Shown: positions 1-64,000 of the stretch, one piece after another | How the letters are laid out: every line of letters starts with the position of its first letter | Numbering within the stretch: the first letter of the stretch is position 1 | Assembly: GCF_900119185.1 (NCBI RefSeq) | Contig: NZ_FPJE01000004.1 | Span: 124,001 to 188,000, forward strand | DNA length: 64,000 bases | Direction of reading: 5' to 3' | Source: Sinomicrobium oceani | Lineage (GTDB): Bacteria > Bacteroidota > Bacteroidia > Flavobacteriales > Flavobacteriaceae | Notes under the pieces: model-generated | Told to the model about the DNA's origin: nothing | The model's database searches: none | The model's input: only the letters and a program-made list of their open reading frames with translations | Position numbers and translations under genes: made by a program

Positions 1-224
1 GATGCAGTGGGCTGTCATACGAGTTGAAGTTTGACAAACTGCAAAGCGAAGATGATAAGCTCTTTGAAGACAATGCGGTACGTATCCTTGTAGATAAGAA
101 GAGTTTTTTGTATCTGGTTGGGACTACACTCGAATATTCCGGAGGACTTAACGGAAAGGGATTTGTGTTTAACAACCCGAATGCACAACGTACCTGTGGG
201 TGCGGAGAGAGTTTTTCACTGTAA
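1..224 (+). CDS. sufA: SufA/IscA-type Fe-S carrier protein, C-terminal part
   Basis: The 5' end lies outside the window; the open frame runs in from base 3. The fragment begins at the conserved GCSG-type Cys, and the C-terminus carries the paired Cys-Gly-Cys (CGCGESFSL). These three cysteines are the cluster ligands of A-type carriers (HesB/IscA/SufA family). The protein is known to accept Fe-S clusters from the SufBCD scaffold and pass them to apo-proteins in the cytoplasm. It sits 67 bp upstream of sufB in the same direction, so it is probably the first visible gene of the suf operon. IscA or ErpA naming is possible; the sufB neighbour favours SufA. Confidence 0.9.
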   Translation, partial: CSGLSYELKFDKLQSEDDKLFEDNAVRILVDKKSFLYLVGTTLEYSGGLNGKGFVFNNPNAQRTCGCGESFSL

Positions 225-291
225 CCGGTGAAGGCATTTGATGCTTTCAAGTGGTTGCGTGGCCGCATATTAATGGTGTGAAATTAAAGAG

Positions 292-1737
292 ATGGCATAT
301 ACAGAAGAAGAATTAAAAAAGGAATTAGAAACCAAGGAATACGAATACGGCTTTTATACGGATATAGAGTCGGAGACGTTTCCTGTTGGGCTTAACGAGG
401 ATATCGTAAGGGCGATTTCCAGGAAAAAGGAAGAACCCGAATGGATGACCGAATGGAGGGTAGAAGCTTTTAGGGCCTGGGAGCAAATGATCGAACCGGA
501 ATGGGCCAATGTACATTACAAAAAGCCCGATTTCCAGAATATCAGTTATTATTCGGCTCCCAAAAAGAAGGACAAATACAACAGTCTTGACGAGGTAGAC
601 CCGGAGTTGCTGGAGACGTTTAACAAACTTGGGATCTCACTCGAAGAACAGAAAAAACTGGCAGGGGTAGCCATAGATGTGGTTATGGATTCCGTTTCCG
701 TAGCGACTACCTTCAAGGAAACCCTGGCAGAAAAGGGAATTATTTTCTGTTCTATTAGTGAAGCCATAAAAAAGCATCCGGAACTGGTGAAGAAGTACAT
801 CGGTTCGGTAGTGCCTAAAAAAGATAATTTTTACGCAGCCCTTAATTCGGCAGTGTTCTCGGACGGATCGTTCTGTTACATACCCAAAGGCGTGCGTTGC
901 CCTATGGAGTTATCCACGTATTTCCGGATCAACCAGGCCGGTACGGGTCAATTTGAGCGTACACTGGTCATTGCGGACGAAGGGAGTTATGTAAGTTACC
1001 TCGAAGGTTGTACTGCTCCGATGCGTGATGAGAACCAGCTTCATGCGGCGGTAGTCGAACTTATCGCTCTCGATAATGCGGAGATCAAATACTCTACGGT
1101 TCAGAACTGGTTTCCGGGAGGTAAAGACGGAAAAGGCGGGGTGTATAACTTTGTGACCAAAAGGGGACTGTGTGAAACCAACGCCAAAATATCCTGGACA
1201 CAGGTGGAAACCGGTAGCGCCGTGACCTGGAAGTATCCGAGTTGTGTGCTGAAAGGAGACAATTCCGTAGGCGAATTTTATTCCATAGCCGTGACCAATA
1301 ATTATCAGCAGGCCGATACTGGTACGAAGATGATACACCTGGGTAAGAATACCAAAAGTACGATCATATCCAAAGGTATTTCTGCCGGAAAATCACAGAA
1401 CAGTTACCGGGGTCTGGTGCAGGTAAACAGCAGGGCCGAAAACGCCCGAAACTTTTCGCAGTGCGATTCCCTGTTGATGGGTAACAATTGCGGGGCTCAT
1501 ACTTTTCCGTATATAGAGGCCAAAAACAAAACAGCACAGATAGAACATGAAGCTACCACATCCAAGATCGGGGAAGACCAGATTTTTTACTGTAACCAGC
1601 GAGGGATAGATACGGAAAAAGCCATCGCGCTTATCGTGAACGGCTTTAGTAAAGAGGTGTTGAATAAGTTGCCGATGGAGTTTGCTGTGGAAGCACAAAA
1701 ACTTCTCGAAATATCCCTGGAAGGATCGGTAGGGTAA
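292..1737 (+). CDS. sufB: Fe-S cluster assembly scaffold SufB
   Basis: This 481-aa protein has the length and sequence of the SufB family. It is the cytoplasmic scaffold subunit that works with SufC and SufD to build Fe-S clusters from persulfide sulfur. The C-terminal beta-helix region holds the conserved Cys391 (in NFSQCDS), Cys400 (GNNCGAH) and the [14 protein letters not shown] stretch, where sulfur acceptance and cluster building are known to occur in SufB. The start ATG gives the expected family N-terminus. sufC follows after 110 bp. A co-directional sufA lies upstream, which supports a single suf transcript. Confidence 0.97.
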
Positions 1738-1847
1738 TCGGCCTCGAGGATCGGAGTACAGTCAAAGTAGTAATGCTAAAAAAACGGGCGCCTGATTTTT
1801 TCCCGTCGGAAACCAAAAAGGTGCAGGTTTCATAATTTTAATAAGAA

Positions 1848-2603
1848 ATGCTAAAGATAAACAACTTACATGCCGGAGTAGAAGGCAAGGAGATATTAAA
1901 AGGAATAAACATCGAGGTGAATGCCGGAGAAGTACATGCTATTATGGGGCCTAACGGTTCCGGTAAAAGTACGTTGTCTTCCGTTATTGCCGGGAAGGAA
2001 GAGTTTGAAGTTACCGATGGAAATATCGTTTTTGCAGGAGAGGACCTCGAAGAGCTTTCTGCCGAAGAAAGGGCACACAAGGGTATTTTCCTCTCTTTTC
2101 AATATCCCGTTGAAATTCCGGGGGTGTCCGTAACTAATTTTATGAAAACGGCCATCAACGAGACCCGTAAAGCACAAGGGCTGGAAGAAATGCCTGCCAG
2201 TGAAATGCTGAAAAAAATCAGGGAAAAATCAGAATTGCTCGAGATTGACCGTAAATTTCTTTCCAGGTCTTTAAATGAAGGTTTCTCCGGAGGAGAGAAA
2301 AAACGAAATGAGATTTTCCAGATGGCAATGCTTGAACCCAAACTGGCTATCCTCGACGAAACGGACTCAGGACTGGATATTGATGCATTGCGTATCGTTT
2401 CTAATGGTGTGAACCGTTTGCGTTCCAAGGATAATGCGGTGGTCGTTATTACCCACTACCAGAGACTACTCGATTATATTGTTCCCGATTTTGTACACGT
2501 GCTACTCGATGGAAAGATCGTGAAGTCCGGTGGTGCCGAGCTGGCACATGAACTGGAGGAAAAAGGATACGACTGGATAAAGCAGGAGAAAGTTAGCAAT
2601 TAG
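1848..2603 (+). CDS. sufC: Fe-S assembly ATPase SufC
   Basis: This is a 251-aa ABC-type ATPase. Walker A is at residues 34-42 (GPNGSGKST). The signature is the SufC-type FSGGEKKRNE at about 146-155 in place of LSGGQ, followed by Walker B (LAILDETDSGLD) and the H-loop (VVITHYQR). SufC is not a transporter: it is known to dimerise on SufB-SufD and drive conformational change during cluster assembly. It lies between sufB and sufD on the same strand, as in most flavobacterial suf operons. Confidence 0.97.
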   Translation: MLKINNLHAGVEGKEILKGINIEVNAGEVHAIMGPNGSGKSTLSSVIAGKEEFEVTDGNIVFAGEDLEELSAEERAHKGIFLSFQYPVEIPGVSVTNFMKTAINETRKAQGLEEMPASEMLKKIREKSELLEIDRKFLSRSLNEGFSGGEKKRNEIFQMAMLEPKLAILDETDSGLDIDALRIVSNGVNRLRSKDNAVVVITHYQRLLDYIVPDFVHVLLDGKIVKSGGAELAHELEEKGYDWIKQEKVSN

Positions 2604-2721
2604 ATTTTCTGGATTTACGGTTTTTGAACGGTTTTGTAATTCATGCTGTAACCGGTATGTGTCAACCTGTCAAATGCCGGAATGGAGAGTCAAAAACCGG
2701 GACGAAAGAAACTTAAAACAA

Positions 2722-4038
2722 ATGGAATTAAAAGATAAATTGGTTTCTTCTTTCTTCGCTTACGAAGATGGATTGGATGTGCAATCGCCATTACATGATA
2801 TTTGTTCGGATGCGATTAAGAAATTCGACGAAAAAGGATTTCCAACGAAGAAAGAAGAGGCCTGGAAATATACCTCGTTAAACGCAATTCTCAAACAGAA
2901 CTACAGCCTGTTTCCCAAAGCAGAGACCGGTTTGGAGTTTAAAGATGTGATGCGCTATTTTATTCACGATATCGATTCGTATAAAATAGCTTTTGTAGAT
3001 GGCCGGTACAGTTCCAATCTTTCGGCAACCTCACATGACGGGCTGGATGTATGTCTGATGAGTTCTGCATTGAGCAAGCCGAAATACAGAGCAATTATAG
3101 AAAAGTATTTCAATAAGACGGCTAATACGGAAGACAGTCTTACCGCACTGAATACGGCATTCTTAAAAGAAGGTGCTTTTATCAATATTCCGAAAGGTAA
3201 AATAGTAGATAAGCCTATTCAGATCCTGCATTTCTCTACAGGAAAAGAGCCGGCTATGATGTTGCAGCCCAGAAACCTTATTGTTGTGGGTGAGCATGCG
3301 CAGGTGCAGATCATAGAGCGTCATCAGAGTCTTACCGAAAATCCGGTACTTACCAATGTGGTTACCGAAATATTTGCAGACAAACGATCTTTGGTCGACT
3401 ATTATAAGATACAGAACGACAATCCGGGAGCTTCATTGATAGATAATACCTATATATCTCAGGAAAAGGAGAGTCATGCATCTGTACACACATTTTCCAT
3501 AGGTGGTCATCTCACCAGGAACAACCTCAATTTCTATCACAAGGACGAACGGGTGATGTCTACGCTTAAAGGAATTACCATTATAGGAGAGAAACAGCAC
3601 GTAGACCATCACACGCTGGTAAACCATGCCTGTCCGAATTGTGAGAGCCACCAGGACTATAAAGGGATCTATTCCGATCGTAGTACAGGGGTTTTCAACG
3701 GAAAGATTATCGTTGAGAAGGAGGCACAGAAGACCAATGCCTTCCAGCAAAACAATAATATTCTGCTTGATGATAAGGCTACGATAAATACCAAACCGCA
3801 GTTGGAGATATTTGCGGACGATGTAAAGTGCTCGCACGGATGTACCATAGGGCAGCTCGATGAAGATGCCATGTTCTATCTTCGTTCCAGGGGAATACCC
3901 ACAAAAGAGGCCAAAGCGCTGTTGATGTATGCTTTTGCCAATAACGTCCTGGAAAGTGTAAAAATACCTGAAGTCAAGGCCCGTATAAACAAGCTTATCG
4001 CTAAAAAACTGGGGGTGAACCTCGGTTTTGAGCTCTGA
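2722..4038 (+). CDS. sufD: Fe-S cluster assembly protein SufD
   Basis: This 438-aa protein is a SufB paralogue and scaffold partner. The N-terminus has the family EEAWKYTSL motif and the C-terminus the KCSHGCTIGQLDEDAMFYLRSRG region typical of SufD. A longer open frame reaches back to 2659, but its extra 21 residues do not resemble a SufD N-terminus. The ATG at 2722 (MELKDKLVSSF) is therefore preferred. SufD is known to be needed for iron acquisition and full scaffold activity with SufB2C2D-type complexes. sufS follows after 92 bp. Confidence 0.95.
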   Translation: MELKDKLVSSFFAYEDGLDVQSPLHDICSDAIKKFDEKGFPTKKEEAWKYTSLNAILKQNYSLFPKAETGLEFKDVMRYFIHDIDSYKIAFVDGRYSSNLSATSHDGLDVCLMSSALSKPKYRAIIEKYFNKTANTEDSLTALNTAFLKEGAFINIPKGKIVDKPIQILHFSTGKEPAMMLQPRNLIVVGEHAQVQIIERHQSLTENPVLTNVVTEIFADKRSLVDYYKIQNDNPGASLIDNTYISQEKESHASVHTFSIGGHLTRNNLNFYHKDERVMSTLKGITIIGEKQHVDHHTLVNHACPNCESHQDYKGIYSDRSTGVFNGKIIVEKEAQKTNAFQQNNNILLDDKATINTKPQLEIFADDVKCSHGCTIGQLDEDAMFYLRSRGIPTKEAKALLMYAFANNVLESVKIPEVKARINKLIAKKLGVNLGFEL

Positions 4039-4130
4039 GAGTAGCACGAAGACAGACCGTAAGAAGAGCCTCTTGTTTTTAAGAGTAAAGGGCTCTCTAC
4101 TTCGTATTTTAACCCATGATCTTTTTTACA

Positions 4131-5372
4131 ATGGCGACTACAGTTCCACATACCACATCTTTTGATGTAGAAAAAATACGTATGGATTTCCCGATACTGA
4201 AGCGAAAGGTAAACGGTAAGCCACTGGTGTATTTTGATAATGCAGCTACCTCACAGACACCGCAGGTGGTTATAGACGCAATCGTAGATTATTATTCCCG
4301 TTATAATGCAAACATACATCGCGGGGTGCATACCTTGTCGCAGGAAGCTACGGATGCTTATGAGCAATCGCGGATAAAACTTCAAAAACATTTTAATGCA
4401 GCCAAGGCATACGAAATGATATTCACTTCGGGGACCACTCATGGTATCAACCTGGTAGCAAACGGCTTTTCTTCTTTTCTCCGGAAAGGGGATGAGGTTG
4501 TGGTTTCGGCCCTGGAACATCATTCCAATATCGTGCCCTGGCAAATGCTTTGCGAGCGAACAGGAGCAGTTCTTCGTGTTATTCCGATGAACGAAGAAGG
4601 TGAGCTTGTCATGGATGCTTACGAACAATTGCTCTCGGAAAAAACAAGGCTGGTATTCTGTAATCATGTTTCTAATGCTTTGGGAACGGTTAACCCTGTA
4701 AAAGAGATTATCGACAAGGCTCATGGCGTAGGTGCTGCTGTTCTGGTCGACGGGGCGCAGGCATGTCCGCACATAAAGCCGGATGTACAGGCGCTTGATG
4801 TAGATTTTTACGTGGCTTCTGCACACAAGATGTGCGGACCCACCGGGGTAGGTGTGCTTTACGGTAAGGAGGAATGGTTGCAAAAACTGCCTCCCTATCA
4901 GGGTGGTGGTGAGATGATTGCCGAAGTCACTTTCGAAAAAACGACCTATGCCGGGCTCCCTCATAAATTTGAGGCGGGAACGCCGGATATTTGCGGAGGG
5001 ATTGCTTTTGGAGTCGCCGTAGATTATATGAATGCTATCGGGTTTGATAAGATTGCAGCTTACGAGGACGAATTACTGGGGTATGCAACCAAGGAGTTGC
5101 TGAGTATACCGGGTCTTCGTATTTATGGTACTTCAGGGCACAAAACAGCAGTTGTTTCGTTTAATATAAAAGGGATACATCCCTACGATATCGGTACTAT
5201 TGTGGATAAGCTGGGGATAGCTGTGCGTACCGGGCATCATTGTGCACAACCTATTATGGACTATTATAAAATTCCCGGCACAGTACGGGCCAGCTTTGCT
5301 TTTTATAATACCCAAGGAGAAATAGATACCTTGGTTGCAGCGGTCAAAAAAGCCGCCCAGATGCTTGGCTGA
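4131..5372 (+). CDS. sufS: Cysteine desulfurase SufS
   Basis: This is a PLP-dependent class V aminotransferase-fold enzyme of 413 aa that takes sulfur from L-cysteine as an enzyme-bound persulfide and leaves alanine. The PLP lysine is Lys233 in SAHKMCGPTG and the persulfide cysteine is Cys371 in RTGHHCAQP, a short-loop arrangement typical of group II (SufS). The ATG at 4131 (MATTVPHTT) is preferred over the one five codons upstream at 4116. SufS normally needs a partner such as SufE or SufU to pass sulfur to SufB. No such gene follows: the next gene is prs. Confidence 0.95.
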   Translation: MATTVPHTTSFDVEKIRMDFPILKRKVNGKPLVYFDNAATSQTPQVVIDAIVDYYSRYNANIHRGVHTLSQEATDAYEQSRIKLQKHFNAAKAYEMIFTSGTTHGINLVANGFSSFLRKGDEVVVSALEHHSNIVPWQMLCERTGAVLRVIPMNEEGELVMDAYEQLLSEKTRLVFCNHVSNALGTVNPVKEIIDKAHGVGAAVLVDGAQACPHIKPDVQALDVDFYVASAHKMCGPTGVGVLYGKEEWLQKLPPYQGGGEMIAEVTFEKTTYAGLPHKFEAGTPDICGGIAFGVAVDYMNAIGFDKIAAYEDELLGYATKELLSIPGLRIYGTSGHKTAVVSFNIKGIHPYDIGTIVDKLGIAVRTGHHCAQPIMDYYKIPGTVRASFAFYNTQGEIDTLVAAVKKAAQMLG

Positions 5373-5455
5373 TGCGGTAGGAGTGTTTTTTTTAGGGTAA
5401 GTTGATGGCTATCAATAAAAAAGAGAATTAAAAGTGCACATATCAAAATAATTTC

Positions 5456-5463
5456 TAAATTTG
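5456..5463 (+). promoter_or_regulatory. -7 box of the prs promoter
   Basis: TAAATTTG matches the Bacteroidota -7 consensus TAnnTTTG exactly and is followed by GC. It lies 46 bp before the prs start, in the 137-bp gap after sufS, so prs probably has its own promoter separate from the suf operon. No clear -33 TTG was seen at the usual spacing. Confidence 0.6.
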
Positions 5464-5509
5464 CACCTCGTTAAGAAACACCGCTAAACTACTAAACAAC
5501 ACCATAACA

Positions 5510-6451
5510 ATGTCTTATACAGTGCCTGAGCCTAAGATTTTTGCCTGTGAACAAAGTACGGTATTGGCCGAAAAAATTGCAGAGTCTTTCGGGGCAGATT
5601 TAGGACGTGTAACGTTCTCTAAATACAGTGACGGTGAATTTCAGCCGTCTTTTGAAGAGTCGATAAGGGGATCGAGGATATTTATCATCGGTTCAACACA
5701 TCCCGGAACGGAAAACCTGATGGAAATGCTGCTTATGCTCGATGCAGCCAAAAGAGCTTCCGCAAGGCATATTACGGCTGTTTTACCCTATTTCGGATGG
5801 GCAAGGCAGGACAGGAAAGATAAACCCAGAGTTCCGATAGGAGCTAAGCTGGTAGCTAAATTGCTGGAAACAGCAGGAGCAACGCGTATCATAACTATGG
5901 ATCTGCATGCAGATCAGATACAAGGGTTCTTTGAAAAACCGGTAGACCATTTGTTCGCTTCTACCATCTTTTTACCTTATCTGGAGTCTTTGAAACTGGA
6001 TAATCTCACGATAGCATCGCCCGATATGGGAGGATCCAAGAGGGCTTATGCATACTCTAAGTTCCTGGAAAGCGATGTGGTGATCTGTTATAAACAACGG
6101 AAGAAAGCCAATGTCATAGATCACATGGAGCTTATCGGTGATGTGGAAGGTAAGAACGTTGTACTGGTAGACGATATGGTAGATACTGCCGGAACATTAA
6201 CCACTGCAGCCGATCTTATGATCGAAAGAGGAGCTATCAGTGTAAGGGCTATTACTACACATGCACTGCTGTCCGGTAATGCCTATGAGCGAATAGAGGA
6301 TTCCAAACTGGAAGAATTGATTGTTACCGATTCTATTCCGTTAAGGAAAGAAAGCCCTAAAGTAAAGGTGCTTACCTGTGCCAACCTTTTTGCAGATGTT
6401 ATGCAAAGAGTTCATCAGAATACCTCTATAAGCTCTAAATTTTTAATGTAA
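5510..6451 (+). CDS. prs: Ribose-phosphate pyrophosphokinase
   Basis: This 313-aa protein makes phosphoribosyl pyrophosphate from ribose 5-phosphate and ATP, the precursor for purines, pyrimidines, NAD, His and Trp. The PRPP-binding loop [13 protein letters not shown] starts at residue 218. The N-terminal half contains the FGWARQDRK stretch and the [11 protein letters not shown] motif, both characteristic of class I PRPP synthetases. It is followed by rplY after 49 bp, an arrangement (prs-rplY-pth) conserved in many bacteria and suggestive of co-transcription. Confidence 0.97.
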
Positions 6452-6500
6452 TCTTTCGGAATGGATTACATGGACTAAGAAACATTTTAATATTTATATA

Positions 6501-7097
6501 ATGAAGTCAATTACAATTAAAGGATCTCAAAGAGAAAGCGTAGGCAAAGCTTCGACTAAGGCCTTACGTAATGCTGAAAAGGTCCCTTGCGTACTTTACG
6601 GGGGAGACAAGCCTTTACACTTTTCGGCAGACGACTTGGCGTTTTCCAAACTGGTTTACACTCCGGACGTACACACCGTAGTGATTGACCTGGACAACGG
6701 ACAAAAATTTAATGCAATCCTGCAGGATATTCAGTTTCACCCGGTAACGGACAAGATTCTGCATATCGATTTCTATCAGATGTACGATGATAGAGAAGTA
6801 ACCCTCGAAATTCCTGTGAAAATCGAAGGTAATGCTCCCGGTGTAATGAAAGGTGGGGTACTTCGTCTTACCAAGCGTAAACTTAAAGTTAAAGCGCTTC
6901 CGAAACACCTTCCCGATTACATCCCTGCAAACATTTCCGAAATGGAAATCGGTAACAAGCTGTATGTTACTTCGCTTACAAATGATGATTACAAGATATT
7001 AAACCCGGACAACACTGTAGTTTGTCAGGTGAGAATATCACGTGCGGCTATGAAAGCTGCTCAGGAAGCTGCCAAAGCAGAAAAAGCAGGCAAGTAA
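6501..7097 (+). CDS. rplY: 50S ribosomal protein L25 (Ctc/TL5 form)
   Basis: This 198-aa protein has the N-terminal 5S-rRNA-binding L25 beta-barrel (about residues 1-95, starting [17 protein letters not shown]) and the C-terminal TL5/Ctc beta domain (about 96-185) found in the long form of L25. A basic Ala/Lys-rich tail ends the protein. It binds 5S rRNA at the central protuberance of the large subunit. It lies between prs and pth and is followed directly by a strong hairpin terminator, so much prs-rplY transcription should stop before pth. Confidence 0.96.
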
Positions 7098-7120
7098 TTT
7101 GCATAACATATTTTTACAGA

Positions 7121-7150
7121 AACATCCCGGCTCTTGTCGGGATGTTTTTT
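7121..7150 (+). terminator. Rho-independent terminator after rplY
   Basis: There is a perfect 9-bp stem (7121-7129 AACATCCCG with 7138-7146 CGGGATGTT), an 8-nt loop, and a run of T that begins inside the stem end. It lies 24 bp after the rplY stop codon. Confidence 0.85.
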
Positions 7151-7180
7151 ATTTTTATCCCCTGCTAAAACGGAGATGTT

Positions 7181-7813
7181 ATGTGGGCTTTTGTCCGGAA
7201 GATTTTAGGGGGGAAAGATTTATCCGTATCTAACGAAGAAGATGCTATGAAGAAATTTCTAATCGTAGGCCTTGGGAATATCGGTAAAGAGTATGAAGAT
7301 ACCCGTCATAATATCGGGTTTAAAATACTGGATTACCTGGCCGAAAAGGAGTCACTTGCTTTTGAGACTGTGAAGCTTGGAGATGTGTCTCTGTTTAAGG
7401 TCAAAGGACGAAGTCTTATATTGTTGAAGCCGAGTACGTATATGAATCTAAGCGGAAAGGCCGTAAAATACTGGATGGACAAGGAGAAAGTGCCCCTGGA
7501 AAATCTGCTGGTCATTACCGATGATATAAACCTTCCTTTCGGGACTATCAGGGTGAAGACCAAGGGGAGCGATGGCGGGCATAACGGACTTAAGGATATA
7601 CAAGCTTTTTTAAATACGACGAACTACAACAGGTTTCGTTTTGGTGTAGGAGCGGATTTCTCCAAAGGGAAACAGATCGATTATGTGCTGGGCCACTGGA
7701 ATGAAGAAGAAAACAAAGCCTTTCCCGAACGTCTGGAAAAGGCTTATGAGGTTATACGGTCTTTTGCTACCGCAGGCATTACCAATACGATGAATACCTT
7801 CAATGGCAAGTAA
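7181..7813 (+). CDS. pth: Peptidyl-tRNA hydrolase
   Basis: This enzyme releases tRNA from prematurely dropped peptidyl-tRNA in the cytoplasm. The core starts [13 protein letters not shown], and the catalytic His is in TRHNIGF; the conserved Asn motifs YMNLSGKAV and GGHNGLKDI follow, as in bacterial Pth. The open frame begins at the ATG at 7181, which adds 22 residues ([14 protein letters not shown]...) before the core Met at 7247. Similar short basic N-terminal extensions occur in flavobacterial Pth proteins as I remember them, so 7181 is kept, but 7247 is a real alternative. It converges with a lipoprotein gene 10 bp away. Confidence 0.94.
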
Positions 7814-7823
7814 ACCGGTCCGG

Positions 7824-8519
7824 TTAATCCACTTTAAAAGTAAAGATCTCCGATTTTGAACTGTTATTCTGAGCGTCTTTGGTGACAATCCTCCAGTAAT
7901 ACACTGTTTTGGAGTTGACATCGATATCCGTAAGCTGACTTTCGGTAATATCGGTAGCTATAGCAGTTTCCGGTGGATTGGAGTTTCCGAAATACACATC
8001 ATATCCGGTGATATCCCCGTCAATATCATTGCCTTCCCATTGCAGACTTATTTTACTGCCTTCTGCCGTAATATTTTCGCCGGGTTCCGGAGAAATTGCC
8101 GTAGCCGGGAAAGGAGCATACGATGCTATACCGTCTCCGGCACTGTAAAACTTCCAGCTCTCACTTTCTGTGGTCTCCATGGCCTCCATACTCACCGAAG
8201 TTACACTCCAGGAATAAGGTTCTCCTTTTTGTAAAACAACCTGAAGAGAAGTAGCTTCTGTATTAAATTCCTGTGCCGTTCCGTCATTGAGATTTTCCAC
8301 TCTTAAGCGGTAGCTGTCCGTTCTTTCCGCGGCTTCCCATTCAAAAGGTATGCTGCTGTTGTGATCATCGACGGAAATACCGGCGGTACATTCCGAATTG
8401 TTTTCCGGGAACACCAGAGATGCTGTCCCGGGTGCCTGTGGAGTATTGTCATCGTCGCTGCTACAGGCTGCGAGTATCAGCAACATTATAAAGCCAAGGC
8501 CTGATATTGATTTTTTCAT
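7824..8519 (-). CDS. Lipoprotein with two fibronectin type III-like domains
   Basis: This 231-aa protein starts with a lipoprotein signal (lipobox LAAC, Cys19) followed by SSDDD, the pattern that sends Bacteroidota lipoproteins to the outer membrane. Two FN3-like modules follow at about residues 30-125 and 130-231; both have the WEAA/WEGND strand and YSWSV/YYWRI motifs. Very similar FN3 modules occur inside the metalloproteases next door. It is downstream of the first metalloprotease on the same strand with a 54-bp gap and may be co-expressed with it. No enzymatic motif is visible; an adhesion or carbohydrate/protein-binding role is only a guess. Confidence 0.85.
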   Translation of the reverse strand: MKKSISGLGFIMLLILAACSSDDDNTPQAPGTASLVFPENNSECTAGISVDDHNSSIPFEWEAAERTDSYRLRVENLNDGTAQEFNTEATSLQVVLQKGEPYSWSVTSVSMEAMETTESESWKFYSAGDGIASYAPFPATAISPEPGENITAEGSKISLQWEGNDIDGDITGYDVYFGNSNPPETAIATDITESQLTDIDVNSKTVYYWRIVTKDAQNNSSKSEIFTFKVD

Positions 8520-8573
8520 TGTTCGTAGTATTGGTTAAAACTAAGAATTTTATTTTTTTCAATTAGGAAATGG

Positions 8574-11500
8574 CTATAATTTCACCATTTTGAAGGTCTT
8601 TTTAAATTGTTTGCCCTGTATTTTTATGAGGTAAACTCCCGGAACAAGTCCAGAGGCTTGTAGTTCGAATTCATCGCCGCCGCTAAAAGTACGACTGTAA
8701 TTCTGAGTCATCACAAGCCGGCCGGTAAGGGAGAAAATACTTATTTGGATATCTCCTTCTACGGCATTGCCTATAAATACTTTTGTGGTTTCACGGAAAG
8801 GGTTAGGGTAGACCACTACATCATCCGGGGCTACATAGATCTTTTCACTGTAAATCCCCTGGCAGTTTTTACCGGTTTTAACGGTGAGTTGATTTTCACC
8901 GGGTTCGAGATCAAGAGATACGTTCCGCTCCGAGGTTTGTGTAGTCATCCCGTTAAGCTCTATAGTGTATAATTCTCCACCCCTGAGTTCGAGTTCCACA
9001 CGGCGCCGGGATTGATTTACCGATGAGGTTACAGACAGTTCTTCCGGCTGGGAGATCGTAAAGTCAAAACACTGTTGAAAACCCGGATATCCTTCTGCGG
9101 TAATGCACATGGAGTAGTTTCCGGATTTCAGGTTTTTTGTTTCCCAGAAATACTGAAAACTACCGGTGATTTCCAGGTCGTCTGCGCCTGTGATGACCGC
9201 CTGGTAATCGTGAATTTCCATGGATTCTATACTTACCGATCCGTCGTCATTATCACGACAGGTCTCACTGGTGGTTTTCAATGCAAAATTATCCTGGGGG
9301 AGTGATAAAGAGGGGGGATCTGTACAAATATCCAGGGAAAATGCATTGAGCATGCCGCCATCTAAGCTATAACCGTCGGTAACGGTCAGGGTCCAGGTAC
9401 CGTCGAGAGGCTCCTCCTGAAAAATCTCAAAAGATTCCTGGGGCAGCAAATGTCCTGTAATGGTCGGAGTTCCGTTGCCACATGTCAGCGGCTCCCCGTC
9501 ATTTCCGAAGGAAGCATCAATGTTTTCATTGCCACCGCATACGCCGTCCAGGATAACAACGGTGGTGCCCGAAGGAGATGTAAGGCTAACGGTCAGATCC
9601 GAAACATAAGAGTGTGTGATGTCGAGGTTCAGGACGAGGCTGGTCAGTATGCCTACATCACTGACTTCTACCGAAGAGGTTATCGTATTGGGACTTGCAC
9701 TGCTGATCGGAATGGCGGTGTTGTTTTCAAAGAGATCACAACCGGATGCCGATTCGGAAGTGTGAAAGTAAAAAGTAGTGCTGTAGGCTCCCTCTTCACA
9801 ATGCCCGACACCTTTGACTCTCCAGTAATAAGTCTGCCCGTTTTCGAGCTCTTCCGAGATGTAACTGGTCGCGGTTACGGATGCTTCGTCGATGATAGAA
9901 GAGAATGCTTCGTCCGCAGCAATCTGAATGGTATACGAAGGCACATCCGGGATTTCTTCCCATTGCATGGACACGGTCGTGTTTACATCACTGGCATTGT
10001 AGGGAGACAGTGGCGACACTTCCCCGATCTCTATAGGCTCATACACCTGTATGTCCACTTCTTTTTCATCGGTAAGTCCTCCTTCGGATTCTGCGTGTAT
10101 AGAAAAGCTGTATGCTCCTTCGTCAAGACTTCCGGTGCCTGTTACGGAAACCTGTATTTCTGTTTCGGATTCGGTTACTACGGCAGGAGTGAAACTCACC
10201 GAAGTGCCTTCGGGTAATTCAGTAGCCGAAAAAGAGACTTCCTCCGAAAATCCGGATGAAGCCTGGTAGGTGAACGTAAATTCCAGATCTTCCGGTTTGC
10301 ATACCGTGAGGTCATCAACCTGAAAGTCCAGTGCAAATTCCCGGATGGAGAGATCGCCCTGGCTTACTGCATAGAAAACATTGTCCGAAGCCCTGACGAT
10401 AATTCTTCCCGTATCTGTATTGACATCATCCGGAAATGTAATTTCATGGCTTCCGTTATTGGTAACACCTGTAGCCATAGTGCGCAATTCGGAGAAATCG
10501 TCCGAAGGAGCAAATAAGATATCAACAAGCTGTGCGTTTACCTCTCCGGTATTGGTGCCTGCAACATCCCAGGTTACTGTCTGGGTGCTTCCGGAAGCAA
10601 TATTCATGGAAGTGTCGTGGGAAGTGATAATGAATGGTCCTGCGGCATCACTGACGGTAAGTATGATATCGTCACTGTTGTTTGCTGCTCCTCCGGGGCG
10701 ATTGTCGCGTACCGTAAGCCGGAAATTCATTTCCCGGGCCACTTCCGGGACTACCTCCCATTGTGAGGCTGTACTTCCGGACAAAACGGTGGCTATGGCC
10801 GGGAAGTAGCGTGTTGCGGAAACTGACGGAGCGATAGACCGGAATACGGGTCCGGAGGTGGCCGTGGGAGAAGGATAGGGACTAAGCGCATCGTCTTCGT
10901 CCATCTGCTCCCAGCAATATGTCAGTATATCGTCACTGTCTGCGTCCGTACCTTCACCGGTGAGCATAAACGGAGTGCCTTTCGGGATGGTAAAATCCCC
11001 ACCGGCATCGGCTGTGGGCACATTGTTTCCGGTAGAAGTGTCGGTCTGGCAGGTTGTAGTCTTTACATAATTGCTTACCTGTTCTATGCTGAATGCATGA
11101 AAATAGGGATCGCTGTGTGGCTGTACATCAGTAGCGCCCGTGATACCGGCATACCCCATAATAGTAGATCCGCTTCCCGGCTCATAGTGAGCATCAGTGC
11201 CTTCGTCCCGGATGGTAAAAGTATGGTTGGCGCCAAACTGGTGTCCCATCTCATGAGCAACAAAATCCACATCGAAATTATCGCCTTCGGGATTGGAGTG
11301 GGAAGTAAAACCACTACCCTTCCTGTTGTCGACACATACACAACCGATGCATCCGGCATTACCGTTGTCACCACCCTGTATAAAGACATGGCCGATATCA
11401 TAGTTTTCTTCACCGATAACACTGGTCAGTGTGCTTTGTAACTCCCCGTTATAACTTCCTGTATAAGGGTCCGTGGCGGGGTCGGTGTAAATGACATCAT

Positions 11501-12242
11501 CCGTATTGGCAATCAGGATCATCGTAACGGCAAAATCATTTTCAAAAAGGCCGTTCACCCTGGTCATAGTGGCGTTCATTGCGGCGAGTGCATCTTCCTT
11601 GGTGCCACCGAAGTACTGGGTGTATTCCCCGGAAGCAGAAAGGGCTAGGCGATATGTACGTAAAGTACTGTCATCGGTGTTTTTTTGTACGGTTCCGCTT
11701 ATGGCAAGGGTGACATCCTCTTCTACCTTACACTCGAAACCCGACATCATTTTAGAGTTCTTCCGATCGTAGACGATGTATTGCGTGCGATCTTTGGAAT
11801 AGGGTTCGATAAATACCGAGCCGTTTTTGGCAGAGAGCTTCATGCTTTGCAATCCGAGATGGGAAATACTGAAACGTATCATTGCCGATGGATCATCAAT
11901 ACTTTTTCCCGTATACGACTTGATTCCGGGATATCGTGCCGCAAGAGCGGGGTGCATCACGGGGGCTTCGGATATCCGGTACTTTTCGAAATTACCGTCT
12001 GCATCCGGAAATTCGATGACAATGTCGGACTTTCCTGAGATCTGTCCTCTCAACGGGGCATTCTGCAGCAGTTTTTTGAGGGATTCCAGGTTCAGGGTAT
12101 AGGTTTTACCGGAAGGAAGCTGTGCCTTCTGAGGTAATATGTTCGATCTTCCGGCGGTATTTGCCGGGGTCCACACCTGGCTTTGTCCGTAACCGGCAAA
12201 GAAGCAAAGCGCAAAGGTGATAAAGAGTAGTTTTTTTATCAT
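8574..12242 (-). CDS. Secreted reprolysin-like zinc metalloprotease with T9SS tail
   Basis: This 1222-aa multidomain protein has a signal peptide (about 1-20) and a propeptide-like region to about 190. A metzincin catalytic domain follows, with the zinc site HEMGHQFGANH (His330, Glu331, His334, His340) and a downstream Met-turn candidate (GSGSTIMGYAG). After it come PKD/cadherin-like segments (about 410-640), an FN3 domain (about 740-830), a proprotein convertase P domain (about 834-977) and a C-terminal T9SS type A sorting domain (about 1143-1222, VVYPNPF... to GVYLIKI). It is probably exported by SecYEG, passed through the outer membrane by T9SS, and acts on extracellular protein. A paralogue lies at 13786-17469 with the same order of domains. 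Confidence 0.93.
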   Translation of the reverse strand: MIKKLLFITFALCFFAGYGQSQVWTPANTAGRSNILPQKAQLPSGKTYTLNLESLKKLLQNAPLRGQISGKSDIVIEFPDADGNFEKYRISEAPVMHPALAARYPGIKSYTGKSIDDPSAMIRFSISHLGLQSMKLSAKNGSVFIEPYSKDRTQYIVYDRKNSKMMSGFECKVEEDVTLAISGTVQKNTDDSTLRTYRLALSASGEYTQYFGGTKEDALAAMNATMTRVNGLFENDFAVTMILIANTDDVIYTDPATDPYTGSYNGELQSTLTSVIGEENYDIGHVFIQGGDNGNAGCIGCVCVDNRKGSGFTSHSNPEGDNFDVDFVAHEMGHQFGANHTFTIRDEGTDAHYEPGSGSTIMGYAGITGATDVQPHSDPYFHAFSIEQVSNYVKTTTCQTDTSTGNNVPTADAGGDFTIPKGTPFMLTGEGTDADSDDILTYCWEQMDEDDALSPYPSPTATSGPVFRSIAPSVSATRYFPAIATVLSGSTASQWEVVPEVAREMNFRLTVRDNRPGGAANNSDDIILTVSDAAGPFIITSHDTSMNIASGSTQTVTWDVAGTNTGEVNAQLVDILFAPSDDFSELRTMATGVTNNGSHEITFPDDVNTDTGRIIVRASDNVFYAVSQGDLSIREFALDFQVDDLTVCKPEDLEFTFTYQASSGFSEEVSFSATELPEGTSVSFTPAVVTESETEIQVSVTGTGSLDEGAYSFSIHAESEGGLTDEKEVDIQVYEPIEIGEVSPLSPYNASDVNTTVSMQWEEIPDVPSYTIQIAADEAFSSIIDEASVTATSYISEELENGQTYYWRVKGVGHCEEGAYSTTFYFHTSESASGCDLFENNTAIPISSASPNTITSSVEVSDVGILTSLVLNLDITHSYVSDLTVSLTSPSGTTVVILDGVCGGNENIDASFGNDGEPLTCGNGTPTITGHLLPQESFEIFQEEPLDGTWTLTVTDGYSLDGGMLNAFSLDICTDPPSLSLPQDNFALKTTSETCRDNDDGSVSIESMEIHDYQAVITGADDLEITGSFQYFWETKNLKSGNYSMCITAEGYPGFQQCFDFTISQPEELSVTSSVNQSRRRVELELRGGELYTIELNGMTTQTSERNVSLDLEPGENQLTVKTGKNCQGIYSEKIYVAPDDVVVYPNPFRETTKVFIGNAVEGDIQISIFSLTGRLVMTQNYSRTFSGGDEFELQASGLVPGVYLIKIQGKQFKKTFKMVKL

Positions 12243-12293
12243 GGATTTGGGTTTAGAGATATAAAAAAAATCAATACGTATGTCTTTTTCATA

Positions 12294-12322
12294 CCCCCGG
12301 AACTATCGGGATGTTCCGGGGG
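12294..12322. terminator. Strong hairpin between the Ig-like lipoprotein and the metalloprotease
   Basis: There is a perfect 10-bp GC-rich stem (12294-12303 CCCCCGGAAC with 12313-12322 GTTCCGGGGG) and a 9-nt loop. On the minus strand it begins 7 bp after the stop of the Ig-like lipoprotein gene. No T-run follows immediately, so it may be an mRNA 3'-end stabiliser or a weak terminator rather than a classic Rho-independent terminator. Confidence 0.6.
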
Positions 12323-12328
12323 ATGAAG

Positions 12329-13648
12329 CTATCTTTTTCTGAAAGTACCTTTTTTAATGGAAAGTGTGCTGATTCCGGGCGTTCTTTTTGATTTTCCTGT
12401 TCTGGAAGCATCCCAGGCAAAAAGCGGTCCGCTGTATGCTCCCGTTACGGTGGCCCCGTCTTCTTTGGTAATCGTGTACTGAATACTTTCTACCGTAGTT
12501 TCGGCGTTTGCCCATGTGTCCATACCCGAAATCTCCAGTGTTATACTTTCGAAATCTTCGTCATCACCAACCCATGCGGTATAGTCATAATAGATCTGGG
12601 CGTCAAAAGTTTCCGGAAGTGTTCCGCTATTATAGGTATAGGTTCCGTTGGAGGGAAAAGCAAGATCTCCGGCAGGTGGTTGTTCCACGGCAAAATAGAT
12701 GTAGACATCGTTAGGGTAGTCAGCCGTACCATCACCATTGTCGATCTCCAGGAACGGGTTAAAAGCCCAGATCGATTCCAGTCCGTTTTCGCCCTCGTAT
12801 GTTCCCAGATAGGCAAAACTTCCCGTAGGGGTCTCATACGAATTTCCATCCAGTGTAAAGAAATTTTCGGAGATGGTAATTTCTATACTTTCGGTAGTGA
12901 GGTCTCCGTAAGTGGCGATAATGGTATAAGTTCCTCCTTCTTCCGGAATGAATACATTCCCTTCGATCTCCTCATCGTTCACCAGAATAGTAGCATTTTC
13001 GGTAATATCGATATCGTTGTCCGCAAACACGGTAAACGTTATGGGGTCTCCGACAATACCTTCGTTTTTGTCCGCTTCAACAGTAATGGAGTTTGGCAGA
13101 GCCTCAACGGTTATGGGTTCGCTCTCCAGACCGGAATAGGAAGCTATAACTGTAAATATTCCAGGTGCTTCCGGTTTAAACCTCTCTCTTTCCAGGGGCT
13201 CCCCGTCTGCGGTAATCACAGCTTCATAGGTCACATCTTTTCCGGCATCCGTAATTACGGTAAATGAGAAAACTTCCCCGAGTTGCAGTGTGGTCTGTTC
13301 CGAAGAAATGGTTATGGAAGAAGCATCCTGGTCAATAGCTACAACTTCGTAATGAGAAGTGGTAATCATATTGCCATACGTGGCCTTTACACTGTAAGTT
13401 CCCGTTTTTGCAGGAGTAAAGGTATTTGCTTGCAGAACAGTATTGTTTACTGTTATTGTAGAAGAAGAAGTCACATCTTCTCCCGTATTTGTGATGACGG
13501 AAAATGTAAGGGTCTCTCCCGTTTTCACCACAGTAGTGTCGGCAGTTACGGTGATGGAGAGATCGTCCGTACCGGCATCGTCATCGTTGCCACAGGAACT
13601 CCATGTAAGGATACCGACAAATAAAATAAGAGCGTAAAAAATTCTCAT
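12329..13648 (-). CDS. Lipoprotein with three Ig-like repeats
   Basis: This 439-aa protein has a lipoprotein signal (WSSC then GNDDD), which predicts surface or outer-membrane anchoring. Residues about 31-107, 110-187 and 188-267 are three repeats with a shared pattern (T..G..-F.V-T..G.DVT...-I-....-F.P...G.Y.V.A.YG), i.e. Ig-like folds. A separate region of about 170 aa follows, rich in Asp/Gly and aromatic residues, and ends in a basic tail (KKGTFRKR). No function is recognisable. It lies between two paralogous secreted metalloproteases on the same strand, which suggests a joint role at the cell surface. Confidence 0.8.
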   Translation of the reverse strand: MRIFYALILFVGILTWSSCGNDDDAGTDDLSITVTADTTVVKTGETLTFSVITNTGEDVTSSSTITVNNTVLQANTFTPAKTGTYSVKATYGNMITTSHYEVVAIDQDASSITISSEQTTLQLGEVFSFTVITDAGKDVTYEAVITADGEPLERERFKPEAPGIFTVIASYSGLESEPITVEALPNSITVEADKNEGIVGDPITFTVFADNDIDITENATILVNDEEIEGNVFIPEEGGTYTIIATYGDLTTESIEITISENFFTLDGNSYETPTGSFAYLGTYEGENGLESIWAFNPFLEIDNGDGTADYPNDVYIYFAVEQPPAGDLAFPSNGTYTYNSGTLPETFDAQIYYDYTAWVGDDEDFESITLEISGMDTWANAETTVESIQYTITKEDGATVTGAYSGPLFAWDASRTGKSKRTPGISTLSIKKGTFRKR

Positions 13649-13785
13649 AGGCGTAGGTTAATGTTAATAAAATAGGATTTGGGACAACAATATAAGAATT
13701 ATTTAACATAAAATATCGCTATGAGTGGTAAAATATATCTTAAAGGTTCACGAAGTGTGATTTTCTTAAAAAAAGTATGAGTCTG

Positions 13786-16700
13786 TTATCTTTTTAGGAT
13801 TTTTACGGTTTTATGAATGTCTGCTCCACTGATTTTGACGAGATATACTCCGGGAGGCAAAATATGGAGTCCGAGATCCGAATGACCGTCTGTAGTATTG
13901 ATCTTCTGCGACATCATAAGTTTTCCGGACAGGGAGAACACCGATAGACGGAGGATTCCGGAAATATCACTGCCGATATAAGCACTGGCAGTATCCGTAA
14001 ACGGATTCGGATATATGACCACATCGTCAGGGGAGATATAGATATCCTCTTTGTATATGCCCTGGCAGGATTTGTCTGTTCTGATGACAACCGTATTTTT
14101 TCCTGATCGCAGGGGGAGGCTGATATTCTTGTTCCCGGTGGTTATCGATGTTCCGTTGAGTTCTATGATATAATGCCGCCCTCCTTCGAGTGACAGGTGG
14201 AGGTTATTATCCGAGGCATTTACACGCGTATAGACCGATAAATCTCCGGACGGTGCTACGGTAACATCGAAACACTGTATAAAGACGGGGTTGTCCGCAA
14301 TGGTGAAACACAATGCGTATGTTCCGGGAGCCAGATTTCCGATCTCCCAGTTTTCGGAGAAATCGGCGGTTACAGCGGTATTCTCTCCGCGAAAATCTAC
14401 CTGGTAGTTCAGATTTACCTGAGCGTTTACGGAAATATGGCCGTCCCTGGTGTCTTTACACGATTCGTCGGTAACTTTGATACGGAAGTTATCAGGAGCC
14501 GGAGCAGGACATCTGGTAATGCTAAAACTATTAATGCTTCCCCCGTCTTCTGCGTGAGCGTCTCTCACAGTCAGGGTCCAGGTTCCCTTTAAGGATTCTC
14601 CGCGGAAATCTGTCAGTGATCCCGAGGGTTTTACAGTGCCGCCTATGGCCGGGTTGTTATTACAGTTAATGTGGTCTCCCGTATCGCTGAATATAGCGCG
14701 GATATCCTGAACTTCATCGCATATCCCGGAGATGATCTGTACTGTAGTTCCTGAGGGCGATGTAAGGCTGATCGTAAGGTCGGATACCCAGGTGTGTGTA
14801 ATATCGAGAGATAAGGACAATCCTCCGGCGATAAGATCTTCATCCGTAATATGCAATAAAGACGTTACGGTACTGGCACGGTTTTCAGGAATAATGACAG
14901 GGTCCGTACTTGTATAGGTTTTGCATTGGGTTTCCAGGGTACTGAAAGAAAAAGGAGGGCTGTATTCTCCCTCACCACAGCGGTTTTTTGGTCTGACCCT
15001 CCAGTAATAAAACTTGTCGTTTTCCAGGAGTTGAGGTTCGTAAAACGGGAAGTTTACCGAAGCCGTTTCGAGCAGATCGGAGAAGTCCGCTGTTGCAGCG
15101 ATCTGAATATCGTATTGTTCCGCGTTGTCTATGGTATCCCATTCCAGCGTAATTCCGAAGGCGGGACGCAATTCCCGGGTTCCGTCGGCAGGAGAAGAGA
15201 GGTTTGCTGCAGGGAAAATGTCGTCATAAACTTCAAGGGAGAGTGGTACATTGCGGACTTGCTGCCCCGATGTCCCTGCTATGTGTATATCATACGGGCC
15301 CTTTGCTTCGATTCCGGAAATTTCCATAATGACTTTCGTACTGTCAGAAGTTGCCGAAGCCGGTGAAAAAGTGGCCTGTAATCCCTGTGGCATTTCGGCG
15401 GAAAAGGTGGTCTCCGCATTAAACCCGTTGTGTGTCCGGTACAAAAAGGGGTATGCCACTTGTTGGGAGATACAGTGCTTTTGGGTCAGTTCTTCGAATT
15501 CCAGGGTGAAATCAGAAGAGGTGATGGTAAGATCTGCAGTATTGACCGAGAAAAAGATATTTCCTCTGGGTTTTACCATAATCCTGGCCTTGTTGGTTTC
15601 GATCCCGCCGGGAATGAGTACCGTGGCCGATCCGTTATTGGGAAGTTCGGAACCGATAGTATGCGGATTGCCAAAACTTCCGTCTTCCGATAGTAAAATG
15701 TCTACAAAAGCTGCCGAGATTGTTCCGGTCTGCGTTTCTGCAACATCCCAGGTGATCGTTTCCGTAGTTCCTCCGGTCAATGTTTTTTCTTCCTGATGTG
15801 AAGTCATCCGGAAAGGACCTGCATGTCCGTCTACCGTGATACGAACATCGTCCCTTACGGTTTGTCCGCCGGAGGGATTATTGTCCCTGACTGTGAAAGA
15901 AAAGTTTAGTTCCCTGTCTGTTTCGGGAAGGACTTCCCAGGTGTTAGCCAGTGCGCCCGAAAGGATGTCGTCAAGTCTCGGGAAATACCGATGAGGCACT
16001 GTTACGGGTGAATAAGAACGGAATACGGGCCCTCCCGAAGCCGTTGCATCGGGATAGCCTTCGTTGATTTGGTTATCTGTTTGTTCCCACGTATAGGTAA
16101 GGGCATCCCCGTCGGGGTCCGATCCGGAGCCCGTAAGGACAAAGGCAGTTCCGGCGGGAATTGTGTAATCTGCTCCTGCATCGGCAACCGGAGGCAGGTT
16201 CCCTGTGTTTTGCAGGGTAGCACAGGTGCTGTTTCCTGTAGTGATATTGTCCCGGATCTGAGCGATACTGACGGTATGGAAATAAGGATCACTGTAGTTT
16301 TGTATATTGGGAGGGCATATCCCGGCATAGGCCATGATCGTAGAACCGCTTCCGGGTTCTACGGCAGTTCCGGCGCTTCTCTCGTCCCCACAATAATTGT
16401 TAAAGGTGTGCGTAGCGCCAAACTGATGTCCCATTTCATGAGCTACATAATCCACGGCAAAAGGATCGCCGACCGGGGCTGTAGTTCCCGTTACGCCCTT
16501 CGCCTTCGAAGCGGTACAGGGAGAATTCAGTTGTGCGATTCCGCCGGCTCCCGTACTGAAAACATGTCCGATGTCATAATTTTCACTGCCGGCAATACCA
16601 TCAATGATAGCTTGTATCTCGTCGATTAATGTTTTACCGTTGTTATTGGTCATTCCGTCGGTTTCCGGATCGAGAAATATAAGGTCGTCATTGTTTTCGA

Positions 16701-17469
16701 TCAGTTGCATGCGTATGGAGAGGTCATTTTCGTAAATCCCGTTGACCCGTGTCATAATCGTATTCATCGCAGCGAGTACCGCCTCTTTTTGTTGAGAAAC
16801 CGTACCGTTATTGAGCCCTGCTGCACTGATATGATACCGGGCAAACTCCCCGGTACAGGCCAGTGCCAGACGGAAAATACGCATCTGTCCGTCATCAGCT
16901 CTTTTCAGCCTTCCGGTATTTTTTAATGCCGGGCCATAGGTTTCATCGATGATTTTACATTCGAAATCTTTGTCTAACGGAGTGTATGAAGCTTTGCCGG
17001 CCAGTACATAAATGTCTTTCTCTTCTTTGTCGGGATTGAGGTAGTACGTTCCGTTTTTGTCGTAGATAACACCGTGAAATCCATAATGGTCAAGACTGAA
17101 TCTGATCCGGGTCTGCGGGTTGGAAACCGATGTTCCGGAGTACGACCGGATACCCGGATACTTCTCGGCTAACCGTTCGGGAAGAAAGGGAACTTCGGTG
17201 ATGATAAAGTCTTCGATACCCCCGCCTTTTACCGGAAAAGAAACAGTGGTCCGGTTTCTTCCCCGAATATGCTTACGCCCGGCGGAAACTCCGGAAAGAT
17301 CCGATTTCAGGGTGTTGATTTCCAGTCGGTAGCCTTCAGTGGAAGCGCCGGGCCTGATTCCGGATATATTTTTTTCATGATGGGAAATCCTGGTCCACGG
17401 CCTATGCTGCCCGGAAACCGTAACGTACGAAAAAAGAATAAAAATAAGCGGGAGTAGGTGTTTTTTCAT
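13786..17469 (-). CDS. Second secreted reprolysin-like zinc metalloprotease with T9SS tail
   Basis: This 1227-aa paralogue of the 8574-12242 product has the same architecture. A signal peptide (ends near VSGQ) and propeptide are followed by the metzincin domain with HEMGHQFGATH (His344, Glu345, His348, His354) and a STIMAYAG Met-turn candidate. PKD-like segments, an FN3 domain and a P domain (about 846-983) follow. A T9SS sorting domain starts near residue 1153 (VIYPNPFTDTA) and ends GVYLVKISG...KTVKILKR. It shares long stretches with its neighbour, for example the catalytic core and DDVV(V/I)YPNPF, so a tandem duplication is likely. It is expected to be secreted and to degrade protein outside the cell. 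Confidence 0.93.
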   Translation of the reverse strand: MKKHLLPLIFILFSYVTVSGQHRPWTRISHHEKNISGIRPGASTEGYRLEINTLKSDLSGVSAGRKHIRGRNRTTVSFPVKGGGIEDFIITEVPFLPERLAEKYPGIRSYSGTSVSNPQTRIRFSLDHYGFHGVIYDKNGTYYLNPDKEEKDIYVLAGKASYTPLDKDFECKIIDETYGPALKNTGRLKRADDGQMRIFRLALACTGEFARYHISAAGLNNGTVSQQKEAVLAAMNTIMTRVNGIYENDLSIRMQLIENNDDLIFLDPETDGMTNNNGKTLIDEIQAIIDGIAGSENYDIGHVFSTGAGGIAQLNSPCTASKAKGVTGTTAPVGDPFAVDYVAHEMGHQFGATHTFNNYCGDERSAGTAVEPGSGSTIMAYAGICPPNIQNYSDPYFHTVSIAQIRDNITTGNSTCATLQNTGNLPPVADAGADYTIPAGTAFVLTGSGSDPDGDALTYTWEQTDNQINEGYPDATASGGPVFRSYSPVTVPHRYFPRLDDILSGALANTWEVLPETDRELNFSFTVRDNNPSGGQTVRDDVRITVDGHAGPFRMTSHQEEKTLTGGTTETITWDVAETQTGTISAAFVDILLSEDGSFGNPHTIGSELPNNGSATVLIPGGIETNKARIMVKPRGNIFFSVNTADLTITSSDFTLEFEELTQKHCISQQVAYPFLYRTHNGFNAETTFSAEMPQGLQATFSPASATSDSTKVIMEISGIEAKGPYDIHIAGTSGQQVRNVPLSLEVYDDIFPAANLSSPADGTRELRPAFGITLEWDTIDNAEQYDIQIAATADFSDLLETASVNFPFYEPQLLENDKFYYWRVRPKNRCGEGEYSPPFSFSTLETQCKTYTSTDPVIIPENRASTVTSLLHITDEDLIAGGLSLSLDITHTWVSDLTISLTSPSGTTVQIISGICDEVQDIRAIFSDTGDHINCNNNPAIGGTVKPSGSLTDFRGESLKGTWTLTVRDAHAEDGGSINSFSITRCPAPAPDNFRIKVTDESCKDTRDGHISVNAQVNLNYQVDFRGENTAVTADFSENWEIGNLAPGTYALCFTIADNPVFIQCFDVTVAPSGDLSVYTRVNASDNNLHLSLEGGRHYIIELNGTSITTGNKNISLPLRSGKNTVVIRTDKSCQGIYKEDIYISPDDVVIYPNPFTDTASAYIGSDISGILRLSVFSLSGKLMMSQKINTTDGHSDLGLHILPPGVYLVKISGADIHKTVKILKR

Positions 17470-17655
17470 AGACTGGTTATATACCTGTAAATGTATAGAA
17501 TAATTTGTAATTAACCTTCAGAATACGGGATCTGTAAGTTTCTGTAGAAAGCTTTCGGAGCATATTTTTCCGGTTGTCGATATGTAGGAAGACCGGTAAT
17601 TGGTATTCGGAACCTTTTCTAAGCGCTATAATGAGATTTAGACGATTAAAATTTG

Positions 17656-17663
17656 TTACTTTG
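17656..17663 (+). promoter_or_regulatory. Possible -7 box for ribF
   Basis: TTACTTTG differs from TAnnTTTG at the second base but keeps the TTTG end. It lies 20-26 bp before the non-ATG start of ribF, in the 213-bp gap between divergent genes. Confidence 0.35.
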
Positions 17664-17682
17664 TAGTGTTGGATAAAAATCT

Positions 17683-18621
17683 TTGTTCGTGATTATTAAA
17701 AAAACACTTTCGGAGGATAGTGATGCCGGATTTTCTGTAGTAACCATAGGTACTTTTGACGGAGTGCATGTGGGACACAAAAAGATACTCGATCGATTGA
17801 TCTCAACCGCACGTGCAAACAATCTGAAGTCTACTATTTTTACATTTTTCCCCCATCCGAGAATGGTCCTGCAGCAGGATGCGGACATCAAACTCATAAA
17901 CACCTTAGACGAAAAAATATCAATACTTGAAAAAAGTGGTCTCGATCAGCTTATCCTGTATCCCTTTACCCGCGAATTTTCCAGGCTTACCGCTATAGAA
18001 TTTGTCAGGGATATCATAGTAAATAAACTACATGCCAAAAAGGTGATAATCGGTTATGATCACCGTTTCGGGAGGAACCGTACGGCGACGATCAAGGATC
18101 TGAAACAGTTTGGAGAAACCTATGATTTTGAGGTGGAAGAGATCGGCGTGGAAGAGGTAAATGCTGTATCCGTAAGTTCTACGAAAATACGAAAGGCATT
18201 GCAGGAAGGGGATATGAAAACGGCGAATACCTATCTCGGTTACGATTTTATGCTTACGGGAGAGGTGGTTAAGGGCAAGGGACTGGGAAGACAGATCCGT
18301 TTTCCTACGGCCAACCTCCATATTGCCGAAAAATACAAGCTCATTCCGGGAAACGGAGTATATGTGGTAAAGAGCCATATCGACGGAAAGAATGTTTATG
18401 GAATGATGAATATCGGATTCAATCCGACTGTTGACGGAAAGAACCAATCCATAGAGATCCACTTTTTTGATTTTGATCGCGATATCTACGGCAGAAAAAT
18501 ACAGGTGGACATGCTCAAAAGGCTACGCGATGAGGTTCGCTTCGAATCAGTGGAAGCATTGTCTGTACAGTTGGAAAAAGACAGGGAGAATGCCCTGAAA
18601 TACATAGCGGACTTTTTGTAG
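17683..18621 (+). CDS. ribF: Bifunctional riboflavin kinase / FAD synthetase
   Basis: This protein of about 312 aa makes FMN from riboflavin and ATP and then FAD from FMN and ATP in the cytoplasm. The N-terminal FAD synthetase domain has GTFDGVHVGHKKIL and a VIGYDHRFG-type motif. The C-terminal riboflavin kinase domain (from about 185) has KGLGRQIRFPTANL and GVYVV. No ATG is available before the conserved GTFDGVH block, so translation must begin at TTG 17683 or GTG 17689. The gene is divergent from the second metalloprotease. An HTTM-family membrane protein follows after 63 bp. Confidence 0.95.
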   Translation: MFVIIKKTLSEDSDAGFSVVTIGTFDGVHVGHKKILDRLISTARANNLKSTIFTFFPHPRMVLQQDADIKLINTLDEKISILEKSGLDQLILYPFTREFSRLTAIEFVRDIIVNKLHAKKVIIGYDHRFGRNRTATIKDLKQFGETYDFEVEEIGVEEVNAVSVSSTKIRKALQEGDMKTANTYLGYDFMLTGEVVKGKGLGRQIRFPTANLHIAEKYKLIPGNGVYVVKSHIDGKNVYGMMNIGFNPTVDGKNQSIEIHFFDFDRDIYGRKIQVDMLKRLRDEVRFESVEALSVQLEKDRENALKYIADFL

Positions 18622-18684
18622 GATAGCACTTTTCGGGTGTAGTACCCCGGAAGCGCCCCGGTTTGTGAACTTAAAATTTTACCT

Positions 18685-20061
18685 ATGAATGCTTTCCTGT
18701 TCAAGCGAATAGATAATGCTCCGCTTATCGTTTTCCGGGTACTTTTCGGGTTGCTGATCTTTCTCGAATCGATAGGAGCCATATTCACCGGATGGGTACG
18801 GAGAGCTTTTATACAACCCGAGTTTACTTTCAACTTTATCGGGTTCGACTGGTTGCAGCCTTTGCCCGGCAACGGGATGTACTTTTACTATGCCCTCATG
18901 GGACTTTTCGGGGTCTTTGTTATGATTGGTTTTAAGTACAGGTGGAGTCTTGCGGCCTTTACGCTGATGTGGACCGCGACATATATGATGCAAAAGGCTT
19001 CGTATAACAACCACTATTACCTGCTCATTCTCATTTGCCTGCTGATGCTGGTACAGCCTGCTCATCGTTATCTTTCCGTAGATGCCTGGCGCAACAGTTC
19101 CATACGGCAGATCTCCATGCCGCGATGGTGCTCGGTTATTATTATTGCCCAGGTATGGATTGTGTACACTTATGCTTCCGTAGCAAAACTGTACCCGGAC
19201 TGGCTTGATTATACGGTAGTGGAAAATCTCATGCTTGGCAGAAAGCATTTTCCGGTAGTCGGTGCGTTGCTGCAAAAACACTGGATACATGTGTTTGTTA
19301 CCTGGACAGGTATCCTTTTTGATGGGCTTGTAGTGCCTTTACTGCTGTGGAAACCTACCAGGAAGCTGGCTTTTTTTGCCTCTGTGGTGTTTCACCTTTT
19401 TAATTCTTTTGTTTTTCATATCGGGATATTTCCATATATGTCACTCGGGTTCACGCTATTTTTCTTTGACCCGCAACTGATCCGCAATATCTTCCTGAAA
19501 CGGAAACCGTTGTACACTGCCGGGGAGATCAGTGTGCCCGGGCATAAAAATGTATGTATCGGGATAGGAGTTGCTTATTTCCTGATACAACTCGCTCTTC
19601 CGGTACGGCATTGGTTTATACCCGGGGATGTCTTATGGACAGAAGAAGCACACCGGATGAGCTGGCGGATGATGTTACGTGGCAAAGGCGGATATATTCA
19701 CTTTAAAGTCGTGGACAAGGCTACCGGGAAAACTGAAATGATCTACCCCAAAGACCGGCTTTCTCCTAAACAAAGGCGGATTGTGGCTACGAAGCCCGAT
19801 GTGATATGGCAATTTGCACAACGGTTGAAAAAGGAATATGCAGCCCGTGGGCAGGATGTTGCCGTATATGCTCTGGGGAAAGTGAGTGTAAACCTGAGAC
19901 CTGCCGCGACCTTTATAGATCCGAAAACCGACCTTGCTGCTGAAAAATGGGATCCTTTCCGGCACAGTTCCTGGATATTACCAGAACCCGGAAGTGAAGA
20001 GAAATCGTCCGATCCCGATAAAAAAGCAGTGAATTCAGCCGAAAATAAGCCCCGGAATTGA
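18685..20061 (+). CDS. HTTM membrane protein, vitamin K-dependent gamma-carboxylase family
   Basis: This 458-aa membrane protein has several hydrophobic helices between about residues 15 and 330 and a soluble C-terminal region with EEAHRMSWRMMLRGKGG, a pattern shared with gamma-glutamyl carboxylase (GGCX). The segment SVAKLYPDWL places Lys168 where GGCX has its catalytic Lys218 (GLKKL...W). In animals the family carboxylates Glu residues using reduced vitamin K, CO2 and O2. Bacterial members with the HTTM domain have mostly unknown substrates. Flavobacteria carry menaquinone, so a quinone cofactor is available. No obvious substrate peptide gene is adjacent; ribF (flavin cofactor) and serS flank it. 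Confidence 0.85.
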   Translation: MNAFLFKRIDNAPLIVFRVLFGLLIFLESIGAIFTGWVRRAFIQPEFTFNFIGFDWLQPLPGNGMYFYYALMGLFGVFVMIGFKYRWSLAAFTLMWTATYMMQKASYNNHYYLLILICLLMLVQPAHRYLSVDAWRNSSIRQISMPRWCSVIIIAQVWIVYTYASVAKLYPDWLDYTVVENLMLGRKHFPVVGALLQKHWIHVFVTWTGILFDGLVVPLLLWKPTRKLAFFASVVFHLFNSFVFHIGIFPYMSLGFTLFFFDPQLIRNIFLKRKPLYTAGEISVPGHKNVCIGIGVAYFLIQLALPVRHWFIPGDVLWTEEAHRMSWRMMLRGKGGYIHFKVVDKATGKTEMIYPKDRLSPKQRRIVATKPDVIWQFAQRLKKEYAARGQDVAVYALGKVSVNLRPAATFIDPKTDLAAEKWDPFRHSSWILPEPGSEEKSSDPDKKAVNSAENKPRN

Positions 20062-20073
20062 ACTAAATCTTCT

Positions 20074-20081
20074 TAAATTTG
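20074..20081 (+). promoter_or_regulatory. -7 box of the serS promoter
   Basis: TAAATTTG matches TAnnTTTG exactly and lies 56 bp before the serS ATG in a 76-bp gap. serS is probably expressed from this site. Confidence 0.55.
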
Positions 20082-20137
20082 TCGCTCGGTCAAAAATGAT
20101 CGGTTAGGATTTTTAATATAAAATTACCTATTTAACA

Positions 20138-21415
20138 ATGCTGCAATTACAATTTATCAGAGAGAACAAAGAACGGGTGATTCGCGGACTGGAAAAGCGA
20201 AACCTCGGGGAGGAAGCCGCAGATCTCGTCAATGAGGCGCTGAGGCTGGATGAAGAACGAAGGGGAATTCAGGCTACGCTGGACAGTACCCTGGCAGAAT
20301 CTAATAAATTGTCGAAAGAGATTGGCAATCTCTTTAAAAGCGGAGCACATCAGGAAGCGAATGCACTCAAAGAAAAGACAGCTACGCTTAAAACAGAGTC
20401 CAAAGAACTTAATGAAAAACTCAACGATACCACACAGGCCCTGAATACGGTTTTATACCGCATCCCTAACATACCTCACGAGACCGTACCTCCCGGGAAT
20501 TCCGACGAGGACAACGTTGAGGTTTTTCGGCTGGGAGAAATTCCTGAGCTCGACGAGGGTTCCCTGCCACACTGGGAACTGGCCAAAAAATACGACCTCA
20601 TCGATTTCGACCTCGGAAGCAAGATTACAGGAGCCGGTTTCCCCGTGTACAAAGGTAAAGGAGCGCGGTTGCAACGGGCCCTGATAAATTATTTTCTGGA
20701 TAAAAACCGGGAAGCGGGATATTTCGAGTATTTTCTTCCTTACTTTGTCAATGAGGCTTCCGGTTATGGAACGGGTCAGCTTCCGGACAAAGAGGGGCAG
20801 ATGTATCACATCGAAAAAGATGACCTTTATGTTATCCCTACCGGGGAAGTCCCTATGATGAATTGTTATCGGGACATGATCGTCCAGGAAGACGAGCTTC
20901 CGGTAAAGGCAACAACGCATACTCCGTGTTTTCGCAGGGAAGCAGGTTCTTACGGCGCCCATGTAAGGGGGCTGAACCGCCTGCATCAGTTTGAAAAAGT
21001 AGAGATCATACAAATTACACGTCCGGAGAATTCCTATAAAGCACTGGACGAGATGGTCGAACACGTAAAGGTCATTCTCAACGAGCTGAAACTTCCTTAT
21101 CGTATTCTTCAGCTTTGTGGCGGAGATCTCGGCTTTACGGCAGCTATAACTTTCGATTTCGAGGTTTTCTCTACTGCGCAGGATCGCTGGCTGGAAATTA
21201 GTTCGGTCTCCAACTGTGAAGACTATCAGAGTAATCGCCTTAAACTGCGTTACCGAAATAAAGAAGGTAAAATGACCCTGTGTCATGCCCTTAACGGAAG
21301 TTCCCTTGCCATCCCGAGGGTACTTGCAGGTATCCTGGAAAATTATCAGGATAGAGACGGTATTAGGATCCCGGAAGTACTGGTGCCTTATACCGGGTTT
21401 GACAGAATTTCGTAA
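20138..21415 (+). CDS. serS: Seryl-tRNA synthetase
   Basis: This 425-aa class II synthetase charges tRNA(Ser), and tRNA(Sec) where present. The N-terminal long coiled-coil arm (about residues 25-105) binds the tRNA variable arm. The catalytic domain has motif 2 (CFRREAGSYG), a serine pocket region (TPYRILQLCGGDLGF type) and motif 3 (ALNGSSLAIPRVLAGILENYQ region). Length and layout match bacterial SerRS. A TPR protein gene follows in the same direction after 119 bp. Confidence 0.97.
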   Translation: MLQLQFIRENKERVIRGLEKRNLGEEAADLVNEALRLDEERRGIQATLDSTLAESNKLSKEIGNLFKSGAHQEANALKEKTATLKTESKELNEKLNDTTQALNTVLYRIPNIPHETVPPGNSDEDNVEVFRLGEIPELDEGSLPHWELAKKYDLIDFDLGSKITGAGFPVYKGKGARLQRALINYFLDKNREAGYFEYFLPYFVNEASGYGTGQLPDKEGQMYHIEKDDLYVIPTGEVPMMNCYRDMIVQEDELPVKATTHTPCFRREAGSYGAHVRGLNRLHQFEKVEIIQITRPENSYKALDEMVEHVKVILNELKLPYRILQLCGGDLGFTAAITFDFEVFSTAQDRWLEISSVSNCEDYQSNRLKLRYRNKEGKMTLCHALNGSSLAIPRVLAGILENYQDRDGIRIPEVLVPYTGFDRIS

Positions 21416-21534
21416 ATTGGTAAGGGAAAGCTCCGGAAAACTCCCGTAGCCTTTGTTCCGGAAGTAGATTCGTTTCGCTTTGGGAAGGAATAAGAAGGTG
21501 TGGAGGGATCTTTCCGCCTTACAAACCGGAACCT

Positions 21535-23319
21535 ATGAAAGCAATCAGTTTTTTTATTTGCCTGTTGTTTGCATTCCAGCTCTTTTCCCAGGAAGAGATA
21601 CTTGCCAGGCAGTATTTCGACAGGGGAGAGTTTGAGAAAGCCGTAGTGCTCTATGAAAAACTGTACCGCAATAACCCCCGTTCTGCCCAATGGCAGCCTC
21701 TGGTGGCATGTTATCAGCAGTTGGAACGGTATCATGACGCCGAGGCGGTTTTGCTGAACATGGCAGAAGTGAATAATACGTCCCCGATTTTTTTTGTGGA
21801 GCTGGGCTATAATGAGGCGCTTGCAGGGAATAAGGAAAAGGCAGGTGAGTATTACGACAACGCTTTTAAAGCGGTAGAAGAACGTCCGGCCTATACATTT
21901 ACCGTAGGCCGTAGTTTTCAGGAAAAGAATCTGCTGGACCGGGCTATAGCGGTTTATGAAATAGGAAGTGAGCTCAATCCCGATCTTAATGTAGACTACC
22001 AGGTAGCACAACTTTACGGAGAAAAAGGCGATATGGAGAAGATGTACAGCAGTCTTCTCAATCTGATCGCTACACGAAGAAACATGAACCTGTCGAATGT
22101 ACAGCGTATCATTTCCCAGTTCATTACCGACGATGCTTCACATCCGAACAACCAGTTACTCCGGAAACTCATCCTGAAGAGGGCTCAGGCTACCCCCGAT
22201 ATCCTCTGGAACGAATTGCTAAGCTGGTTATTTGTCCGTCAGAAACAATACGCGTCGGCATTTACGCAGGAAAAAGCCATTTTCAAAAGAGCTGAAGAGG
22301 TGAGCATCCAGCCGCTTATCGAGCTTGGGGTCATGGCTATGAACGACAGTGATAAGGATACGGCGAAGTCCGTATTCGATTTTATTATCGCCAATTCCGG
22401 GGCGGTTTCCGTGCAGTTGCAGGCACATCTGTACATTCTGCAAATGAAGATCGAAGAAGTGGGAGCCAGGGATTATGAAAAGATCGGTGGCGAATTTCGT
22501 GATTTGCTGGAAGAATACGGCAACAATAACAGTACCTTACAATTACAGATGGCCTATGCCAGGTTCCTGGCCTTCCAGATGGAAGATACGGCAAGATCCG
22601 AAGCACTTTTCAGGAGAATAACGGATAGTGTCCCACTGAATATACTGGAAGAAGCAAGATTGAAAATGGCTTATGCGGATGTACTGGTGTATTCCGGCAA
22701 ATTCAACAAGGCACTTATTTTCTATTCGCAGGTGCAAAAAATGATAAAGAACGATGCTATGGCGCAGGAAGCGAGGTTTAAAGTAGCCCAGACCAGTTTT
22801 TACAAGGGCGATTTCGACTGGGCGTTAACACAACTGAAAGTGCTCCGGGAATCGGCATCGCAGCTCATCGCCAACGACGCCATGCAACTCAGTCTGCTGA
22901 TCTCGGATAACATAGTGGGAGATTCCCTTCACACGGCCTTAAAGTTGTACGCCAAAGCCGATCTGTATGCCTATCGCAATAAAAATGAAGATGCCATCGT
23001 ACTGCTCGATTCCATCCTCACCGGACATAAAGGTGAACGTATCGAAGATGAAGCTTTGTTCCGGCAGGCACAGCTTCTTGAAAAGTCAGGCAAGTATGAC
23101 AGAGCAGCATACAATTATTTGAAGATACTTGAGTTTTATCCTTATGATATCTGGGTAGATGATGCGTTATACGGCCTTGCACAATTGTATGAGCGCCATC
23201 TGGATCAACCGGAGAAGGCGATATCTTATTATGAGAAAATTATTTTCGAGCACGAAGACAGCATCTATTTCGTGGCGTCGCGGAAGGCATACCGGAAACT
23301 GAGAGGAGACAGGACCTGA
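21535..23319 (+). CDS. Exported tetratricopeptide-repeat protein
   Basis: This 594-aa protein starts with a Sec signal peptide (MKAISFFICLLFAFQLFSQ). Helical repeats with the TPR spacing (for example FDRGEFEKAVVLYEKLYRNNP and KYDRAAYNYLKILEFYPYD-type units) run through nearly all of the sequence. It is probably periplasmic or peripherally attached to the outer membrane and works as a protein-protein scaffold; no partner can be named from the sequence. It lies 5 bp to 37 bp upstream of the DUF4286-like gene, depending on that gene's start, and is likely co-transcribed with it and rsmA. Confidence 0.85.
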   Translation: MKAISFFICLLFAFQLFSQEEILARQYFDRGEFEKAVVLYEKLYRNNPRSAQWQPLVACYQQLERYHDAEAVLLNMAEVNNTSPIFFVELGYNEALAGNKEKAGEYYDNAFKAVEERPAYTFTVGRSFQEKNLLDRAIAVYEIGSELNPDLNVDYQVAQLYGEKGDMEKMYSSLLNLIATRRNMNLSNVQRIISQFITDDASHPNNQLLRKLILKRAQATPDILWNELLSWLFVRQKQYASAFTQEKAIFKRAEEVSIQPLIELGVMAMNDSDKDTAKSVFDFIIANSGAVSVQLQAHLYILQMKIEEVGARDYEKIGGEFRDLLEEYGNNNSTLQLQMAYARFLAFQMEDTARSEALFRRITDSVPLNILEEARLKMAYADVLVYSGKFNKALIFYSQVQKMIKNDAMAQEARFKVAQTSFYKGDFDWALTQLKVLRESASQLIANDAMQLSLLISDNIVGDSLHTALKLYAKADLYAYRNKNEDAIVLLDSILTGHKGERIEDEALFRQAQLLEKSGKYDRAAYNYLKILEFYPYDIWVDDALYGLAQLYERHLDQPEKAISYYEKIIFEHEDSIYFVASRKAYRKLRGDRT

Positions 23320-23356
23320 TAGCATGCTCCCGGAAAAATTTTATAAAAACACAACA

Positions 23357-23668
23357 ATGTATATATATAATATTACCATAAATATAGAAGAGTCCGTCCA
23401 TGAAGAATGGCTGGTATGGATGAAAGAAATACATATTCCCGATATACTGGCCACAGGAAAGTTCAGTAATGCGCGTATGCTCAAAGTGCTTGTTGATGAG
23501 GATATGGGCGGTGTGACCTACTCCGTGCAGCTGATGGCCGACAGCAGGGACATTCTGGAAAAGTACTACGCAGAAGATGCGGAACGTATAGGAGCAGCCC
23601 TGCAAAAACGGTTTGCCGACAAATTTGTTACTTTTCGTACCGAGCTTGAAATCATCAGCGAACATTAG
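23357..23668 (+). CDS. Small DUF4286-like protein
   Basis: This 103-aa soluble protein begins MYIYNITINIEESVHEEWLVW and has the ferredoxin-like alternating beta/alpha pattern of the DUF4286 family found in Bacteroidota. The open frame extends to 23324, but the ATG at 23357 gives the family N-terminus and is preferred. Function is unknown. Its place directly before rsmA, 30 bp upstream, is one I recall from other Flavobacteriia, so it may be a housekeeping protein. Confidence 0.8.
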   Translation: MYIYNITINIEESVHEEWLVWMKEIHIPDILATGKFSNARMLKVLVDEDMGGVTYSVQLMADSRDILEKYYAEDAERIGAALQKRFADKFVTFRTELEIISEH

Positions 23669-23698
23669 ACACGGATTTCCGGGAGATAAAGAAAGCCT

Positions 23699-24526
23699 AT
23701 GACGAAACAAAGGAATAGTAGAAAAGAAGATCCTTTCTTTGCCGGGGAGGAAAAAGTACGGGCAAAAAAACATCTGGGGCAGCATTTTCTCCATGATGAG
23801 AATATCGCCTCAAACATCGCAGATACCCTGACTGTGGAAGGATACCGGAATGTGCTGGAAATCGGCCCCGGAATGGGTGTGCTTACCAAATACCTGCTTC
23901 GCAAGGATATTACCGTATATGTCGTGGAGATCGATACGGAATCGGTAACATACCTCGGAGCACACTATCCAGACCTCACTCCGCGTATTATCAGCGAAGA
24001 TTTTCTGAAATATGATATCCGTACGATTCTCGGGGAAGAACCTTTTGCTATTATCGGTAACTTTCCTTATAATATATCGTCCCAGATTGTCTTTAAAATG
24101 CTGGAAATGCGCAAACAGATCCCGGAATTTTCAGGGATGTTCCAGAAGGAAGTAGCGGAACGGATCTGTGAAAAAGAGGGGAGCAAGGCTTACGGGATTA
24201 TGTCGGTGCTGGTTCAGGCTTTTTACGATGCCGAATATCTCTTTACGGTGTCGGAGCATGTGTTTACCCCGCCTCCCAAAGTAAAATCGGGAGTTTTGCG
24301 ATTGCGCAGAAAAGTTGATTTTCATTTGCCTTGCAGTGAAAAGCTTTTTTTTAATGTCGTTAAAACAGCATTCGGACAACGAAGGAAAACACTTCGTAAT
24401 AGTTTAAAAACATTCGGATTATCCGATAATTTGAAAGAAGACACTATATTTGGCCAGCGTCCGGAACAATTGAGTGTTCAGGACTTTGTCCGGTTAACGC
24501 AAAAGATCGAAAATGATATCGTTTAA
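23699..24526 (+). CDS. rsmA: 16S rRNA dimethyladenosine transferase RsmA (KsgA)
   Basis: This 275-aa SAM-dependent methyltransferase dimethylates two adjacent adenosines near the 3' end of 16S rRNA, a late quality step in 30S assembly. The N-terminus has [15 protein letters not shown], the SAM motif I is [10 protein letters not shown], and the catalytic loop is [11 protein letters not shown], the NxPY-type motif of the family. The end overlaps the start of mgtE by 14 bp, so the two are translationally coupled or at least on one transcript. Confidence 0.96.
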
Positions 24527-25868
24527 ACTCAGTGACGAATTTATAGAGCAGATCGAGCAGCTCATTGAGGAAAAGAACAACAGTACGTTGTTGCTTCTTC
24601 TCAATGAACTTCACTATGCGGATATCGCTGAGATTATCAATGAGCTGAACCTGGAGGACGCCACCTACCTCATCAAGCTGCTGGACAGTGAAAAGACTTC
24701 TGATATCCTTACCGAACTCGATAATGATGTACGGGAGCGGATACTCGGAAACCTTTCGCCTCAGGAGATCGCAGATGAGCTCCTGGAACTGGATACCGAT
24801 GACGCTGCCGATATTATAGCCGAACTTTCCGAAGAGCGGAAGAAAGAGGTTATATCTCATATCGAAGATAAGGAGCATGCCAAGGATATTGTGGAGCTGC
24901 TTCGTTATGATGAAAACTCGGCCGGGGGGCTTATGGCCAAGGAACTTGTAAAAGTTAATGAGAACTGGAACGTACTCACCTGTGTCAAGGAGATGCGGCA
25001 ACAGGCAGAACACGTGACCCGTGTACACTCTATATATGTCGTGGATGATGATGATAAGCTGAAAGGGCGGTTATCTCTCAAAGACCTGCTGACCACCTCT
25101 ACGAAAACCCATATCCGCGATGTGTATATCCCGAAGGTAGACAGTGTTACGGTAACCGAAAGGGCAGAAGATGTAGCGCGGGTGATGTCCAAGTATGACC
25201 TTGAAGCCATCCCGGTTGTCGATGAGTCCGGCAGGCTTGTAGGGCGTATTACCATTGACGATATTGTGGATGTCATCCGCGAAGAGGCGGAGAAGGATTA
25301 TCAGCTGGCTGCCGGTATTACACAAGACGTGGAGGCCGATGACAATATCTGGAAACTGACCAAAGCCCGTTTGCCCTGGCTCCTGATCGGGATGTTCGGT
25401 GGTCTGGGAGCAGCCAGTATTATCAACGGGTTTCAGGAAGCCCTGAGACAATTTCCCATACTGTTGAGTTTCGTGCCGCTTATCCAGGCAACTGCTGGTA
25501 ACGTAGGAGTACAATCTTCGGCGATAGTGGTTCAGGGACTGGCAAACGATACGATCAGAGGAGAAGTCTTCGGACGGCTGGTAAAGGAATTCTCGCTGGG
25601 ACTGATCAATGGTATAGCTATTGCGGCCATAGTATTGTTTATCAGCCATTTTGCCTTCGGAACCGAATATAAAGTTTCGGCTACCATCTGCCTCGGATTG
25701 GTGACTGTGATCGTAAATGCTGCTGTTATAGGAACATTTATACCTATTTTTCTGGATAAACGTGGCGTGGACCCTGCAGTAGCTACGGGCCCTTTTATAA
25801 CTACGAGTAATGATGTTCTCGGGATATTGATCTACTTTCTTATAGCCAAACTCATACTCGGCTTCTGA
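24513..25868 (+). CDS. mgtE: Magnesium transporter MgtE
   Basis: This 451-aa inner-membrane Mg2+ channel/transporter has an N-terminal helical MgtE_N domain (about 1-130), a pair of CBS domains (about 135-260) that sense cytosolic Mg2+ in the family, a plug helix, and five transmembrane helices from about residue 285 to the end. The pore region includes the conserved [10 protein letters not shown] and [18 protein letters not shown] motifs. Its start lies inside rsmA in another frame (14-bp overlap). It is the last plus-strand gene before a convergent small gene that ends 1 bp beyond it. Confidence 0.96.
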
Positions 25869-25869
25869 A

Positions 25870-26031
25870 CTATATATTCCACTTGCGTTTCAGGTAATCG
25901 TATTCCAGTTTTAATTCTCTCGCGAAATAAGGGAATATATTCTGGTTTTTCAGGCAGTATATGACACTTTGCGGCGTAGTTTTAAATTCTTTGGCCAATG
26001 CGTCAATTACTTTTGGAGGGTAATCGTTCAT
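25870..26031 (-). CDS. Small 53-aa protein with helix-turn-helix-like pattern
   Basis: This is a short open frame, read directly from the sequence: ATG at 26031-26029, stop at 25872-25870. The product begins MNDYPPKVIDALAKEFKTTP and ends KLEYDYLKRKWNI. Residues about 6-28 (VIDALAKEFKTTPQSVIYCLK) have the spacing and residue types of a helix-turn-helix of the kind in which a regulator asks whether a protein is a fast-acting DNA binder; there is no direct proof of this. Gene density, a clean frame and a stop 1 bp from the mgtE stop support a real gene. The gene is divergent from murI. Function unknown. Confidence 0.6.
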   Translation of the reverse strand: MNDYPPKVIDALAKEFKTTPQSVIYCLKNQNIFPYFARELKLEYDYLKRKWNI

Positions 26032-26180
26032 AGCAGGGACTTGGGTTAAGTATTTGTGGCGAATATATTAAATTTAAAAAACAGTTTAGTACTTTTAAGT
26101 GTTCGGCTACAGAAAATTCTTATGTATTTTCCGTTTTTTAAAATCCATTACCATATCTTACGGCTAAGAAGAACATTTGT

Positions 26181-26188
26181 TACCTTTG
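26181..26188 (+). promoter_or_regulatory. -7 box of the murI promoter
   Basis: TACCTTTG followed by CA matches TAnnTTTG exactly. It lies 49 bp before the ATG at 26238 and 19 bp before the alternative TTG at 26208. Confidence 0.6.
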
Positions 26189-26237
26189 CAACAAGGCAAA
26201 AACTGCTTTGAAAGCCTTCTTTAAAAAGACAAGAAAT

Positions 26238-27014
26238 ATGCATATAGCTTTTTTTGATTCCGGCGTAGGCGGACTTACCGTGTTACATGAAGCCATGAAG
26301 AAAATGCCCGGAGAGCGGTTTGTTTATTTCGGTGATTCCAGGCATGCACCTTACGGAACAAAAAGCAGTGAAGCGATTAAAACGCTTGTTTTTAATGCTG
26401 TGAATTTCCTTGTGGAGCGGAATTTAAAAGCACTTGTGCTGGCTTGCAATACGGCAACAAGTGTTGCGGTCAAAGACCTTCGCAGCACCTATGACTTTCC
26501 TATCATAGGGATGGAGCCTGCGGTGAAACCCGCGGTAGAGAAAAGTGAAAAATATAAGGTACTGGTCTGTGCGACCGACCTTACGCTCAAAGAAAAAAAG
26601 CTGAACGACCTGGTGCACAATCTCAAAGCTGATAATAAAGTAGATTATCTTTCCCTACAGGAACTGGTAATGTTTGCTGAAAATTTCAGGTTCGACGACC
26701 CCGAAGTGATCAGGTATCTCCGGGAAAAAATGGCGGAGCCCGATTGGTCCCGTTACAGTTCGATCGTATTAGGGTGCACGCATTTTATTTTTTTCAGGGA
26801 GCAGATACGCAGCCTAATACCTCCGCATATCCGTATTCTTGACGGTAATGCAGGTACTGTCAATAATCTCATAACCAAAATAGACACAGAGAACCTAAAC
26901 CCGGCTATCCCGGTCCGTTATTACATTTCGGGAGAAGCAGCTCCTGCCGGCTATTTTGAAAAGTATCTCAATTATCTTTCGGAAATAGACTTGAACAACA
27001 CGGCTTTCCTTTAA
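26238..27014 (+). CDS. murI: Glutamate racemase
   Basis: This 258-aa cytoplasmic enzyme makes D-glutamate for peptidoglycan. The two catalytic cysteines are in ACNTATS and GCTHF, and the N-terminal FDSGVGGLTV and FGDSRHAPYG motifs are those of the family. The open frame runs back to a TTG at 26208, but MHIAFFDSGVGG at 26238 is the usual family start. It converges with a 2OG-oxygenase gene, the two stop codons being 3 bp apart. A Bacteroidota-type promoter box lies upstream. Confidence 0.95.
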   Translation: MHIAFFDSGVGGLTVLHEAMKKMPGERFVYFGDSRHAPYGTKSSEAIKTLVFNAVNFLVERNLKALVLACNTATSVAVKDLRSTYDFPIIGMEPAVKPAVEKSEKYKVLVCATDLTLKEKKLNDLVHNLKADNKVDYLSLQELVMFAENFRFDDPEVIRYLREKMAEPDWSRYSSIVLGCTHFIFFREQIRSLIPPHIRILDGNAGTVNNLITKIDTENLNPAIPVRYYISGEAAPAGYFEKYLNYLSEIDLNNTAFL

Positions 27015-27017
27015 AAA

Positions 27018-27662
27018 TCACCTGGTTTTTAACCACCCCGTGATACTGAGACGTTCGCGCTGTACAGGCTTTACCTCATGTTCGAGGATCTGGCTTTCGA
27101 AAATGACCATTTTACCTGGAAACGGGTATATAGTTATGGGTTCAGCCCCTTTTTCATTCGGATAAATGACGAGCTCTCCCCCGTATTCGGGCAACCAGTT
27201 TTCTTCATTGAGATAATATACGATAGATAGCTTGCGCCGGTCGTCGTTCTGAAAAGTATCCAGGTGACGTTTATAAAAAGTGCCTTCGGGATACAGGGCA
27301 TAGTGAAATTCCTTGTGCAGGATGCCCATAAAACAGGTTCGGTTAAGGTAGGTGACAAAGTCATTGATCTTTCTGAAGAACTGTTCTTCTCCCTTGTCAT
27401 TTGCCGATTCGTTGAGCCAGAAGATAAAATCGCCACGAACGGTCTTTTCGACGACCTCGCTGACACGGTTTCCGATGGCAGCCTTTTTAAAGTGGTCGTC
27501 TTCGTATTTTTCCAGCAGAGAATTCCGTAAGGCGGTTACTTCCGTATCGGGAAAGAAGTTTTCCACGATGCTGTATTGCCGTTCCATCAGGTCGGCGATA
27601 ATTTTTTCATACAGCGGATTCTCTACGAAATCCAGCTGCTCAAACAGTTCATTTACTGCCAT
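27018..27662 (-). CDS. 2-oxoglutarate/Fe(II)-dependent oxygenase, prolyl 4-hydroxylase type
   Basis: This 214-aa soluble protein has the iron-binding triad His133-x-Asp135...His195 (KRHLDTF and ILEHEVK) and Arg204 (QRERLS) in the place that binds the 2-oxoglutarate carboxylate. The C-terminal half is therefore a jelly-roll oxygenase of the P4HA/SM-20 group. The N-terminal 110 residues are helical. The family hydroxylates proline or other residues in proteins; the substrate here is unknown. It probably has its own promoter (box at 27685-27692) and is divergent from queD. Confidence 0.85.
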   Translation of the reverse strand: MAVNELFEQLDFVENPLYEKIIADLMERQYSIVENFFPDTEVTALRNSLLEKYEDDHFKKAAIGNRVSEVVEKTVRGDFIFWLNESANDKGEEQFFRKINDFVTYLNRTCFMGILHKEFHYALYPEGTFYKRHLDTFQNDDRRKLSIVYYLNEENWLPEYGGELVIYPNEKGAEPITIYPFPGKMVIFESQILEHEVKPVQRERLSITGWLKTR

Positions 27663-27684
27663 TAACGAATAAAATAAAAGCGGG

Positions 27685-27692
27685 CAAATGTA
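27685..27692 (-). promoter_or_regulatory. -7 box of the 2OG-oxygenase promoter
   Basis: Read on the minus strand this is TACATTTG, an exact TAnnTTTG match. It is 22 bp upstream of the oxygenase ATG. Confidence 0.55.
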
Positions 27693-27721
27693 CGTAATTT
27701 TGGATTACATCGTTCTAAAAA

Positions 27722-27764
27722 CTTCGTTTTCACGGGGACAATTAACAATTATTCCCGTGCGAAG
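27722..27764. repeat. Interrupted inverted repeat between divergent promoters
   Basis: Arms CTTCG (27722-27726) and CGAAG (27760-27764) enclose an 8-bp pairing of 27731-27738 (CACGGGGA) with 27752-27759 (TTCCCGTG); one pair is G-T and a TTTT bulge separates the parts on one side. It lies between the oxygenase box (27685-27692) and the queD box (27787-27794), upstream of both, so it could be an operator rather than a transcribed terminator. Confidence 0.45.
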
Positions 27765-27786
27765 AGACCACCATTCCCGAATTGGT

Positions 27787-27794
27787 TATCTTTG
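27787..27794 (+). promoter_or_regulatory. -7 box of the queD-type gene promoter
   Basis: TATCTTTG followed by CC matches TAnnTTTG exactly. It lies 32 bp before the ATG at 27827. Confidence 0.6.
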
Positions 27795-27826
27795 CCACAT
27801 AAAAGCAACAAACATACGGAGTACTT

Positions 27827-28285
27827 ATGAGTAATATTCGCCTCACCAAGATGTTTGGTTTTGAGACCGGGCATGCGCTTTACGGATATGACGGAAAATG
27901 TAAGAATGTACACGGGCATAGTTATAAGCTCGCGGTTACGGTGATAGGCAAGCCGATAACAGACCGGTCGAATGTAAAGTATGGTATGGTTATAGATTTC
28001 GGCGACCTCAAGAAGATCGTCCGGGAGGAAATCGTAGATAAATTTGATCACGCTACCGTTTTCAATAAAAATACGCCTCATGCCGAACTGGCCGGAGATT
28101 TGAAACGGCACGGGCATAATGTCCTGCTGGTCGATTATCAGCCTACGAGCGAAAACATGGTTATCGATTTTGCAGCAAAGATAAAACCCAGGCTTCCCGA
28201 AAATGTGGTGCTGCACTCCCTGAAACTCCACGAAACGGAAACATCGTATGCCGAGTGGTATGCAGAAGACAATCCTGTTTCCTGA
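27827..28285 (+). CDS. queD: 6-carboxytetrahydropterin synthase / 6-pyruvoyl-tetrahydropterin synthase family
   Basis: This 152-aa T-fold enzyme has the zinc ligands His16 (FETGHALYG), His29 and His31 (NVHGH), with catalytic Cys25 (GKCKN) and a C-terminal LHETETSYAEW motif containing the pterin-binding Glu. In the family, 7,8-dihydroneopterin triphosphate is converted to carboxytetrahydropterin, the second step to queuosine. PTPS activity toward tetrahydropterins cannot be excluded. No queC, queE or queF is adjacent. An lpxH-type gene follows after 29 bp, probably on the same transcript. Confidence 0.88.
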   Translation: MSNIRLTKMFGFETGHALYGYDGKCKNVHGHSYKLAVTVIGKPITDRSNVKYGMVIDFGDLKKIVREEIVDKFDHATVFNKNTPHAELAGDLKRHGHNVLLVDYQPTSENMVIDFAAKIKPRLPENVVLHSLKLHETETSYAEWYAEDNPVS

Positions 28286-28314
28286 AGTTGTTTACGGAAA
28301 AGTAATATAGAATC

Positions 28315-29091
28315 TTGAATTTGGAGACGACGAATATCCACATCCCTGACGGAAAAAAAATATACTTTGCATCTGACAATCACCTCGGAGCACCCACGGC
28401 GGAGAAAAGCTTTCCGAGAGAGCGGAAATTTGTAGCGTGGCTCGATACGGTAAAGAAAGACGCCGCTGCGATTTTTTTGCTCGGGGATCTTTTCGACTTC
28501 TGGTTCGAATACGATACGGTGGTGCCCAAAGGTTTTACACGTACGTTGGGGAAGCTGGCCGAAATTACCGACAGCGGTATCCCAGTGTATTATTTTGTAG
28601 GGAACCACGACCTCTGGATGAACGGTTATTTCGAAAAAGAACTGCATATCCCCGTCTTTCATAAGCCGCAGCAGTTTGTGCTTCATAACAAGATTTTCCT
28701 TATAGGACACGGTGATGGTCTCGGGCCCGGGGACAAGGGGTACAAGCGCATGAAAAAAGTGTTCACCAACCCGGTGGCAAAATGGTTTTTTCGCTGGTTG
28801 CACCCGGATATAGGTGTGAGGCTGGCACAATATCTCTCCGTGAAAAACAAAGTAATATCCGGTGATGAGGATGTGAAGTTTTTGGGTGAAGATAACGAGT
28901 GGCTCGTACAGTACTGCAAACGAAAACTGGAACAGAAACATTATGACCACTTCGTTTTCGGACACCGTCACCTCCCCCTGGAGATTCCGCTTGGGGAGCA
29001 GGCGTATTATACCAACCTGGGCGACTGGATCACGTATTATACGTATGCGGTTTTTGACGGAGATACGCTCCGGCTTCACAAGTACGAATAA
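28315..29091 (+). CDS. lpxH: UDP-2,3-diacylglucosamine diphosphatase-type metallophosphoesterase
   Basis: This protein of about 258 aa has the calcineurin-like signature ASDNHLG (Asp21, His23), LGDLFDFWFEY, GNHD, GHGD and GHRHLPLEI, in the order and spacing of LpxH-like hydrolases. LpxH cleaves UDP-2,3-diacylglucosamine to lipid X in lipid A synthesis at the inner membrane. No ATG occurs before the metal motif and an in-frame stop lies at 28303, so the start must be TTG 28315 or TTG 28321. It is probably co-transcribed with the queD-type gene. A general phosphoesterase role remains possible. Confidence 0.85.
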   Translation: MNLETTNIHIPDGKKIYFASDNHLGAPTAEKSFPRERKFVAWLDTVKKDAAAIFLLGDLFDFWFEYDTVVPKGFTRTLGKLAEITDSGIPVYYFVGNHDLWMNGYFEKELHIPVFHKPQQFVLHNKIFLIGHGDGLGPGDKGYKRMKKVFTNPVAKWFFRWLHPDIGVRLAQYLSVKNKVISGDEDVKFLGEDNEWLVQYCKRKLEQKHYDHFVFGHRHLPLEIPLGEQAYYTNLGDWITYYTYAVFDGDTLRLHKYE

Positions 29092-29117
29092 AAAAGTGAT
29101 CGTGCTTTTTCTTCGCT

Positions 29118-29474
29118 CTAATTATCACAGATCTGGTTGAGGTAATTGTCGAGTTTAATCTGAAAAAGTGTTCCTTCGATGAGATCTTCTATCTGTTGTA
29201 ATTCCCGGACATTTACTGCAAGATCCACCTTTTCCGCGGGTGTCCGGAGTAGTATGGAGCGGTAGTCTTTATGCTGTCTGCATTCCGCGCAACGTTCGAA
29301 TTCGCGGGCGCTCCGTATACATTTATAAAAGTGGTTTACTTCCTCGGGAGTAAGATAAAAACCCATATCCCGAAAGACAATCTGTAGCTTTCCGTAGTTG
29401 TTTTTTGCAATATCCTTTTTCCATTGAAAGGCGATACCTATATCATTTCTGTAAATGCAATATATTTCGTTCAT
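29118..29474 (-). CDS. Conserved hypothetical protein, possibly DUF6686 family
   Basis: This 118-aa protein lacks a signal peptide and membrane segment. It has a CAEC pair (ERCAECRQH) in the middle and an amphipathic, Leu/Ile-rich C-terminal helix. It resembles small Bacteroidota proteins I associate with DUF6686, with limited certainty. It appears to have its own promoter box (29504-29511) and ends 26 bp from the convergent lpxH-type gene. Function unknown. Confidence 0.65.
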   Translation of the reverse strand: MNEIYCIYRNDIGIAFQWKKDIAKNNYGKLQIVFRDMGFYLTPEEVNHFYKCIRSAREFERCAECRQHKDYRSILLRTPAEKVDLAVNVRELQQIEDLIEGTLFQIKLDNYLNQICDN

Positions 29475-29503
29475 AAGGGCAGGCTTTTAATTCCTTAATG
29501 AAA

Positions 29504-29511
29504 CAAATATA
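29504..29511 (-). promoter_or_regulatory. -7 box for the 118-aa protein gene
   Basis: Read on the minus strand this is TATATTTG, an exact TAnnTTTG match, 29 bp upstream of the ATG at 29474. Confidence 0.5.
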
Positions 29512-29599
29512 CAATTATTTTTATTCATTCTAAATAAAAATACAAAACGTGAGAATACAGTGATAATTTTATGAAGCCTTAATACCTGTAATATAGGGG

Positions 29600-31291
29600 T
29601 CATTCTTTGATGTCCTGGAGCCTTAATTGCAGGCTTACATTGCCATTCCAGTTATTCTCTTCGATACAGTAGACGGCTTGGAAAGGCTTGCGCTCAAGGA
29701 TGAGATGTATTTTATGTCCCAAATTAAACCCGATGCCTCCGAAAGCCGGGGAGTTATTTTGGGTAACGCAGACTTTCAGGTGTTTTTCCTGTTCCCCCAC
29801 ACCTTTTCCGAAGCCGTTGTCCCTGAGAGAAGAAGACATGAAAACCGGGGTCATGTTGCCCGGTCCGAAAGGAGCGAATTGTTTGAGTATACGATAGAAT
29901 TTGGGAGTGATGGCATTCAGGTCCAGTTCGGCGTCTATTGCTATTTCGGGAACCAGTAGTTTTTTGTCGATGGTTTCGGCTACTACCAATTCGAATTGTT
30001 TTTTGAAGTTGTCATACTGCTCGGGGAGCAATGTGAGACCTGCAGCATATTTATGCCCTCCGAACTGCTCGATGTATGCAGAACAGCGTTCGAGAGCGTT
30101 ATAGACATCAAAGCCTTTGACAGACCGGGCCGATGCAGCCAGTTTATTACCCGTTTTCGTAAAGACCAGTGTCGGCCGGTAATATGTTTCCGTAAGCCGG
30201 GAAGCTACGATGCCTATTACTCCTTTATGCCAGTGTTCATCATATACAACGGTGGTATATGCCTCCTGTTCGGACCGTTCTTCGATCTGGGCCAGTGCCT
30301 CTTCCGTGATTTGCTGGTCCAGGAGCTTCCTGTTGGTGTTAAATGCTTCGATTTCCCCGGCAAAAGCTGTGGCAGCATCAATATCGGCTTCGGTCAGCAG
30401 GTTTACGGCATGCAGTCCGTGTTTCATCCGGCCGGCCGCATTGATCCTGGGGGCAATAACAAAGACGACATCGGTAATATTCAGCTTTTGTTTCTGAATA
30501 TTTTGGGTCAGCGCTTTTATTCCTGGCCGTGGTGCGGTGTTGATCCGTTTCAGTCCGTAGTACGCCAGTACCCTGTTCTCTCCCGTGATCGGCACAATGT
30601 CTGCGGCAATAGCCGTAGCTACCAGGTCCAGATAGGGGGCGAGGCTTCTCACGTCCTGGCCTTTGCGGGAGGCCAGGGCCTGTATCAGTTTAAAGCCTAC
30701 TCCACAGCCGCATAGTTCTTTGTAGGGATATTCACAATCCTCTCTTTTAGGGTCCAGTACGGCAACAGCTTTCGGGAGTGCTGCTCCGGGGCGGTGGTGG
30801 TCACAGACAATAAAGTCAATACCTTTTTGCCGGGCATAATCGATCTTGTCCATAGCTTTAATACCACAATCGAGAGCAATGATCAGCGTCATGTTATTGT
30901 CATGCGCATAATCTATACCCTGGAACGATACACCATAACCTTCTTCGTAACGATCCGGAATGTATGTGGCTACATTCGGATAGCGGCTTATGAGATAAGA
31001 CGACATCAGGGCAACGGAGGTAGTACCGTCTACATCGTAATCCCCGTAAACGAGGATATTTTCACCTTGCTCCAGGGCCTGCTCTATACGCGTCACGGCT
31101 TTGTCCATATCGCGCATCAGGAAAGGATCGTGCAGGTGATCGAGGGAAGGGCGGAAAAAATTCCGGACGTCCTCGAAAGTTTCCATATTGCGTTGTATAA
31201 GTAGCGATGCAATAACAGGATCTGTACCCAGGGCTGTGGCCAGCTTGTTGACTTTTTCCGCTTGTGGTTTCGGTTTTATGGTCCAGCGCAT
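29600..31291 (-). CDS. recJ: Single-stranded-DNA-specific exonuclease RecJ
   Basis: This 563-aa protein has the DHH phosphoesterase motifs in order: VYGDYDVDGTTSVALM (motif I), ALDCGIKAMD, VCDHHRPG (DHH motif III), a DHHA1 domain with GGHKYAAGLTL, and an OB-fold C-terminal region. RecJ is a 5'-to-3' ssDNA exonuclease of recombination and mismatch repair. Its start is 5 bp after the stop of the PNGase F homologue, so the two are co-transcribed. Confidence 0.96.
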   Translation of the reverse strand: MRWTIKPKPQAEKVNKLATALGTDPVIASLLIQRNMETFEDVRNFFRPSLDHLHDPFLMRDMDKAVTRIEQALEQGENILVYGDYDVDGTTSVALMSSYLISRYPNVATYIPDRYEEGYGVSFQGIDYAHDNNMTLIIALDCGIKAMDKIDYARQKGIDFIVCDHHRPGAALPKAVAVLDPKREDCEYPYKELCGCGVGFKLIQALASRKGQDVRSLAPYLDLVATAIAADIVPITGENRVLAYYGLKRINTAPRPGIKALTQNIQKQKLNITDVVFVIAPRINAAGRMKHGLHAVNLLTEADIDAATAFAGEIEAFNTNRKLLDQQITEEALAQIEERSEQEAYTTVVYDEHWHKGVIGIVASRLTETYYRPTLVFTKTGNKLAASARSVKGFDVYNALERCSAYIEQFGGHKYAAGLTLLPEQYDNFKKQFELVVAETIDKKLLVPEIAIDAELDLNAITPKFYRILKQFAPFGPGNMTPVFMSSSLRDNGFGKGVGEQEKHLKVCVTQNNSPAFGGIGFNLGHKIHLILERKPFQAVYCIEENNWNGNVSLQLRLQDIKE

Positions 31292-31296
31292 AGTTG

Positions 31297-33216
31297 TTAT
31301 TCCTTTAATCGGATCCTGTTTTTAAAAATTTCTTTACCTTTTACGATGACCCTGATGTAGCATCGCATTTTCGGCAGATAGGAAAGGTCGTAGGTAAAAC
31401 TTCCCCTGTCCAGTTGGGTATAGTGATGTTCTTCGAGTATATTTTGCTCGTCTTCCTGTTCGGTGATCAGTACCTTAACGTCTTCCGGAGTGTTGGCAAA
31501 ATAATCGAGTGTCACGGGGCCGTCGGTACGTGCCGGAAAAACGGAAACAGACGGATTGGGGTCTACCCGGTGAGGAAGGTTGTTTTTTACGGCAAAATGA
31601 TAGCGTATGCTGCTTCCGAAGTCGGGATCGAACTGGCGGATAGCCTGTCCGGAAGTGTCCAGGATTTTTACGGCACCCCGCCCTTCTTTGGTGTGGTACC
31701 AGAACTCAAGGCCGTTGCCCTTACTGTCATCTACTTCGAAAATATAGTTGCCTTCCGATAATGCTATGGTGTCCCGGTACAGGGTTTCCGGTTGCAGGTC
31801 GGTACTGTCCCTCTTAAAACGTATGTTCCCGAAGCTGTCTTTAACGCGATAGCTGTTTTGTTCGGGAGCCTTGTTAGTTTTGAAATAGAGGACGGTCTGT
31901 TCCGGCAGAATGTCCGGCCTGATGTAGGTAGAGCGCTTTCTGTTGTCGGCACTAAAAGCATCTTTTTTTCCGTTGGGGCGGTGTAATTCTACGGTAAAAC
32001 CTGCAGTGTCTTTTGCGCTGAAAATTTCTTCCGGCAGAGTAATAACTGCGGTTTCTCCGAAGGGAATATTTCCCTTCCATTTGAATTTTTTCGTTTTTTC
32101 GCCGGTCACAGCATAGTCGACATTCATGGATCGCAACGGTTCTTTACCGTTATTTTTCACCCGGATCACAGGGAGTCCGCCATTAGGGTTTTGTCTGCCG
32201 TATGTTGTTTCTTTGGAAGGCGAGAGGATATCGGTTAGCGTTACATCGTGATCGGCCCGGATATTTCCGTAGGCAATGACATAGGCTGTAATGTGTTCCT
32301 GTGCGCCGGGCTCTTCTGTTTCATAAGGTTCCATATCCACATCGATGGTATAAGGCTCTTCGGGTTGCAGCGGAACCCGGTATTCGTCGGGTTGCAACAG
32401 GTAGCCGGGGCACCAGTTGGCACGGTCAAAAATCCAGGTTCCGGCCTGGGGGAACAATGGATTTTCGCCACATTTCATCCAGATGTCTTTTCGGTCCAGC
32501 AGGTTTCCGTTCCAGATGATATCCCGGTATTTCTCGCAAAATTCTCCGCAACCGTTCCGGTCCATACCATGCCCGGTATGGTGAAGCTTCAACAAGGCAT
32601 ATGATGCTTCTGGGGGCGCCTCGAGAGTAACGGGTTTCAATTGTTCTTCAATAGGATTTCGGGCATCGCCGTACTCATAAATACCATCATATATTTTGTG
32701 AATACCTAAGGGTTCGGCTACCGGGGGACCTTCGGTGATCTCAAAATCAACGGTAACTTTCCAGCCTCTGGTCTTGTTATCTTCATAACCGGTATGGACA
32801 TAATCGATAAGAACGCTGTCCCGGAGGATACTGCTGAAGTCGGTAACATCTACTTTCCAGTCAAATTTCCATTGGTTGTGAAAACGCCCTCCATAAGGGG
32901 TAAGCATCCTGGCAATTTCGTAATGGAGCGTATCTCCCTGGGTTCCTCCGGCCTGCCGTACGACCACATGGTCCAGGTAGTCCCAGTCTGCACAACGCAT
33001 GCCGTCCGGACACTCGAAAGTGAGGTGGAGCATTACGTTGCGTATGTCTGTTTCTTTCCCGGGAAAAACGGTCCATTGCGGGTAGTTATTCGTTCCGGTG
33101 GAAGGATCGGTAACTACGGTTTCTCCGCGATGCGATATAACATGATGGATGTTCTGGGCAACTAATGTACTGCCGGGTCCGGAACAAAGCAGGACGAGGA
33201 AAAGGAACTTTTTCAT
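31297..33216 (-). CDS. Secreted peptide-N-glycosidase F homologue
   Basis: This 639-aa exported protein has a signal peptide ending near LVAQ (residue 21). Residues about 45-345 align by eye with the two domains of PNGase F: ECPDGMRCADWD, DVTDF, VTVDFEI, GHGMDRNGCGEFCEK and FDRANWCPG. Asp79 corresponds to the catalytic Asp60 and Glu225 to Glu206. The position of Glu118 appears to be His141 or its neighbour. PNGase F removes N-glycans from glycoproteins. About 290 extra residues follow, with a T9SS-like end (PNPSVSVFPARTDGPVTLDYF). It lies between an OsmC gene and recJ on one strand. Confidence 0.88.
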   Translation of the reverse strand: MKKFLFLVLLCSGPGSTLVAQNIHHVISHRGETVVTDPSTGTNNYPQWTVFPGKETDIRNVMLHLTFECPDGMRCADWDYLDHVVVRQAGGTQGDTLHYEIARMLTPYGGRFHNQWKFDWKVDVTDFSSILRDSVLIDYVHTGYEDNKTRGWKVTVDFEITEGPPVAEPLGIHKIYDGIYEYGDARNPIEEQLKPVTLEAPPEASYALLKLHHTGHGMDRNGCGEFCEKYRDIIWNGNLLDRKDIWMKCGENPLFPQAGTWIFDRANWCPGYLLQPDEYRVPLQPEEPYTIDVDMEPYETEEPGAQEHITAYVIAYGNIRADHDVTLTDILSPSKETTYGRQNPNGGLPVIRVKNNGKEPLRSMNVDYAVTGEKTKKFKWKGNIPFGETAVITLPEEIFSAKDTAGFTVELHRPNGKKDAFSADNRKRSTYIRPDILPEQTVLYFKTNKAPEQNSYRVKDSFGNIRFKRDSTDLQPETLYRDTIALSEGNYIFEVDDSKGNGLEFWYHTKEGRGAVKILDTSGQAIRQFDPDFGSSIRYHFAVKNNLPHRVDPNPSVSVFPARTDGPVTLDYFANTPEDVKVLITEQEDEQNILEEHHYTQLDRGSFTYDLSYLPKMRCYIRVIVKGKEIFKNRIRLKE

Positions 33217-33231
33217 CAGGGTTTGTAATCC

Positions 33232-33651
33232 TTAGGAGTGGTGGAAAAAGGTTTTAATGTTCATTTTGGCAAACTGGCGGAACATTTCCATGACACCACA
33301 GTATTTCTCTACGGACAGGTCTACGGCCCGTTGTAATTTTTTTTCATCCAGATCTGCGCCGTGAAAGTGATATTCTACGGTAACTTCATGGTAGTACTTG
33401 GGATGCTCTTCGGTGAGTTCGGCATCGATCTCAATAACAAAATCATCGACATCCAGTTTCATTTTCTTGATCAGCGAAGCCACATCAAGTCCGGAACATC
33501 CTGCAACGGCCGAGAGCATCAATGCCTTTGGACGAAGTCCTTCTCCTTTTCCGCCATCTTCTGGGCTTGCGTCTATTTTCAGGGTTCCGGCCGGATTGGT
33601 GGATTCGAAAGCCATGTCGCCGAGCCATTTCGTAGTCACGTGATTTGTCAT
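33232..33651 (-). CDS. OsmC/Ohr family peroxidase
   Basis: This 139-aa protein has the two conserved cysteines of the family: Cys52 in AVAGCSGLD and Cys118 in EKYCGV. OsmC-family enzymes reduce organic hydroperoxides through these thiols in the cytoplasm. The N-terminal half holds the beta-rich region typical of the fold. It has its own promoter box (33681-33688) and is followed by the PNGase F homologue after 15 bp. Confidence 0.9.
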   Translation of the reverse strand: MTNHVTTKWLGDMAFESTNPAGTLKIDASPEDGGKGEGLRPKALMLSAVAGCSGLDVASLIKKMKLDVDDFVIEIDAELTEEHPKYYHEVTVEYHFHGADLDEKKLQRAVDLSVEKYCGVMEMFRQFAKMNIKTFFHHS

Positions 33652-33680
33652 AATCTTTGCTTTTTTCGGTTTGAAGACAT

Positions 33681-33688
33681 CAAAAGTA
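33681..33688 (-). promoter_or_regulatory. -7 box of the osmC-PNGase F-recJ run
   Basis: Read on the minus strand this is TACTTTTG, an exact TAnnTTTG match, 29 bp upstream of the OsmC-family ATG. It may serve all three following genes, whose gaps are 15 bp and 5 bp. Confidence 0.5.
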
Positions 33689-33839
33689 CGATTTAATCGG
33701 CAAAAAGTAATTTTTTGCCATTCTGTCCGTTCTGGTACTGTTTTGGGGATTGTCCTAAAGGTCTGATCCCCGGAGAATAGCCTGTTCCCGGGTATTTGAT
33801 ACTACAGGACGCAGGCAAAACGATATTCGGATTTTTAAC

Positions 33840-33847
33840 TATTTTTG
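33840..33847 (+). promoter_or_regulatory. -7 box of the small lipoprotein promoter
   Basis: TATTTTTG matches TAnnTTTG exactly and lies 20 bp upstream of the ATG at 33868. Confidence 0.5.
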
Positions 33848-33867
33848 TAAATTATTAAAGTTGTGTT

Positions 33868-34326
33868 ATGAAAAAAATATTGTTGTTGGTTTTGGCTGTA
33901 AGTAGTGTTATTTGCGTGTCTTGCAGTAATGATGATGATTCCGTGTCTCCGGAAAAGGCAATAGAAGGGATCTGGAGTGCCGGGAGTTATCATTTTGTCC
34001 GTTACAGGGACGGAGAAAAAGTAAGTGAGTCGAAAAGTACGTTTGACGAAAATAATGTGCTGGAAATGCGTTTCCGGGAAGATGGTTCTTTTGTGCACTA
34101 TTACAGGGAGAACGGAGGCGAGGATGAAGGTTCTTACACCGGGACATACACTATAGACGGAGATGAGATCATACTGTTGTACAACAGCGGAGGAAGCGAT
34201 CAGGAGTTGGTAAGAGCGCAGTATACGATCTCCAAACGGATATTGACAACGGTTACGGATGAAGTGAGTTCTCAGGGAGGCTCGTTGTACCGTGAAGTGA
34301 CTACTACGGAGTACAATAAGATGTAA
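33868..34326 (+). CDS. Lipocalin-like lipoprotein
   Basis: This 152-aa protein has a lipoprotein signal with VSCSNDDD after it, so it is probably sorted to the outer membrane. The mature part opens with KAIEGIWSAGSY, a short variant of the lipocalin GxW motif, and then predicts a small beta barrel (FREDGSFVHYY, GSYTGTYTIDGDEIILLY). This is the usual form of Bacteroidota lipocalin-like lipoproteins, whose ligands are unknown. It stands alone upstream of atpD. Confidence 0.8.
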   Translation: MKKILLLVLAVSSVICVSCSNDDDSVSPEKAIEGIWSAGSYHFVRYRDGEKVSESKSTFDENNVLEMRFREDGSFVHYYRENGGEDEGSYTGTYTIDGDEIILLYNSGGSDQELVRAQYTISKRILTTVTDEVSSQGGSLYREVTTTEYNKM

Positions 34327-34418
34327 TACGGTGTAAATGCGGAAGGTAAAATTTTGCGGGAGTTAAATATTTCACAAAAAAACATGTGTAAACCGTTTCT
34401 ATATCTGTACAAAAAATA

Positions 34419-34426
34419 TATCTTTG
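34419..34426 (+). promoter_or_regulatory. -7 box of the atpDC promoter
   Basis: TATCTTTG followed by CA matches TAnnTTTG exactly. It is 108 bp upstream of the atpD ATG, which leaves a rather long AT-rich leader. Confidence 0.6.
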
Positions 34427-34531
34427 CACCGCGAAAAAAATATCTTGTGGAAAACGGAAATAGCTTTCCGGTTGATGTCAAATGAAGCAAGATTGTTTTA
34501 GTATATAACAAGCTATACATTAAAGATTTAA

Positions 34532-36043
<1,512 letters not shown>

Positions 36044-36109
36044 AATTTTTTGCTTGCGGTTTCTATACAGAGGTAACCGTAAAACATAAAATCGTAAAGA
36101 AAAAGAGAT

Positions 36110-36388
36110 ATGTATTTAGAGATAGTATCCCCTGAAGCGACCTTGTTTAGCGGTGAAGTAACTTCGGTTGCTGTTCCCGGAGTAGACGGGGAGTTCCAGA
36201 TGTTGAAAGATCACGCGCCTATAGTGTCTCTTCTCGGGAAGGGGAACGTAAAGATCTATGGCGACGTAAAGATCAAAGAAGAGTTTCAGGACAGATTTTC
36301 CAAAGGAGAAAAGAATGAAACATTATTACCGATCAACTCCGGTACTATTGAGATGAAAAATAACAGGGTAATTATCCTGGCGGATTAA
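36110..36388 (+). CDS. atpC: ATP synthase F1 subunit epsilon, short form
   Basis: This 92-aa protein matches the N-terminal beta-sandwich domain of the epsilon subunit (starts MYLEIVSPEATLFSGEV, with VPGVDGEFQMLKDHAPIVSLL). The C-terminal two-helix inhibitory arm of longer bacterial epsilon subunits is absent, as in other Bacteroidota. It links beta/gamma rotation to the stalk. A strong terminator follows 20 bp after the stop. Confidence 0.95.
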   Translation: MYLEIVSPEATLFSGEVTSVAVPGVDGEFQMLKDHAPIVSLLGKGNVKIYGDVKIKEEFQDRFSKGEKNETLLPINSGTIEMKNNRVIILAD

Positions 36389-36407
36389 TTGCAACCTGTA
36401 AAAGGAT

Positions 36408-36443
36408 AAAAAGCCATTCGGGATTCCCTGAATGGCTTTTTTG
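36408..36443. terminator. Bidirectional-looking terminator between atpC and hppD
   Basis: A 12-bp stem (36408-36419 with 36430-36441) is extended by GGG/CCC, followed by a T run on the plus strand. A T run also follows on the minus strand, so it can end both atpDC and hmgA-hppD transcription. Confidence 0.85.
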
Positions 36444-36499
36444 TTTTTTGGATTTGGGAAGCCTTATAAAAGCTTCCCGGAATATAAAAGACGAATGTT

Positions 36500-37648
36500 T
36501 CAGAGGGTTCCCCGGAGCTCCTGCTCCCGTTCTATGGCTTCGAACAGGGCTTTGAAGTTTCCTTTACCGAAAGATTGGGCCCCTTTTCTCTGAATGATCT
36601 CGAAAAACATCGTAGGCCTGTCGAGAATGGGTTTGGTGAAAATCTGTAAAAGATAACCCTCATCGTCCCGGTCAATCAGGATGTTGAGGTCTTTAAGTGG
36701 TGCCAGGTCTTCGTCAATCTCTCCTACTCTGTCCAGTACGGTCTCATAGTAGGTCTCCGGAACGTTCAGAAATTCCACACCACGATCGCGTAATTGAGTT
36801 ACGGTTTCTATGATATTATCGGTAGCCACGGCAATATGCTGAACGCCGGCACCATTGTAAAAGTCGATATATTCTTCGATCTGTGATTTTTTTCTTCCCT
36901 CTGCAGGTTCGTTGATCGGGAATTTTATTCTGCCGTTTCCGTTGCTCATTACTTTACTCATCAGCGCCGTATATTCGGTGGAAATATCTTTGTCGTCAAA
37001 GGAGATCATCTGGGCAAATCCCATGACCTTGGCATAAAATTCACACCATTTGTTCATCTCGTTCCACCCTACATTACCTACCATGTGGTCTATATATTTC
37101 AGTCCTGTACTGCCCGGCTGATACGGCGGATTCCACGCTTTGAACCCGGGCATGAAAGCACCGGTATAATCTTTACGCTCCACAAAAATATGCACTGTTT
37201 CGCCGTAGGTATGTATGCCTGAAAGCACGACTTTCCCGTAATCGTCCTCGATGGTTTTGGGTTTTAAGTAGCTTTCAGCTCCGCGACCGGTAGTTTCTTT
37301 GTAGCTTTTGGTGGCATCGTCTACCCAGAGCGCAACCACTTTTACGCCGTCTCCGTGCTCGTTTATATGTCTGTTGATGTCTCCGCCCGATTGTAGAGGA
37401 GAAGTCAGTACAAGCCGTATTTTGTCCTGTTGAAGTACATACGAGACCCTGTCTTTCATTCCTGTTTCGAGCCCGGCATAGGCTACAGGGCGGAACCCCC
37501 AGGCAGCTTGGTAATAATGGGCCGCCTGCTTGGCATTGCCTACGTAAAGTTCTACATAATCCGTTCCGAGTATCGGCAGAAAGTCTTCGGCCTGGGGAAC
37601 TGTTTTTTCAAGATTTAAGGATGTATTGTCAGTTTTCATTTTTTTCAA
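36500..37648 (-). CDS. hppD: 4-hydroxyphenylpyruvate dioxygenase
   Basis: This 382-aa protein contains two vicinal-oxygen-chelate domains. Iron ligands are visible as His in YIDHMVGNV, His in GVQHIAVAT and Glu in FFEIIQRKG, in family order. The enzyme turns 4-hydroxyphenylpyruvate into homogentisate with O2, the step before hmgA. It follows hmgA on the minus strand after 64 bp, so the pair forms a tyrosine/phenylalanine breakdown operon. The start could be a few codons later (Met at 37639). Confidence 0.96.
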   Translation of the reverse strand: MKKMKTDNTSLNLEKTVPQAEDFLPILGTDYVELYVGNAKQAAHYYQAAWGFRPVAYAGLETGMKDRVSYVLQQDKIRLVLTSPLQSGGDINRHINEHGDGVKVVALWVDDATKSYKETTGRGAESYLKPKTIEDDYGKVVLSGIHTYGETVHIFVERKDYTGAFMPGFKAWNPPYQPGSTGLKYIDHMVGNVGWNEMNKWCEFYAKVMGFAQMISFDDKDISTEYTALMSKVMSNGNGRIKFPINEPAEGRKKSQIEEYIDFYNGAGVQHIAVATDNIIETVTQLRDRGVEFLNVPETYYETVLDRVGEIDEDLAPLKDLNILIDRDDEGYLLQIFTKPILDRPTMFFEIIQRKGAQSFGKGNFKALFEAIEREQELRGTL

Positions 37649-37670
37649 TTTGATAATTTGTTAATTGGTC

Positions 37671-37714
37671 AATGTGATAATGAGCTTATTGCCTGATTGG
37701 CATATTATCACATT
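37671..37714. repeat. 11-bp inverted repeat between hmgA and hppD
   Basis: AATGTGATAAT (37671-37681) and ATTATCACATT (37704-37714) are perfect inverted copies separated by 22 bp. The right arm covers the hmgA stop codon. It may be an RNA processing or partial-termination hairpin inside the operon, or an operator. Confidence 0.6.
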
Positions 37715-38870
37715 ATTCCAGCCATGATTTATGGTAGGAATCATCCGCAATATCCATGGCTTCTTCCGTAAGCATTAAGGGTTTAAAAGTATCTACCATA
37801 ACGGCAAGTTCGTCTGTCTTTTCCTTGCCGATACTTCGTTCCACTGCCCCTGGATGCGGGCCATGCGGTATGCCGGCAGGATGCAGCGAGATGTGTCCGG
37901 CTGCAATATCATTCCTGCTCATAAAATCTCCGTCCACATAGTACAATACTTCATCGCTGTCTATATTACTATGGTTGTACGGGGCAGGAATGCTTTCCGG
38001 ATGATAATCATAGAGCCTTGGTACGAAACTGCATACCACGAATGCATCGGTTTCAAAAGTTTCATGCACGGGAGGTGGTTGATGAATACGCCCTGTAATA
38101 GGCTCGAAATCGTGTATGGAGAGCGCATAGGGATAATTGAAGCCGTCATACCCCACTACATCAAAAGGGTGAGTGGCATATACCACATCAAAAAGTTCGT
38201 TCTTTTTCTTGATACGGATCAGAAAATCTCCTTTCTCGTTATGGGTCTCCAGTTCCCGGGGTTGGCGAATATCTCTCTCACAGTAAGGAGAGTGCTCCAG
38301 GAGCTGCCCGAACCAGTTCCGGTATTTTTTCGGGGTGTAGATCGGACGGTGCGATTCTACGATAAAGAGACGATTGTCTTTGGAGTCAAAATCCATTTTA
38401 TAAATAGTGCCTCTCGGAACCATGAGATAATCTCCGTACTTGAAATCGAGATTTCCAAGATGGGTTCGCAGCTTTCCGGTGCCCCGGTGGATAAAGATCA
38501 GTTCATCCGCATCGGCATTCTTATAGAAGTATTCTTCAGTAGAATTTTTCGGAGCTGCCAGGATGATACTGCAATCACTGTTGGTGAGTACGGTCTTCCT
38601 GCTTTGGAGATAATCGTCCTCCGGCTTTATTTTGAAGCCGTGAAAGCGGTATGATTTTATGTTGTTGCCAACGGCAATTTTCGGTGATACATCGGTAGTC
38701 TTCCTGATCTCCCTGACCTGTGTAGGGCGGTGTTCGTGATACATATTCGAAGACATCCCGTCAAAACCAATGGTCCCGAACAATTGTTCGTAATACAGGC
38801 TACCATCCGGTTTACGGAAGATGGTATGTCTTTTATGGGGGATTTTCCCCAGTTTATGATAGAATGGCAT
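37713..38870 (-). CDS. hmgA: Homogentisate 1,2-dioxygenase
   Basis: This 385-aa cupin-fold enzyme opens the homogentisate ring to maleylacetoacetate. The iron-site region is seen in APYNHSNIDSDEVLYYVDG (His and Glu) and LHPAGIPHGPHPG (His). HPFDVVGYDGFNYPYAL is a family signature. It is the first gene of the hmgA-hppD unit. Downstream enzymes (maleylacetoacetate isomerase, fumarylacetoacetase) are not in the window. Confidence 0.96.
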   Translation of the reverse strand: MPFYHKLGKIPHKRHTIFRKPDGSLYYEQLFGTIGFDGMSSNMYHEHRPTQVREIRKTTDVSPKIAVGNNIKSYRFHGFKIKPEDDYLQSRKTVLTNSDCSIILAAPKNSTEEYFYKNADADELIFIHRGTGKLRTHLGNLDFKYGDYLMVPRGTIYKMDFDSKDNRLFIVESHRPIYTPKKYRNWFGQLLEHSPYCERDIRQPRELETHNEKGDFLIRIKKKNELFDVVYATHPFDVVGYDGFNYPYALSIHDFEPITGRIHQPPPVHETFETDAFVVCSFVPRLYDYHPESIPAPYNHSNIDSDEVLYYVDGDFMSRNDIAAGHISLHPAGIPHGPHPGAVERSIGKEKTDELAVMVDTFKPLMLTEEAMDIADDSYHKSWLE

Positions 38871-39244
38871 GGTATGCTTTTTTTGGTTTTACTTTTTTTA
38901 AAGAATACAAAAACCAGCCTGCCTCATTCCGGACTACGTTTGATGAGGTATTGAAGATATGATAATAATCCTTGCCAAATAGGTTTCATCGTTTTACAAA
39001 TATCGGAAAATATTTATGGAGTTTAAAATTATAATATATTCATTACTTGATGCTTCTTTTTAAATAATAGTTATTCTGTTGTGGTGTTGATATGGCTTTG
39101 TCAAGTTTTTCTTTTAATTGTTTTAGAACCGTGCAATCCGTAATGAATAGTGAAAAAGAGTTCAGGGGCATAAACTTTAAGAGGTCTTTATGGTTCCGAA
39201 CACTTAAAAAGCATAACTTTGCGAAGAACAAAAACAGGATTTCT
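38871..39244. other. Intergenic region between hmgA and the metal-efflux locus
   Basis: About 370 bp with no convincing gene. It is AT-rich and divergent; it holds a clear plus-strand -7 box (39214-39221) but no exact minus-strand box for hmgA was found. Longer open frames that cross it on either strand lack family features. Confidence 0.6.
39214..39221 (+). promoter_or_regulatory. -7 box of the metal-efflux locus promoter
   Basis: TAACTTTG followed by CG matches TAnnTTTG exactly. It lies 23 bp before TTG 39245, and downstream of the earlier ATG codons of the same open frame, which is an argument for the later start. Confidence 0.6.
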
Positions 39245-39565
39245 TTGCGAAAGGCATGGACCATATTATTAAGTCTGTATGTGCTGGCTCTGGCTGTGAC
39301 ACCATGTGGGGATACCTTAGTTCCCGATCCGCATGATCTCACCCTCTCGGAAGTACATTACGATATGGAAAGCGGAGACGGGCATCATACCGGATGCACG
39401 CCGTTATGTACCTGTGCCTGTTGCGGAATCATTGTCTCCATCGAAGACCTCCCGGTTTATTTTACTCCTGAAATCTCAGAATACTACCTGGATAACTTTC
39501 CTTTACCCCATTCCTTTTTACGGGGGTATAACCATACTGTTTTACAACCACCGCAGTTCGTTTAA
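39245..39565 (+). CDS. DUF6660-type small exported protein before the metal efflux genes
   Basis: This is a 106-aa product if translation begins at TTG 39245 (MRKAWTILLSLYVLALAVTP); the frame is open back to 39092. A signal/membrane segment is followed by His/Asp-rich residues and a compact Cys cluster (GCTPLCTCACCG). Such Cys-rich proteins sit before czc-type efflux genes in Bacteroidota and are grouped, as far as I recall, as DUF6660. A metal-sensing or metal-binding role in the periplasm is plausible but unproven. czcA begins 71 bp later. Confidence 0.7.
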   Translation: MRKAWTILLSLYVLALAVTPCGDTLVPDPHDLTLSEVHYDMESGDGHHTGCTPLCTCACCGIIVSIEDLPVYFTPEISEYYLDNFPLPHSFLRGYNHTVLQPPQFV

Positions 39566-39583
39566 CATTTTTATGTAAACCGT

Positions 39584-39601
39584 GGCCCTCCGAAAAGGGC
39601 C
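39584..39601 (+). other. Small hairpin between the Cys-rich gene and czcA
   Basis: GGCCCT (39584-39589) pairs with AGGGCC (39596-39601) around a 6-nt loop, without a following T run. It may be an intercistronic hairpin that tunes expression of the small protein relative to czcA. Confidence 0.4.
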
Positions 39602-39636
39602 TGTAAATTATTAATGTTAAACTTAATTGTATCCGT

Positions 39637-42600
39637 ATGATTGATAAGATCATCGGCTTTTCCGTTAAGAACAAGATTGTCGTGTTCCTGATGGTTACAG
39701 CCATTATTGGTGGCGGGTGGTATGCTGTGAAAACCATCAACCTGGATTCCGTCCCCGATATTACCAACAACCAGGTTCAGATTATTACGGTATCTCCCAA
39801 CCTGGGCACTGAAGATATAGAACAATTTGTAACATACACGGTAGAACTTGCCGTGTCTAACCTACCCGGTGTAGAAGAGATACGTTCGGTATCTCGCTTT
39901 GGGCTTTCGGTAGTTACCGTTGTGTTTGAAGACCGTATGGGAACTTACCTGCCCAGGCAGCTGGTCAGTGAAAAGCTCTCGGGTATTCGTGAAGAAATAC
40001 CCCGTGGGTTCGGAGAACCGGTTATGGGGCCGATTACCACAGGTCTCGGAGAGATATACCAATATACGATTCTACCCGAAGCAGGATATGAAGAGCAATA
40101 TTCTCCGGCAGACCTCCGCTCGGTACAGGACTGGATTGTAAAAAGGCAGATGGCCTTGCTGCCCGGTGTGGTTGAAGTAAATTCTTTCGGAGGACATATC
40201 AAACAATATGAAGTAGCTCTTAATCCTGCCCGTCTGAATAGTGCGGGAGTGTCCATACATGAAGTCTACGAAGCTCTGCAGCAGAACAATGCCAATACCG
40301 GAGGAGCTTACATAGAAAAAAGTCATATGGCCAACTTTATCCGCGGAAGGGCTCATCACCTCGCTCGATGATATTCGGAATATTGTGATAAAAACGGTAG
40401 AGGGACAACCCTTGCTTATTAGTGCCGTAGCTGAAGAAGTCCGTTTCGGAAATCAGATCCGGTACGGTGCCGTAACCAGGGATGGCGAAGGAGAAGCTGT
40501 GGGGGGAATGGTATTGCTGCTCAAAGGAGAAAACTCCAACAAGGTTATAAAACGGATAAAGGATCGGGTAAAGGAAATAGAAAAATCACTTCCTGAGGGG
40601 CTGCATATCGAGCCCTTTACGGACCGTAGCGAACTCATAAAACGTACTACGGATACCGTAACCCGAAACCTTGTCGAAGGAGCGCTTATTGTCATTTTTG
40701 TCCTGGTTTTACTGCTGGGGAGTTTCCGGGGCGGATTGATCGTGGCTTCCGTTATTCCGTTATCGCTTTTCGTAGCTCTGATCCTCATGAAGATCTTCGG
40801 GGTATGGGCCAACCTGATGTCTCTGGGAGCTATAGACTTCGGGATCATCGTAGACGGGGCTGTTATTATTGTGGAAGGTGCTGTACATTTTATAGATAGA
40901 CGCATGAAGCGTTCTACAGCATCGGTTTCGGGGAAAGAAATGGATGAAATAGCCTATGATTCCGGGAGCCAGATGATGAATTCGGCCTTTTTCGGGCAGT
41001 TGATCATACTCATTGTATTTGCTCCCATACTTTTCCTCACCGGGGTCGAAGGCAAGATGTTCCAGCCCATGGCTTATACTTTCGGTTTTGCTATGATCGG
41101 GGCTATTGTATTATGCCTGACCTATGTTCCTGCCATGTCTGCCCTGTGCCTGAGACCATCGGGAAAAGATTCCGGATTTTCCAGGTTCGAAAGTAAGCTG
41201 CGGCATATTGGCGATACCGTGATAAACTTTTGTCAGAATATATACAAGCCGGTACTGATAAAAGCCCTGAAATCGGGTAGAGTGGTCATTGTTTTCTCCA
41301 TAGGACTCCTCGGGGTGTCCCTGTATATTTTCAGTAAGATGGGGGGCGAGTTCCTGCCCAAGCTCGATGAGGGGGATCTTGCCATGCAGGTATTGCTCCG
41401 CCCGGGAAGCTCTCTGTCCGAAAGTATAGCAACGACGACCAAAGTAGAGAAGATCGTGACATCCTTTCCGGAAGTAAAGACCATGGTTTCCCGAATCGGG
41501 GTTGCGGATATTCCTACCGATCCGATGCCGATGGACATAGCGGACTGTATCATAACACTGGAAAAAGATAAATCCGGATGGAAAACAGCCGCAACCAAGG
41601 AGGAGCTTATCGCTAAAATCAAAGAAGCTACCGAGGTAATTCCCGGTATAAATACGGTGTTTACCCAGCCTGTGGAATTGCGCTTTAATGAGCTTCTCAC
41701 CGGAGTTAGAGAGGATATAGCTATTAAGCTTTACGGAGAAGACCTGGATATACTCGCGGAGAAGGCAGAGCAGATGGCCGCGATTATCCGTAAGATTGAC
41801 GGGGTGGGTGATGTACGCCCGGAAGCGACTTCCGGACTTCCCCAGATGACTGTTGCTTATGACCGGCATAAAATGTCCAAATACGGTCTTACGATTGAAA
41901 AACTGAATACCTATATCAGCACTGCATTTGCCGGGCGTACCGCCGGTGTGGTGTTTGAGGGGGAAAAACGTTTTGATCTGGTACTCCGCTTTGATGAAGG
42001 GTTTCGGCAGGATATCGGAAACCTTCGCAACCTCTATGTTGATCTTCCGAACGGTGGACAAATACCGATATCGGAAGTGGCTGACATTGATTTTAAGGCA
42101 GGGCCTATGCAGATAAGCCGGGACAACACGTCACGGAGGGTATCCGTAGGGGTTAACGTAAGGGGAAGAGATATACAGTCGCTGGTCGGGGAGATCCGTG
42201 ACCGGTTGGAAACAGACCTCAAGCTTCCCCCCGGATATTATATGCAATACGGTGGGGCTTTCGAAAACCTGCAAAGAGCCAAGGAGAGGCTTGGTATTGT
42301 TGTACCGATAGCCCTGGCACTGATATTTGTTCTACTGTACTTTGCGCTGAAATCATTTTCACAAACGGTAATGATCTATATGGCCGTGCCTTTGTCGGCT
42401 ATAGGCGGGATCTTTGCCTTGTGGATAAGAGATATGCCATTCAGTATATCTGCCGGGGTGGGGTTTATCGTACTCTTCGGGGTGGCGGTGCTCAACGGCC
42501 TGGTATTGATAAGCAGGTTTAACAGTCTCAAGGAAGAGGGGGTGACGAGTGTAAGAACACGTATTATCACCGGGACAAAAGAGCGGTTGCGCCCCATTAT

Positions 42601-44026
42601 CCTGACGGCACTTACTGATGTTCTCGGCTTTTTTCCGATGGCCCTGTCTGCTTCTGCCGGAGCTGAAGTACAGCGACCGCTGGCTACCGTAGTTATCGGT
42701 GGTCTGGCAACAGCTACACTGCTTACACTTATCGTCATTCCCGTTATGTATGCCATGGTGGAAAACAGGAGATCCGGGAAACAGGGAAATCGCATACCTG
42801 CCAGAACAGTGCTTCCGGTATTGGTCTTGCTGGCCGTATTGTTCATTCCCGGGAGGAGTACTGCTCAGCAAGCTCCCCGGGTTGTTTCGCTACGGGAAGC
42901 GGTGTCCGTAGCTCTCGAAAAATACCCGGAGGTAAAGCGCGCGGCATTGTCTGTTACGGAGAAGGAAATGCTTCGGGGAACGGCCTTCGATGCCGGGCAA
43001 ACCAGTATCGGTACGGGGGGAGAAGAATATGGCGGGCCGGACAGGATCAGGAATACCCTGACTCTCAGTCAGAACAACATCGACATTTTCGGGACTATTG
43101 CAAAATCATCTCTGAATACATCGCGTATTGCTGCCGAAAAGGAGCGGCTTGAGGTCACAAAGCTTCAAACTGCATTAGCAGTGTACCAGGCGTATTACGA
43201 CGCGGTCAATGCCCGGGAACAACGGAAACTGGCCCTGCAAATGGACAGTATATACGGCGATTTTCTACGCGCTGCAAAGTTGAGATATGAGACCGAAGCG
43301 ACGACCAGGCTGGAGCTTCTTGCGGCCGAAGGGCAATACGGAGCTGTTGTTGCACAGAAAATAGAAGCGGAGAACAATTACAGGAAAGCACTGAATGTCC
43401 TGAATCGATGGATACTTGAAGAATTTCCTTTTGATGTTGAACCGGTTTCCGGATTATTTGCCGGAGAAGGTGCATGGAAACGACAGCCGGAAGACCATCC
43501 TTTGATGCGGCTTGCACGGTTGGAAACCCGGACTTCTGAGTCGCTGTGGCGAATGGAGAAGGCAGCCTTTTTACCCAAACTGAATGCCTCGTACGGATGG
43601 CAGGAAGTAGCCGGGCAAAGCGGGTTCTATTCCTGGAACCTGGGCCTGTCGGTGCCGTTGTTCTTCTGGAACCAGGGAGCGAAAACCAAAGCGGCAAAAA
43701 TTGGTGTAGCCATGGCAAAAGAACGGTCGCTACAGCAGGAGAACGACCTTAAAACAGAGATGCGTGCCACACAGAACGATTATGACAGGTTAAGCGCTAC
43801 GGTAAAACTCTATCGCAACCAGCTACTTCCTCTTGCCATGGAACAGATTGCGGCTGCCAATCTGAGTTACCGGGAAGGAGAAATAGATTATGTCTCTTTT
43901 ATACAGAACCTGAACAATGCAAAGGAAGTACAGCGTGAGTACCTGGACCGTCTGCGTGAATACAATGCAACAGTAATCCGTCTCAGGTATCTCACTGCTC
44001 CCGAAACTCTAATTGATAACCTGTAA
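39637..44026 (+). pseudogene. czcA: CzcA-type heavy-metal RND pump fused to a TolC-like domain, frameshifted
   Basis: The first 244 codons (39637-40371) match the start of CzcA (MIDKIIGFSVKNKIVVFL...) and then lose frame at FIRG|RAHHLAR. The continuation GLITSLDDIRNIVIKT is in another frame from about 40349 to 44026. Restoring two bases near 40347 (expected GGA GAA GGG, seen GGA AGG G) gives one frame of 1463 codons. The RND part has the metal-pump motif DFGIIVDGAVIIVE; from about 42865 a signal-like segment leads into an outer-membrane efflux (TolC/OEP) domain, a fusion known in Bacteroidota. Either the gene is broken or the base call is wrong. Confidence 0.85.
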
Positions 44027-44057
44027 ATAGGGACGTTGTCCCATAAAAATAAAAAAA

Positions 44058-45299
44058 ATGAGAACATTAAGAACTATGTACTGCTTGTTGGCTGGCCTGA
44101 TACTGCTGGCTTGCGGAAGGCCTGCAGAATCCGGGAGAGGAACGGATAAAAGCGATGATGGCCTGTCAGATACAGAACTTGTGAATGAAACCGGACATGA
44201 CGATGAGAATGTGGTAGCCCTTACCCGACGGCAAAGGGAAGTTATTAATCTCCGGCTCGGAAATTTCACGACAATTAATATCGATGGGGCCATACGGGTA
44301 ACCGGGGAGCTCGAATTATACCCTGAAGACGAAGCTACCGTAGGGGTTTTTATGGAAGGGAATATAAGTCGTATATTGGTGAAGCCCGGAGAAAAAGTCC
44401 GGGAAGGCCAGGTACTGGCCTATGTCCGGGACCCTGCTTTTATCGACTTGCAGGCAGACCTCAGGGAGTTGCAAAGCGAATATGATTACCTGTATCAGGA
44501 GTACGAACGGCAGAAAACCTTATATGAAAATAACGTTGCTTCAGGTAAAAATTATCAGCGTGTTACTTCCGATTATAAATCCGTTGCGGCACGGCTGGAA
44601 AGTATAAAAACCAAATTGAGACTGCTCCATGTCCATCCCGCGTCTGTTTTACAAGGTCGTACTTCGGAGGCTTTTCCGGTCGTATCTCCTATAACGGGTT
44701 ATGTACGTGAAATAGGGGTGACTTTAGGGGAGCGGGTGACCACAGGAACCCCGCTTTTTCGTATTATGAATAAAGAGAATATCCATGCCGATCTGCTGGT
44801 CTATGAGAAGGATCTCGACAAAATAAGGGAAGGTCAGCAGGTCACACTGTATATAGCTAATAATCGTGAAAAGCCGGTGAAAGGTAAGATCACCGAGATC
44901 GGAAAAAACTATGAGAACACTATCCGGGCCGTGCGTATGCATGCCAGCCTGGAAGGAAAAAAAGAAACTTTTGTGCCCGGCATGTTTGTGGAAGGACTGA
45001 TTGCGGTTCAGGATCTGGAAACAAATGTGCTTCCCGGCGCAGCTGTGGTAGAAGACGAGGGAAAGACATACATTTTTGTGAAGCAGCAACAGGATAATCA
45101 CCAGGCACATAAAACCTCCGAAAAGAGCGCGGAAAAGTGGATGTTTACAAAAACAGAAGTGCAGACGGGGAGCAATACCAGAGAATGGATAGAGGTAAAG
45201 CCGTTAACCTCCCTGCCGGAGAACGCAGAGATCGTTACAGAGGGAGCCTATTATCTTCTGTCCGAGATGAAAAAAGGGGAAGCAACGCATTCGCATTAA
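44058..45299 (+). CDS. czcB: Heavy-metal efflux periplasmic adaptor (CzcB-type)
   Basis: This 413-aa protein has a lipoprotein signal (LLACGRPAES), a biotinyl-lipoyl-like hairpin (VFMEGNISRILVKPGEKVREGQVLAYV), a coiled-coil hairpin (about 130-185) and a beta-barrel domain, the layout of membrane fusion proteins. It links the inner-membrane RND pump to the outer-membrane channel, here supplied by the fused czcA. The tail has scattered His residues (DNHQAHK, ATHSH) that could bind metal. It starts 31 bp after the czcA stop. Its value depends on whether czcA works. Confidence 0.9.
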   Translation: MRTLRTMYCLLAGLILLACGRPAESGRGTDKSDDGLSDTELVNETGHDDENVVALTRRQREVINLRLGNFTTINIDGAIRVTGELELYPEDEATVGVFMEGNISRILVKPGEKVREGQVLAYVRDPAFIDLQADLRELQSEYDYLYQEYERQKTLYENNVASGKNYQRVTSDYKSVAARLESIKTKLRLLHVHPASVLQGRTSEAFPVVSPITGYVREIGVTLGERVTTGTPLFRIMNKENIHADLLVYEKDLDKIREGQQVTLYIANNREKPVKGKITEIGKNYENTIRAVRMHASLEGKKETFVPGMFVEGLIAVQDLETNVLPGAAVVEDEGKTYIFVKQQQDNHQAHKTSEKSAEKWMFTKTEVQTGSNTREWIEVKPLTSLPENAEIVTEGAYYLLSEMKKGEATHSH

Positions 45300-45328
45300 G
45301 CGTTTTTCCTGTTTAAATACTGTAAGAT

Positions 45329-45356
45329 CGGGGGGCATGGCGTTCCCCCGGTTTAT
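45329..45356. terminator. Hairpin between czcB and the tssD pair
   Basis: CGGGGG (45329-45334) pairs with CCCCCG (45345-45350) around a 10-nt loop and is followed by GTTTATTTTA. It lies 30 bp after czcB and about 25 bp from the stop of the convergent TssD gene, so it may serve both. Confidence 0.6.
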
Positions 45357-45373
45357 TTTATGAATGGGAACGA

Positions 45374-45769
45374 TCAGGTCTGTATCGGCCATTTTTTATG
45401 ATAAGCAGTATTGCCTATGTTGATCTCTTTGGCAGATATGACAATTTCCGTAGTCATGGGCTCATCCCCGATAGCACGGAATTTTTCGTGGTATTTAATA
45501 CAATACCCTTTTTTAAAAGAGGTGGTACGCATGCGGCTCATACCATCCCGTTTATAGAATGTCAGGCTACCGTCTTTGGTTTGTGTGCTGCTGATGGCCC
45601 AGTCCGAGAAGTTATCTTTCATATCCGTTTCCAGAACAAGGCGTATCTCACCTCCTTTGGCGTTGGTGGAAGGCTTACCGTTATGATCAGTGCCTTTTTC
45701 TACCCGGATATCGTATTCGAGGATATTGTATGACGTATCGTCTATTTCAAATTTTGCTAAAAAGGACAT
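45374..45769 (-). CDS. TssD (Hcp)-type T6SS tube protein, copy 2
   Basis: This 131-aa protein has the short Hcp-like beta-barrel pattern of Bacteroidota TssD: MSF.A.F..D...YNI, a Gly/Arg loop (NAKGGEIRLVLET), FSDWAIS, and a YCIKYHEKF strand. In T6SS subtype iii, TssD hexamers stack to form the tube and can carry effectors. It resembles the gene just upstream (45886-46272). Neither tssB, tssC, tssK nor vgrG is in the window. Confidence 0.8.
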   Translation of the reverse strand: MSFLAKFEIDDTSYNILEYDIRVEKGTDHNGKPSTNAKGGEIRLVLETDMKDNFSDWAISSTQTKDGSLTFYKRDGMSRMRTTSFKKGYCIKYHEKFRAIGDEPMTTEIVISAKEINIGNTAYHKKWPIQT

Positions 45770-45811
45770 ATGAAGAATTTTTAGTCGTAAGGTTGAGATT
45801 AAAAGCGTATA

Positions 45812-45837
45812 AAAGGGAGCCGTTACAGACTCCCTTT
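45812..45837 (-). terminator. Hairpin between the two tssD genes
   Basis: AAAGGGAG (45812-45819) and CTCCCTTT (45830-45837) form an 8-bp stem with a 10-nt loop; on the minus strand it ends in a short T run. It lies about 50 bp after the stop of the first tssD and may limit expression of the second. Confidence 0.65.
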
Positions 45838-45885
45838 GATAGTAATATCTGATTGGTTTGTTATATTACGATCAAAAAAATAATG

Positions 45886-46272
45886 TTATACCCATTCATT
45901 GATGTGTTCTCCGCCTCCGCTGGAAATCACACGGCATGATATGGTAAAGTTCTCGGTCAGGGGGGTATCCCCGCTATGTTCAAAGGTCTCCCTGTATTTG
46001 ACGAGATAGCCTTCGGTAAAATGTACTTCCCGAAGTTTGGCATCGGTGTCTCGTTTGACATAGGTGATTACACCGTTTTTACGTTCGAAGTTATTGGTCA
46101 TCCATTCGAAGAAGAAAGATTCTCCCGTTGATTCCACGGTCAGATTAATACGTCCGCCGCGGGTTACGGATGAAGGACGCCCTGTGGCATCTACTTCCTG
46201 TGCGAGGTCATAATTGGCGTTGAGAATATTGACTTTTTTACCGCCAACTGATAATGTTGCTTTAAATGACAT
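45886..46272 (-). CDS. TssD (Hcp)-type T6SS tube protein, copy 1
   Basis: This 128-aa paralogue of the next gene begins MSFKATLSVGGKKVNILNANY and has VTRGGRINLTVEST, FFFEWMTN and YLVKYRETFEHSGDTP in the same order, typical of the Bacteroidota TssD family. It has no signal peptide, as expected for a protein moved by T6SS. It is the first gene of a two-gene run, downstream of a 200-bp AT-rich region with palindromic repeats (46344-46379). Confidence 0.82.
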   Translation of the reverse strand: MSFKATLSVGGKKVNILNANYDLAQEVDATGRPSSVTRGGRINLTVESTGESFFFEWMTNNFERKNGVITYVKRDTDAKLREVHFTEGYLVKYRETFEHSGDTPLTENFTISCRVISSGGGEHINEWV

Positions 46273-46343
46273 ACTACTTAAAATTTAAGGAATTAAGGTT
46301 AACTAATAAAAAATACCAAATCAAATATTGAACTATATAGAGC

Positions 46344-46379
46344 ATGCAATATATTAAATACGAACGTATTATGCAATAT
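46344..46379. repeat. Palindrome flanked by direct repeats upstream of tssD
   Basis: AATACG-AA-CGTATT (46357-46370) is a 6-2-6 inverted repeat. It is flanked by two copies of ATGCAATAT (46344-46352 and 46371-46379). It lies 70-110 bp upstream of the first tssD ATG, a suitable position for a dimeric regulator. Confidence 0.55.
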
Positions 46380-46473
46380 CAGATATTAATAAAGTGTTGT
46401 TTTTCATCGTTGCAAGTCAGAAATATACTTCTTTAATGTGAGTTGATATCTACCACATGTTAGAGCGATACTT

Positions 46474-47514
46474 TTATGGAATTTGTTTCACCAGATAAAT
46501 ATATACGGGGAAATGGTCGCTGTATCCGCCGGAGTAGTTTCCATTGGTGTAGCTTCGCAGAGGGTAACCCCGGTAGGGTCCGGAAGGGGTTATAAGGAAG
46601 TGCTTATTGTAGATTCCGGCTTTCCAGTAACGGTAGGAAGACTTGTCTTTTTTGAGTAATGATGAGGTGAAGAAAATCTGGTCGAATAGATGCCATTGAT
46701 CCCGATGCGCCAGTGTTCCCAATCCTTTTTCCGCCATTTCTTCCATAGGATTATACAATGTACTTTCGTCCCGTCCTCTGCGCTCTTTTCTCGTTTTAAG
46801 TACTTTTTTCAGACTTGGGTCAGTGGGGTCGTCGTTGAGGTCTCCCATGCTTATAATTTTGGCATCGGGAGTCAGTGCAATGACAGAATCTATAATTTTT
46901 TTATTGAGAGCTGCAGCGGCCATCCGGTTAGGCCTGCTTTTGCGTTCCCCTCCGTAGCGGGAAGGCCAGTGGTTCACTATAAAATATACGGGTTCGTCAT
47001 CGAGTATACCACTGACGAGCAATTGGTCCCGGGTGTAGATCCGGGAACTTTCTTCATCGTATATCTCAAGGGGAACATTTCTGGAACTCAAAGGAGTAAA
47101 ACAGTCTTTTTTATAGAGTAGTGCAACATCAATACCCCGGCGATCCGGAGAATCGAAATGGACAATTCCGTAGTGATACGGAGCCAGGTTGTCGGTGCTG
47201 ACCAGGTCGTGCAAAACATTACCGTTTTCAACCTCGGCAAGCCCTACAATATCTGGAGCCGTACCCGTAATGTCAGCGCCGATACCTGAAATTACATGTG
47301 CCACTCTGGATAATTTGTCCCTGTAACGTTCCGATGTCCATCGATAGGAACCTTCCGGACTTCGTTCCGCATCCCATTCGGAATCAGGGATAGTGTCGAA
47401 TAGATTTTCCGTGTTGTAGAACGCTACGGTTTTTACCGTATACCTGGTTTGGGCCTGTATTTTTCGTACTGGGAAAAGCACAAAGACTACAAAAAACAGT
47501 ATAATCTTGAACAT
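46474..47514 (-). CDS. Exported endonuclease/exonuclease/phosphatase family protein
   Basis: This 346-aa protein begins at ATG 47514 with a signal peptide (MFKIILFFVVFVLFPVRKIQAQ); a longer frame to 47640 lacks family features. Metal and catalytic motifs of the DNase I-like fold are present in order: YNTENLFD, GLAEVENG (Glu), NHWPSR, MGDLNDDP (Asp, Asn) and SDHFPV (Asp-His). Homologues cut DNA or RNA, or remove phosphate. Export means extracellular or periplasmic nucleic acid is the likely substrate. It is divergent from a TonB receptor and OB/lamin-tail lipoprotein. Confidence 0.88.
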   Translation of the reverse strand: MFKIILFFVVFVLFPVRKIQAQTRYTVKTVAFYNTENLFDTIPDSEWDAERSPEGSYRWTSERYRDKLSRVAHVISGIGADITGTAPDIVGLAEVENGNVLHDLVSTDNLAPYHYGIVHFDSPDRRGIDVALLYKKDCFTPLSSRNVPLEIYDEESSRIYTRDQLLVSGILDDEPVYFIVNHWPSRYGGERKSRPNRMAAAALNKKIIDSVIALTPDAKIISMGDLNDDPTDPSLKKVLKTRKERRGRDESTLYNPMEEMAEKGLGTLAHRDQWHLFDQIFFTSSLLKKDKSSYRYWKAGIYNKHFLITPSGPYRGYPLRSYTNGNYSGGYSDHFPVYIYLVKQIP

Positions 47515-47743
47515 GATAAGATGGGTCTTTCCGGTGAAAGATAACAAAAGAATATGGTAGTTTAAAAAGATGTTTCTTATAAAGGTGTCTGAAGTACAGT
47601 GTTTTAAAGGGGTTTCGGGACTATAGAAAAAATCTATCATAAAAACTTGGGACTCTTATAATGCTGTGGTGTAGAAATTAATAACAGGTCAGGTGAAATA
47701 CCTATTGCCAACCTGTCAGCCTCAGATCAAATCGATTAACAAG

Positions 47744-50488
47744 ATGAAACGAAAACTACTATTATTGCTTTTATTTCCTTACGTGCATTGCAGTTTCGGT
47801 CAGGAATTTTTCCGCATTACCGGGAAAGTTCTGGATTACCGGACCCGGGCCCCGCTGAAAGACATTCAGGTCCGCATTCAACATACCGTACAATGGCAGC
47901 GTAGCGGAGAAGACGGAACATTTGTTTTCAGCGGGATATCCCCGGGAAATTACAAATTACAGATCGAACAGAAGGGATACCTTCCGGCGGCTTTCCCCTT
48001 AGTGGTGGGTAGTGAAAATGTCCACACAGGCGACCTGTTTCTCGAACCGGATATTCAGGATGATATACCGGAGGCCGTTGCTATGATTACAGACAGTGAT
48101 CTCGCTGATGATGAAAGCGGGGCCGATGTAGCTTCCGGAATACTTCAGGCCGGGAGGGATATCTATTTGCAAAGGGCGGCTTTCGATTTTAGTCAGGCTT
48201 TCTACAAGGTGAGAGGGTACGACTCCAGGGAAGGGTTGGTCATGCTCAACGGAATACCGGTAAACCGGGTTTTCAACGGACGGCCGCAATGGAATAACTG
48301 GGGCGGATTAAATGATGTTACCCGTAGCCAGGAACTCTTTTTTGGCTGGTCCCCTTCGCCTTTCCACTTCGGGGGGGTGCTGGGGAGTACCAATATCATG
48401 ATGAGAGCTTCGGAATATCGCCCGGGCTTTCGGATATCGTCCTCCGCGTCCGATCGTTTTTACAAAGGGAGGTTTATGGCCACCTACAGTTCCGGAATGC
48501 AGGAGAACGGATGGGCATTTACACTTTCATCTTCGCGAAGGTGGGCACAAGAGGCCTATACAGACGGGACATTATATGACGCGTGGTCGCTTTTCGGGGC
48601 TGTCGAATACCGGTTTAATGAAAAAAACAGTATTCAGGCTATCGGGATATTCGCACCGAATCGCCGGGGAAGTTCGGCTGCCATTACCCGGGAAGTATTC
48701 GAACTCATGGGGAGAAAGTATAATCCGTACTGGGGGATACAGGATGGGAACATCAGGAATGCCCGCGAACGGAAAATAAGAGAACCCATGGCACTGTTAT
48801 CCTATTTTCACGAAAGGGACAATTTTAGGCTTACTGCAGGGGTCTTGCAACAATGGGGAACATACAGTCGCAGCCGTTTGGGATATTATAATGCCCCGAA
48901 TCCGGATCCGGTTTATTATCGCTATCTCCCCAGCTTTTATATCAACAGCCCGTCGGGGGCAAATTTTGAAAATGCGGCATTGGCCAGGGAAGGTTTTCTG
49001 AATGCCCCGCAGCTCAACTGGAGTACCTTGTACCGGATAAATACCAGCCCCGTGCAGTCCGGAAAAAGCTTTTATATACTTTATGACGATCAGGCGGAGG
49101 AGACCGCAACGACATTCCACACTTCCGCGCTTTTCCGTTTCGGAAACCAGATAACCGTAAATGCCGGGGTGTTTTACAAAAATTCAATAACCCGCAATTA
49201 CGCCGGTATTACCGATCTCCTCGGTGGAAGTTTTCACGAAGATATAGATCCGTTTACCGATACCCGTAACGATCTGTCTGGTGAGGTGCGAAAATCCGAG
49301 GGCGACAGGTTTGGTTACGATTATACGATGTTTGCCGGACAAGGCCAGGGGTTTGTACAGCTGCGCACAGTGCGTAAAAAATGGGAAGCCTTCCTGGCTG
49401 TTCATGCCGGATATACCAGGTATCAGCGGGAAGGACACTACCTTAACGAACGCTTTCCCGACAATTCACTGGGAAAGAGTGACCCGGTTAGCTTTACGGA
49501 TTACGGGATGAAAGCGGGCGGCACCTATCATATTACCGGTCGTCATGCCGTACATATCAACGCAGGATACATCCAAAGGGCTCCCCTGTTGCAAAACACT
49601 TTTGTCAATCCCAGAGAAAATAAGGAGATCGTTAAAAACCTGGTCGCTGAGACCGTGACCAGTGCGGATATAGGATATACCCTTCGTCTGGCCGGGGTCA
49701 CCGCGAGGTTAAATGGATATTATACCCGGTTCGAAGACGCGACCGATATCAGTTTCTTTTATGTAGATGCCGGTGTGGGGAGTGATTTTGTGCAGGAAAG
49801 TGTAAGCGGCATACAAAAGCTCCATGCCGGTGGAGAGCTGGGAGTTACTTACCAGGTATCTCCGGAAGTAAAGCTCTCTGCGGTGGGGGCATACGGTAAA
49901 TTTACCTATACCGATAATGCGAATGTGGCCATTAACTTCGATACGGCCGGAAGAGAGGAGGATTTGATCAACCCTGATGGTTTTCTTGATCTCGGAGAGA
50001 CGTCGATTAAAGGATACCGGTTGGCGACAGGCCCTCAGCAGGCTTATTCCGCCGGAATAGAGTATCGGGACCCGGACTATTGGTGGGTAGGGATGACCGC
50101 AAATTACCTGACGGATAATTATGTGGATGTTTCCAAGATTATCCGGACCGATAGTTTTTATATAAACCCCGATACGGGAGACCGCTTTGCAGGTTCGACG
50201 GAAGAAGCGGTCTCAGCGCTGAGGCGACAGGAAAAACTCGACGATTTTTATCTTTTGAACCTTACTGCAGGTAAATCCTGGTTAGTCAACGGGAAATACA
50301 TAGGTCTCTTTCTGAGCGTGAATAATGTGTTTGATGTATTGTATCGCACAGGAGGTTACGAACAGAGCCGTAACGGTAATTTCGGCCAGTTACAATCCGA
50401 TACGGCCAGAGGGATGCCTTCATTTGGACCCAGGTACTGGTACGGGTTCGGGAGGACATATTTCATAAATATCGCTATAAGTTTCTGA
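47744..50488 (+). CDS. TonB-dependent outer-membrane receptor
   Basis: This 914-aa protein starts at ATG 47744 with a signal peptide (MKRKLLLLLLFPYVHCSFGQ); an earlier in-frame start at 47693 is not favoured. A carboxypeptidase-like regulatory domain follows (about 22-105), then a plug (FYKVRGYDSREGLVMLNGIPVNRV) and a long beta barrel that ends in an aromatic residue (INIAISF). No SusD-type partner is present; the next gene is a DUF5689/lamin-tail lipoprotein that starts after 1 bp. The ligand may be a nucleic-acid product or a phosphorus compound, judged only from neighbours. Confidence 0.9.
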   Translation: MKRKLLLLLLFPYVHCSFGQEFFRITGKVLDYRTRAPLKDIQVRIQHTVQWQRSGEDGTFVFSGISPGNYKLQIEQKGYLPAAFPLVVGSENVHTGDLFLEPDIQDDIPEAVAMITDSDLADDESGADVASGILQAGRDIYLQRAAFDFSQAFYKVRGYDSREGLVMLNGIPVNRVFNGRPQWNNWGGLNDVTRSQELFFGWSPSPFHFGGVLGSTNIMMRASEYRPGFRISSSASDRFYKGRFMATYSSGMQENGWAFTLSSSRRWAQEAYTDGTLYDAWSLFGAVEYRFNEKNSIQAIGIFAPNRRGSSAAITREVFELMGRKYNPYWGIQDGNIRNARERKIREPMALLSYFHERDNFRLTAGVLQQWGTYSRSRLGYYNAPNPDPVYYRYLPSFYINSPSGANFENAALAREGFLNAPQLNWSTLYRINTSPVQSGKSFYILYDDQAEETATTFHTSALFRFGNQITVNAGVFYKNSITRNYAGITDLLGGSFHEDIDPFTDTRNDLSGEVRKSEGDRFGYDYTMFAGQGQGFVQLRTVRKKWEAFLAVHAGYTRYQREGHYLNERFPDNSLGKSDPVSFTDYGMKAGGTYHITGRHAVHINAGYIQRAPLLQNTFVNPRENKEIVKNLVAETVTSADIGYTLRLAGVTARLNGYYTRFEDATDISFFYVDAGVGSDFVQESVSGIQKLHAGGELGVTYQVSPEVKLSAVGAYGKFTYTDNANVAINFDTAGREEDLINPDGFLDLGETSIKGYRLATGPQQAYSAGIEYRDPDYWWVGMTANYLTDNYVDVSKIIRTDSFYINPDTGDRFAGSTEEAVSALRRQEKLDDFYLLNLTAGKSWLVNGKYIGLFLSVNNVFDVLYRTGGYEQSRNGNFGQLQSDTARGMPSFGPRYWYGFGRTYFINIAISF

Positions 50489-50489
50489 C

Positions 50490-52391
50490 ATGGGAAGATA
50501 TCGGTTTTTTAGCCTTGTTGCAATGGTTTTGCTATGGGCCTGTGTAAACCATACGTATGATGCTCCGGCAGCGAATTGCGGACAGGACGGGATGGAACCC
50601 AACATGACATTTTCAGAACTGAAGGCGTTGTATGAGGGGGAAGTAATGGAAATATATGACGACATGGTTATAGAGGGCTATGTGATTTCCAGTGACCGTA
50701 CCGGAAATTTTTACGGTACGCTGCATATACAGGATACCCCCGAAAATCCTTCGGGAGGATTGCAGATCGATGTGGATATACGCGATTATCATTTGTTATA
50801 CCCGGTAGGAAAAAAGATCAGGGTCCGGTTGAAAGGATTGTTCCTCGGAAAAACGCATGAAGTGTTTAAGATCGGGGGTATATTCACCAGCGTGGGCGGA
50901 AATCGATCCGTGGGGAGACTACCTGCGACTAAAGTTTGGGAACATATTTTTGCTACTTGTGATGATAGGGTTGATGTGCTTCCTGTTTCGGTACGTGCAG
51001 ATGCGCTGAACGATGACATGCTCAATACGCTGGTCACCCTGGAGGGACTGGAAGTGGTTCCTGAAGAGGTCTGCAAGCCCTATGCTATTGCGGGAGAGAG
51101 CCGCACCGACAGGGGGCTGCAAAGTTGTGAGGGAGACCTGGTGATGTTAAAGAACAGTGGATATGCCGATTTTCATGAGGTAGAACTACCTGTCGGTTAT
51201 GGTAGGGTTACCGGGGTGCTTAGCAAGTATTACAGCAGCTATCAGCTTATTATTCGTGATACCACGGATGTCGATCTTAGCGGAGAACGATGTGGTGGGA
51301 TTGTTTTTTCGTGCGATACCGGAGAGGCCGACGCTTCCATCGCTTATGTGAGAAGTAAGTTTAACGGAAGGAAAACGGAGATCCCGGAGAATATCAAAAT
51401 AACAGGCGTTGTTATTTCGGACAGGGAATCCGGTCATATAGAAGAGCATCTTTTGGTGCTTCAGGATAGCACGGCAGGGATTGTTTGTGCCTTTACGGCG
51501 GAACATTCCTTAAATTCGGGAGACCGGGTAGAAATTCTGTTACGCAGTGCCGTACTGGAAGAGGAAGAAGGGTTGTTGCATGTTAAAGATCTTCCGCCGG
51601 ATCACATCAGATTTCTGGAATCGCAGCAGGAACCGGAGCCGGCGTACCCTGATCTTTCCGGTGATCTCCGAAATTATGAGAGCAGACTGGTCCGGTTGGA
51701 CAGTGTCAGTTTCGCGACCCCGGGGGGTGTTTATTCCGGTGTGCGTATCATAACTGATTGTTCGGATGCTCTGCATGTATATACCCCCGAAAGCGCTTCT
51801 TTTGCGGAGACGCAGGTACATGACGGGAGCGGAAGTATTTTCGGTATCGTTTCCCGATATGAGGATGCTTATTGCCTGGTTTTGCGAAGTCCCGATGATG
51901 TGAAGTTCAACCGGCCTTACCGGGATTGTCTCGGGGGGACCGATCTGATGATTACCGAATATGTGGAAGGTTCGGGATATAATAAATACCTGGAGATCTA
52001 TAACGCCACGGATGTAATGCTTGATCTCGGGAGATATCAACTGGCCCGTGATTATAACGGAGACGGAGACTATACCCGGTACACATTGGAATTGTCCGGT
52101 ACCCTGGAACCCGGAGGCTTATTAGTGTATGCCCATCCGAGAGCTGAGATATTCATGGGAAATATAGCGGAAACCCACGGCGGAGTACTGGGCTTTAACG
52201 GAGATGACCGGGTTGTGTTGATGAAAAACGGAATGGTTATAGATGAAATAGGGCTTCCTGGAGGAGAAAACTGGGGGATGGACAAAACACTGCGAAGAAA
52301 ACCGGAGGTATCGGTTCCCGTTAACGTATTCCGGGAAGATGAGTGGGAAACATATCCAGTGGATGAAGTAGAAGGGCTTGGAATACGGTAA
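50490..52391 (+). CDS. DUF5689 / lamin-tail-domain lipoprotein
   Basis: This 633-aa lipoprotein (signal with LLWACVNH) starts 1 bp after the TonB receptor. Two OB-like DUF5689 stretches are visible (about 40-250 and 275-475; IEGYVISSDRTGNFYGTLHIQD and ITGVVISDRESGHIEEHLLVLQD repeat the same pattern). A lamin tail domain follows (about 485-590; LMITEYVEGSGYNKYLEIYN). OB and lamin-tail modules are known N-terminal parts of ExeM-like extracellular nucleases. Here the nuclease itself is a separate divergent gene. A surface role in binding DNA or an uptake substrate is inferred. Confidence 0.82.
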   Translation: MGRYRFFSLVAMVLLWACVNHTYDAPAANCGQDGMEPNMTFSELKALYEGEVMEIYDDMVIEGYVISSDRTGNFYGTLHIQDTPENPSGGLQIDVDIRDYHLLYPVGKKIRVRLKGLFLGKTHEVFKIGGIFTSVGGNRSVGRLPATKVWEHIFATCDDRVDVLPVSVRADALNDDMLNTLVTLEGLEVVPEEVCKPYAIAGESRTDRGLQSCEGDLVMLKNSGYADFHEVELPVGYGRVTGVLSKYYSSYQLIIRDTTDVDLSGERCGGIVFSCDTGEADASIAYVRSKFNGRKTEIPENIKITGVVISDRESGHIEEHLLVLQDSTAGIVCAFTAEHSLNSGDRVEILLRSAVLEEEEGLLHVKDLPPDHIRFLESQQEPEPAYPDLSGDLRNYESRLVRLDSVSFATPGGVYSGVRIITDCSDALHVYTPESASFAETQVHDGSGSIFGIVSRYEDAYCLVLRSPDDVKFNRPYRDCLGGTDLMITEYVEGSGYNKYLEIYNATDVMLDLGRYQLARDYNGDGDYTRYTLELSGTLEPGGLLVYAHPRAEIFMGNIAETHGGVLGFNGDDRVVLMKNGMVIDEIGLPGGENWGMDKTLRRKPEVSVPVNVFREDEWETYPVDEVEGLGIR

Positions 52392-52457
52392 TCGGCAGTT
52401 TCCGGAAAACTTATGGAAAATCCCTAACTTCGTAGAGAATCTGAAAAATACGATGGT

Positions 52458-53231
52458 ATGCAGGATATGCTAAAAACAGCATTGATACAAACTTCGCTAT
52501 TCTGGGAAGACAGAGAGGCCAACAGGAACATGCTGCGGCAGAAAATAAAGCAGCTCGATCCGGATACGGACCTGGTTATTCTTCCGGAGATGTTTACATC
52601 GGGCTTTACTATGACTCCGGAAGCAGTTAGCGAGGAGATGAACGGAGAGACCCTCCGATGGATAAAGGAAACTGCCCGGGAGTTTGATATCGCAATCACC
52701 GGTAGTGTGGTCATCACGGAACAGGACAGGTTCTATAACCGTCTGCTCTTTGTTCATCCCGAAGGAACTGTGGAACAATACGATAAAAAGCACGCCTTTT
52801 CCCTCGCCGGGGAAGATGAGGTTTACGATACCGGAAATGACAGACTTATTGTTGTGTATAAAGGCTGGAAAATATGTCCGTTGATATGTTATGATCTGCG
52901 CTTTCCGGTCTGGTCGAGAAATACCGAAGATTACGATATGCTGTTGTATGTAGCCAATTGGCCGTTACCCCGTATCAGTTCCTGGGATATCCTTTTGCAG
53001 GCCCGGGCAGTCGAAAACCTTTGCTACTGTATAGGGGTAAACAGGGTAGGTGAAGACCATAACGGACATCAGTACCCCGGACATTCTGCGGTTTACGGGG
53101 TATTGGGGGAGCAATTGGCTTTTTCGGAAAAAGAAGAGACGGTGTATGTGACCCTTGATAAACAGAAAATTACACATTATAGAAAGAAACTGCGTTTCCT
53201 GGATGACCGGGATGATTTTGAGCTTCTTTAG
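52458..53231 (+). CDS. Omega-amidase (YafV-type nitrilase superfamily)
   Basis: This 257-aa cytoplasmic hydrolase has the Glu-Lys-Cys triad: Glu44 (LPEMFTSGF), Lys110 (YDKKHAF) and Cys144 (PLICYDLRFP). The sequence matches the YafV/Nit2 group, which hydrolyses 2-oxoglutaramate and 2-oxosuccinamate, cleaning up side products of glutamine transamination. The start could be Met1 or Met4 (MLKTALIQT). It stands alone and is co-directional with the TonB-receptor operon, 66 bp downstream. Confidence 0.88.
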   Translation: MQDMLKTALIQTSLFWEDREANRNMLRQKIKQLDPDTDLVILPEMFTSGFTMTPEAVSEEMNGETLRWIKETAREFDIAITGSVVITEQDRFYNRLLFVHPEGTVEQYDKKHAFSLAGEDEVYDTGNDRLIVVYKGWKICPLICYDLRFPVWSRNTEDYDMLLYVANWPLPRISSWDILLQARAVENLCYCIGVNRVGEDHNGHQYPGHSAVYGVLGEQLAFSEKEETVYVTLDKQKITHYRKKLRFLDDRDDFELL

Positions 53232-53364
53232 GACATTATATCTTTTTCGTGATAGCTTCCGAAAAGGTTGTGATCCGGTTTGGATAAACGAATAAAGGGC
53301 TGTTTTGTTGATGCTTACTATACTTTCCGGAGTCCATCTAACCCATCCAACCTTGTTCCGGTAA

Positions 53365-55050
53365 TTATTCCTCTTCCGGGGCCCCGGGAATACTGTCTTG
53401 TGCCGGAGCTTTTTTGGGTATGGGAGCAGAGGGATCTTTCAGGGTAAAATCCTGTTCAATTTCCCAGTTGGCCTTGATGTCGAGGATTTCCGGGTAATGG
53501 CTGACCCTTTCCGGCTGTCTTTTCTCCAGGTAATCGCCTGTATCCCATTTGCCGTTGCCGTTTTGGTCGTAGATAACCCGAAGCAGGTATTTGCCCGGAT
53601 CGAGATAATTGAAGTCGTAATGAGGCTGCGCTTCTTTCGCAAACACTTCGTCTTTCACCTCTCCTTTTTCCGTGGTTAACTGAATGATTATCGGGAAGGA
53701 GTCTACATGGTGAAGGATCATTCTGAGGTTACCGTAATCGGCAAAGCTTTTCGTACTCAGGTTATAACTCAGGGTATCGTTGACCTCACCGAAAAAGTCT
53801 TCTATAGCACCGGGCATCAGTAATAACCTATACTTCTCATTGGGCAGTTTTTCCCAGTCCAGCCGGACCATGTTTTTCTTTTTATCGATTTCCTGAGTGA
53901 AATTTACCGCTAAGGAATCTTTATTGAGCAGAGAGATTTTTTCCTTGTGTATGGCACTCAGCGGGATGTTGGCTCCTATGGAAAAAGGCTTTTTGAAGGA
54001 TAGGCTTCCCTTCTGTTCCGCTGATAAGGAGAGTGAATCCTTATAGAGGTCTTTTATTTTTACGGTAAATGTATCGCGGACTACGGCCACAGGATTGGTG
54101 ACTTTAAAGATCAGAGAATCCGCTTCTATGGGGGTAAACCAGTAATGCATGGTGTCCTTTTCCTTGTCTTTGAGGATCCTGTATCTGAAATCTGCAGGGG
54201 GCGAGGGGTGCAGCAGTGTAATATCCAGGCTGTCTGCCGTACCTTCATATCCGAAAATAATACGGTTTTTCGCGGCGAGTGAAGGTCTTGCCGCGCGGTA
54301 AAAAGAGTTATCCTTAAAAAGATTTAATCGGTAAACAGAATCCGTAGGGACTTCTATGAAATCTTTTAAAAAGGCTATTTTATCGGTTTTGGGTACATAG
54401 GTATTGGTATTGGAATTGTCTTTCAGCCCGATGAGCATATATTTCCCGGCCTTGATATTGGTGATCTGGAAAGTATTGGCGCTATCGAGTGTATTGGTAA
54501 TATAGGTAGGGACCTGTTTGTACACGATAGAGTCCGTATAGGTAGAATCTATTTCATAAAGCATAACGGAAACGAAATTATCCGGCTTTTTCTGGATGGC
54601 ATCCGTGATATATCCGTCTACGGTCAGGGAGTCTACATAATCTCCGGTTGAAAACACGTATTTGAAAAAAGAGTAGGGATTCTCTTCATTATTGTCCACT
54701 ATACTCTGCCCGAAGTTAAAAACATAGGTGGTATTTTCCCGGAGGGTATCGCTGATTTTGATATCTATATATTTGCTGGCACTACCCTGAGGGGTAATCT
54801 GGGGTGTTGTTTTCATCGGGGGCGATACGATGAGCTGCTTCTGTAAGTCTTTCAGTTTGATATATTCGTCAAAATAGATGCGTATCTTTTTGGCTTTGAA
54901 GTGAATGCTCGAAGTGTCCGGCTCAGCTAATACCATTTTCGGGGGGGTGGTGTCTTTCTCTCCCCCGGTGGGAGAACCCCTTTTGGCACAATTGAGCAGT
55001 GTCAAGAAAATAAATAGGAACAATCCTGTATTTAATACCTTTTGTTTCAT
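53365..55050 (-). CDS. Lipoprotein with Ig-like domain
   Basis: This 561-aa lipoprotein (LTLLNCAKRGSPTGG) has a Big_5-type Ig-like region (about 35-130; PPKMVLAEPDTSSIHFKAKKIRIYF...) and then an SpaA/carboxypeptidase-like beta region that ends with DYNYLDPGKYLLRVIYDQNGNGKWDTG-like motifs. It is a common large lipoprotein family in Flavobacteriia with no known function. It follows comF on the same strand after 48 bp. The C-terminus is Pro/Ala-rich. Confidence 0.8.
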   Translation of the reverse strand: MKQKVLNTGLFLFIFLTLLNCAKRGSPTGGEKDTTPPKMVLAEPDTSSIHFKAKKIRIYFDEYIKLKDLQKQLIVSPPMKTTPQITPQGSASKYIDIKISDTLRENTTYVFNFGQSIVDNNEENPYSFFKYVFSTGDYVDSLTVDGYITDAIQKKPDNFVSVMLYEIDSTYTDSIVYKQVPTYITNTLDSANTFQITNIKAGKYMLIGLKDNSNTNTYVPKTDKIAFLKDFIEVPTDSVYRLNLFKDNSFYRAARPSLAAKNRIIFGYEGTADSLDITLLHPSPPADFRYRILKDKEKDTMHYWFTPIEADSLIFKVTNPVAVVRDTFTVKIKDLYKDSLSLSAEQKGSLSFKKPFSIGANIPLSAIHKEKISLLNKDSLAVNFTQEIDKKKNMVRLDWEKLPNEKYRLLLMPGAIEDFFGEVNDTLSYNLSTKSFADYGNLRMILHHVDSFPIIIQLTTEKGEVKDEVFAKEAQPHYDFNYLDPGKYLLRVIYDQNGNGKWDTGDYLEKRQPERVSHYPEILDIKANWEIEQDFTLKDPSAPIPKKAPAQDSIPGAPEEE

Positions 55051-55098
55051 GTAAACGAACGTATTTATCGCCTGGCAAAGTAACGATTATTTTAAAAA

Positions 55099-55797
55099 TT
55101 ATACGGTAATAGCCATCGTGGCAACACTTACTTTAACATTCTTGTGTTTTTGCAATGTACGTGTACAGCGTTCCAGTGTAGCGCCTGTAGTGATAACATC
55201 ATCTACCAGCAGGATGTGACAAGCCGGGAGTTGTATGTCGGGGTTGATGCCAAAGATACTTTCACTTTCCTTCCACCTCGACATTTTGTTTTTGAATGTC
55301 TGTCCGCCGGTATCATCGGTTTTTACCAGGATATCCTCGCGATATGCAGCTCGTAGCGCCCCGGCAAGGCATTTGGCGAATCCCGATACCTGGTTGTATC
55401 CTCTTTTTCGCTGTTTTTTGGGGTGAAGCGGAACCGGGATCACCATATCAATAGTGTTTCCGAAACCACTTTCGGACAGAAGGTGTCCGTACCACATGCC
55501 GAGGAGTGTACCTATATTTTCACGTTTTTTGTATTTGAGGTGATGGATGAGCTGTTGGGTAATTCCTTTTTTATGAAATAGTAAAAAAGCCGTCCCCGAT
55601 TCTATCTTTACTCTGCCGTAAAACATTTTCTCTACCGGATTCTCCTTGGTCCTGTGGTACCCGGTTTCCGGGAGGCGATGCCTGCATTCCGTGCAGATAA
55701 CCTGCTCGTTCGGAGACAACCGGGTAGCACATCCCGGACACATTACCGGGAAGAAAAGGTCGTAAATGTCATTCAGAATACGGGCCGGTCGTAGCAC
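55099..55797 (-). CDS. comF: ComF family phosphoribosyltransferase-like protein
   Basis: This 232-aa protein has an N-terminal four-cysteine zinc motif (Cys20, Cys23, Cys35, Cys38) and a PRTase loop (ILLVDDVITTGATLERC) near the C-terminus. ComF/GntX proteins act in DNA uptake in naturally competent bacteria, or in phosphoribosyl metabolism; the exact reaction is not settled. It appears to have its own promoter box (55818-55825) and is divergent from glyS. Confidence 0.88.
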   Translation of the reverse strand: MLRPARILNDIYDLFFPVMCPGCATRLSPNEQVICTECRHRLPETGYHRTKENPVEKMFYGRVKIESGTAFLLFHKKGITQQLIHHLKYKKRENIGTLLGMWYGHLLSESGFGNTIDMVIPVPLHPKKQRKRGYNQVSGFAKCLAGALRAAYREDILVKTDDTGGQTFKNKMSRWKESESIFGINPDIQLPACHILLVDDVITTGATLERCTRTLQKHKNVKVSVATMAITV

Positions 55798-55817
55798 TGC
55801 TAAAGATTTGATTCTTT

Positions 55818-55825
55818 CAAATTTA
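55818..55825 (-). promoter_or_regulatory. -7 box of the comF promoter
   Basis: Read on the minus strand this is TAAATTTG, an exact TAnnTTTG match, 20 bp upstream of the comF ATG. Confidence 0.55.
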
Positions 55826-55966
55826 AGTATTACTTCGCAAACAGAACAGAGAAAAGAGCCGGAGCGGTTTTCGGTGAAGTCCGTAACCGTGGTCTTCGTA
55901 ACAAAAAATAATGGTAAAACGCTCTTTTTTCGATGAGAATGTCTTACGAATTGCCGTTAAAAATTC

Positions 55967-55974
55967 TATTTTTG
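55967..55974 (+). promoter_or_regulatory. -7 box directly before glyS, leaderless candidate
   Basis: TATTTTTG followed by CGCT and then the glyS ATG at 55979. With the usual 4-5 nt between the box and the start of transcription, the mRNA would begin at or next to the A of the ATG. Confidence 0.6.
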
Positions 55975-55978
55975 CGCT

Positions 55979-57541
55979 ATGGCAAATCAAGATGAACATT
56001 TCAAGAAAGTAATTGCTCACGCAAAGGAATACGGCTATATATTCCCTTCGAGTGAAATATACGACGGACTCAGTGCGGTATATGACTATGCGCAGAACGG
56101 AGCCGAACTCAAAAAAAATATCAGGGAGTACTGGTGGAAAGCCATGGTACAGATGCACGAAAATATCGTGGGTATCGATGCTGCCATATTTATGCACCCT
56201 ACAACCTGGAAGGCTTCCGGCCACGTCGATGCATTCAATGACCCGCTGATCGATAATAAGGATTCCAAGAAAAGATATCGTGCCGATGTCCTTGTCGAGG
56301 ATTACGTAGCGAAGATCGAGGCTAAAATAGAAAAGGAAGTAGCCAAGGCACAAAAGCGTTTCGGCGATTCGTTTGATAAAGAACAGTTCCTGGCTACAAA
56401 CGGTAGAGTTATAGAATACCAGGAAAGAGCGGATACCATCCTGAAAAGATTGGGGAAGTCCCTGGAAAATGAGGACCTGGCCGATGTACGTGCACTTATC
56501 GATGAGCTGGAGATTGCCGATCCGGAGACAGGATCGAAAAACTGGACCGATGTCAAGCAGTTCAACCTGATGTTCGGAACCAAGCTCGGGGCTTCTGCCG
56601 ACAGTGCTATGGATTTATACCTGCGTCCGGAAACCGCACAGGGAATATTTGTGAACTTTCTTAATGTACAGAAGACGGGAAGGATGAAGATCCCTTTCGG
56701 AATTGCCCAGACCGGTAAAGCTTTCCGTAATGAGATCGTGGCACGGCAGTTTATATTCCGTCAGCGGGAATTCGAACAGATGGAAATGCAGTTTTTTGTT
56801 CGTCCCGGCGAGCAGAAGAAGTGGTACGAAACCTGGAAGGAGAATCGCCTGAAATGGCATCTTTCCCTCGGAATGGGACAGGATAATTATCGTTTTCACG
56901 ATCATGAAAAGCTGGCGCATTATGCAGATGCGGCCACTGATATAGAATTCAGGTTCCCGTTCGGGTTCAAAGAGCTGGAAGGTATTCATTCGCGGACAGA
57001 TTTCGACCTGGGTAACCACGAGAAATTTTCCGGTAAAAAATTACAGTATTTCGATCCGGAACTCAATGAGAGTTACGTGCCGTATGTCGTAGAGACCTCT
57101 ATAGGGCTTGATCGTATGTTCCTCGCCGTATTCTCTAATGCACTCCGGGATGAAGAACTCGAAAACGGAAGCACCAGGACCGTCTTGAAGATCCCTGCCG
57201 TACTTGCACCGACCAAGGCTGCAGTGTTGCCCTTACTCAAAAAAGACGGGCTGCCCGAAGTGGCGCGTAAGATCGTCGACGATCTCAAGTGGGATTTCAT
57301 GATACAGTACGATGATAAAGATGCCGTGGGGCGTCGTTACAGACGACAGGATGCTGCGGGCACGCCTTTCTGTATCACTGTTGATCACCAGACACTCGAA
57401 GACGATACGGTAACTATCCGTCATCGTGATACCATGGAACAGCAGCGTGTTTCTATCTCGGAGCTTCGCGGTATTATCGCACGCGAAACCGATATACGTA
57501 CGTGGTTGATGCGGATGGACGAAGCGGAAAAAACAGTCTGA
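55979..57541 (+). CDS. glyS: Glycyl-tRNA synthetase, single-chain type
   Basis: This 520-aa class II synthetase of the homodimeric (eukaryote/archaea-like) type charges tRNA(Gly). The order is an N-terminal catalytic start (FPSSEIYDGLSAVYDYAQNG), LRPETAQGIFVNF, GIAQTGKAFRNEI (motif 2), a motif 3 region (ETSIGLDRMFLAVF) and a C-terminal anticodon-binding domain (VLAPTKAAVLPLLKKDG). The start MANQDEHFKK is that of the family. It stands alone with a promoter box 4 bp before the ATG and a long hairpin terminator. Confidence 0.97.
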   Translation: MANQDEHFKKVIAHAKEYGYIFPSSEIYDGLSAVYDYAQNGAELKKNIREYWWKAMVQMHENIVGIDAAIFMHPTTWKASGHVDAFNDPLIDNKDSKKRYRADVLVEDYVAKIEAKIEKEVAKAQKRFGDSFDKEQFLATNGRVIEYQERADTILKRLGKSLENEDLADVRALIDELEIADPETGSKNWTDVKQFNLMFGTKLGASADSAMDLYLRPETAQGIFVNFLNVQKTGRMKIPFGIAQTGKAFRNEIVARQFIFRQREFEQMEMQFFVRPGEQKKWYETWKENRLKWHLSLGMGQDNYRFHDHEKLAHYADAATDIEFRFPFGFKELEGIHSRTDFDLGNHEKFSGKKLQYFDPELNESYVPYVVETSIGLDRMFLAVFSNALRDEELENGSTRTVLKIPAVLAPTKAAVLPLLKKDGLPEVARKIVDDLKWDFMIQYDDKDAVGRRYRRQDAAGTPFCITVDHQTLEDDTVTIRHRDTMEQQRVSISELRGIIARETDIRTWLMRMDEAEKTV

Positions 57542-57592
57542 ACACAATAAAGGGCCCTGTTTGCAGTTATCTGTATATAGTCCCTCTGTTAT

Positions 57593-57660
57593 ATATTGTA
57601 GAATGTACAATGTCCTGGCTTATTACAGGCCGGGACAGTACGTTCTACAATATTTTTTTA
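57593..57660 (+). terminator. Very long hairpin terminator after glyS
   Basis: A 16-bp outer stem (57593-57608 with 57638-57653, one G-T pair), a 2-nt AA bulge, and a 9-bp inner stem (57611-57619 with 57629-57637, one G-T pair) enclose a 9-nt loop and run into TTTTTTT. It begins 52 bp after the stop. Confidence 0.85.
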
Positions 57661-57779
57661 TCTTATTTTTTCTCATATTTTCGGGTTTTACAGGGGCTCT
57701 GCTTTCTTTTTCCGGTGTACCCGGAGCCGGTTGTTGATAACCATTTTTTCCTTTAACAATTTCGGAAATTCCTGTTTTG

Positions 57780-57787
57780 TACCTTTA
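57780..57787 (+). promoter_or_regulatory. Possible -7 box directly before the radical SAM gene
   Basis: TACCTTTA differs from TAnnTTTG only at the last base and is followed by AATT and the ATG at 57792, the same 4-nt gap as at glyS and plsC. Confidence 0.4.
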
Positions 57788-57791
57788 AATT

Positions 57792-58865
57792 ATGGAAAAG
57801 GAATCCTATATCAAAGGAAGGGGAGCGCAGGCCAATGTGAAGAACAGGTTCCATGAGATGTCGCATGAAATGCGCAACGACTTCCTCGAATATTGCCGTC
57901 TTGAAGGCGAAGAGGCCGATCCGGACAAAACACAGTATCTCAAAGTCTTTCCTAAAACCATAGTCAATAAAGTGGAGAGCCCCGATGTAGGGATGGGATA
58001 TTCCATGAACCCTTATCAGGGATGTGAACACGGGTGTATTTATTGTTATGCACGAAATAGTCATGAATACTGGGGGTATAGTGCAGGGCTCGATTTTGAA
58101 CGACAGATACTGGTAAAAGAGAATGCACCGCAGTTGCTGGAAGACAAGATCAGGAGTAAAAGATGGAAAGCGCACCCCATAGTTTTATCAGGAAATACGG
58201 ATTGTTATCAGCCTGCGGAGAAGCACTTTCAGATCACTCGTAAGTGTCTCAAAGTTTTTCTGAAATACAGGCATCCTGTAGGGATTATAACCAAAAATGC
58301 CATGGTTATCCGTGATTTGGATGTGCTCAAGGCTTTGGCCAAAGATAATCTGGTCGTGGTCAATGTGTCGGTCACGTCCTTATCGGAAGAAACCAGAAGG
58401 GTTTTGGAGCCCCGTACGGCAAGCATTAAGAAGCGGCTCGAAACCGTGCGTATACTGTCGGAGCATGGCATTCCGGTAAACGTAATGATCGCGCCGATAA
58501 TACCGGCTATCAACAGTCACGAGATCCTGCCTCTGGCCAGGGCCGCAGCAGAAAATGGAGCTGTTTCCATAGCTCATACCATAGTAAGGCTGAATGGAGC
58601 TATAGGAGAAATATTTTCCGAATGGATACGGAAAGCAATGCCCGACCGGGCAGAAAAAGTACTCCGTCAAATAGAGGATTGTCACGGAGGGAATCTCAAT
58701 GACAGTCGTTATGGCCTGCGCATGACAGGAGAAGGTAAGATTGCGCAGCAAATTCACAGCCTTTTTCAGGTGGCCGGAAAAAAGTACTTTGCAGATACGT
58801 CATATCCCCACCTCAATACTTCATTGCACGAAAGTTTTAAAGATGGTCAGTTGAAGCTTTTTTAG
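57792..58865 (+). CDS. PA0069-type radical SAM protein
   Basis: This 357-aa protein has the CxxxCxxC cluster motif at Cys78, Cys82 and Cys85 (CEHGCIYCYARNSHEYWGYS), typical of the spore photoproduct lyase-like/PA0069 radical SAM group. Such proteins are not well characterised; DNA repair has been suggested for relatives, without proof here. It converges with a lipoprotein gene with a 4-bp overlap. Confidence 0.88.
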   Translation: MEKESYIKGRGAQANVKNRFHEMSHEMRNDFLEYCRLEGEEADPDKTQYLKVFPKTIVNKVESPDVGMGYSMNPYQGCEHGCIYCYARNSHEYWGYSAGLDFERQILVKENAPQLLEDKIRSKRWKAHPIVLSGNTDCYQPAEKHFQITRKCLKVFLKYRHPVGIITKNAMVIRDLDVLKALAKDNLVVVNVSVTSLSEETRRVLEPRTASIKKRLETVRILSEHGIPVNVMIAPIIPAINSHEILPLARAAAENGAVSIAHTIVRLNGAIGEIFSEWIRKAMPDRAEKVLRQIEDCHGGNLNDSRYGLRMTGEGKIAQQIHSLFQVAGKKYFADTSYPHLNTSLHESFKDGQLKLF

Positions 58866-59323
58866 AGCGGGCAATCGGTTTTTTCGGCAGTGAGTACGAA
58901 TGAGCCTTCTTTTCCGGGATTGGTCATGATTTTTGCTTCCTTGTCCGTAATTTCTATCCGTATATCCTGGGTTTCGGTCATTCCTTCCTGGCTGAACGTG
59001 TATTTGCCGGATATCACATTATTTTTTATGGTACCGTCAAGGGTGCCGCTCCTCCTGTCTTTTTCGGCAGGAAGCCAGTTGAATATTCCTCTTACCTTTT
59101 TCTGGTCTATATGTAGGGTGAGGATGGTAGAGTCCCGTAGAACCCGGTCTTCCAGTTGGATAGCTTTTCCTGTGGATAGAAAGCACAGGTCCATGCTTTC
59201 CGGAGGATTCGAAGTTTGTATTTCTTCCTGAAGACTTTTGTCTTGCTTATCTGCCTTTTTTTCATCCTTACACGATAAAAACAAAAGGCAGGCTGCAAGT
59301 ACCGGTAACATTATATTTTTCAT
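58862..59323 (-). CDS. Small lipoprotein
   Basis: This 153-aa protein has a lipoprotein signal (LLFLSCKDEKK) and then a charged linker (KKADKQDKSLQEE). The remainder is a small beta-rich domain with motifs such as IDQKKVRGIFNWLPAEKDRRSGTLDGTI and a terminal Cys. The pattern is that of small Bacteroidota lipoproteins of unknown function. It ends inside the last codons of the convergent radical SAM gene. Confidence 0.75.
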   Translation of the reverse strand: MKNIMLPVLAACLLFLSCKDEKKADKQDKSLQEEIQTSNPPESMDLCFLSTGKAIQLEDRVLRDSTILTLHIDQKKVRGIFNWLPAEKDRRSGTLDGTIKNNVISGKYTFSQEGMTETQDIRIEITDKEAKIMTNPGKEGSFVLTAEKTDCPL

Positions 59324-59370
59324 GAATTTTTCGATTTGGTTATACCTGTGCTATATAAAGATAGTGAAAA

Positions 59371-60024
59371 TTACTTTTTCCCGTTCCATTCGGCATAAAA
59401 CTGTTCGAGGAATATTTCCATAAACTCATGTCTTTGCTGCGCGATTTTTCTTCCGGTTCCGGTATTCATTTTGTCTTTGAGCAGCAATAACTTCTCGTGG
59501 AAATGATTGATGGTAGGTGCCGTACTTTTTTTGTATTCTTCCTTGCTCTCATAGGTCCGTGGAGGAATATCCGGATGATACAATGCCCTGTTTTTAAAAC
59601 CACCGTAATTAAAGGTTCTTGCTATGCCTATGGCACCTATGGCATCGAGCCTGTCCGCATCCTGTACTACATCGAGTTCGGGAGAGCTGAACCCGGAATG
59701 ACCGTAACTGCTTTTAAAAGAGATGTTCTCTATGATCTTCACTACGTGATCGATGATTTTTTCGGGTACTTCCTGTTTTTCCAGGAAAGACCGTGCAACC
59801 CTGGGGCCTATGGTGTCATCGCCATTGTGAAATTTACTGTCTGCAATATCGTGTAGAAGGGCGCCGAGCTGTACTACGAGAAGATCGGTGTCTTCATGTT
59901 GTGCGATGAGCAAGGCATTGTTGTATACACGTTCGATATGAAACCAGTCGTGGCCTCCTTCTGCATTAGCCAGTTCGCTTTTTACAAAAGCGATAGTAGC
60001 AGGTATAATTTCCGGGTTTTTCAT
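59371..60024 (-). CDS. HD-domain phosphohydrolase
   Basis: This 217-aa protein starts at ATG 60024 (MKNPEIIPATIAFVKSEL); the frame continues to 60120, but that part overlaps the desaturase end and its terminator. Metal ligands are His30 (WFHIERV), His58-Asp59 (LLHDIAD) and a later Asp (QDADRLDAIG), the H..HD..D motif. The family (YedJ/YpgQ-like) removes phosphate from nucleotides; the substrate here is unknown. Confidence 0.87.
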   Translation of the reverse strand: MKNPEIIPATIAFVKSELANAEGGHDWFHIERVYNNALLIAQHEDTDLLVVQLGALLHDIADSKFHNGDDTIGPRVARSFLEKQEVPEKIIDHVVKIIENISFKSSYGHSGFSSPELDVVQDADRLDAIGAIGIARTFNYGGFKNRALYHPDIPPRTYESKEEYKKSTAPTINHFHEKLLLLKDKMNTGTGRKIAQQRHEFMEIFLEQFYAEWNGKK

Positions 60025-60042
60025 AAAAAATAAAGTGGTAAA

Positions 60043-60074
60043 AAAAATCCTTTCGTGTTGAAGAAAGGATTTTT
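60043..60074 (-). terminator. Rho-independent terminator after the desaturase
   Basis: Perfect 12-bp stem (60043-60054 with 60063-60074), 8-nt loop, and a T run on the minus strand. It ends the plsC-desaturase transcript before the HD gene. Confidence 0.85.
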
Positions 60075-60092
60075 GTATATGTTTTTTTTGAT

Positions 60093-61082
60093 TTATCTCG
60101 ACGTTGCGGGTTCTACCCATTTAAAGATGTGCGACTCCTGCGGTATTTTTATGCGTTCGGAAATGCGGAGCATTCTTTCGGGTAGTTTCATCAGGTAGTC
60201 CCTGGCTTTTTCGGCTTCGTCCGAAAGATCGGATATCTTGTCGATCTGCCACTTGGCAATAAGTTTCTGAATGATCTCTACATAGTCGTGAGAAGTGTAT
60301 ACTCCGATTCGTTGTGCCGAATCCGAGAACTGTTCCCATGCCTCACCGAGTTTTTGCCCCGATTCTCTGAGGAAGTGTGCGGGCATGGTGATTTTCTGCT
60401 TCATCATATACTGGAAGGCCAGCATCATCTGGCTGGGATCTACTTCAAATATACGTTTTACAAATTCGCTGTAGGCCTGGTGATGTCGCATTTCATCCCC
60501 GGAAATGATCTTACACATTTTGGAGAGTCTCATGTTACCGTATTTTTTTGCCAGTTTGGCAACACGGTTGTGAGAGACATAGGTAGCCAGCTCCTGGAAA
60601 CTGGTGTATACAAAATTCTTATACGGGTCGGTATCGGTACCGATGTCAAATCCGTCATTGATAAGGTGATGTGTGGTACGCTCTACTTCTTTCATGTTTA
60701 CCCGTCCGGAAAGGTACAGGTATTTGTTGAGAACGTCACCATGGCGGTTTTCTTCTCCGGTCCAGTGTCGTACCCACTTGGACCATCCGTTTCTTTCCAC
60801 CTGGTCTATGCCTTCCACATCCATGAGCCAAGACTCATAGGTGGGGAGTGCTTCTTCTGTAATCGTGTCTCCGACGAGTACTACCCAGAAATCATAGGGC
60901 ATTTCCTTGGCCAGTTCTCTCAGTTCCCTGACGTCTTCGAGAAAGTTTTCATTTTCCGAATCCGGCAAAAAGTCACTGGGTTGCCAAATGGTGTCCACAG
61001 GGATTAAATATTTATCCACAAAAGTATCGATATCTTTTTCCAGAAGCTGCATAACTTCCAGCCGCACGTTTTTTATAGACAT
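60093..61082 (-). CDS. Acyl-ACP desaturase
   Basis: This 329-aa soluble di-iron enzyme has two ExxH motifs: Glu111-His114 (EENRHG) and Glu197-His200 (DEMRH), with an extra Glu at about 75 in EEA. The family (stearoyl-ACP Delta9-desaturase, plant/actinobacterial type) introduces a cis double bond into acyl-ACP with O2 and ferredoxin. Membrane lipid fluidity is the likely role. It starts 8 bp after plsC, so fatty-acid desaturation and glycerolipid acylation are co-transcribed. Confidence 0.92.
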   Translation of the reverse strand: MSIKNVRLEVMQLLEKDIDTFVDKYLIPVDTIWQPSDFLPDSENENFLEDVRELRELAKEMPYDFWVVLVGDTITEEALPTYESWLMDVEGIDQVERNGWSKWVRHWTGEENRHGDVLNKYLYLSGRVNMKEVERTTHHLINDGFDIGTDTDPYKNFVYTSFQELATYVSHNRVAKLAKKYGNMRLSKMCKIISGDEMRHHQAYSEFVKRIFEVDPSQMMLAFQYMMKQKITMPAHFLRESGQKLGEAWEQFSDSAQRIGVYTSHDYVEIIQKLIAKWQIDKISDLSDEAEKARDYLMKLPERMLRISERIKIPQESHIFKWVEPATSR

Positions 61083-61090
61083 AAATAAAT

Positions 61091-61825
61091 TTATATGATT
61101 ATTCCTTGTTTTACTGCGTTTTCCGTTCTCTCTATTATTTCGTTAAAAGGAACATTTCGGATGGCAAAAGGTTGTTGTACTGTGAAGGTTACCCGGTTAC
61201 ACAAAGTTAATGGAAAATTACCATTTTTAACAATTTTCCACGAATTATTTATACTTAACGGTACAATATAGGCAGATGTTGCATACTTACAGAGAATTTT
61301 CAATCCGTTCTCTGCAAAACGCTTCGGATTCCCGTCCTTGCTCCTGGTGCCTTCCGGGAAAATAACAGCGGAACGGTTGTGTTCTTCGATGTATTCCGCC
61401 ATCTGCTTTATGGCCGGTAAAGCCTGTTTGGGATCTTTCCGGTCAATAAGAACAGAACCTCCGTGACGCAGGTTGAAAGATACGCTCGGAATACCTCTGC
61501 CCAATTCCTTTTTACTGATGAATTTAGGATGGAACTTACGAAGATACCATATAATGGCGGGAATGTCGTACATACTTTGGTGGTTGGCCACAATGATAAG
61601 CGGAACACCCTCTGGTATGAGATGACGGTTCTCGAACTCGTATGTTGTGCCCAGAATATTGGTGCAACGAACGAGAAAAAAGTTGAGAATGGAAACACTT
61701 TTCTTATGAGCACTATAACCGAAAAGGTTAAGGCATATCCACTGAATCCCATGAAATATCACAAGGCATAGCCCGAAACATACATAGTATAATGCCGAAA
61801 GCGGATAGGACAGAATTTTTTTCAT
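61091..61825 (-). CDS. plsC: 1-acyl-glycerol-3-phosphate acyltransferase (PlsC family)
   Basis: This 244-aa inner-membrane enzyme has an N-terminal hydrophobic segment, the catalytic Hx4D motif (His82, Asp87, in ANHQSMYD) and the acyl-acceptor motif FPEGTRS. It adds the second acyl chain to lysophosphatidic acid. The ATG at 61825 is preceded by an exact -7 box with only 4 nt between, so a leaderless mRNA is possible. The acyl-ACP desaturase follows after 8 bp. Confidence 0.92.
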   Translation of the reverse strand: MKKILSYPLSALYYVCFGLCLVIFHGIQWICLNLFGYSAHKKSVSILNFFLVRCTNILGTTYEFENRHLIPEGVPLIIVANHQSMYDIPAIIWYLRKFHPKFISKKELGRGIPSVSFNLRHGGSVLIDRKDPKQALPAIKQMAEYIEEHNRSAVIFPEGTRSKDGNPKRFAENGLKILCKYATSAYIVPLSINNSWKIVKNGNFPLTLCNRVTFTVQQPFAIRNVPFNEIIERTENAVKQGIII

Positions 61826-61829
61826 AACA

Positions 61830-61837
61830 CAAAATTA
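61830..61837 (-). promoter_or_regulatory. -7 box directly before plsC, leaderless candidate
   Basis: Read on the minus strand this is TAATTTTG followed by TGTT and then the plsC ATG, the same 4-nt gap as at glyS. Confidence 0.6.
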
Positions 61838-61902
61838 GCCAATACGGTTTAGCTGTAGTTGTTTTTTGCCGCAAATATAAGTTAATGAATGTATTGAAGG
61901 TT

Positions 61903-62889
61903 TTACTTCTGGTTTTTTATTCTTTCTTTAACGACCTTTTCATCGATGGCAAGCGATACGGTTGTTTCCTCGGGAACGGGGGAATGGTGTTCGAAGAAAA
62001 GGGGCTCTCCGCGGTAAAGGGCTCTTATAAGGTAATGATTTCCCTCAAAATAGCATTCCTTGATCCGTACGCGGAAGCCGGATTTTTCCGTGAGGTGTAA
62101 CTCATGCGTGTACACCAGTACTCTTTGATTTTCGGGATAACCTGCCTCCGGTACAAGTGCCCGGATCGGAATTTCGTTAACTTCTCCGAAAAGCGATGCG
62201 GTGTATCTGCTTTCCGGATTGTTGTAGAGCCTTTCGGGCTGATCTTCCCTGATAATTTTTCCCGCTTTCATCACCAGTGTCTTGTCGGCATGCGATAAAG
62301 CATCCACACTGTCGTGCGTGGCAATGATACAGGTAATCTGCTTTTTGCGAAGAAAAGCAAAAAGGTCTCTGCGGAGTTTATTGGTCCGGAAACTGTCGAT
62401 ATGACTGAAAGGTTCGTCTAATAGCAGTATTTCCGGTTTTTGGGCCATAGCCCTGGCCAGGGCCACACGTTGTTGCTGTCCTCCGCTCAGGTTGCCGGGC
62501 TTTTCGTCGGCATAGTCCTGTAATTCTACCATGTCGAGAAGTTCGTCTATTCGCTCCGACTTTTCTTTTTTGTAGAAGTTGGACAGGAACTTGCCGATAT
62601 TATCCCGGACAGATACATAAGGCATAAGATCGAAATCCTGGGCCAGGTATTTCATGTAGGATTCTCCCGGGACAAGGTTATATGCGGGGCCGAGTATCTG
62701 CTTGTCTTTCCAGTAGATTTCTCCCTGATCCATGTCGTAAAGCCCGTAAATAGCTTTGAGTAGGGTGCTTTTTCCGGAGCCGCTTTCCCCGATGACCGAC
62801 ACGATTTGTCCGGGTTCGGCGCTGAAACTCAGAGTGTCCAGTACCGGTTTTTCTGTGAACCGGAATGAAATATTTTTAACGTCAAGCAT
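61903..62889 (-). CDS. ABC transporter ATP-binding protein
   Basis: This 328-aa protein starts at ATG 62889 (MLDVKNISFRFTEKP), supported by a -7 box at 62915-62922; the frame reaches 63099 but the extra part has no family features. Walker A is GESGSGKST (residues 34-42), with LSGGQQQRVALARAMAQ, LLLDEPF and the H-loop ATHD. A C-terminal domain of about 90 residues is TOBE-like. No permease is adjacent, so the substrate cannot be told; the layout resembles importer ATPases of the PotA/CysA type. Confidence 0.87.
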   Translation of the reverse strand: MLDVKNISFRFTEKPVLDTLSFSAEPGQIVSVIGESGSGKSTLLKAIYGLYDMDQGEIYWKDKQILGPAYNLVPGESYMKYLAQDFDLMPYVSVRDNIGKFLSNFYKKEKSERIDELLDMVELQDYADEKPGNLSGGQQQRVALARAMAQKPEILLLDEPFSHIDSFRTNKLRRDLFAFLRKKQITCIIATHDSVDALSHADKTLVMKAGKIIREDQPERLYNNPESRYTASLFGEVNEIPIRALVPEAGYPENQRVLVYTHELHLTEKSGFRVRIKECYFEGNHYLIRALYRGEPLFFEHHSPVPEETTVSLAIDEKVVKERIKNQK

Positions 62890-62914
62890 TTTTAACAGAT
62901 ACGAGGGTTTCGGA

Positions 62915-62922
62915 CAAAGATA
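62915..62922 (-). promoter_or_regulatory. -7 box of the ABC ATPase promoter
   Basis: Read on the minus strand this is TATCTTTG, an exact TAnnTTTG match, 25 bp upstream of ATG 62889. It lies inside the longer open frame, which argues against the earlier start. Confidence 0.55.
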
Positions 62923-62983
62923 ATGGCTTTGTGTAAACCGGAAAACGGGAATCGTTTTTTTAAGCGCCTTAAAGAAGTGTAAT

Positions 62984-63016
62984 AAAAAAAAGAAGCAGTC
63001 GGAGAATCCGGCTGCT
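62984..63016 (-). terminator. Rho-independent terminator after the TM2 gene
   Basis: A 9-bp stem with one G-T pair (62994-63002 with 63008-63016), a 5-nt loop and, on the minus strand, a run of T. It lies about 110 bp after the TM2 gene stop. Confidence 0.8.
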
Positions 63017-63124
63017 CCTGAAATATGGTTTACAGGGTTTTTGCCCTTTTGAGTTTTGTTCAAAAACGAGAGCATGTCCGGGGATGTCGGGTATCGCAAT
63101 CGGGATCGGGATACCGGGAAGATT

Positions 63125-63502
63125 TCAGAACCAGGGTTTCTTGCCTACCTGGTAAGTGTTGTAGAACTCTTCGTCGGACTTGGTCAGGTAGATAATTCCT
63201 TCGATCAGGCCTATAATACCACCGATGCCACAAAGGAAGGACAACAGGATCTGAATAATCCCTTCTTTGTTGTACCCGAGGATGAACTTGTGAACACCAA
63301 AAGATCCGACAACGATAGCTAATACACCTGCGAGAACTTTTTTGTTTTCCTGGCTGTGAACAGTCTGGTTGATACCGTCGTTGAATGCATCGGCACTTTC
63401 TCTGGCTTCTTCACCTAAGTCCCTGGCCGCTTTTTTAGCTTCTTCGCCCATTTCCCTGGCTTTGTCCGAAAAGCTCTTTTCGTGTTTGTTTTCTTCGTTC
63501 AT
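63125..63502 (-). CDS. TM2 domain-containing membrane protein
   Basis: This 125-aa protein starts at ATG 63502 (MNEENKHEKSFSDK). An N-terminal charged helix rich in Glu/Ala/Lys repeats (about 10-50) is followed by the TM2 domain: two membrane helices around GSFGVHKFILGYNKEGIIQI and GGIIGLIEGIIYL. TM2 proteins are common small membrane proteins without a settled function. The frame to 63562 includes an unlikely upstream Met. Confidence 0.85.
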   Translation of the reverse strand: MNEENKHEKSFSDKAREMGEEAKKAARDLGEEARESADAFNDGINQTVHSQENKKVLAGVLAIVVGSFGVHKFILGYNKEGIIQILLSFLCGIGGIIGLIEGIIYLTKSDEEFYNTYQVGKKPWF

Positions 63503-63600
63503 GATTGAAATTATTTCGGTTTTGAATAAGTTAAAAATATAAAAAAAATCGGTAATGACCATTTTTTTATCCAGCGCAATTTTGCTTTTGCTTCACCGGA

Positions 63601-64000
63601 TCAGAGGTTGTAATAGGATCTGATCTTGTCTGCTATGGTTTGTGCGAGTTTTAATTGACTTTCAAAAGTCCAGCCTGCAACATGGGGTGATAACAGCACG
63701 TTGTCCGATTCCAGAAGGTACCGGAAAGCCTCGGGAATACGGTCCTCGGAAAAGAGCGATTCGAAAGAAGTTTTCTCATACTCCAGAACATCCAGTGCGG
63801 CCCCGGTTATTTTTTTATCCTGTAAGGCCTTTACCAGGTCTTTGGTAACGACACTCTTTCCTCTTGCCGTATTGATAAACCAGAAAGGTTTTGTAAAACT
63901 GTTGATAAAATCGATGTTTATCATATTTTCCGTAAGTTCGGTGAAAGGTGTATGCAGGCTTACGACATCGGCTTCGCGCCGGAATTCGTCGATAGATACC
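63601..64000 (-). CDS. D-2-hydroxyacid dehydrogenase (SerA-like), C-terminal part
   Basis: The frame is open to the window edge, so the 5' part is outside. Reading in from the edge, VSIDEFRREADVVSLHTPFT, then FINTARGKSVVTKDLVKAL, GAALDVLEYE and LSPHVAGWT are the catalytic and NAD-binding motifs of D-isomer-specific 2-hydroxyacid dehydrogenases (Arg in ARG, Glu in DVLE, His in PHVAG). Phosphoglycerate dehydrogenase of serine synthesis is the likeliest member, but hydroxypyruvate or lactate enzymes cannot be ruled out. Confidence 0.87.
   Translation of the reverse strand, partial: VSIDEFRREADVVSLHTPFTELTENMINIDFINSFTKPFWFINTARGKSVVTKDLVKALQDKKITGAALDVLEYEKTSFESLFSEDRIPEAFRYLLESDNVLLSPHVAGWTFESQLKLAQTIADKIRSYYNL

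Follow-up and report, generated by a model that had tools for sequence, protein, structure and literature searches.

A TonB-dependent receptor and an OB-fold lipoprotein as a candidate outer-membrane route for transforming DNA in Sinomicrobium oceani and its relatives

How transforming DNA crosses the outer membrane in Bacteroidota is an unsettled question. The present study concerns a three-gene locus of Sinomicrobium oceani which was originally predicted to be a possible split ExeM-type nuclease system for scavenging nucleic acids or phosphate: a surface lipoprotein would capture DNA, an exported nuclease would cut it, and a TonB-dependent receptor would import a product. Does this locus feed the cell, or does it serve genetic exchange? 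The locus occupies positions 46474–52391 of the window, the stretch of 64,000 nucleotides that was analysed, and an ORF check confirmed the reading frames of all three genes. The receptor gene (47744..50488, forward strand) is divergent from the nuclease gene (46474..47514, reverse strand), and the lipoprotein gene (50490..52391, forward strand) lies 1 bp downstream of the receptor gene; the junction reads TGA C ATG, and the gap described in the original prediction is real. The likely start codons are ATG 47514 for the nuclease (MFKIILFFVVFVLFPVRKIQA/Q) and ATG 47744 for the receptor, leaving a divergent intergenic region of 229 bp (47515..47743). A search of this region for the Bacteroidota -33/-7 promoter consensus found none, and two relatives gave -7-like matches only. 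Two tandem TssD/Hcp-like genes (45374-45769 and 45886-46272, both reverse strand; PF17642, E-values 8e-44 and 1e-46) adjoin the nuclease gene; no further gene of a type VI secretion system was recognised next to this pair. Elsewhere in the window, a 1213-residue ORF (40385-44026, forward strand) that by eye appears to join part of an RND efflux pump to a TolC-like outer-membrane part is followed by a membrane-fusion protein (44058-45299), and two related reprolysin-like metalloproteases (8574-12242 and 13786-17469, both reverse strand) each carry a P-domain and a T9SS sorting tail.

The nuclease belongs to the exported DNase I-fold (EEP) proteins, as had been proposed: it matches Pfam family PF19580 (Exo_endo_phos_3) with an E-value of 1.3e-116 and 389.5 bits against a cut-off of 27. 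Its catalytic motifs (E94/E96, N181-H182, D225, N227 and S332-D333-H334) are invariant among 22 sequences. The N-terminus, read by eye from the alignment, resembles a Sec signal peptide, and no T9SS tail was found on the protein with Pfam or NCBIfam; because of this combination the nuclease is probably periplasmic, which does not support the idea that it cuts DNA outside the cell. A second PF19580 nuclease in the same genome (G000:C30:41678-42595; L071:5643-6608) is apparently without a signal peptide.

The identity of the receptor was likewise predicted correctly. It combines an N-terminal carboxypeptidase-regulatory-like domain (Pfam E-value 1.7e-10) with a plug and a barrel, the Pfam match to the plug being weak. 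The structure model (pLDDT 84) has the fold of a TonB-dependent receptor; its best match is BtuB, with a Z-score of 29.2 and an rmsd of 3.5 over 500 aligned residues, and it aligns with BtuB, FyuA and FhuA across both plug and barrel.

The lipoprotein has a lipobox with an invariant cysteine, Cys18, and the structure prediction and profile search that had been suggested for it together recover the proposed domains. Pfam finds two PF18942 (DUF5689) stretches (E-value 1.9e-99), which correspond to positions 50598..51272 and 51330..51902, and one lamin tail domain, or LTD (PF00932, E-value 2.8e-12, residues 484-588, positions 51939..52253), all on the forward strand. In the model (pLDDT 85) both DUF5689 units match OB-fold proteins, with Z-scores of 9.2-9.6 over 79-111 residues among the best matches; these include DNA-bound HIN domains, archaeal RPA, MCM10 and the anticodon-binding OB domain of lysyl-tRNA synthetase. 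The predicted OB fold thus resembles that of DNA binders, although DNA binding does not follow from the fold alone. Searches of solved structures by sequence, with the nuclease profile and with the lipoprotein profile, gave no match. The LTD is optional, being present in 13 of 40 members of the lipoprotein family, while DUF5017 is present in eight of the 40; members may end in a DUF5017-type domain or have one to three DUF5689 units. In one genome (G008, L040:4785-15838) the receptor–lipoprotein pair is duplicated in tandem, with lipoproteins of about 895 residues, the first of which has three DUF5689 units and an LTD.

Genes of this kind have been tested in Riemerella anatipestifer, a bacterium of ducks. 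A transposon screen there identified two adjacent genes, RA0C_RS04915, encoding an outer-membrane protein with a regulatory-like domain, and RA0C_RS04920, encoding a DUF5689 protein, and markerless deletion of either lowers natural transformation below detection (PMC8459023). Mutants in tonBA and tonBB also show reduced transformation (PMC8383284). This screen was the only mention of DUF5689 retrieved by a literature search. When the Riemerella receptor is used as query, a single place is found in the genome of the window, namely this locus (6.7e-156); in the Riemerella-type genome G110, whose locus is 93% identical to the named R. anatipestifer locus L073, the window receptor returns the same gene as its best match (2.3e-155, the next being 2.3e-22). 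The two receptors are therefore one-to-one reciprocal best hits, with 33-36% identity over nearly their full length. The N-terminal half of the lipoprotein corresponds to that of RA0C_RS04920. As judged by sequence, the receptor and lipoprotein of the window are the counterparts of RA0C_RS04915 and RA0C_RS04920. In both L053 and L073 the gene order is comEC, two genes, nuclease, receptor and lipoprotein, and the spacing of locus tags, with genes counted from recA, fits this order (recA RS04870, comEC RS04895, receptor RS04915, lipoprotein RS04920). Because gene order and the recA-to-comEC tag spacing agree, the Riemerella counterpart of the nuclease (38.6% identity, 396 residues) is taken to be RA0C_RS04910. 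For this gene the screen paper gives only transcript data, its transcription being unchanged in the receptor insertion mutant, and the model presented there assigns the conversion of duplex to single-stranded DNA to 'an unidentified protein' (PMC8459023). Flavobacterium johnsoniae has the homologues, yet failed to transform in the laboratory (PMC8459023). It is the Riemerella experiments on which a role of the pair in transformation rests.

The association of nuclease, receptor and DUF5689 lipoprotein is not random, as a neighbourhood survey bears out. The survey covered 38 genomes in which the DUF5689 protein is full, the window's own and those of 37 relatives; in 35 of them the DUF5689 match is preceded, at a distance of about 3.1 kb, by a divergent PF19580 nuclease. 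This count relies on receptor-sized room between the two, and the receptor itself was observed there in the regions read. A search with the Riemerella receptor gave 64 named loci, which may share a few species with the 38 genomes; the nuclease is upstream in 58 of 59 testable cases and the lipoprotein downstream on the same strand in 58 of 61, the exceptions to the latter being L097, L103 and L110. Such linkage is far beyond chance. Most of the Flavobacteriales surveyed have the receptor, as do two other families of the class, and its neighbours are usually conserved; in the regions compared the three genes stay together while flanking genes vary. Nine of the 38 genomes have a second, convergent PF19580 gene just downstream of the DUF5689 gene, so that in some genomes nucleases flank the pair on both sides. 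In one genome (G026, L048:6600-9373) the receptor counterpart is divided between two ORFs of 510 and 404 residues by a frameshift or stop, possibly an assembly error.

The pair may import transforming DNA while the nuclease is an independent neighbour, which might clear DNA or RNA from the periplasm or act like a phosphatase. We consider this sub-version, which overlaps with the preferred explanation, a serious possibility, if at somewhat less than even odds. It is consistent with the absence of RS04910 among the genes hit by the 3000-mutant Riemerella screen, a screen which was not saturated (PMC8459023), and with the genomes in which nuclease and pair are separated: G009 retains a nuclease and has no pair, and in G028 the nuclease lies 600 kb from the pair. 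Against it, the divergent linkage is kept over dozens of genera despite changing flanks. The retained linkage suggests that the task of the nuclease is related to the pair, while G009 indicates that it does not strictly depend on it.

The genome of the window has ComEC (G000:C45) and a ComEA-like protein of 285 residues (G000:C37), which combines HHH repeats of the ComEA type with a hydrophobic anchor at its N-terminus. In 210 near-complete genomes of the window's family, ComEC is missing from eight of the 14 that lack DUF5689 and from one of the 196 that bear it (Fisher 3e-10; the status of G384 was deduced from tallied counts). For the family of Riemerella and Chryseobacterium, the second one compared, the corresponding counts are 2/3 and 0/109 (p 5e-4), leaving out G087, in which the receptor is present near a contig end. 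The receptor counterpart is also absent from the pair-less genomes that were checked. As most pair-less genomes are small, the signal is partly confounded by genome reduction, as it is by shared descent; small size does not apply to G035 (3.6 Mb) or to G361 (2.7 Mb), and among larger genomes only, the co-loss is weaker, with p about 0.001-0.002 for an assumed number of pair-bearing genomes. In two genomes, G178 and G374, ComEC is present and the pair is missing, and one, G287, has the pair without ComEC. The former two are not reduced and may use another outer-membrane step. A further gene, encoding a ComF-like phosphoribosyltransferase (55099..55797, reverse strand; TIGR00201 E-value 3.5e-24, under the curated cut-off), lies outside the core cluster, 2.7 kb from the lipoprotein gene, and is also found near the cluster in the window's genus and in some relatives. 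Transformation of Riemerella requires its ComF (RA0C_RS05105).

The reading of the locus as a split ExeM nuclease did not hold. Against the NCBIfam ExeM/NucH models the scores are 115.3 bits where 1300 are called for (NF033680) and 25.3 where 300 are (NF033681), LTD, OB and nuclease domains lie in two separate genes rather than in one chain, and the LTD is itself variable. Moreover, a true secreted protein of the ExeM-like kind is encoded elsewhere in the genome: on contig C47 (L072:14605-17328) a protein truncated where the contig ends joins DUF5689, DNase I-fold and SprB in one chain with a T9SS tail. Related T9SS-tailed proteins of 1437-1621 residues in the window's genus join Endonuclease I, LTD, DUF5689 and DNase I-fold domains in one chain, with a SprB repeat also among the domains of these large nucleases (L180:2108-6973, L181:4519-8832). 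External DNA breakdown is thus probably the task of a protein other than the nuclease of the window.

In Bacteroidota, a receptor with an adjoining surface lipoprotein is the usual layout for nutrient uptake. This layout, together with a nuclease linked in more than 90% of loci and OB folds in the lipoprotein model, could be read as a feeding system, in which DNA caught by the lipoprotein would be cut by the nuclease, and oligonucleotides, nucleotides or phosphate would enter through the receptor as nutrients. However, the counterparts in Riemerella are essential for transformation (PMC8459023), and omission of phosphate lowers transformation in R. anatipestifer, with no rise (PMC8383284). The co-loss of DUF5689 with ComEC and the presence of a dedicated secreted nuclease, where that of the window has no T9SS tail, also argue against it. 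No match to the NCBIfam SusC model or to the SusD-like domain of Pfam was found at the locus, and a SusCD or polysaccharide-utilisation (PUL) reading was rejected on this ground; nothing relevant was retrieved when the literature was searched for flavobacterial loci that use a TonB receptor to feed on DNA. The scavenging function first proposed is therefore unsupported, and quite unlikely, whereas the proposal of a DNA-related function gains support. The locus more likely serves genetic exchange than feeding on DNA, though it may have a side role in nutrition.

It has also been considered that the pair maintains the envelope, handling or importing something else, and that its loss blocks transformation indirectly through changes in the surface or LPS. 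Such a pleiotropic effect is possible because the Riemerella lipoprotein belongs to the M949_1556 family (NCBIfam NF052645; 590.8 bits, cut-off 475), and a mutant in M949_1556 is cited for altered antigenicity, LPS and virulence or pathogenicity. The lipoprotein of the window scores 207.9 bits, under that cut-off. The OB folds resembling those of DNA binders, the nuclease partner and the co-loss with ComEC point instead to DNA, and an envelope effect, though a live alternative, seems unlikely.

On balance, the receptor and lipoprotein appear to form an outer-membrane DNA-uptake port for natural transformation, a reading to which we give a probability of roughly three in four. We infer that DNA reaching the cell surface would be bound there by the OB-fold units of the lipoprotein, and that the TonB-energised receptor would pass it through the barrel into the periplasm. 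There, the membrane-anchored ComEA-like HHH protein would receive the DNA, and ComEC would deliver one strand to the cytoplasm. The divergent nuclease may assist in converting the duplex to the single-stranded form imported by ComEC, may trim ends, or may clear leftover or surplus DNA; any such periplasmic processing is offered as a tentative guess. In other organisms ComEC has its own strand-degrading domain, while Streptococcus pneumoniae uses a separate nuclease, EndA (PMC12455585), so both layouts exist. A stronger version would see a dedicated, pilus-independent DNA-import module in Flavobacteriales and related families, in which the lipoprotein catches duplex DNA, the receptor passes it whole and the nuclease, as the missing nuclease of the Riemerella model, makes the strand for ComEC; this we regard as somewhat unlikely.

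The cargos known for TonB-dependent receptors are mostly small ligands, glycans and proteins, and a receptor of this class carrying DNA would therefore be unusual. The pair is already known from Riemerella; what is added here is a conserved nuclease partner, the co-loss with ComEC and the OB-fold model. Once the locus is grouped with the Riemerella genes, what had been taken for a way of feeding on DNA becomes a route for gene transfer that can be tested in a large group of bacteria, environmental and animal-associated, and RA0C_RS04910 and its relatives become the obvious, widely conserved candidate for a nuclease partner.

Compared with known systems, the locus is closest to the Riemerella pair, with which it shares domain types, a DUF5689 lipoprotein directly downstream of the receptor on the same strand, and a divergent nuclease upstream. 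The two differ in the C-terminal half of the lipoprotein: the window's has two DUF5689 units and an LTD, whereas Riemerella's has one DUF5689 unit and a choice-of-anchor J domain (DUF5017 in the published description), a variable and not a defining domain of which no match was found in the window lipoprotein. In Riemerella comEC lies three genes upstream of the nuclease, while here it is on another contig. With ExeM/NucH the locus has in common the DNase I-fold nuclease, the OB-like unit and the LTD as domain types, but those proteins are one secreted chain, in contrast to two genes and a nuclease without a secretion tail. Like the BtuB–BtuG and SusC–SusD pairs, it places a lipoprotein beside a TonB-dependent receptor, and the receptor model matches E. 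coli BtuB and the B. theta BtuB1 and BtuB3 chains; unlike them, it has an OB-fold lipoprotein, a nuclease neighbour and no SusC or SusD match. Finally, it shares ComEC and a ComEA-like HHH protein with the type IV pilus/PilQ/ComEA/ComEC machinery, while the outer-membrane step proposed here would use a TonB-dependent receptor and an OB-fold lipoprotein in place of pilus and secretin.
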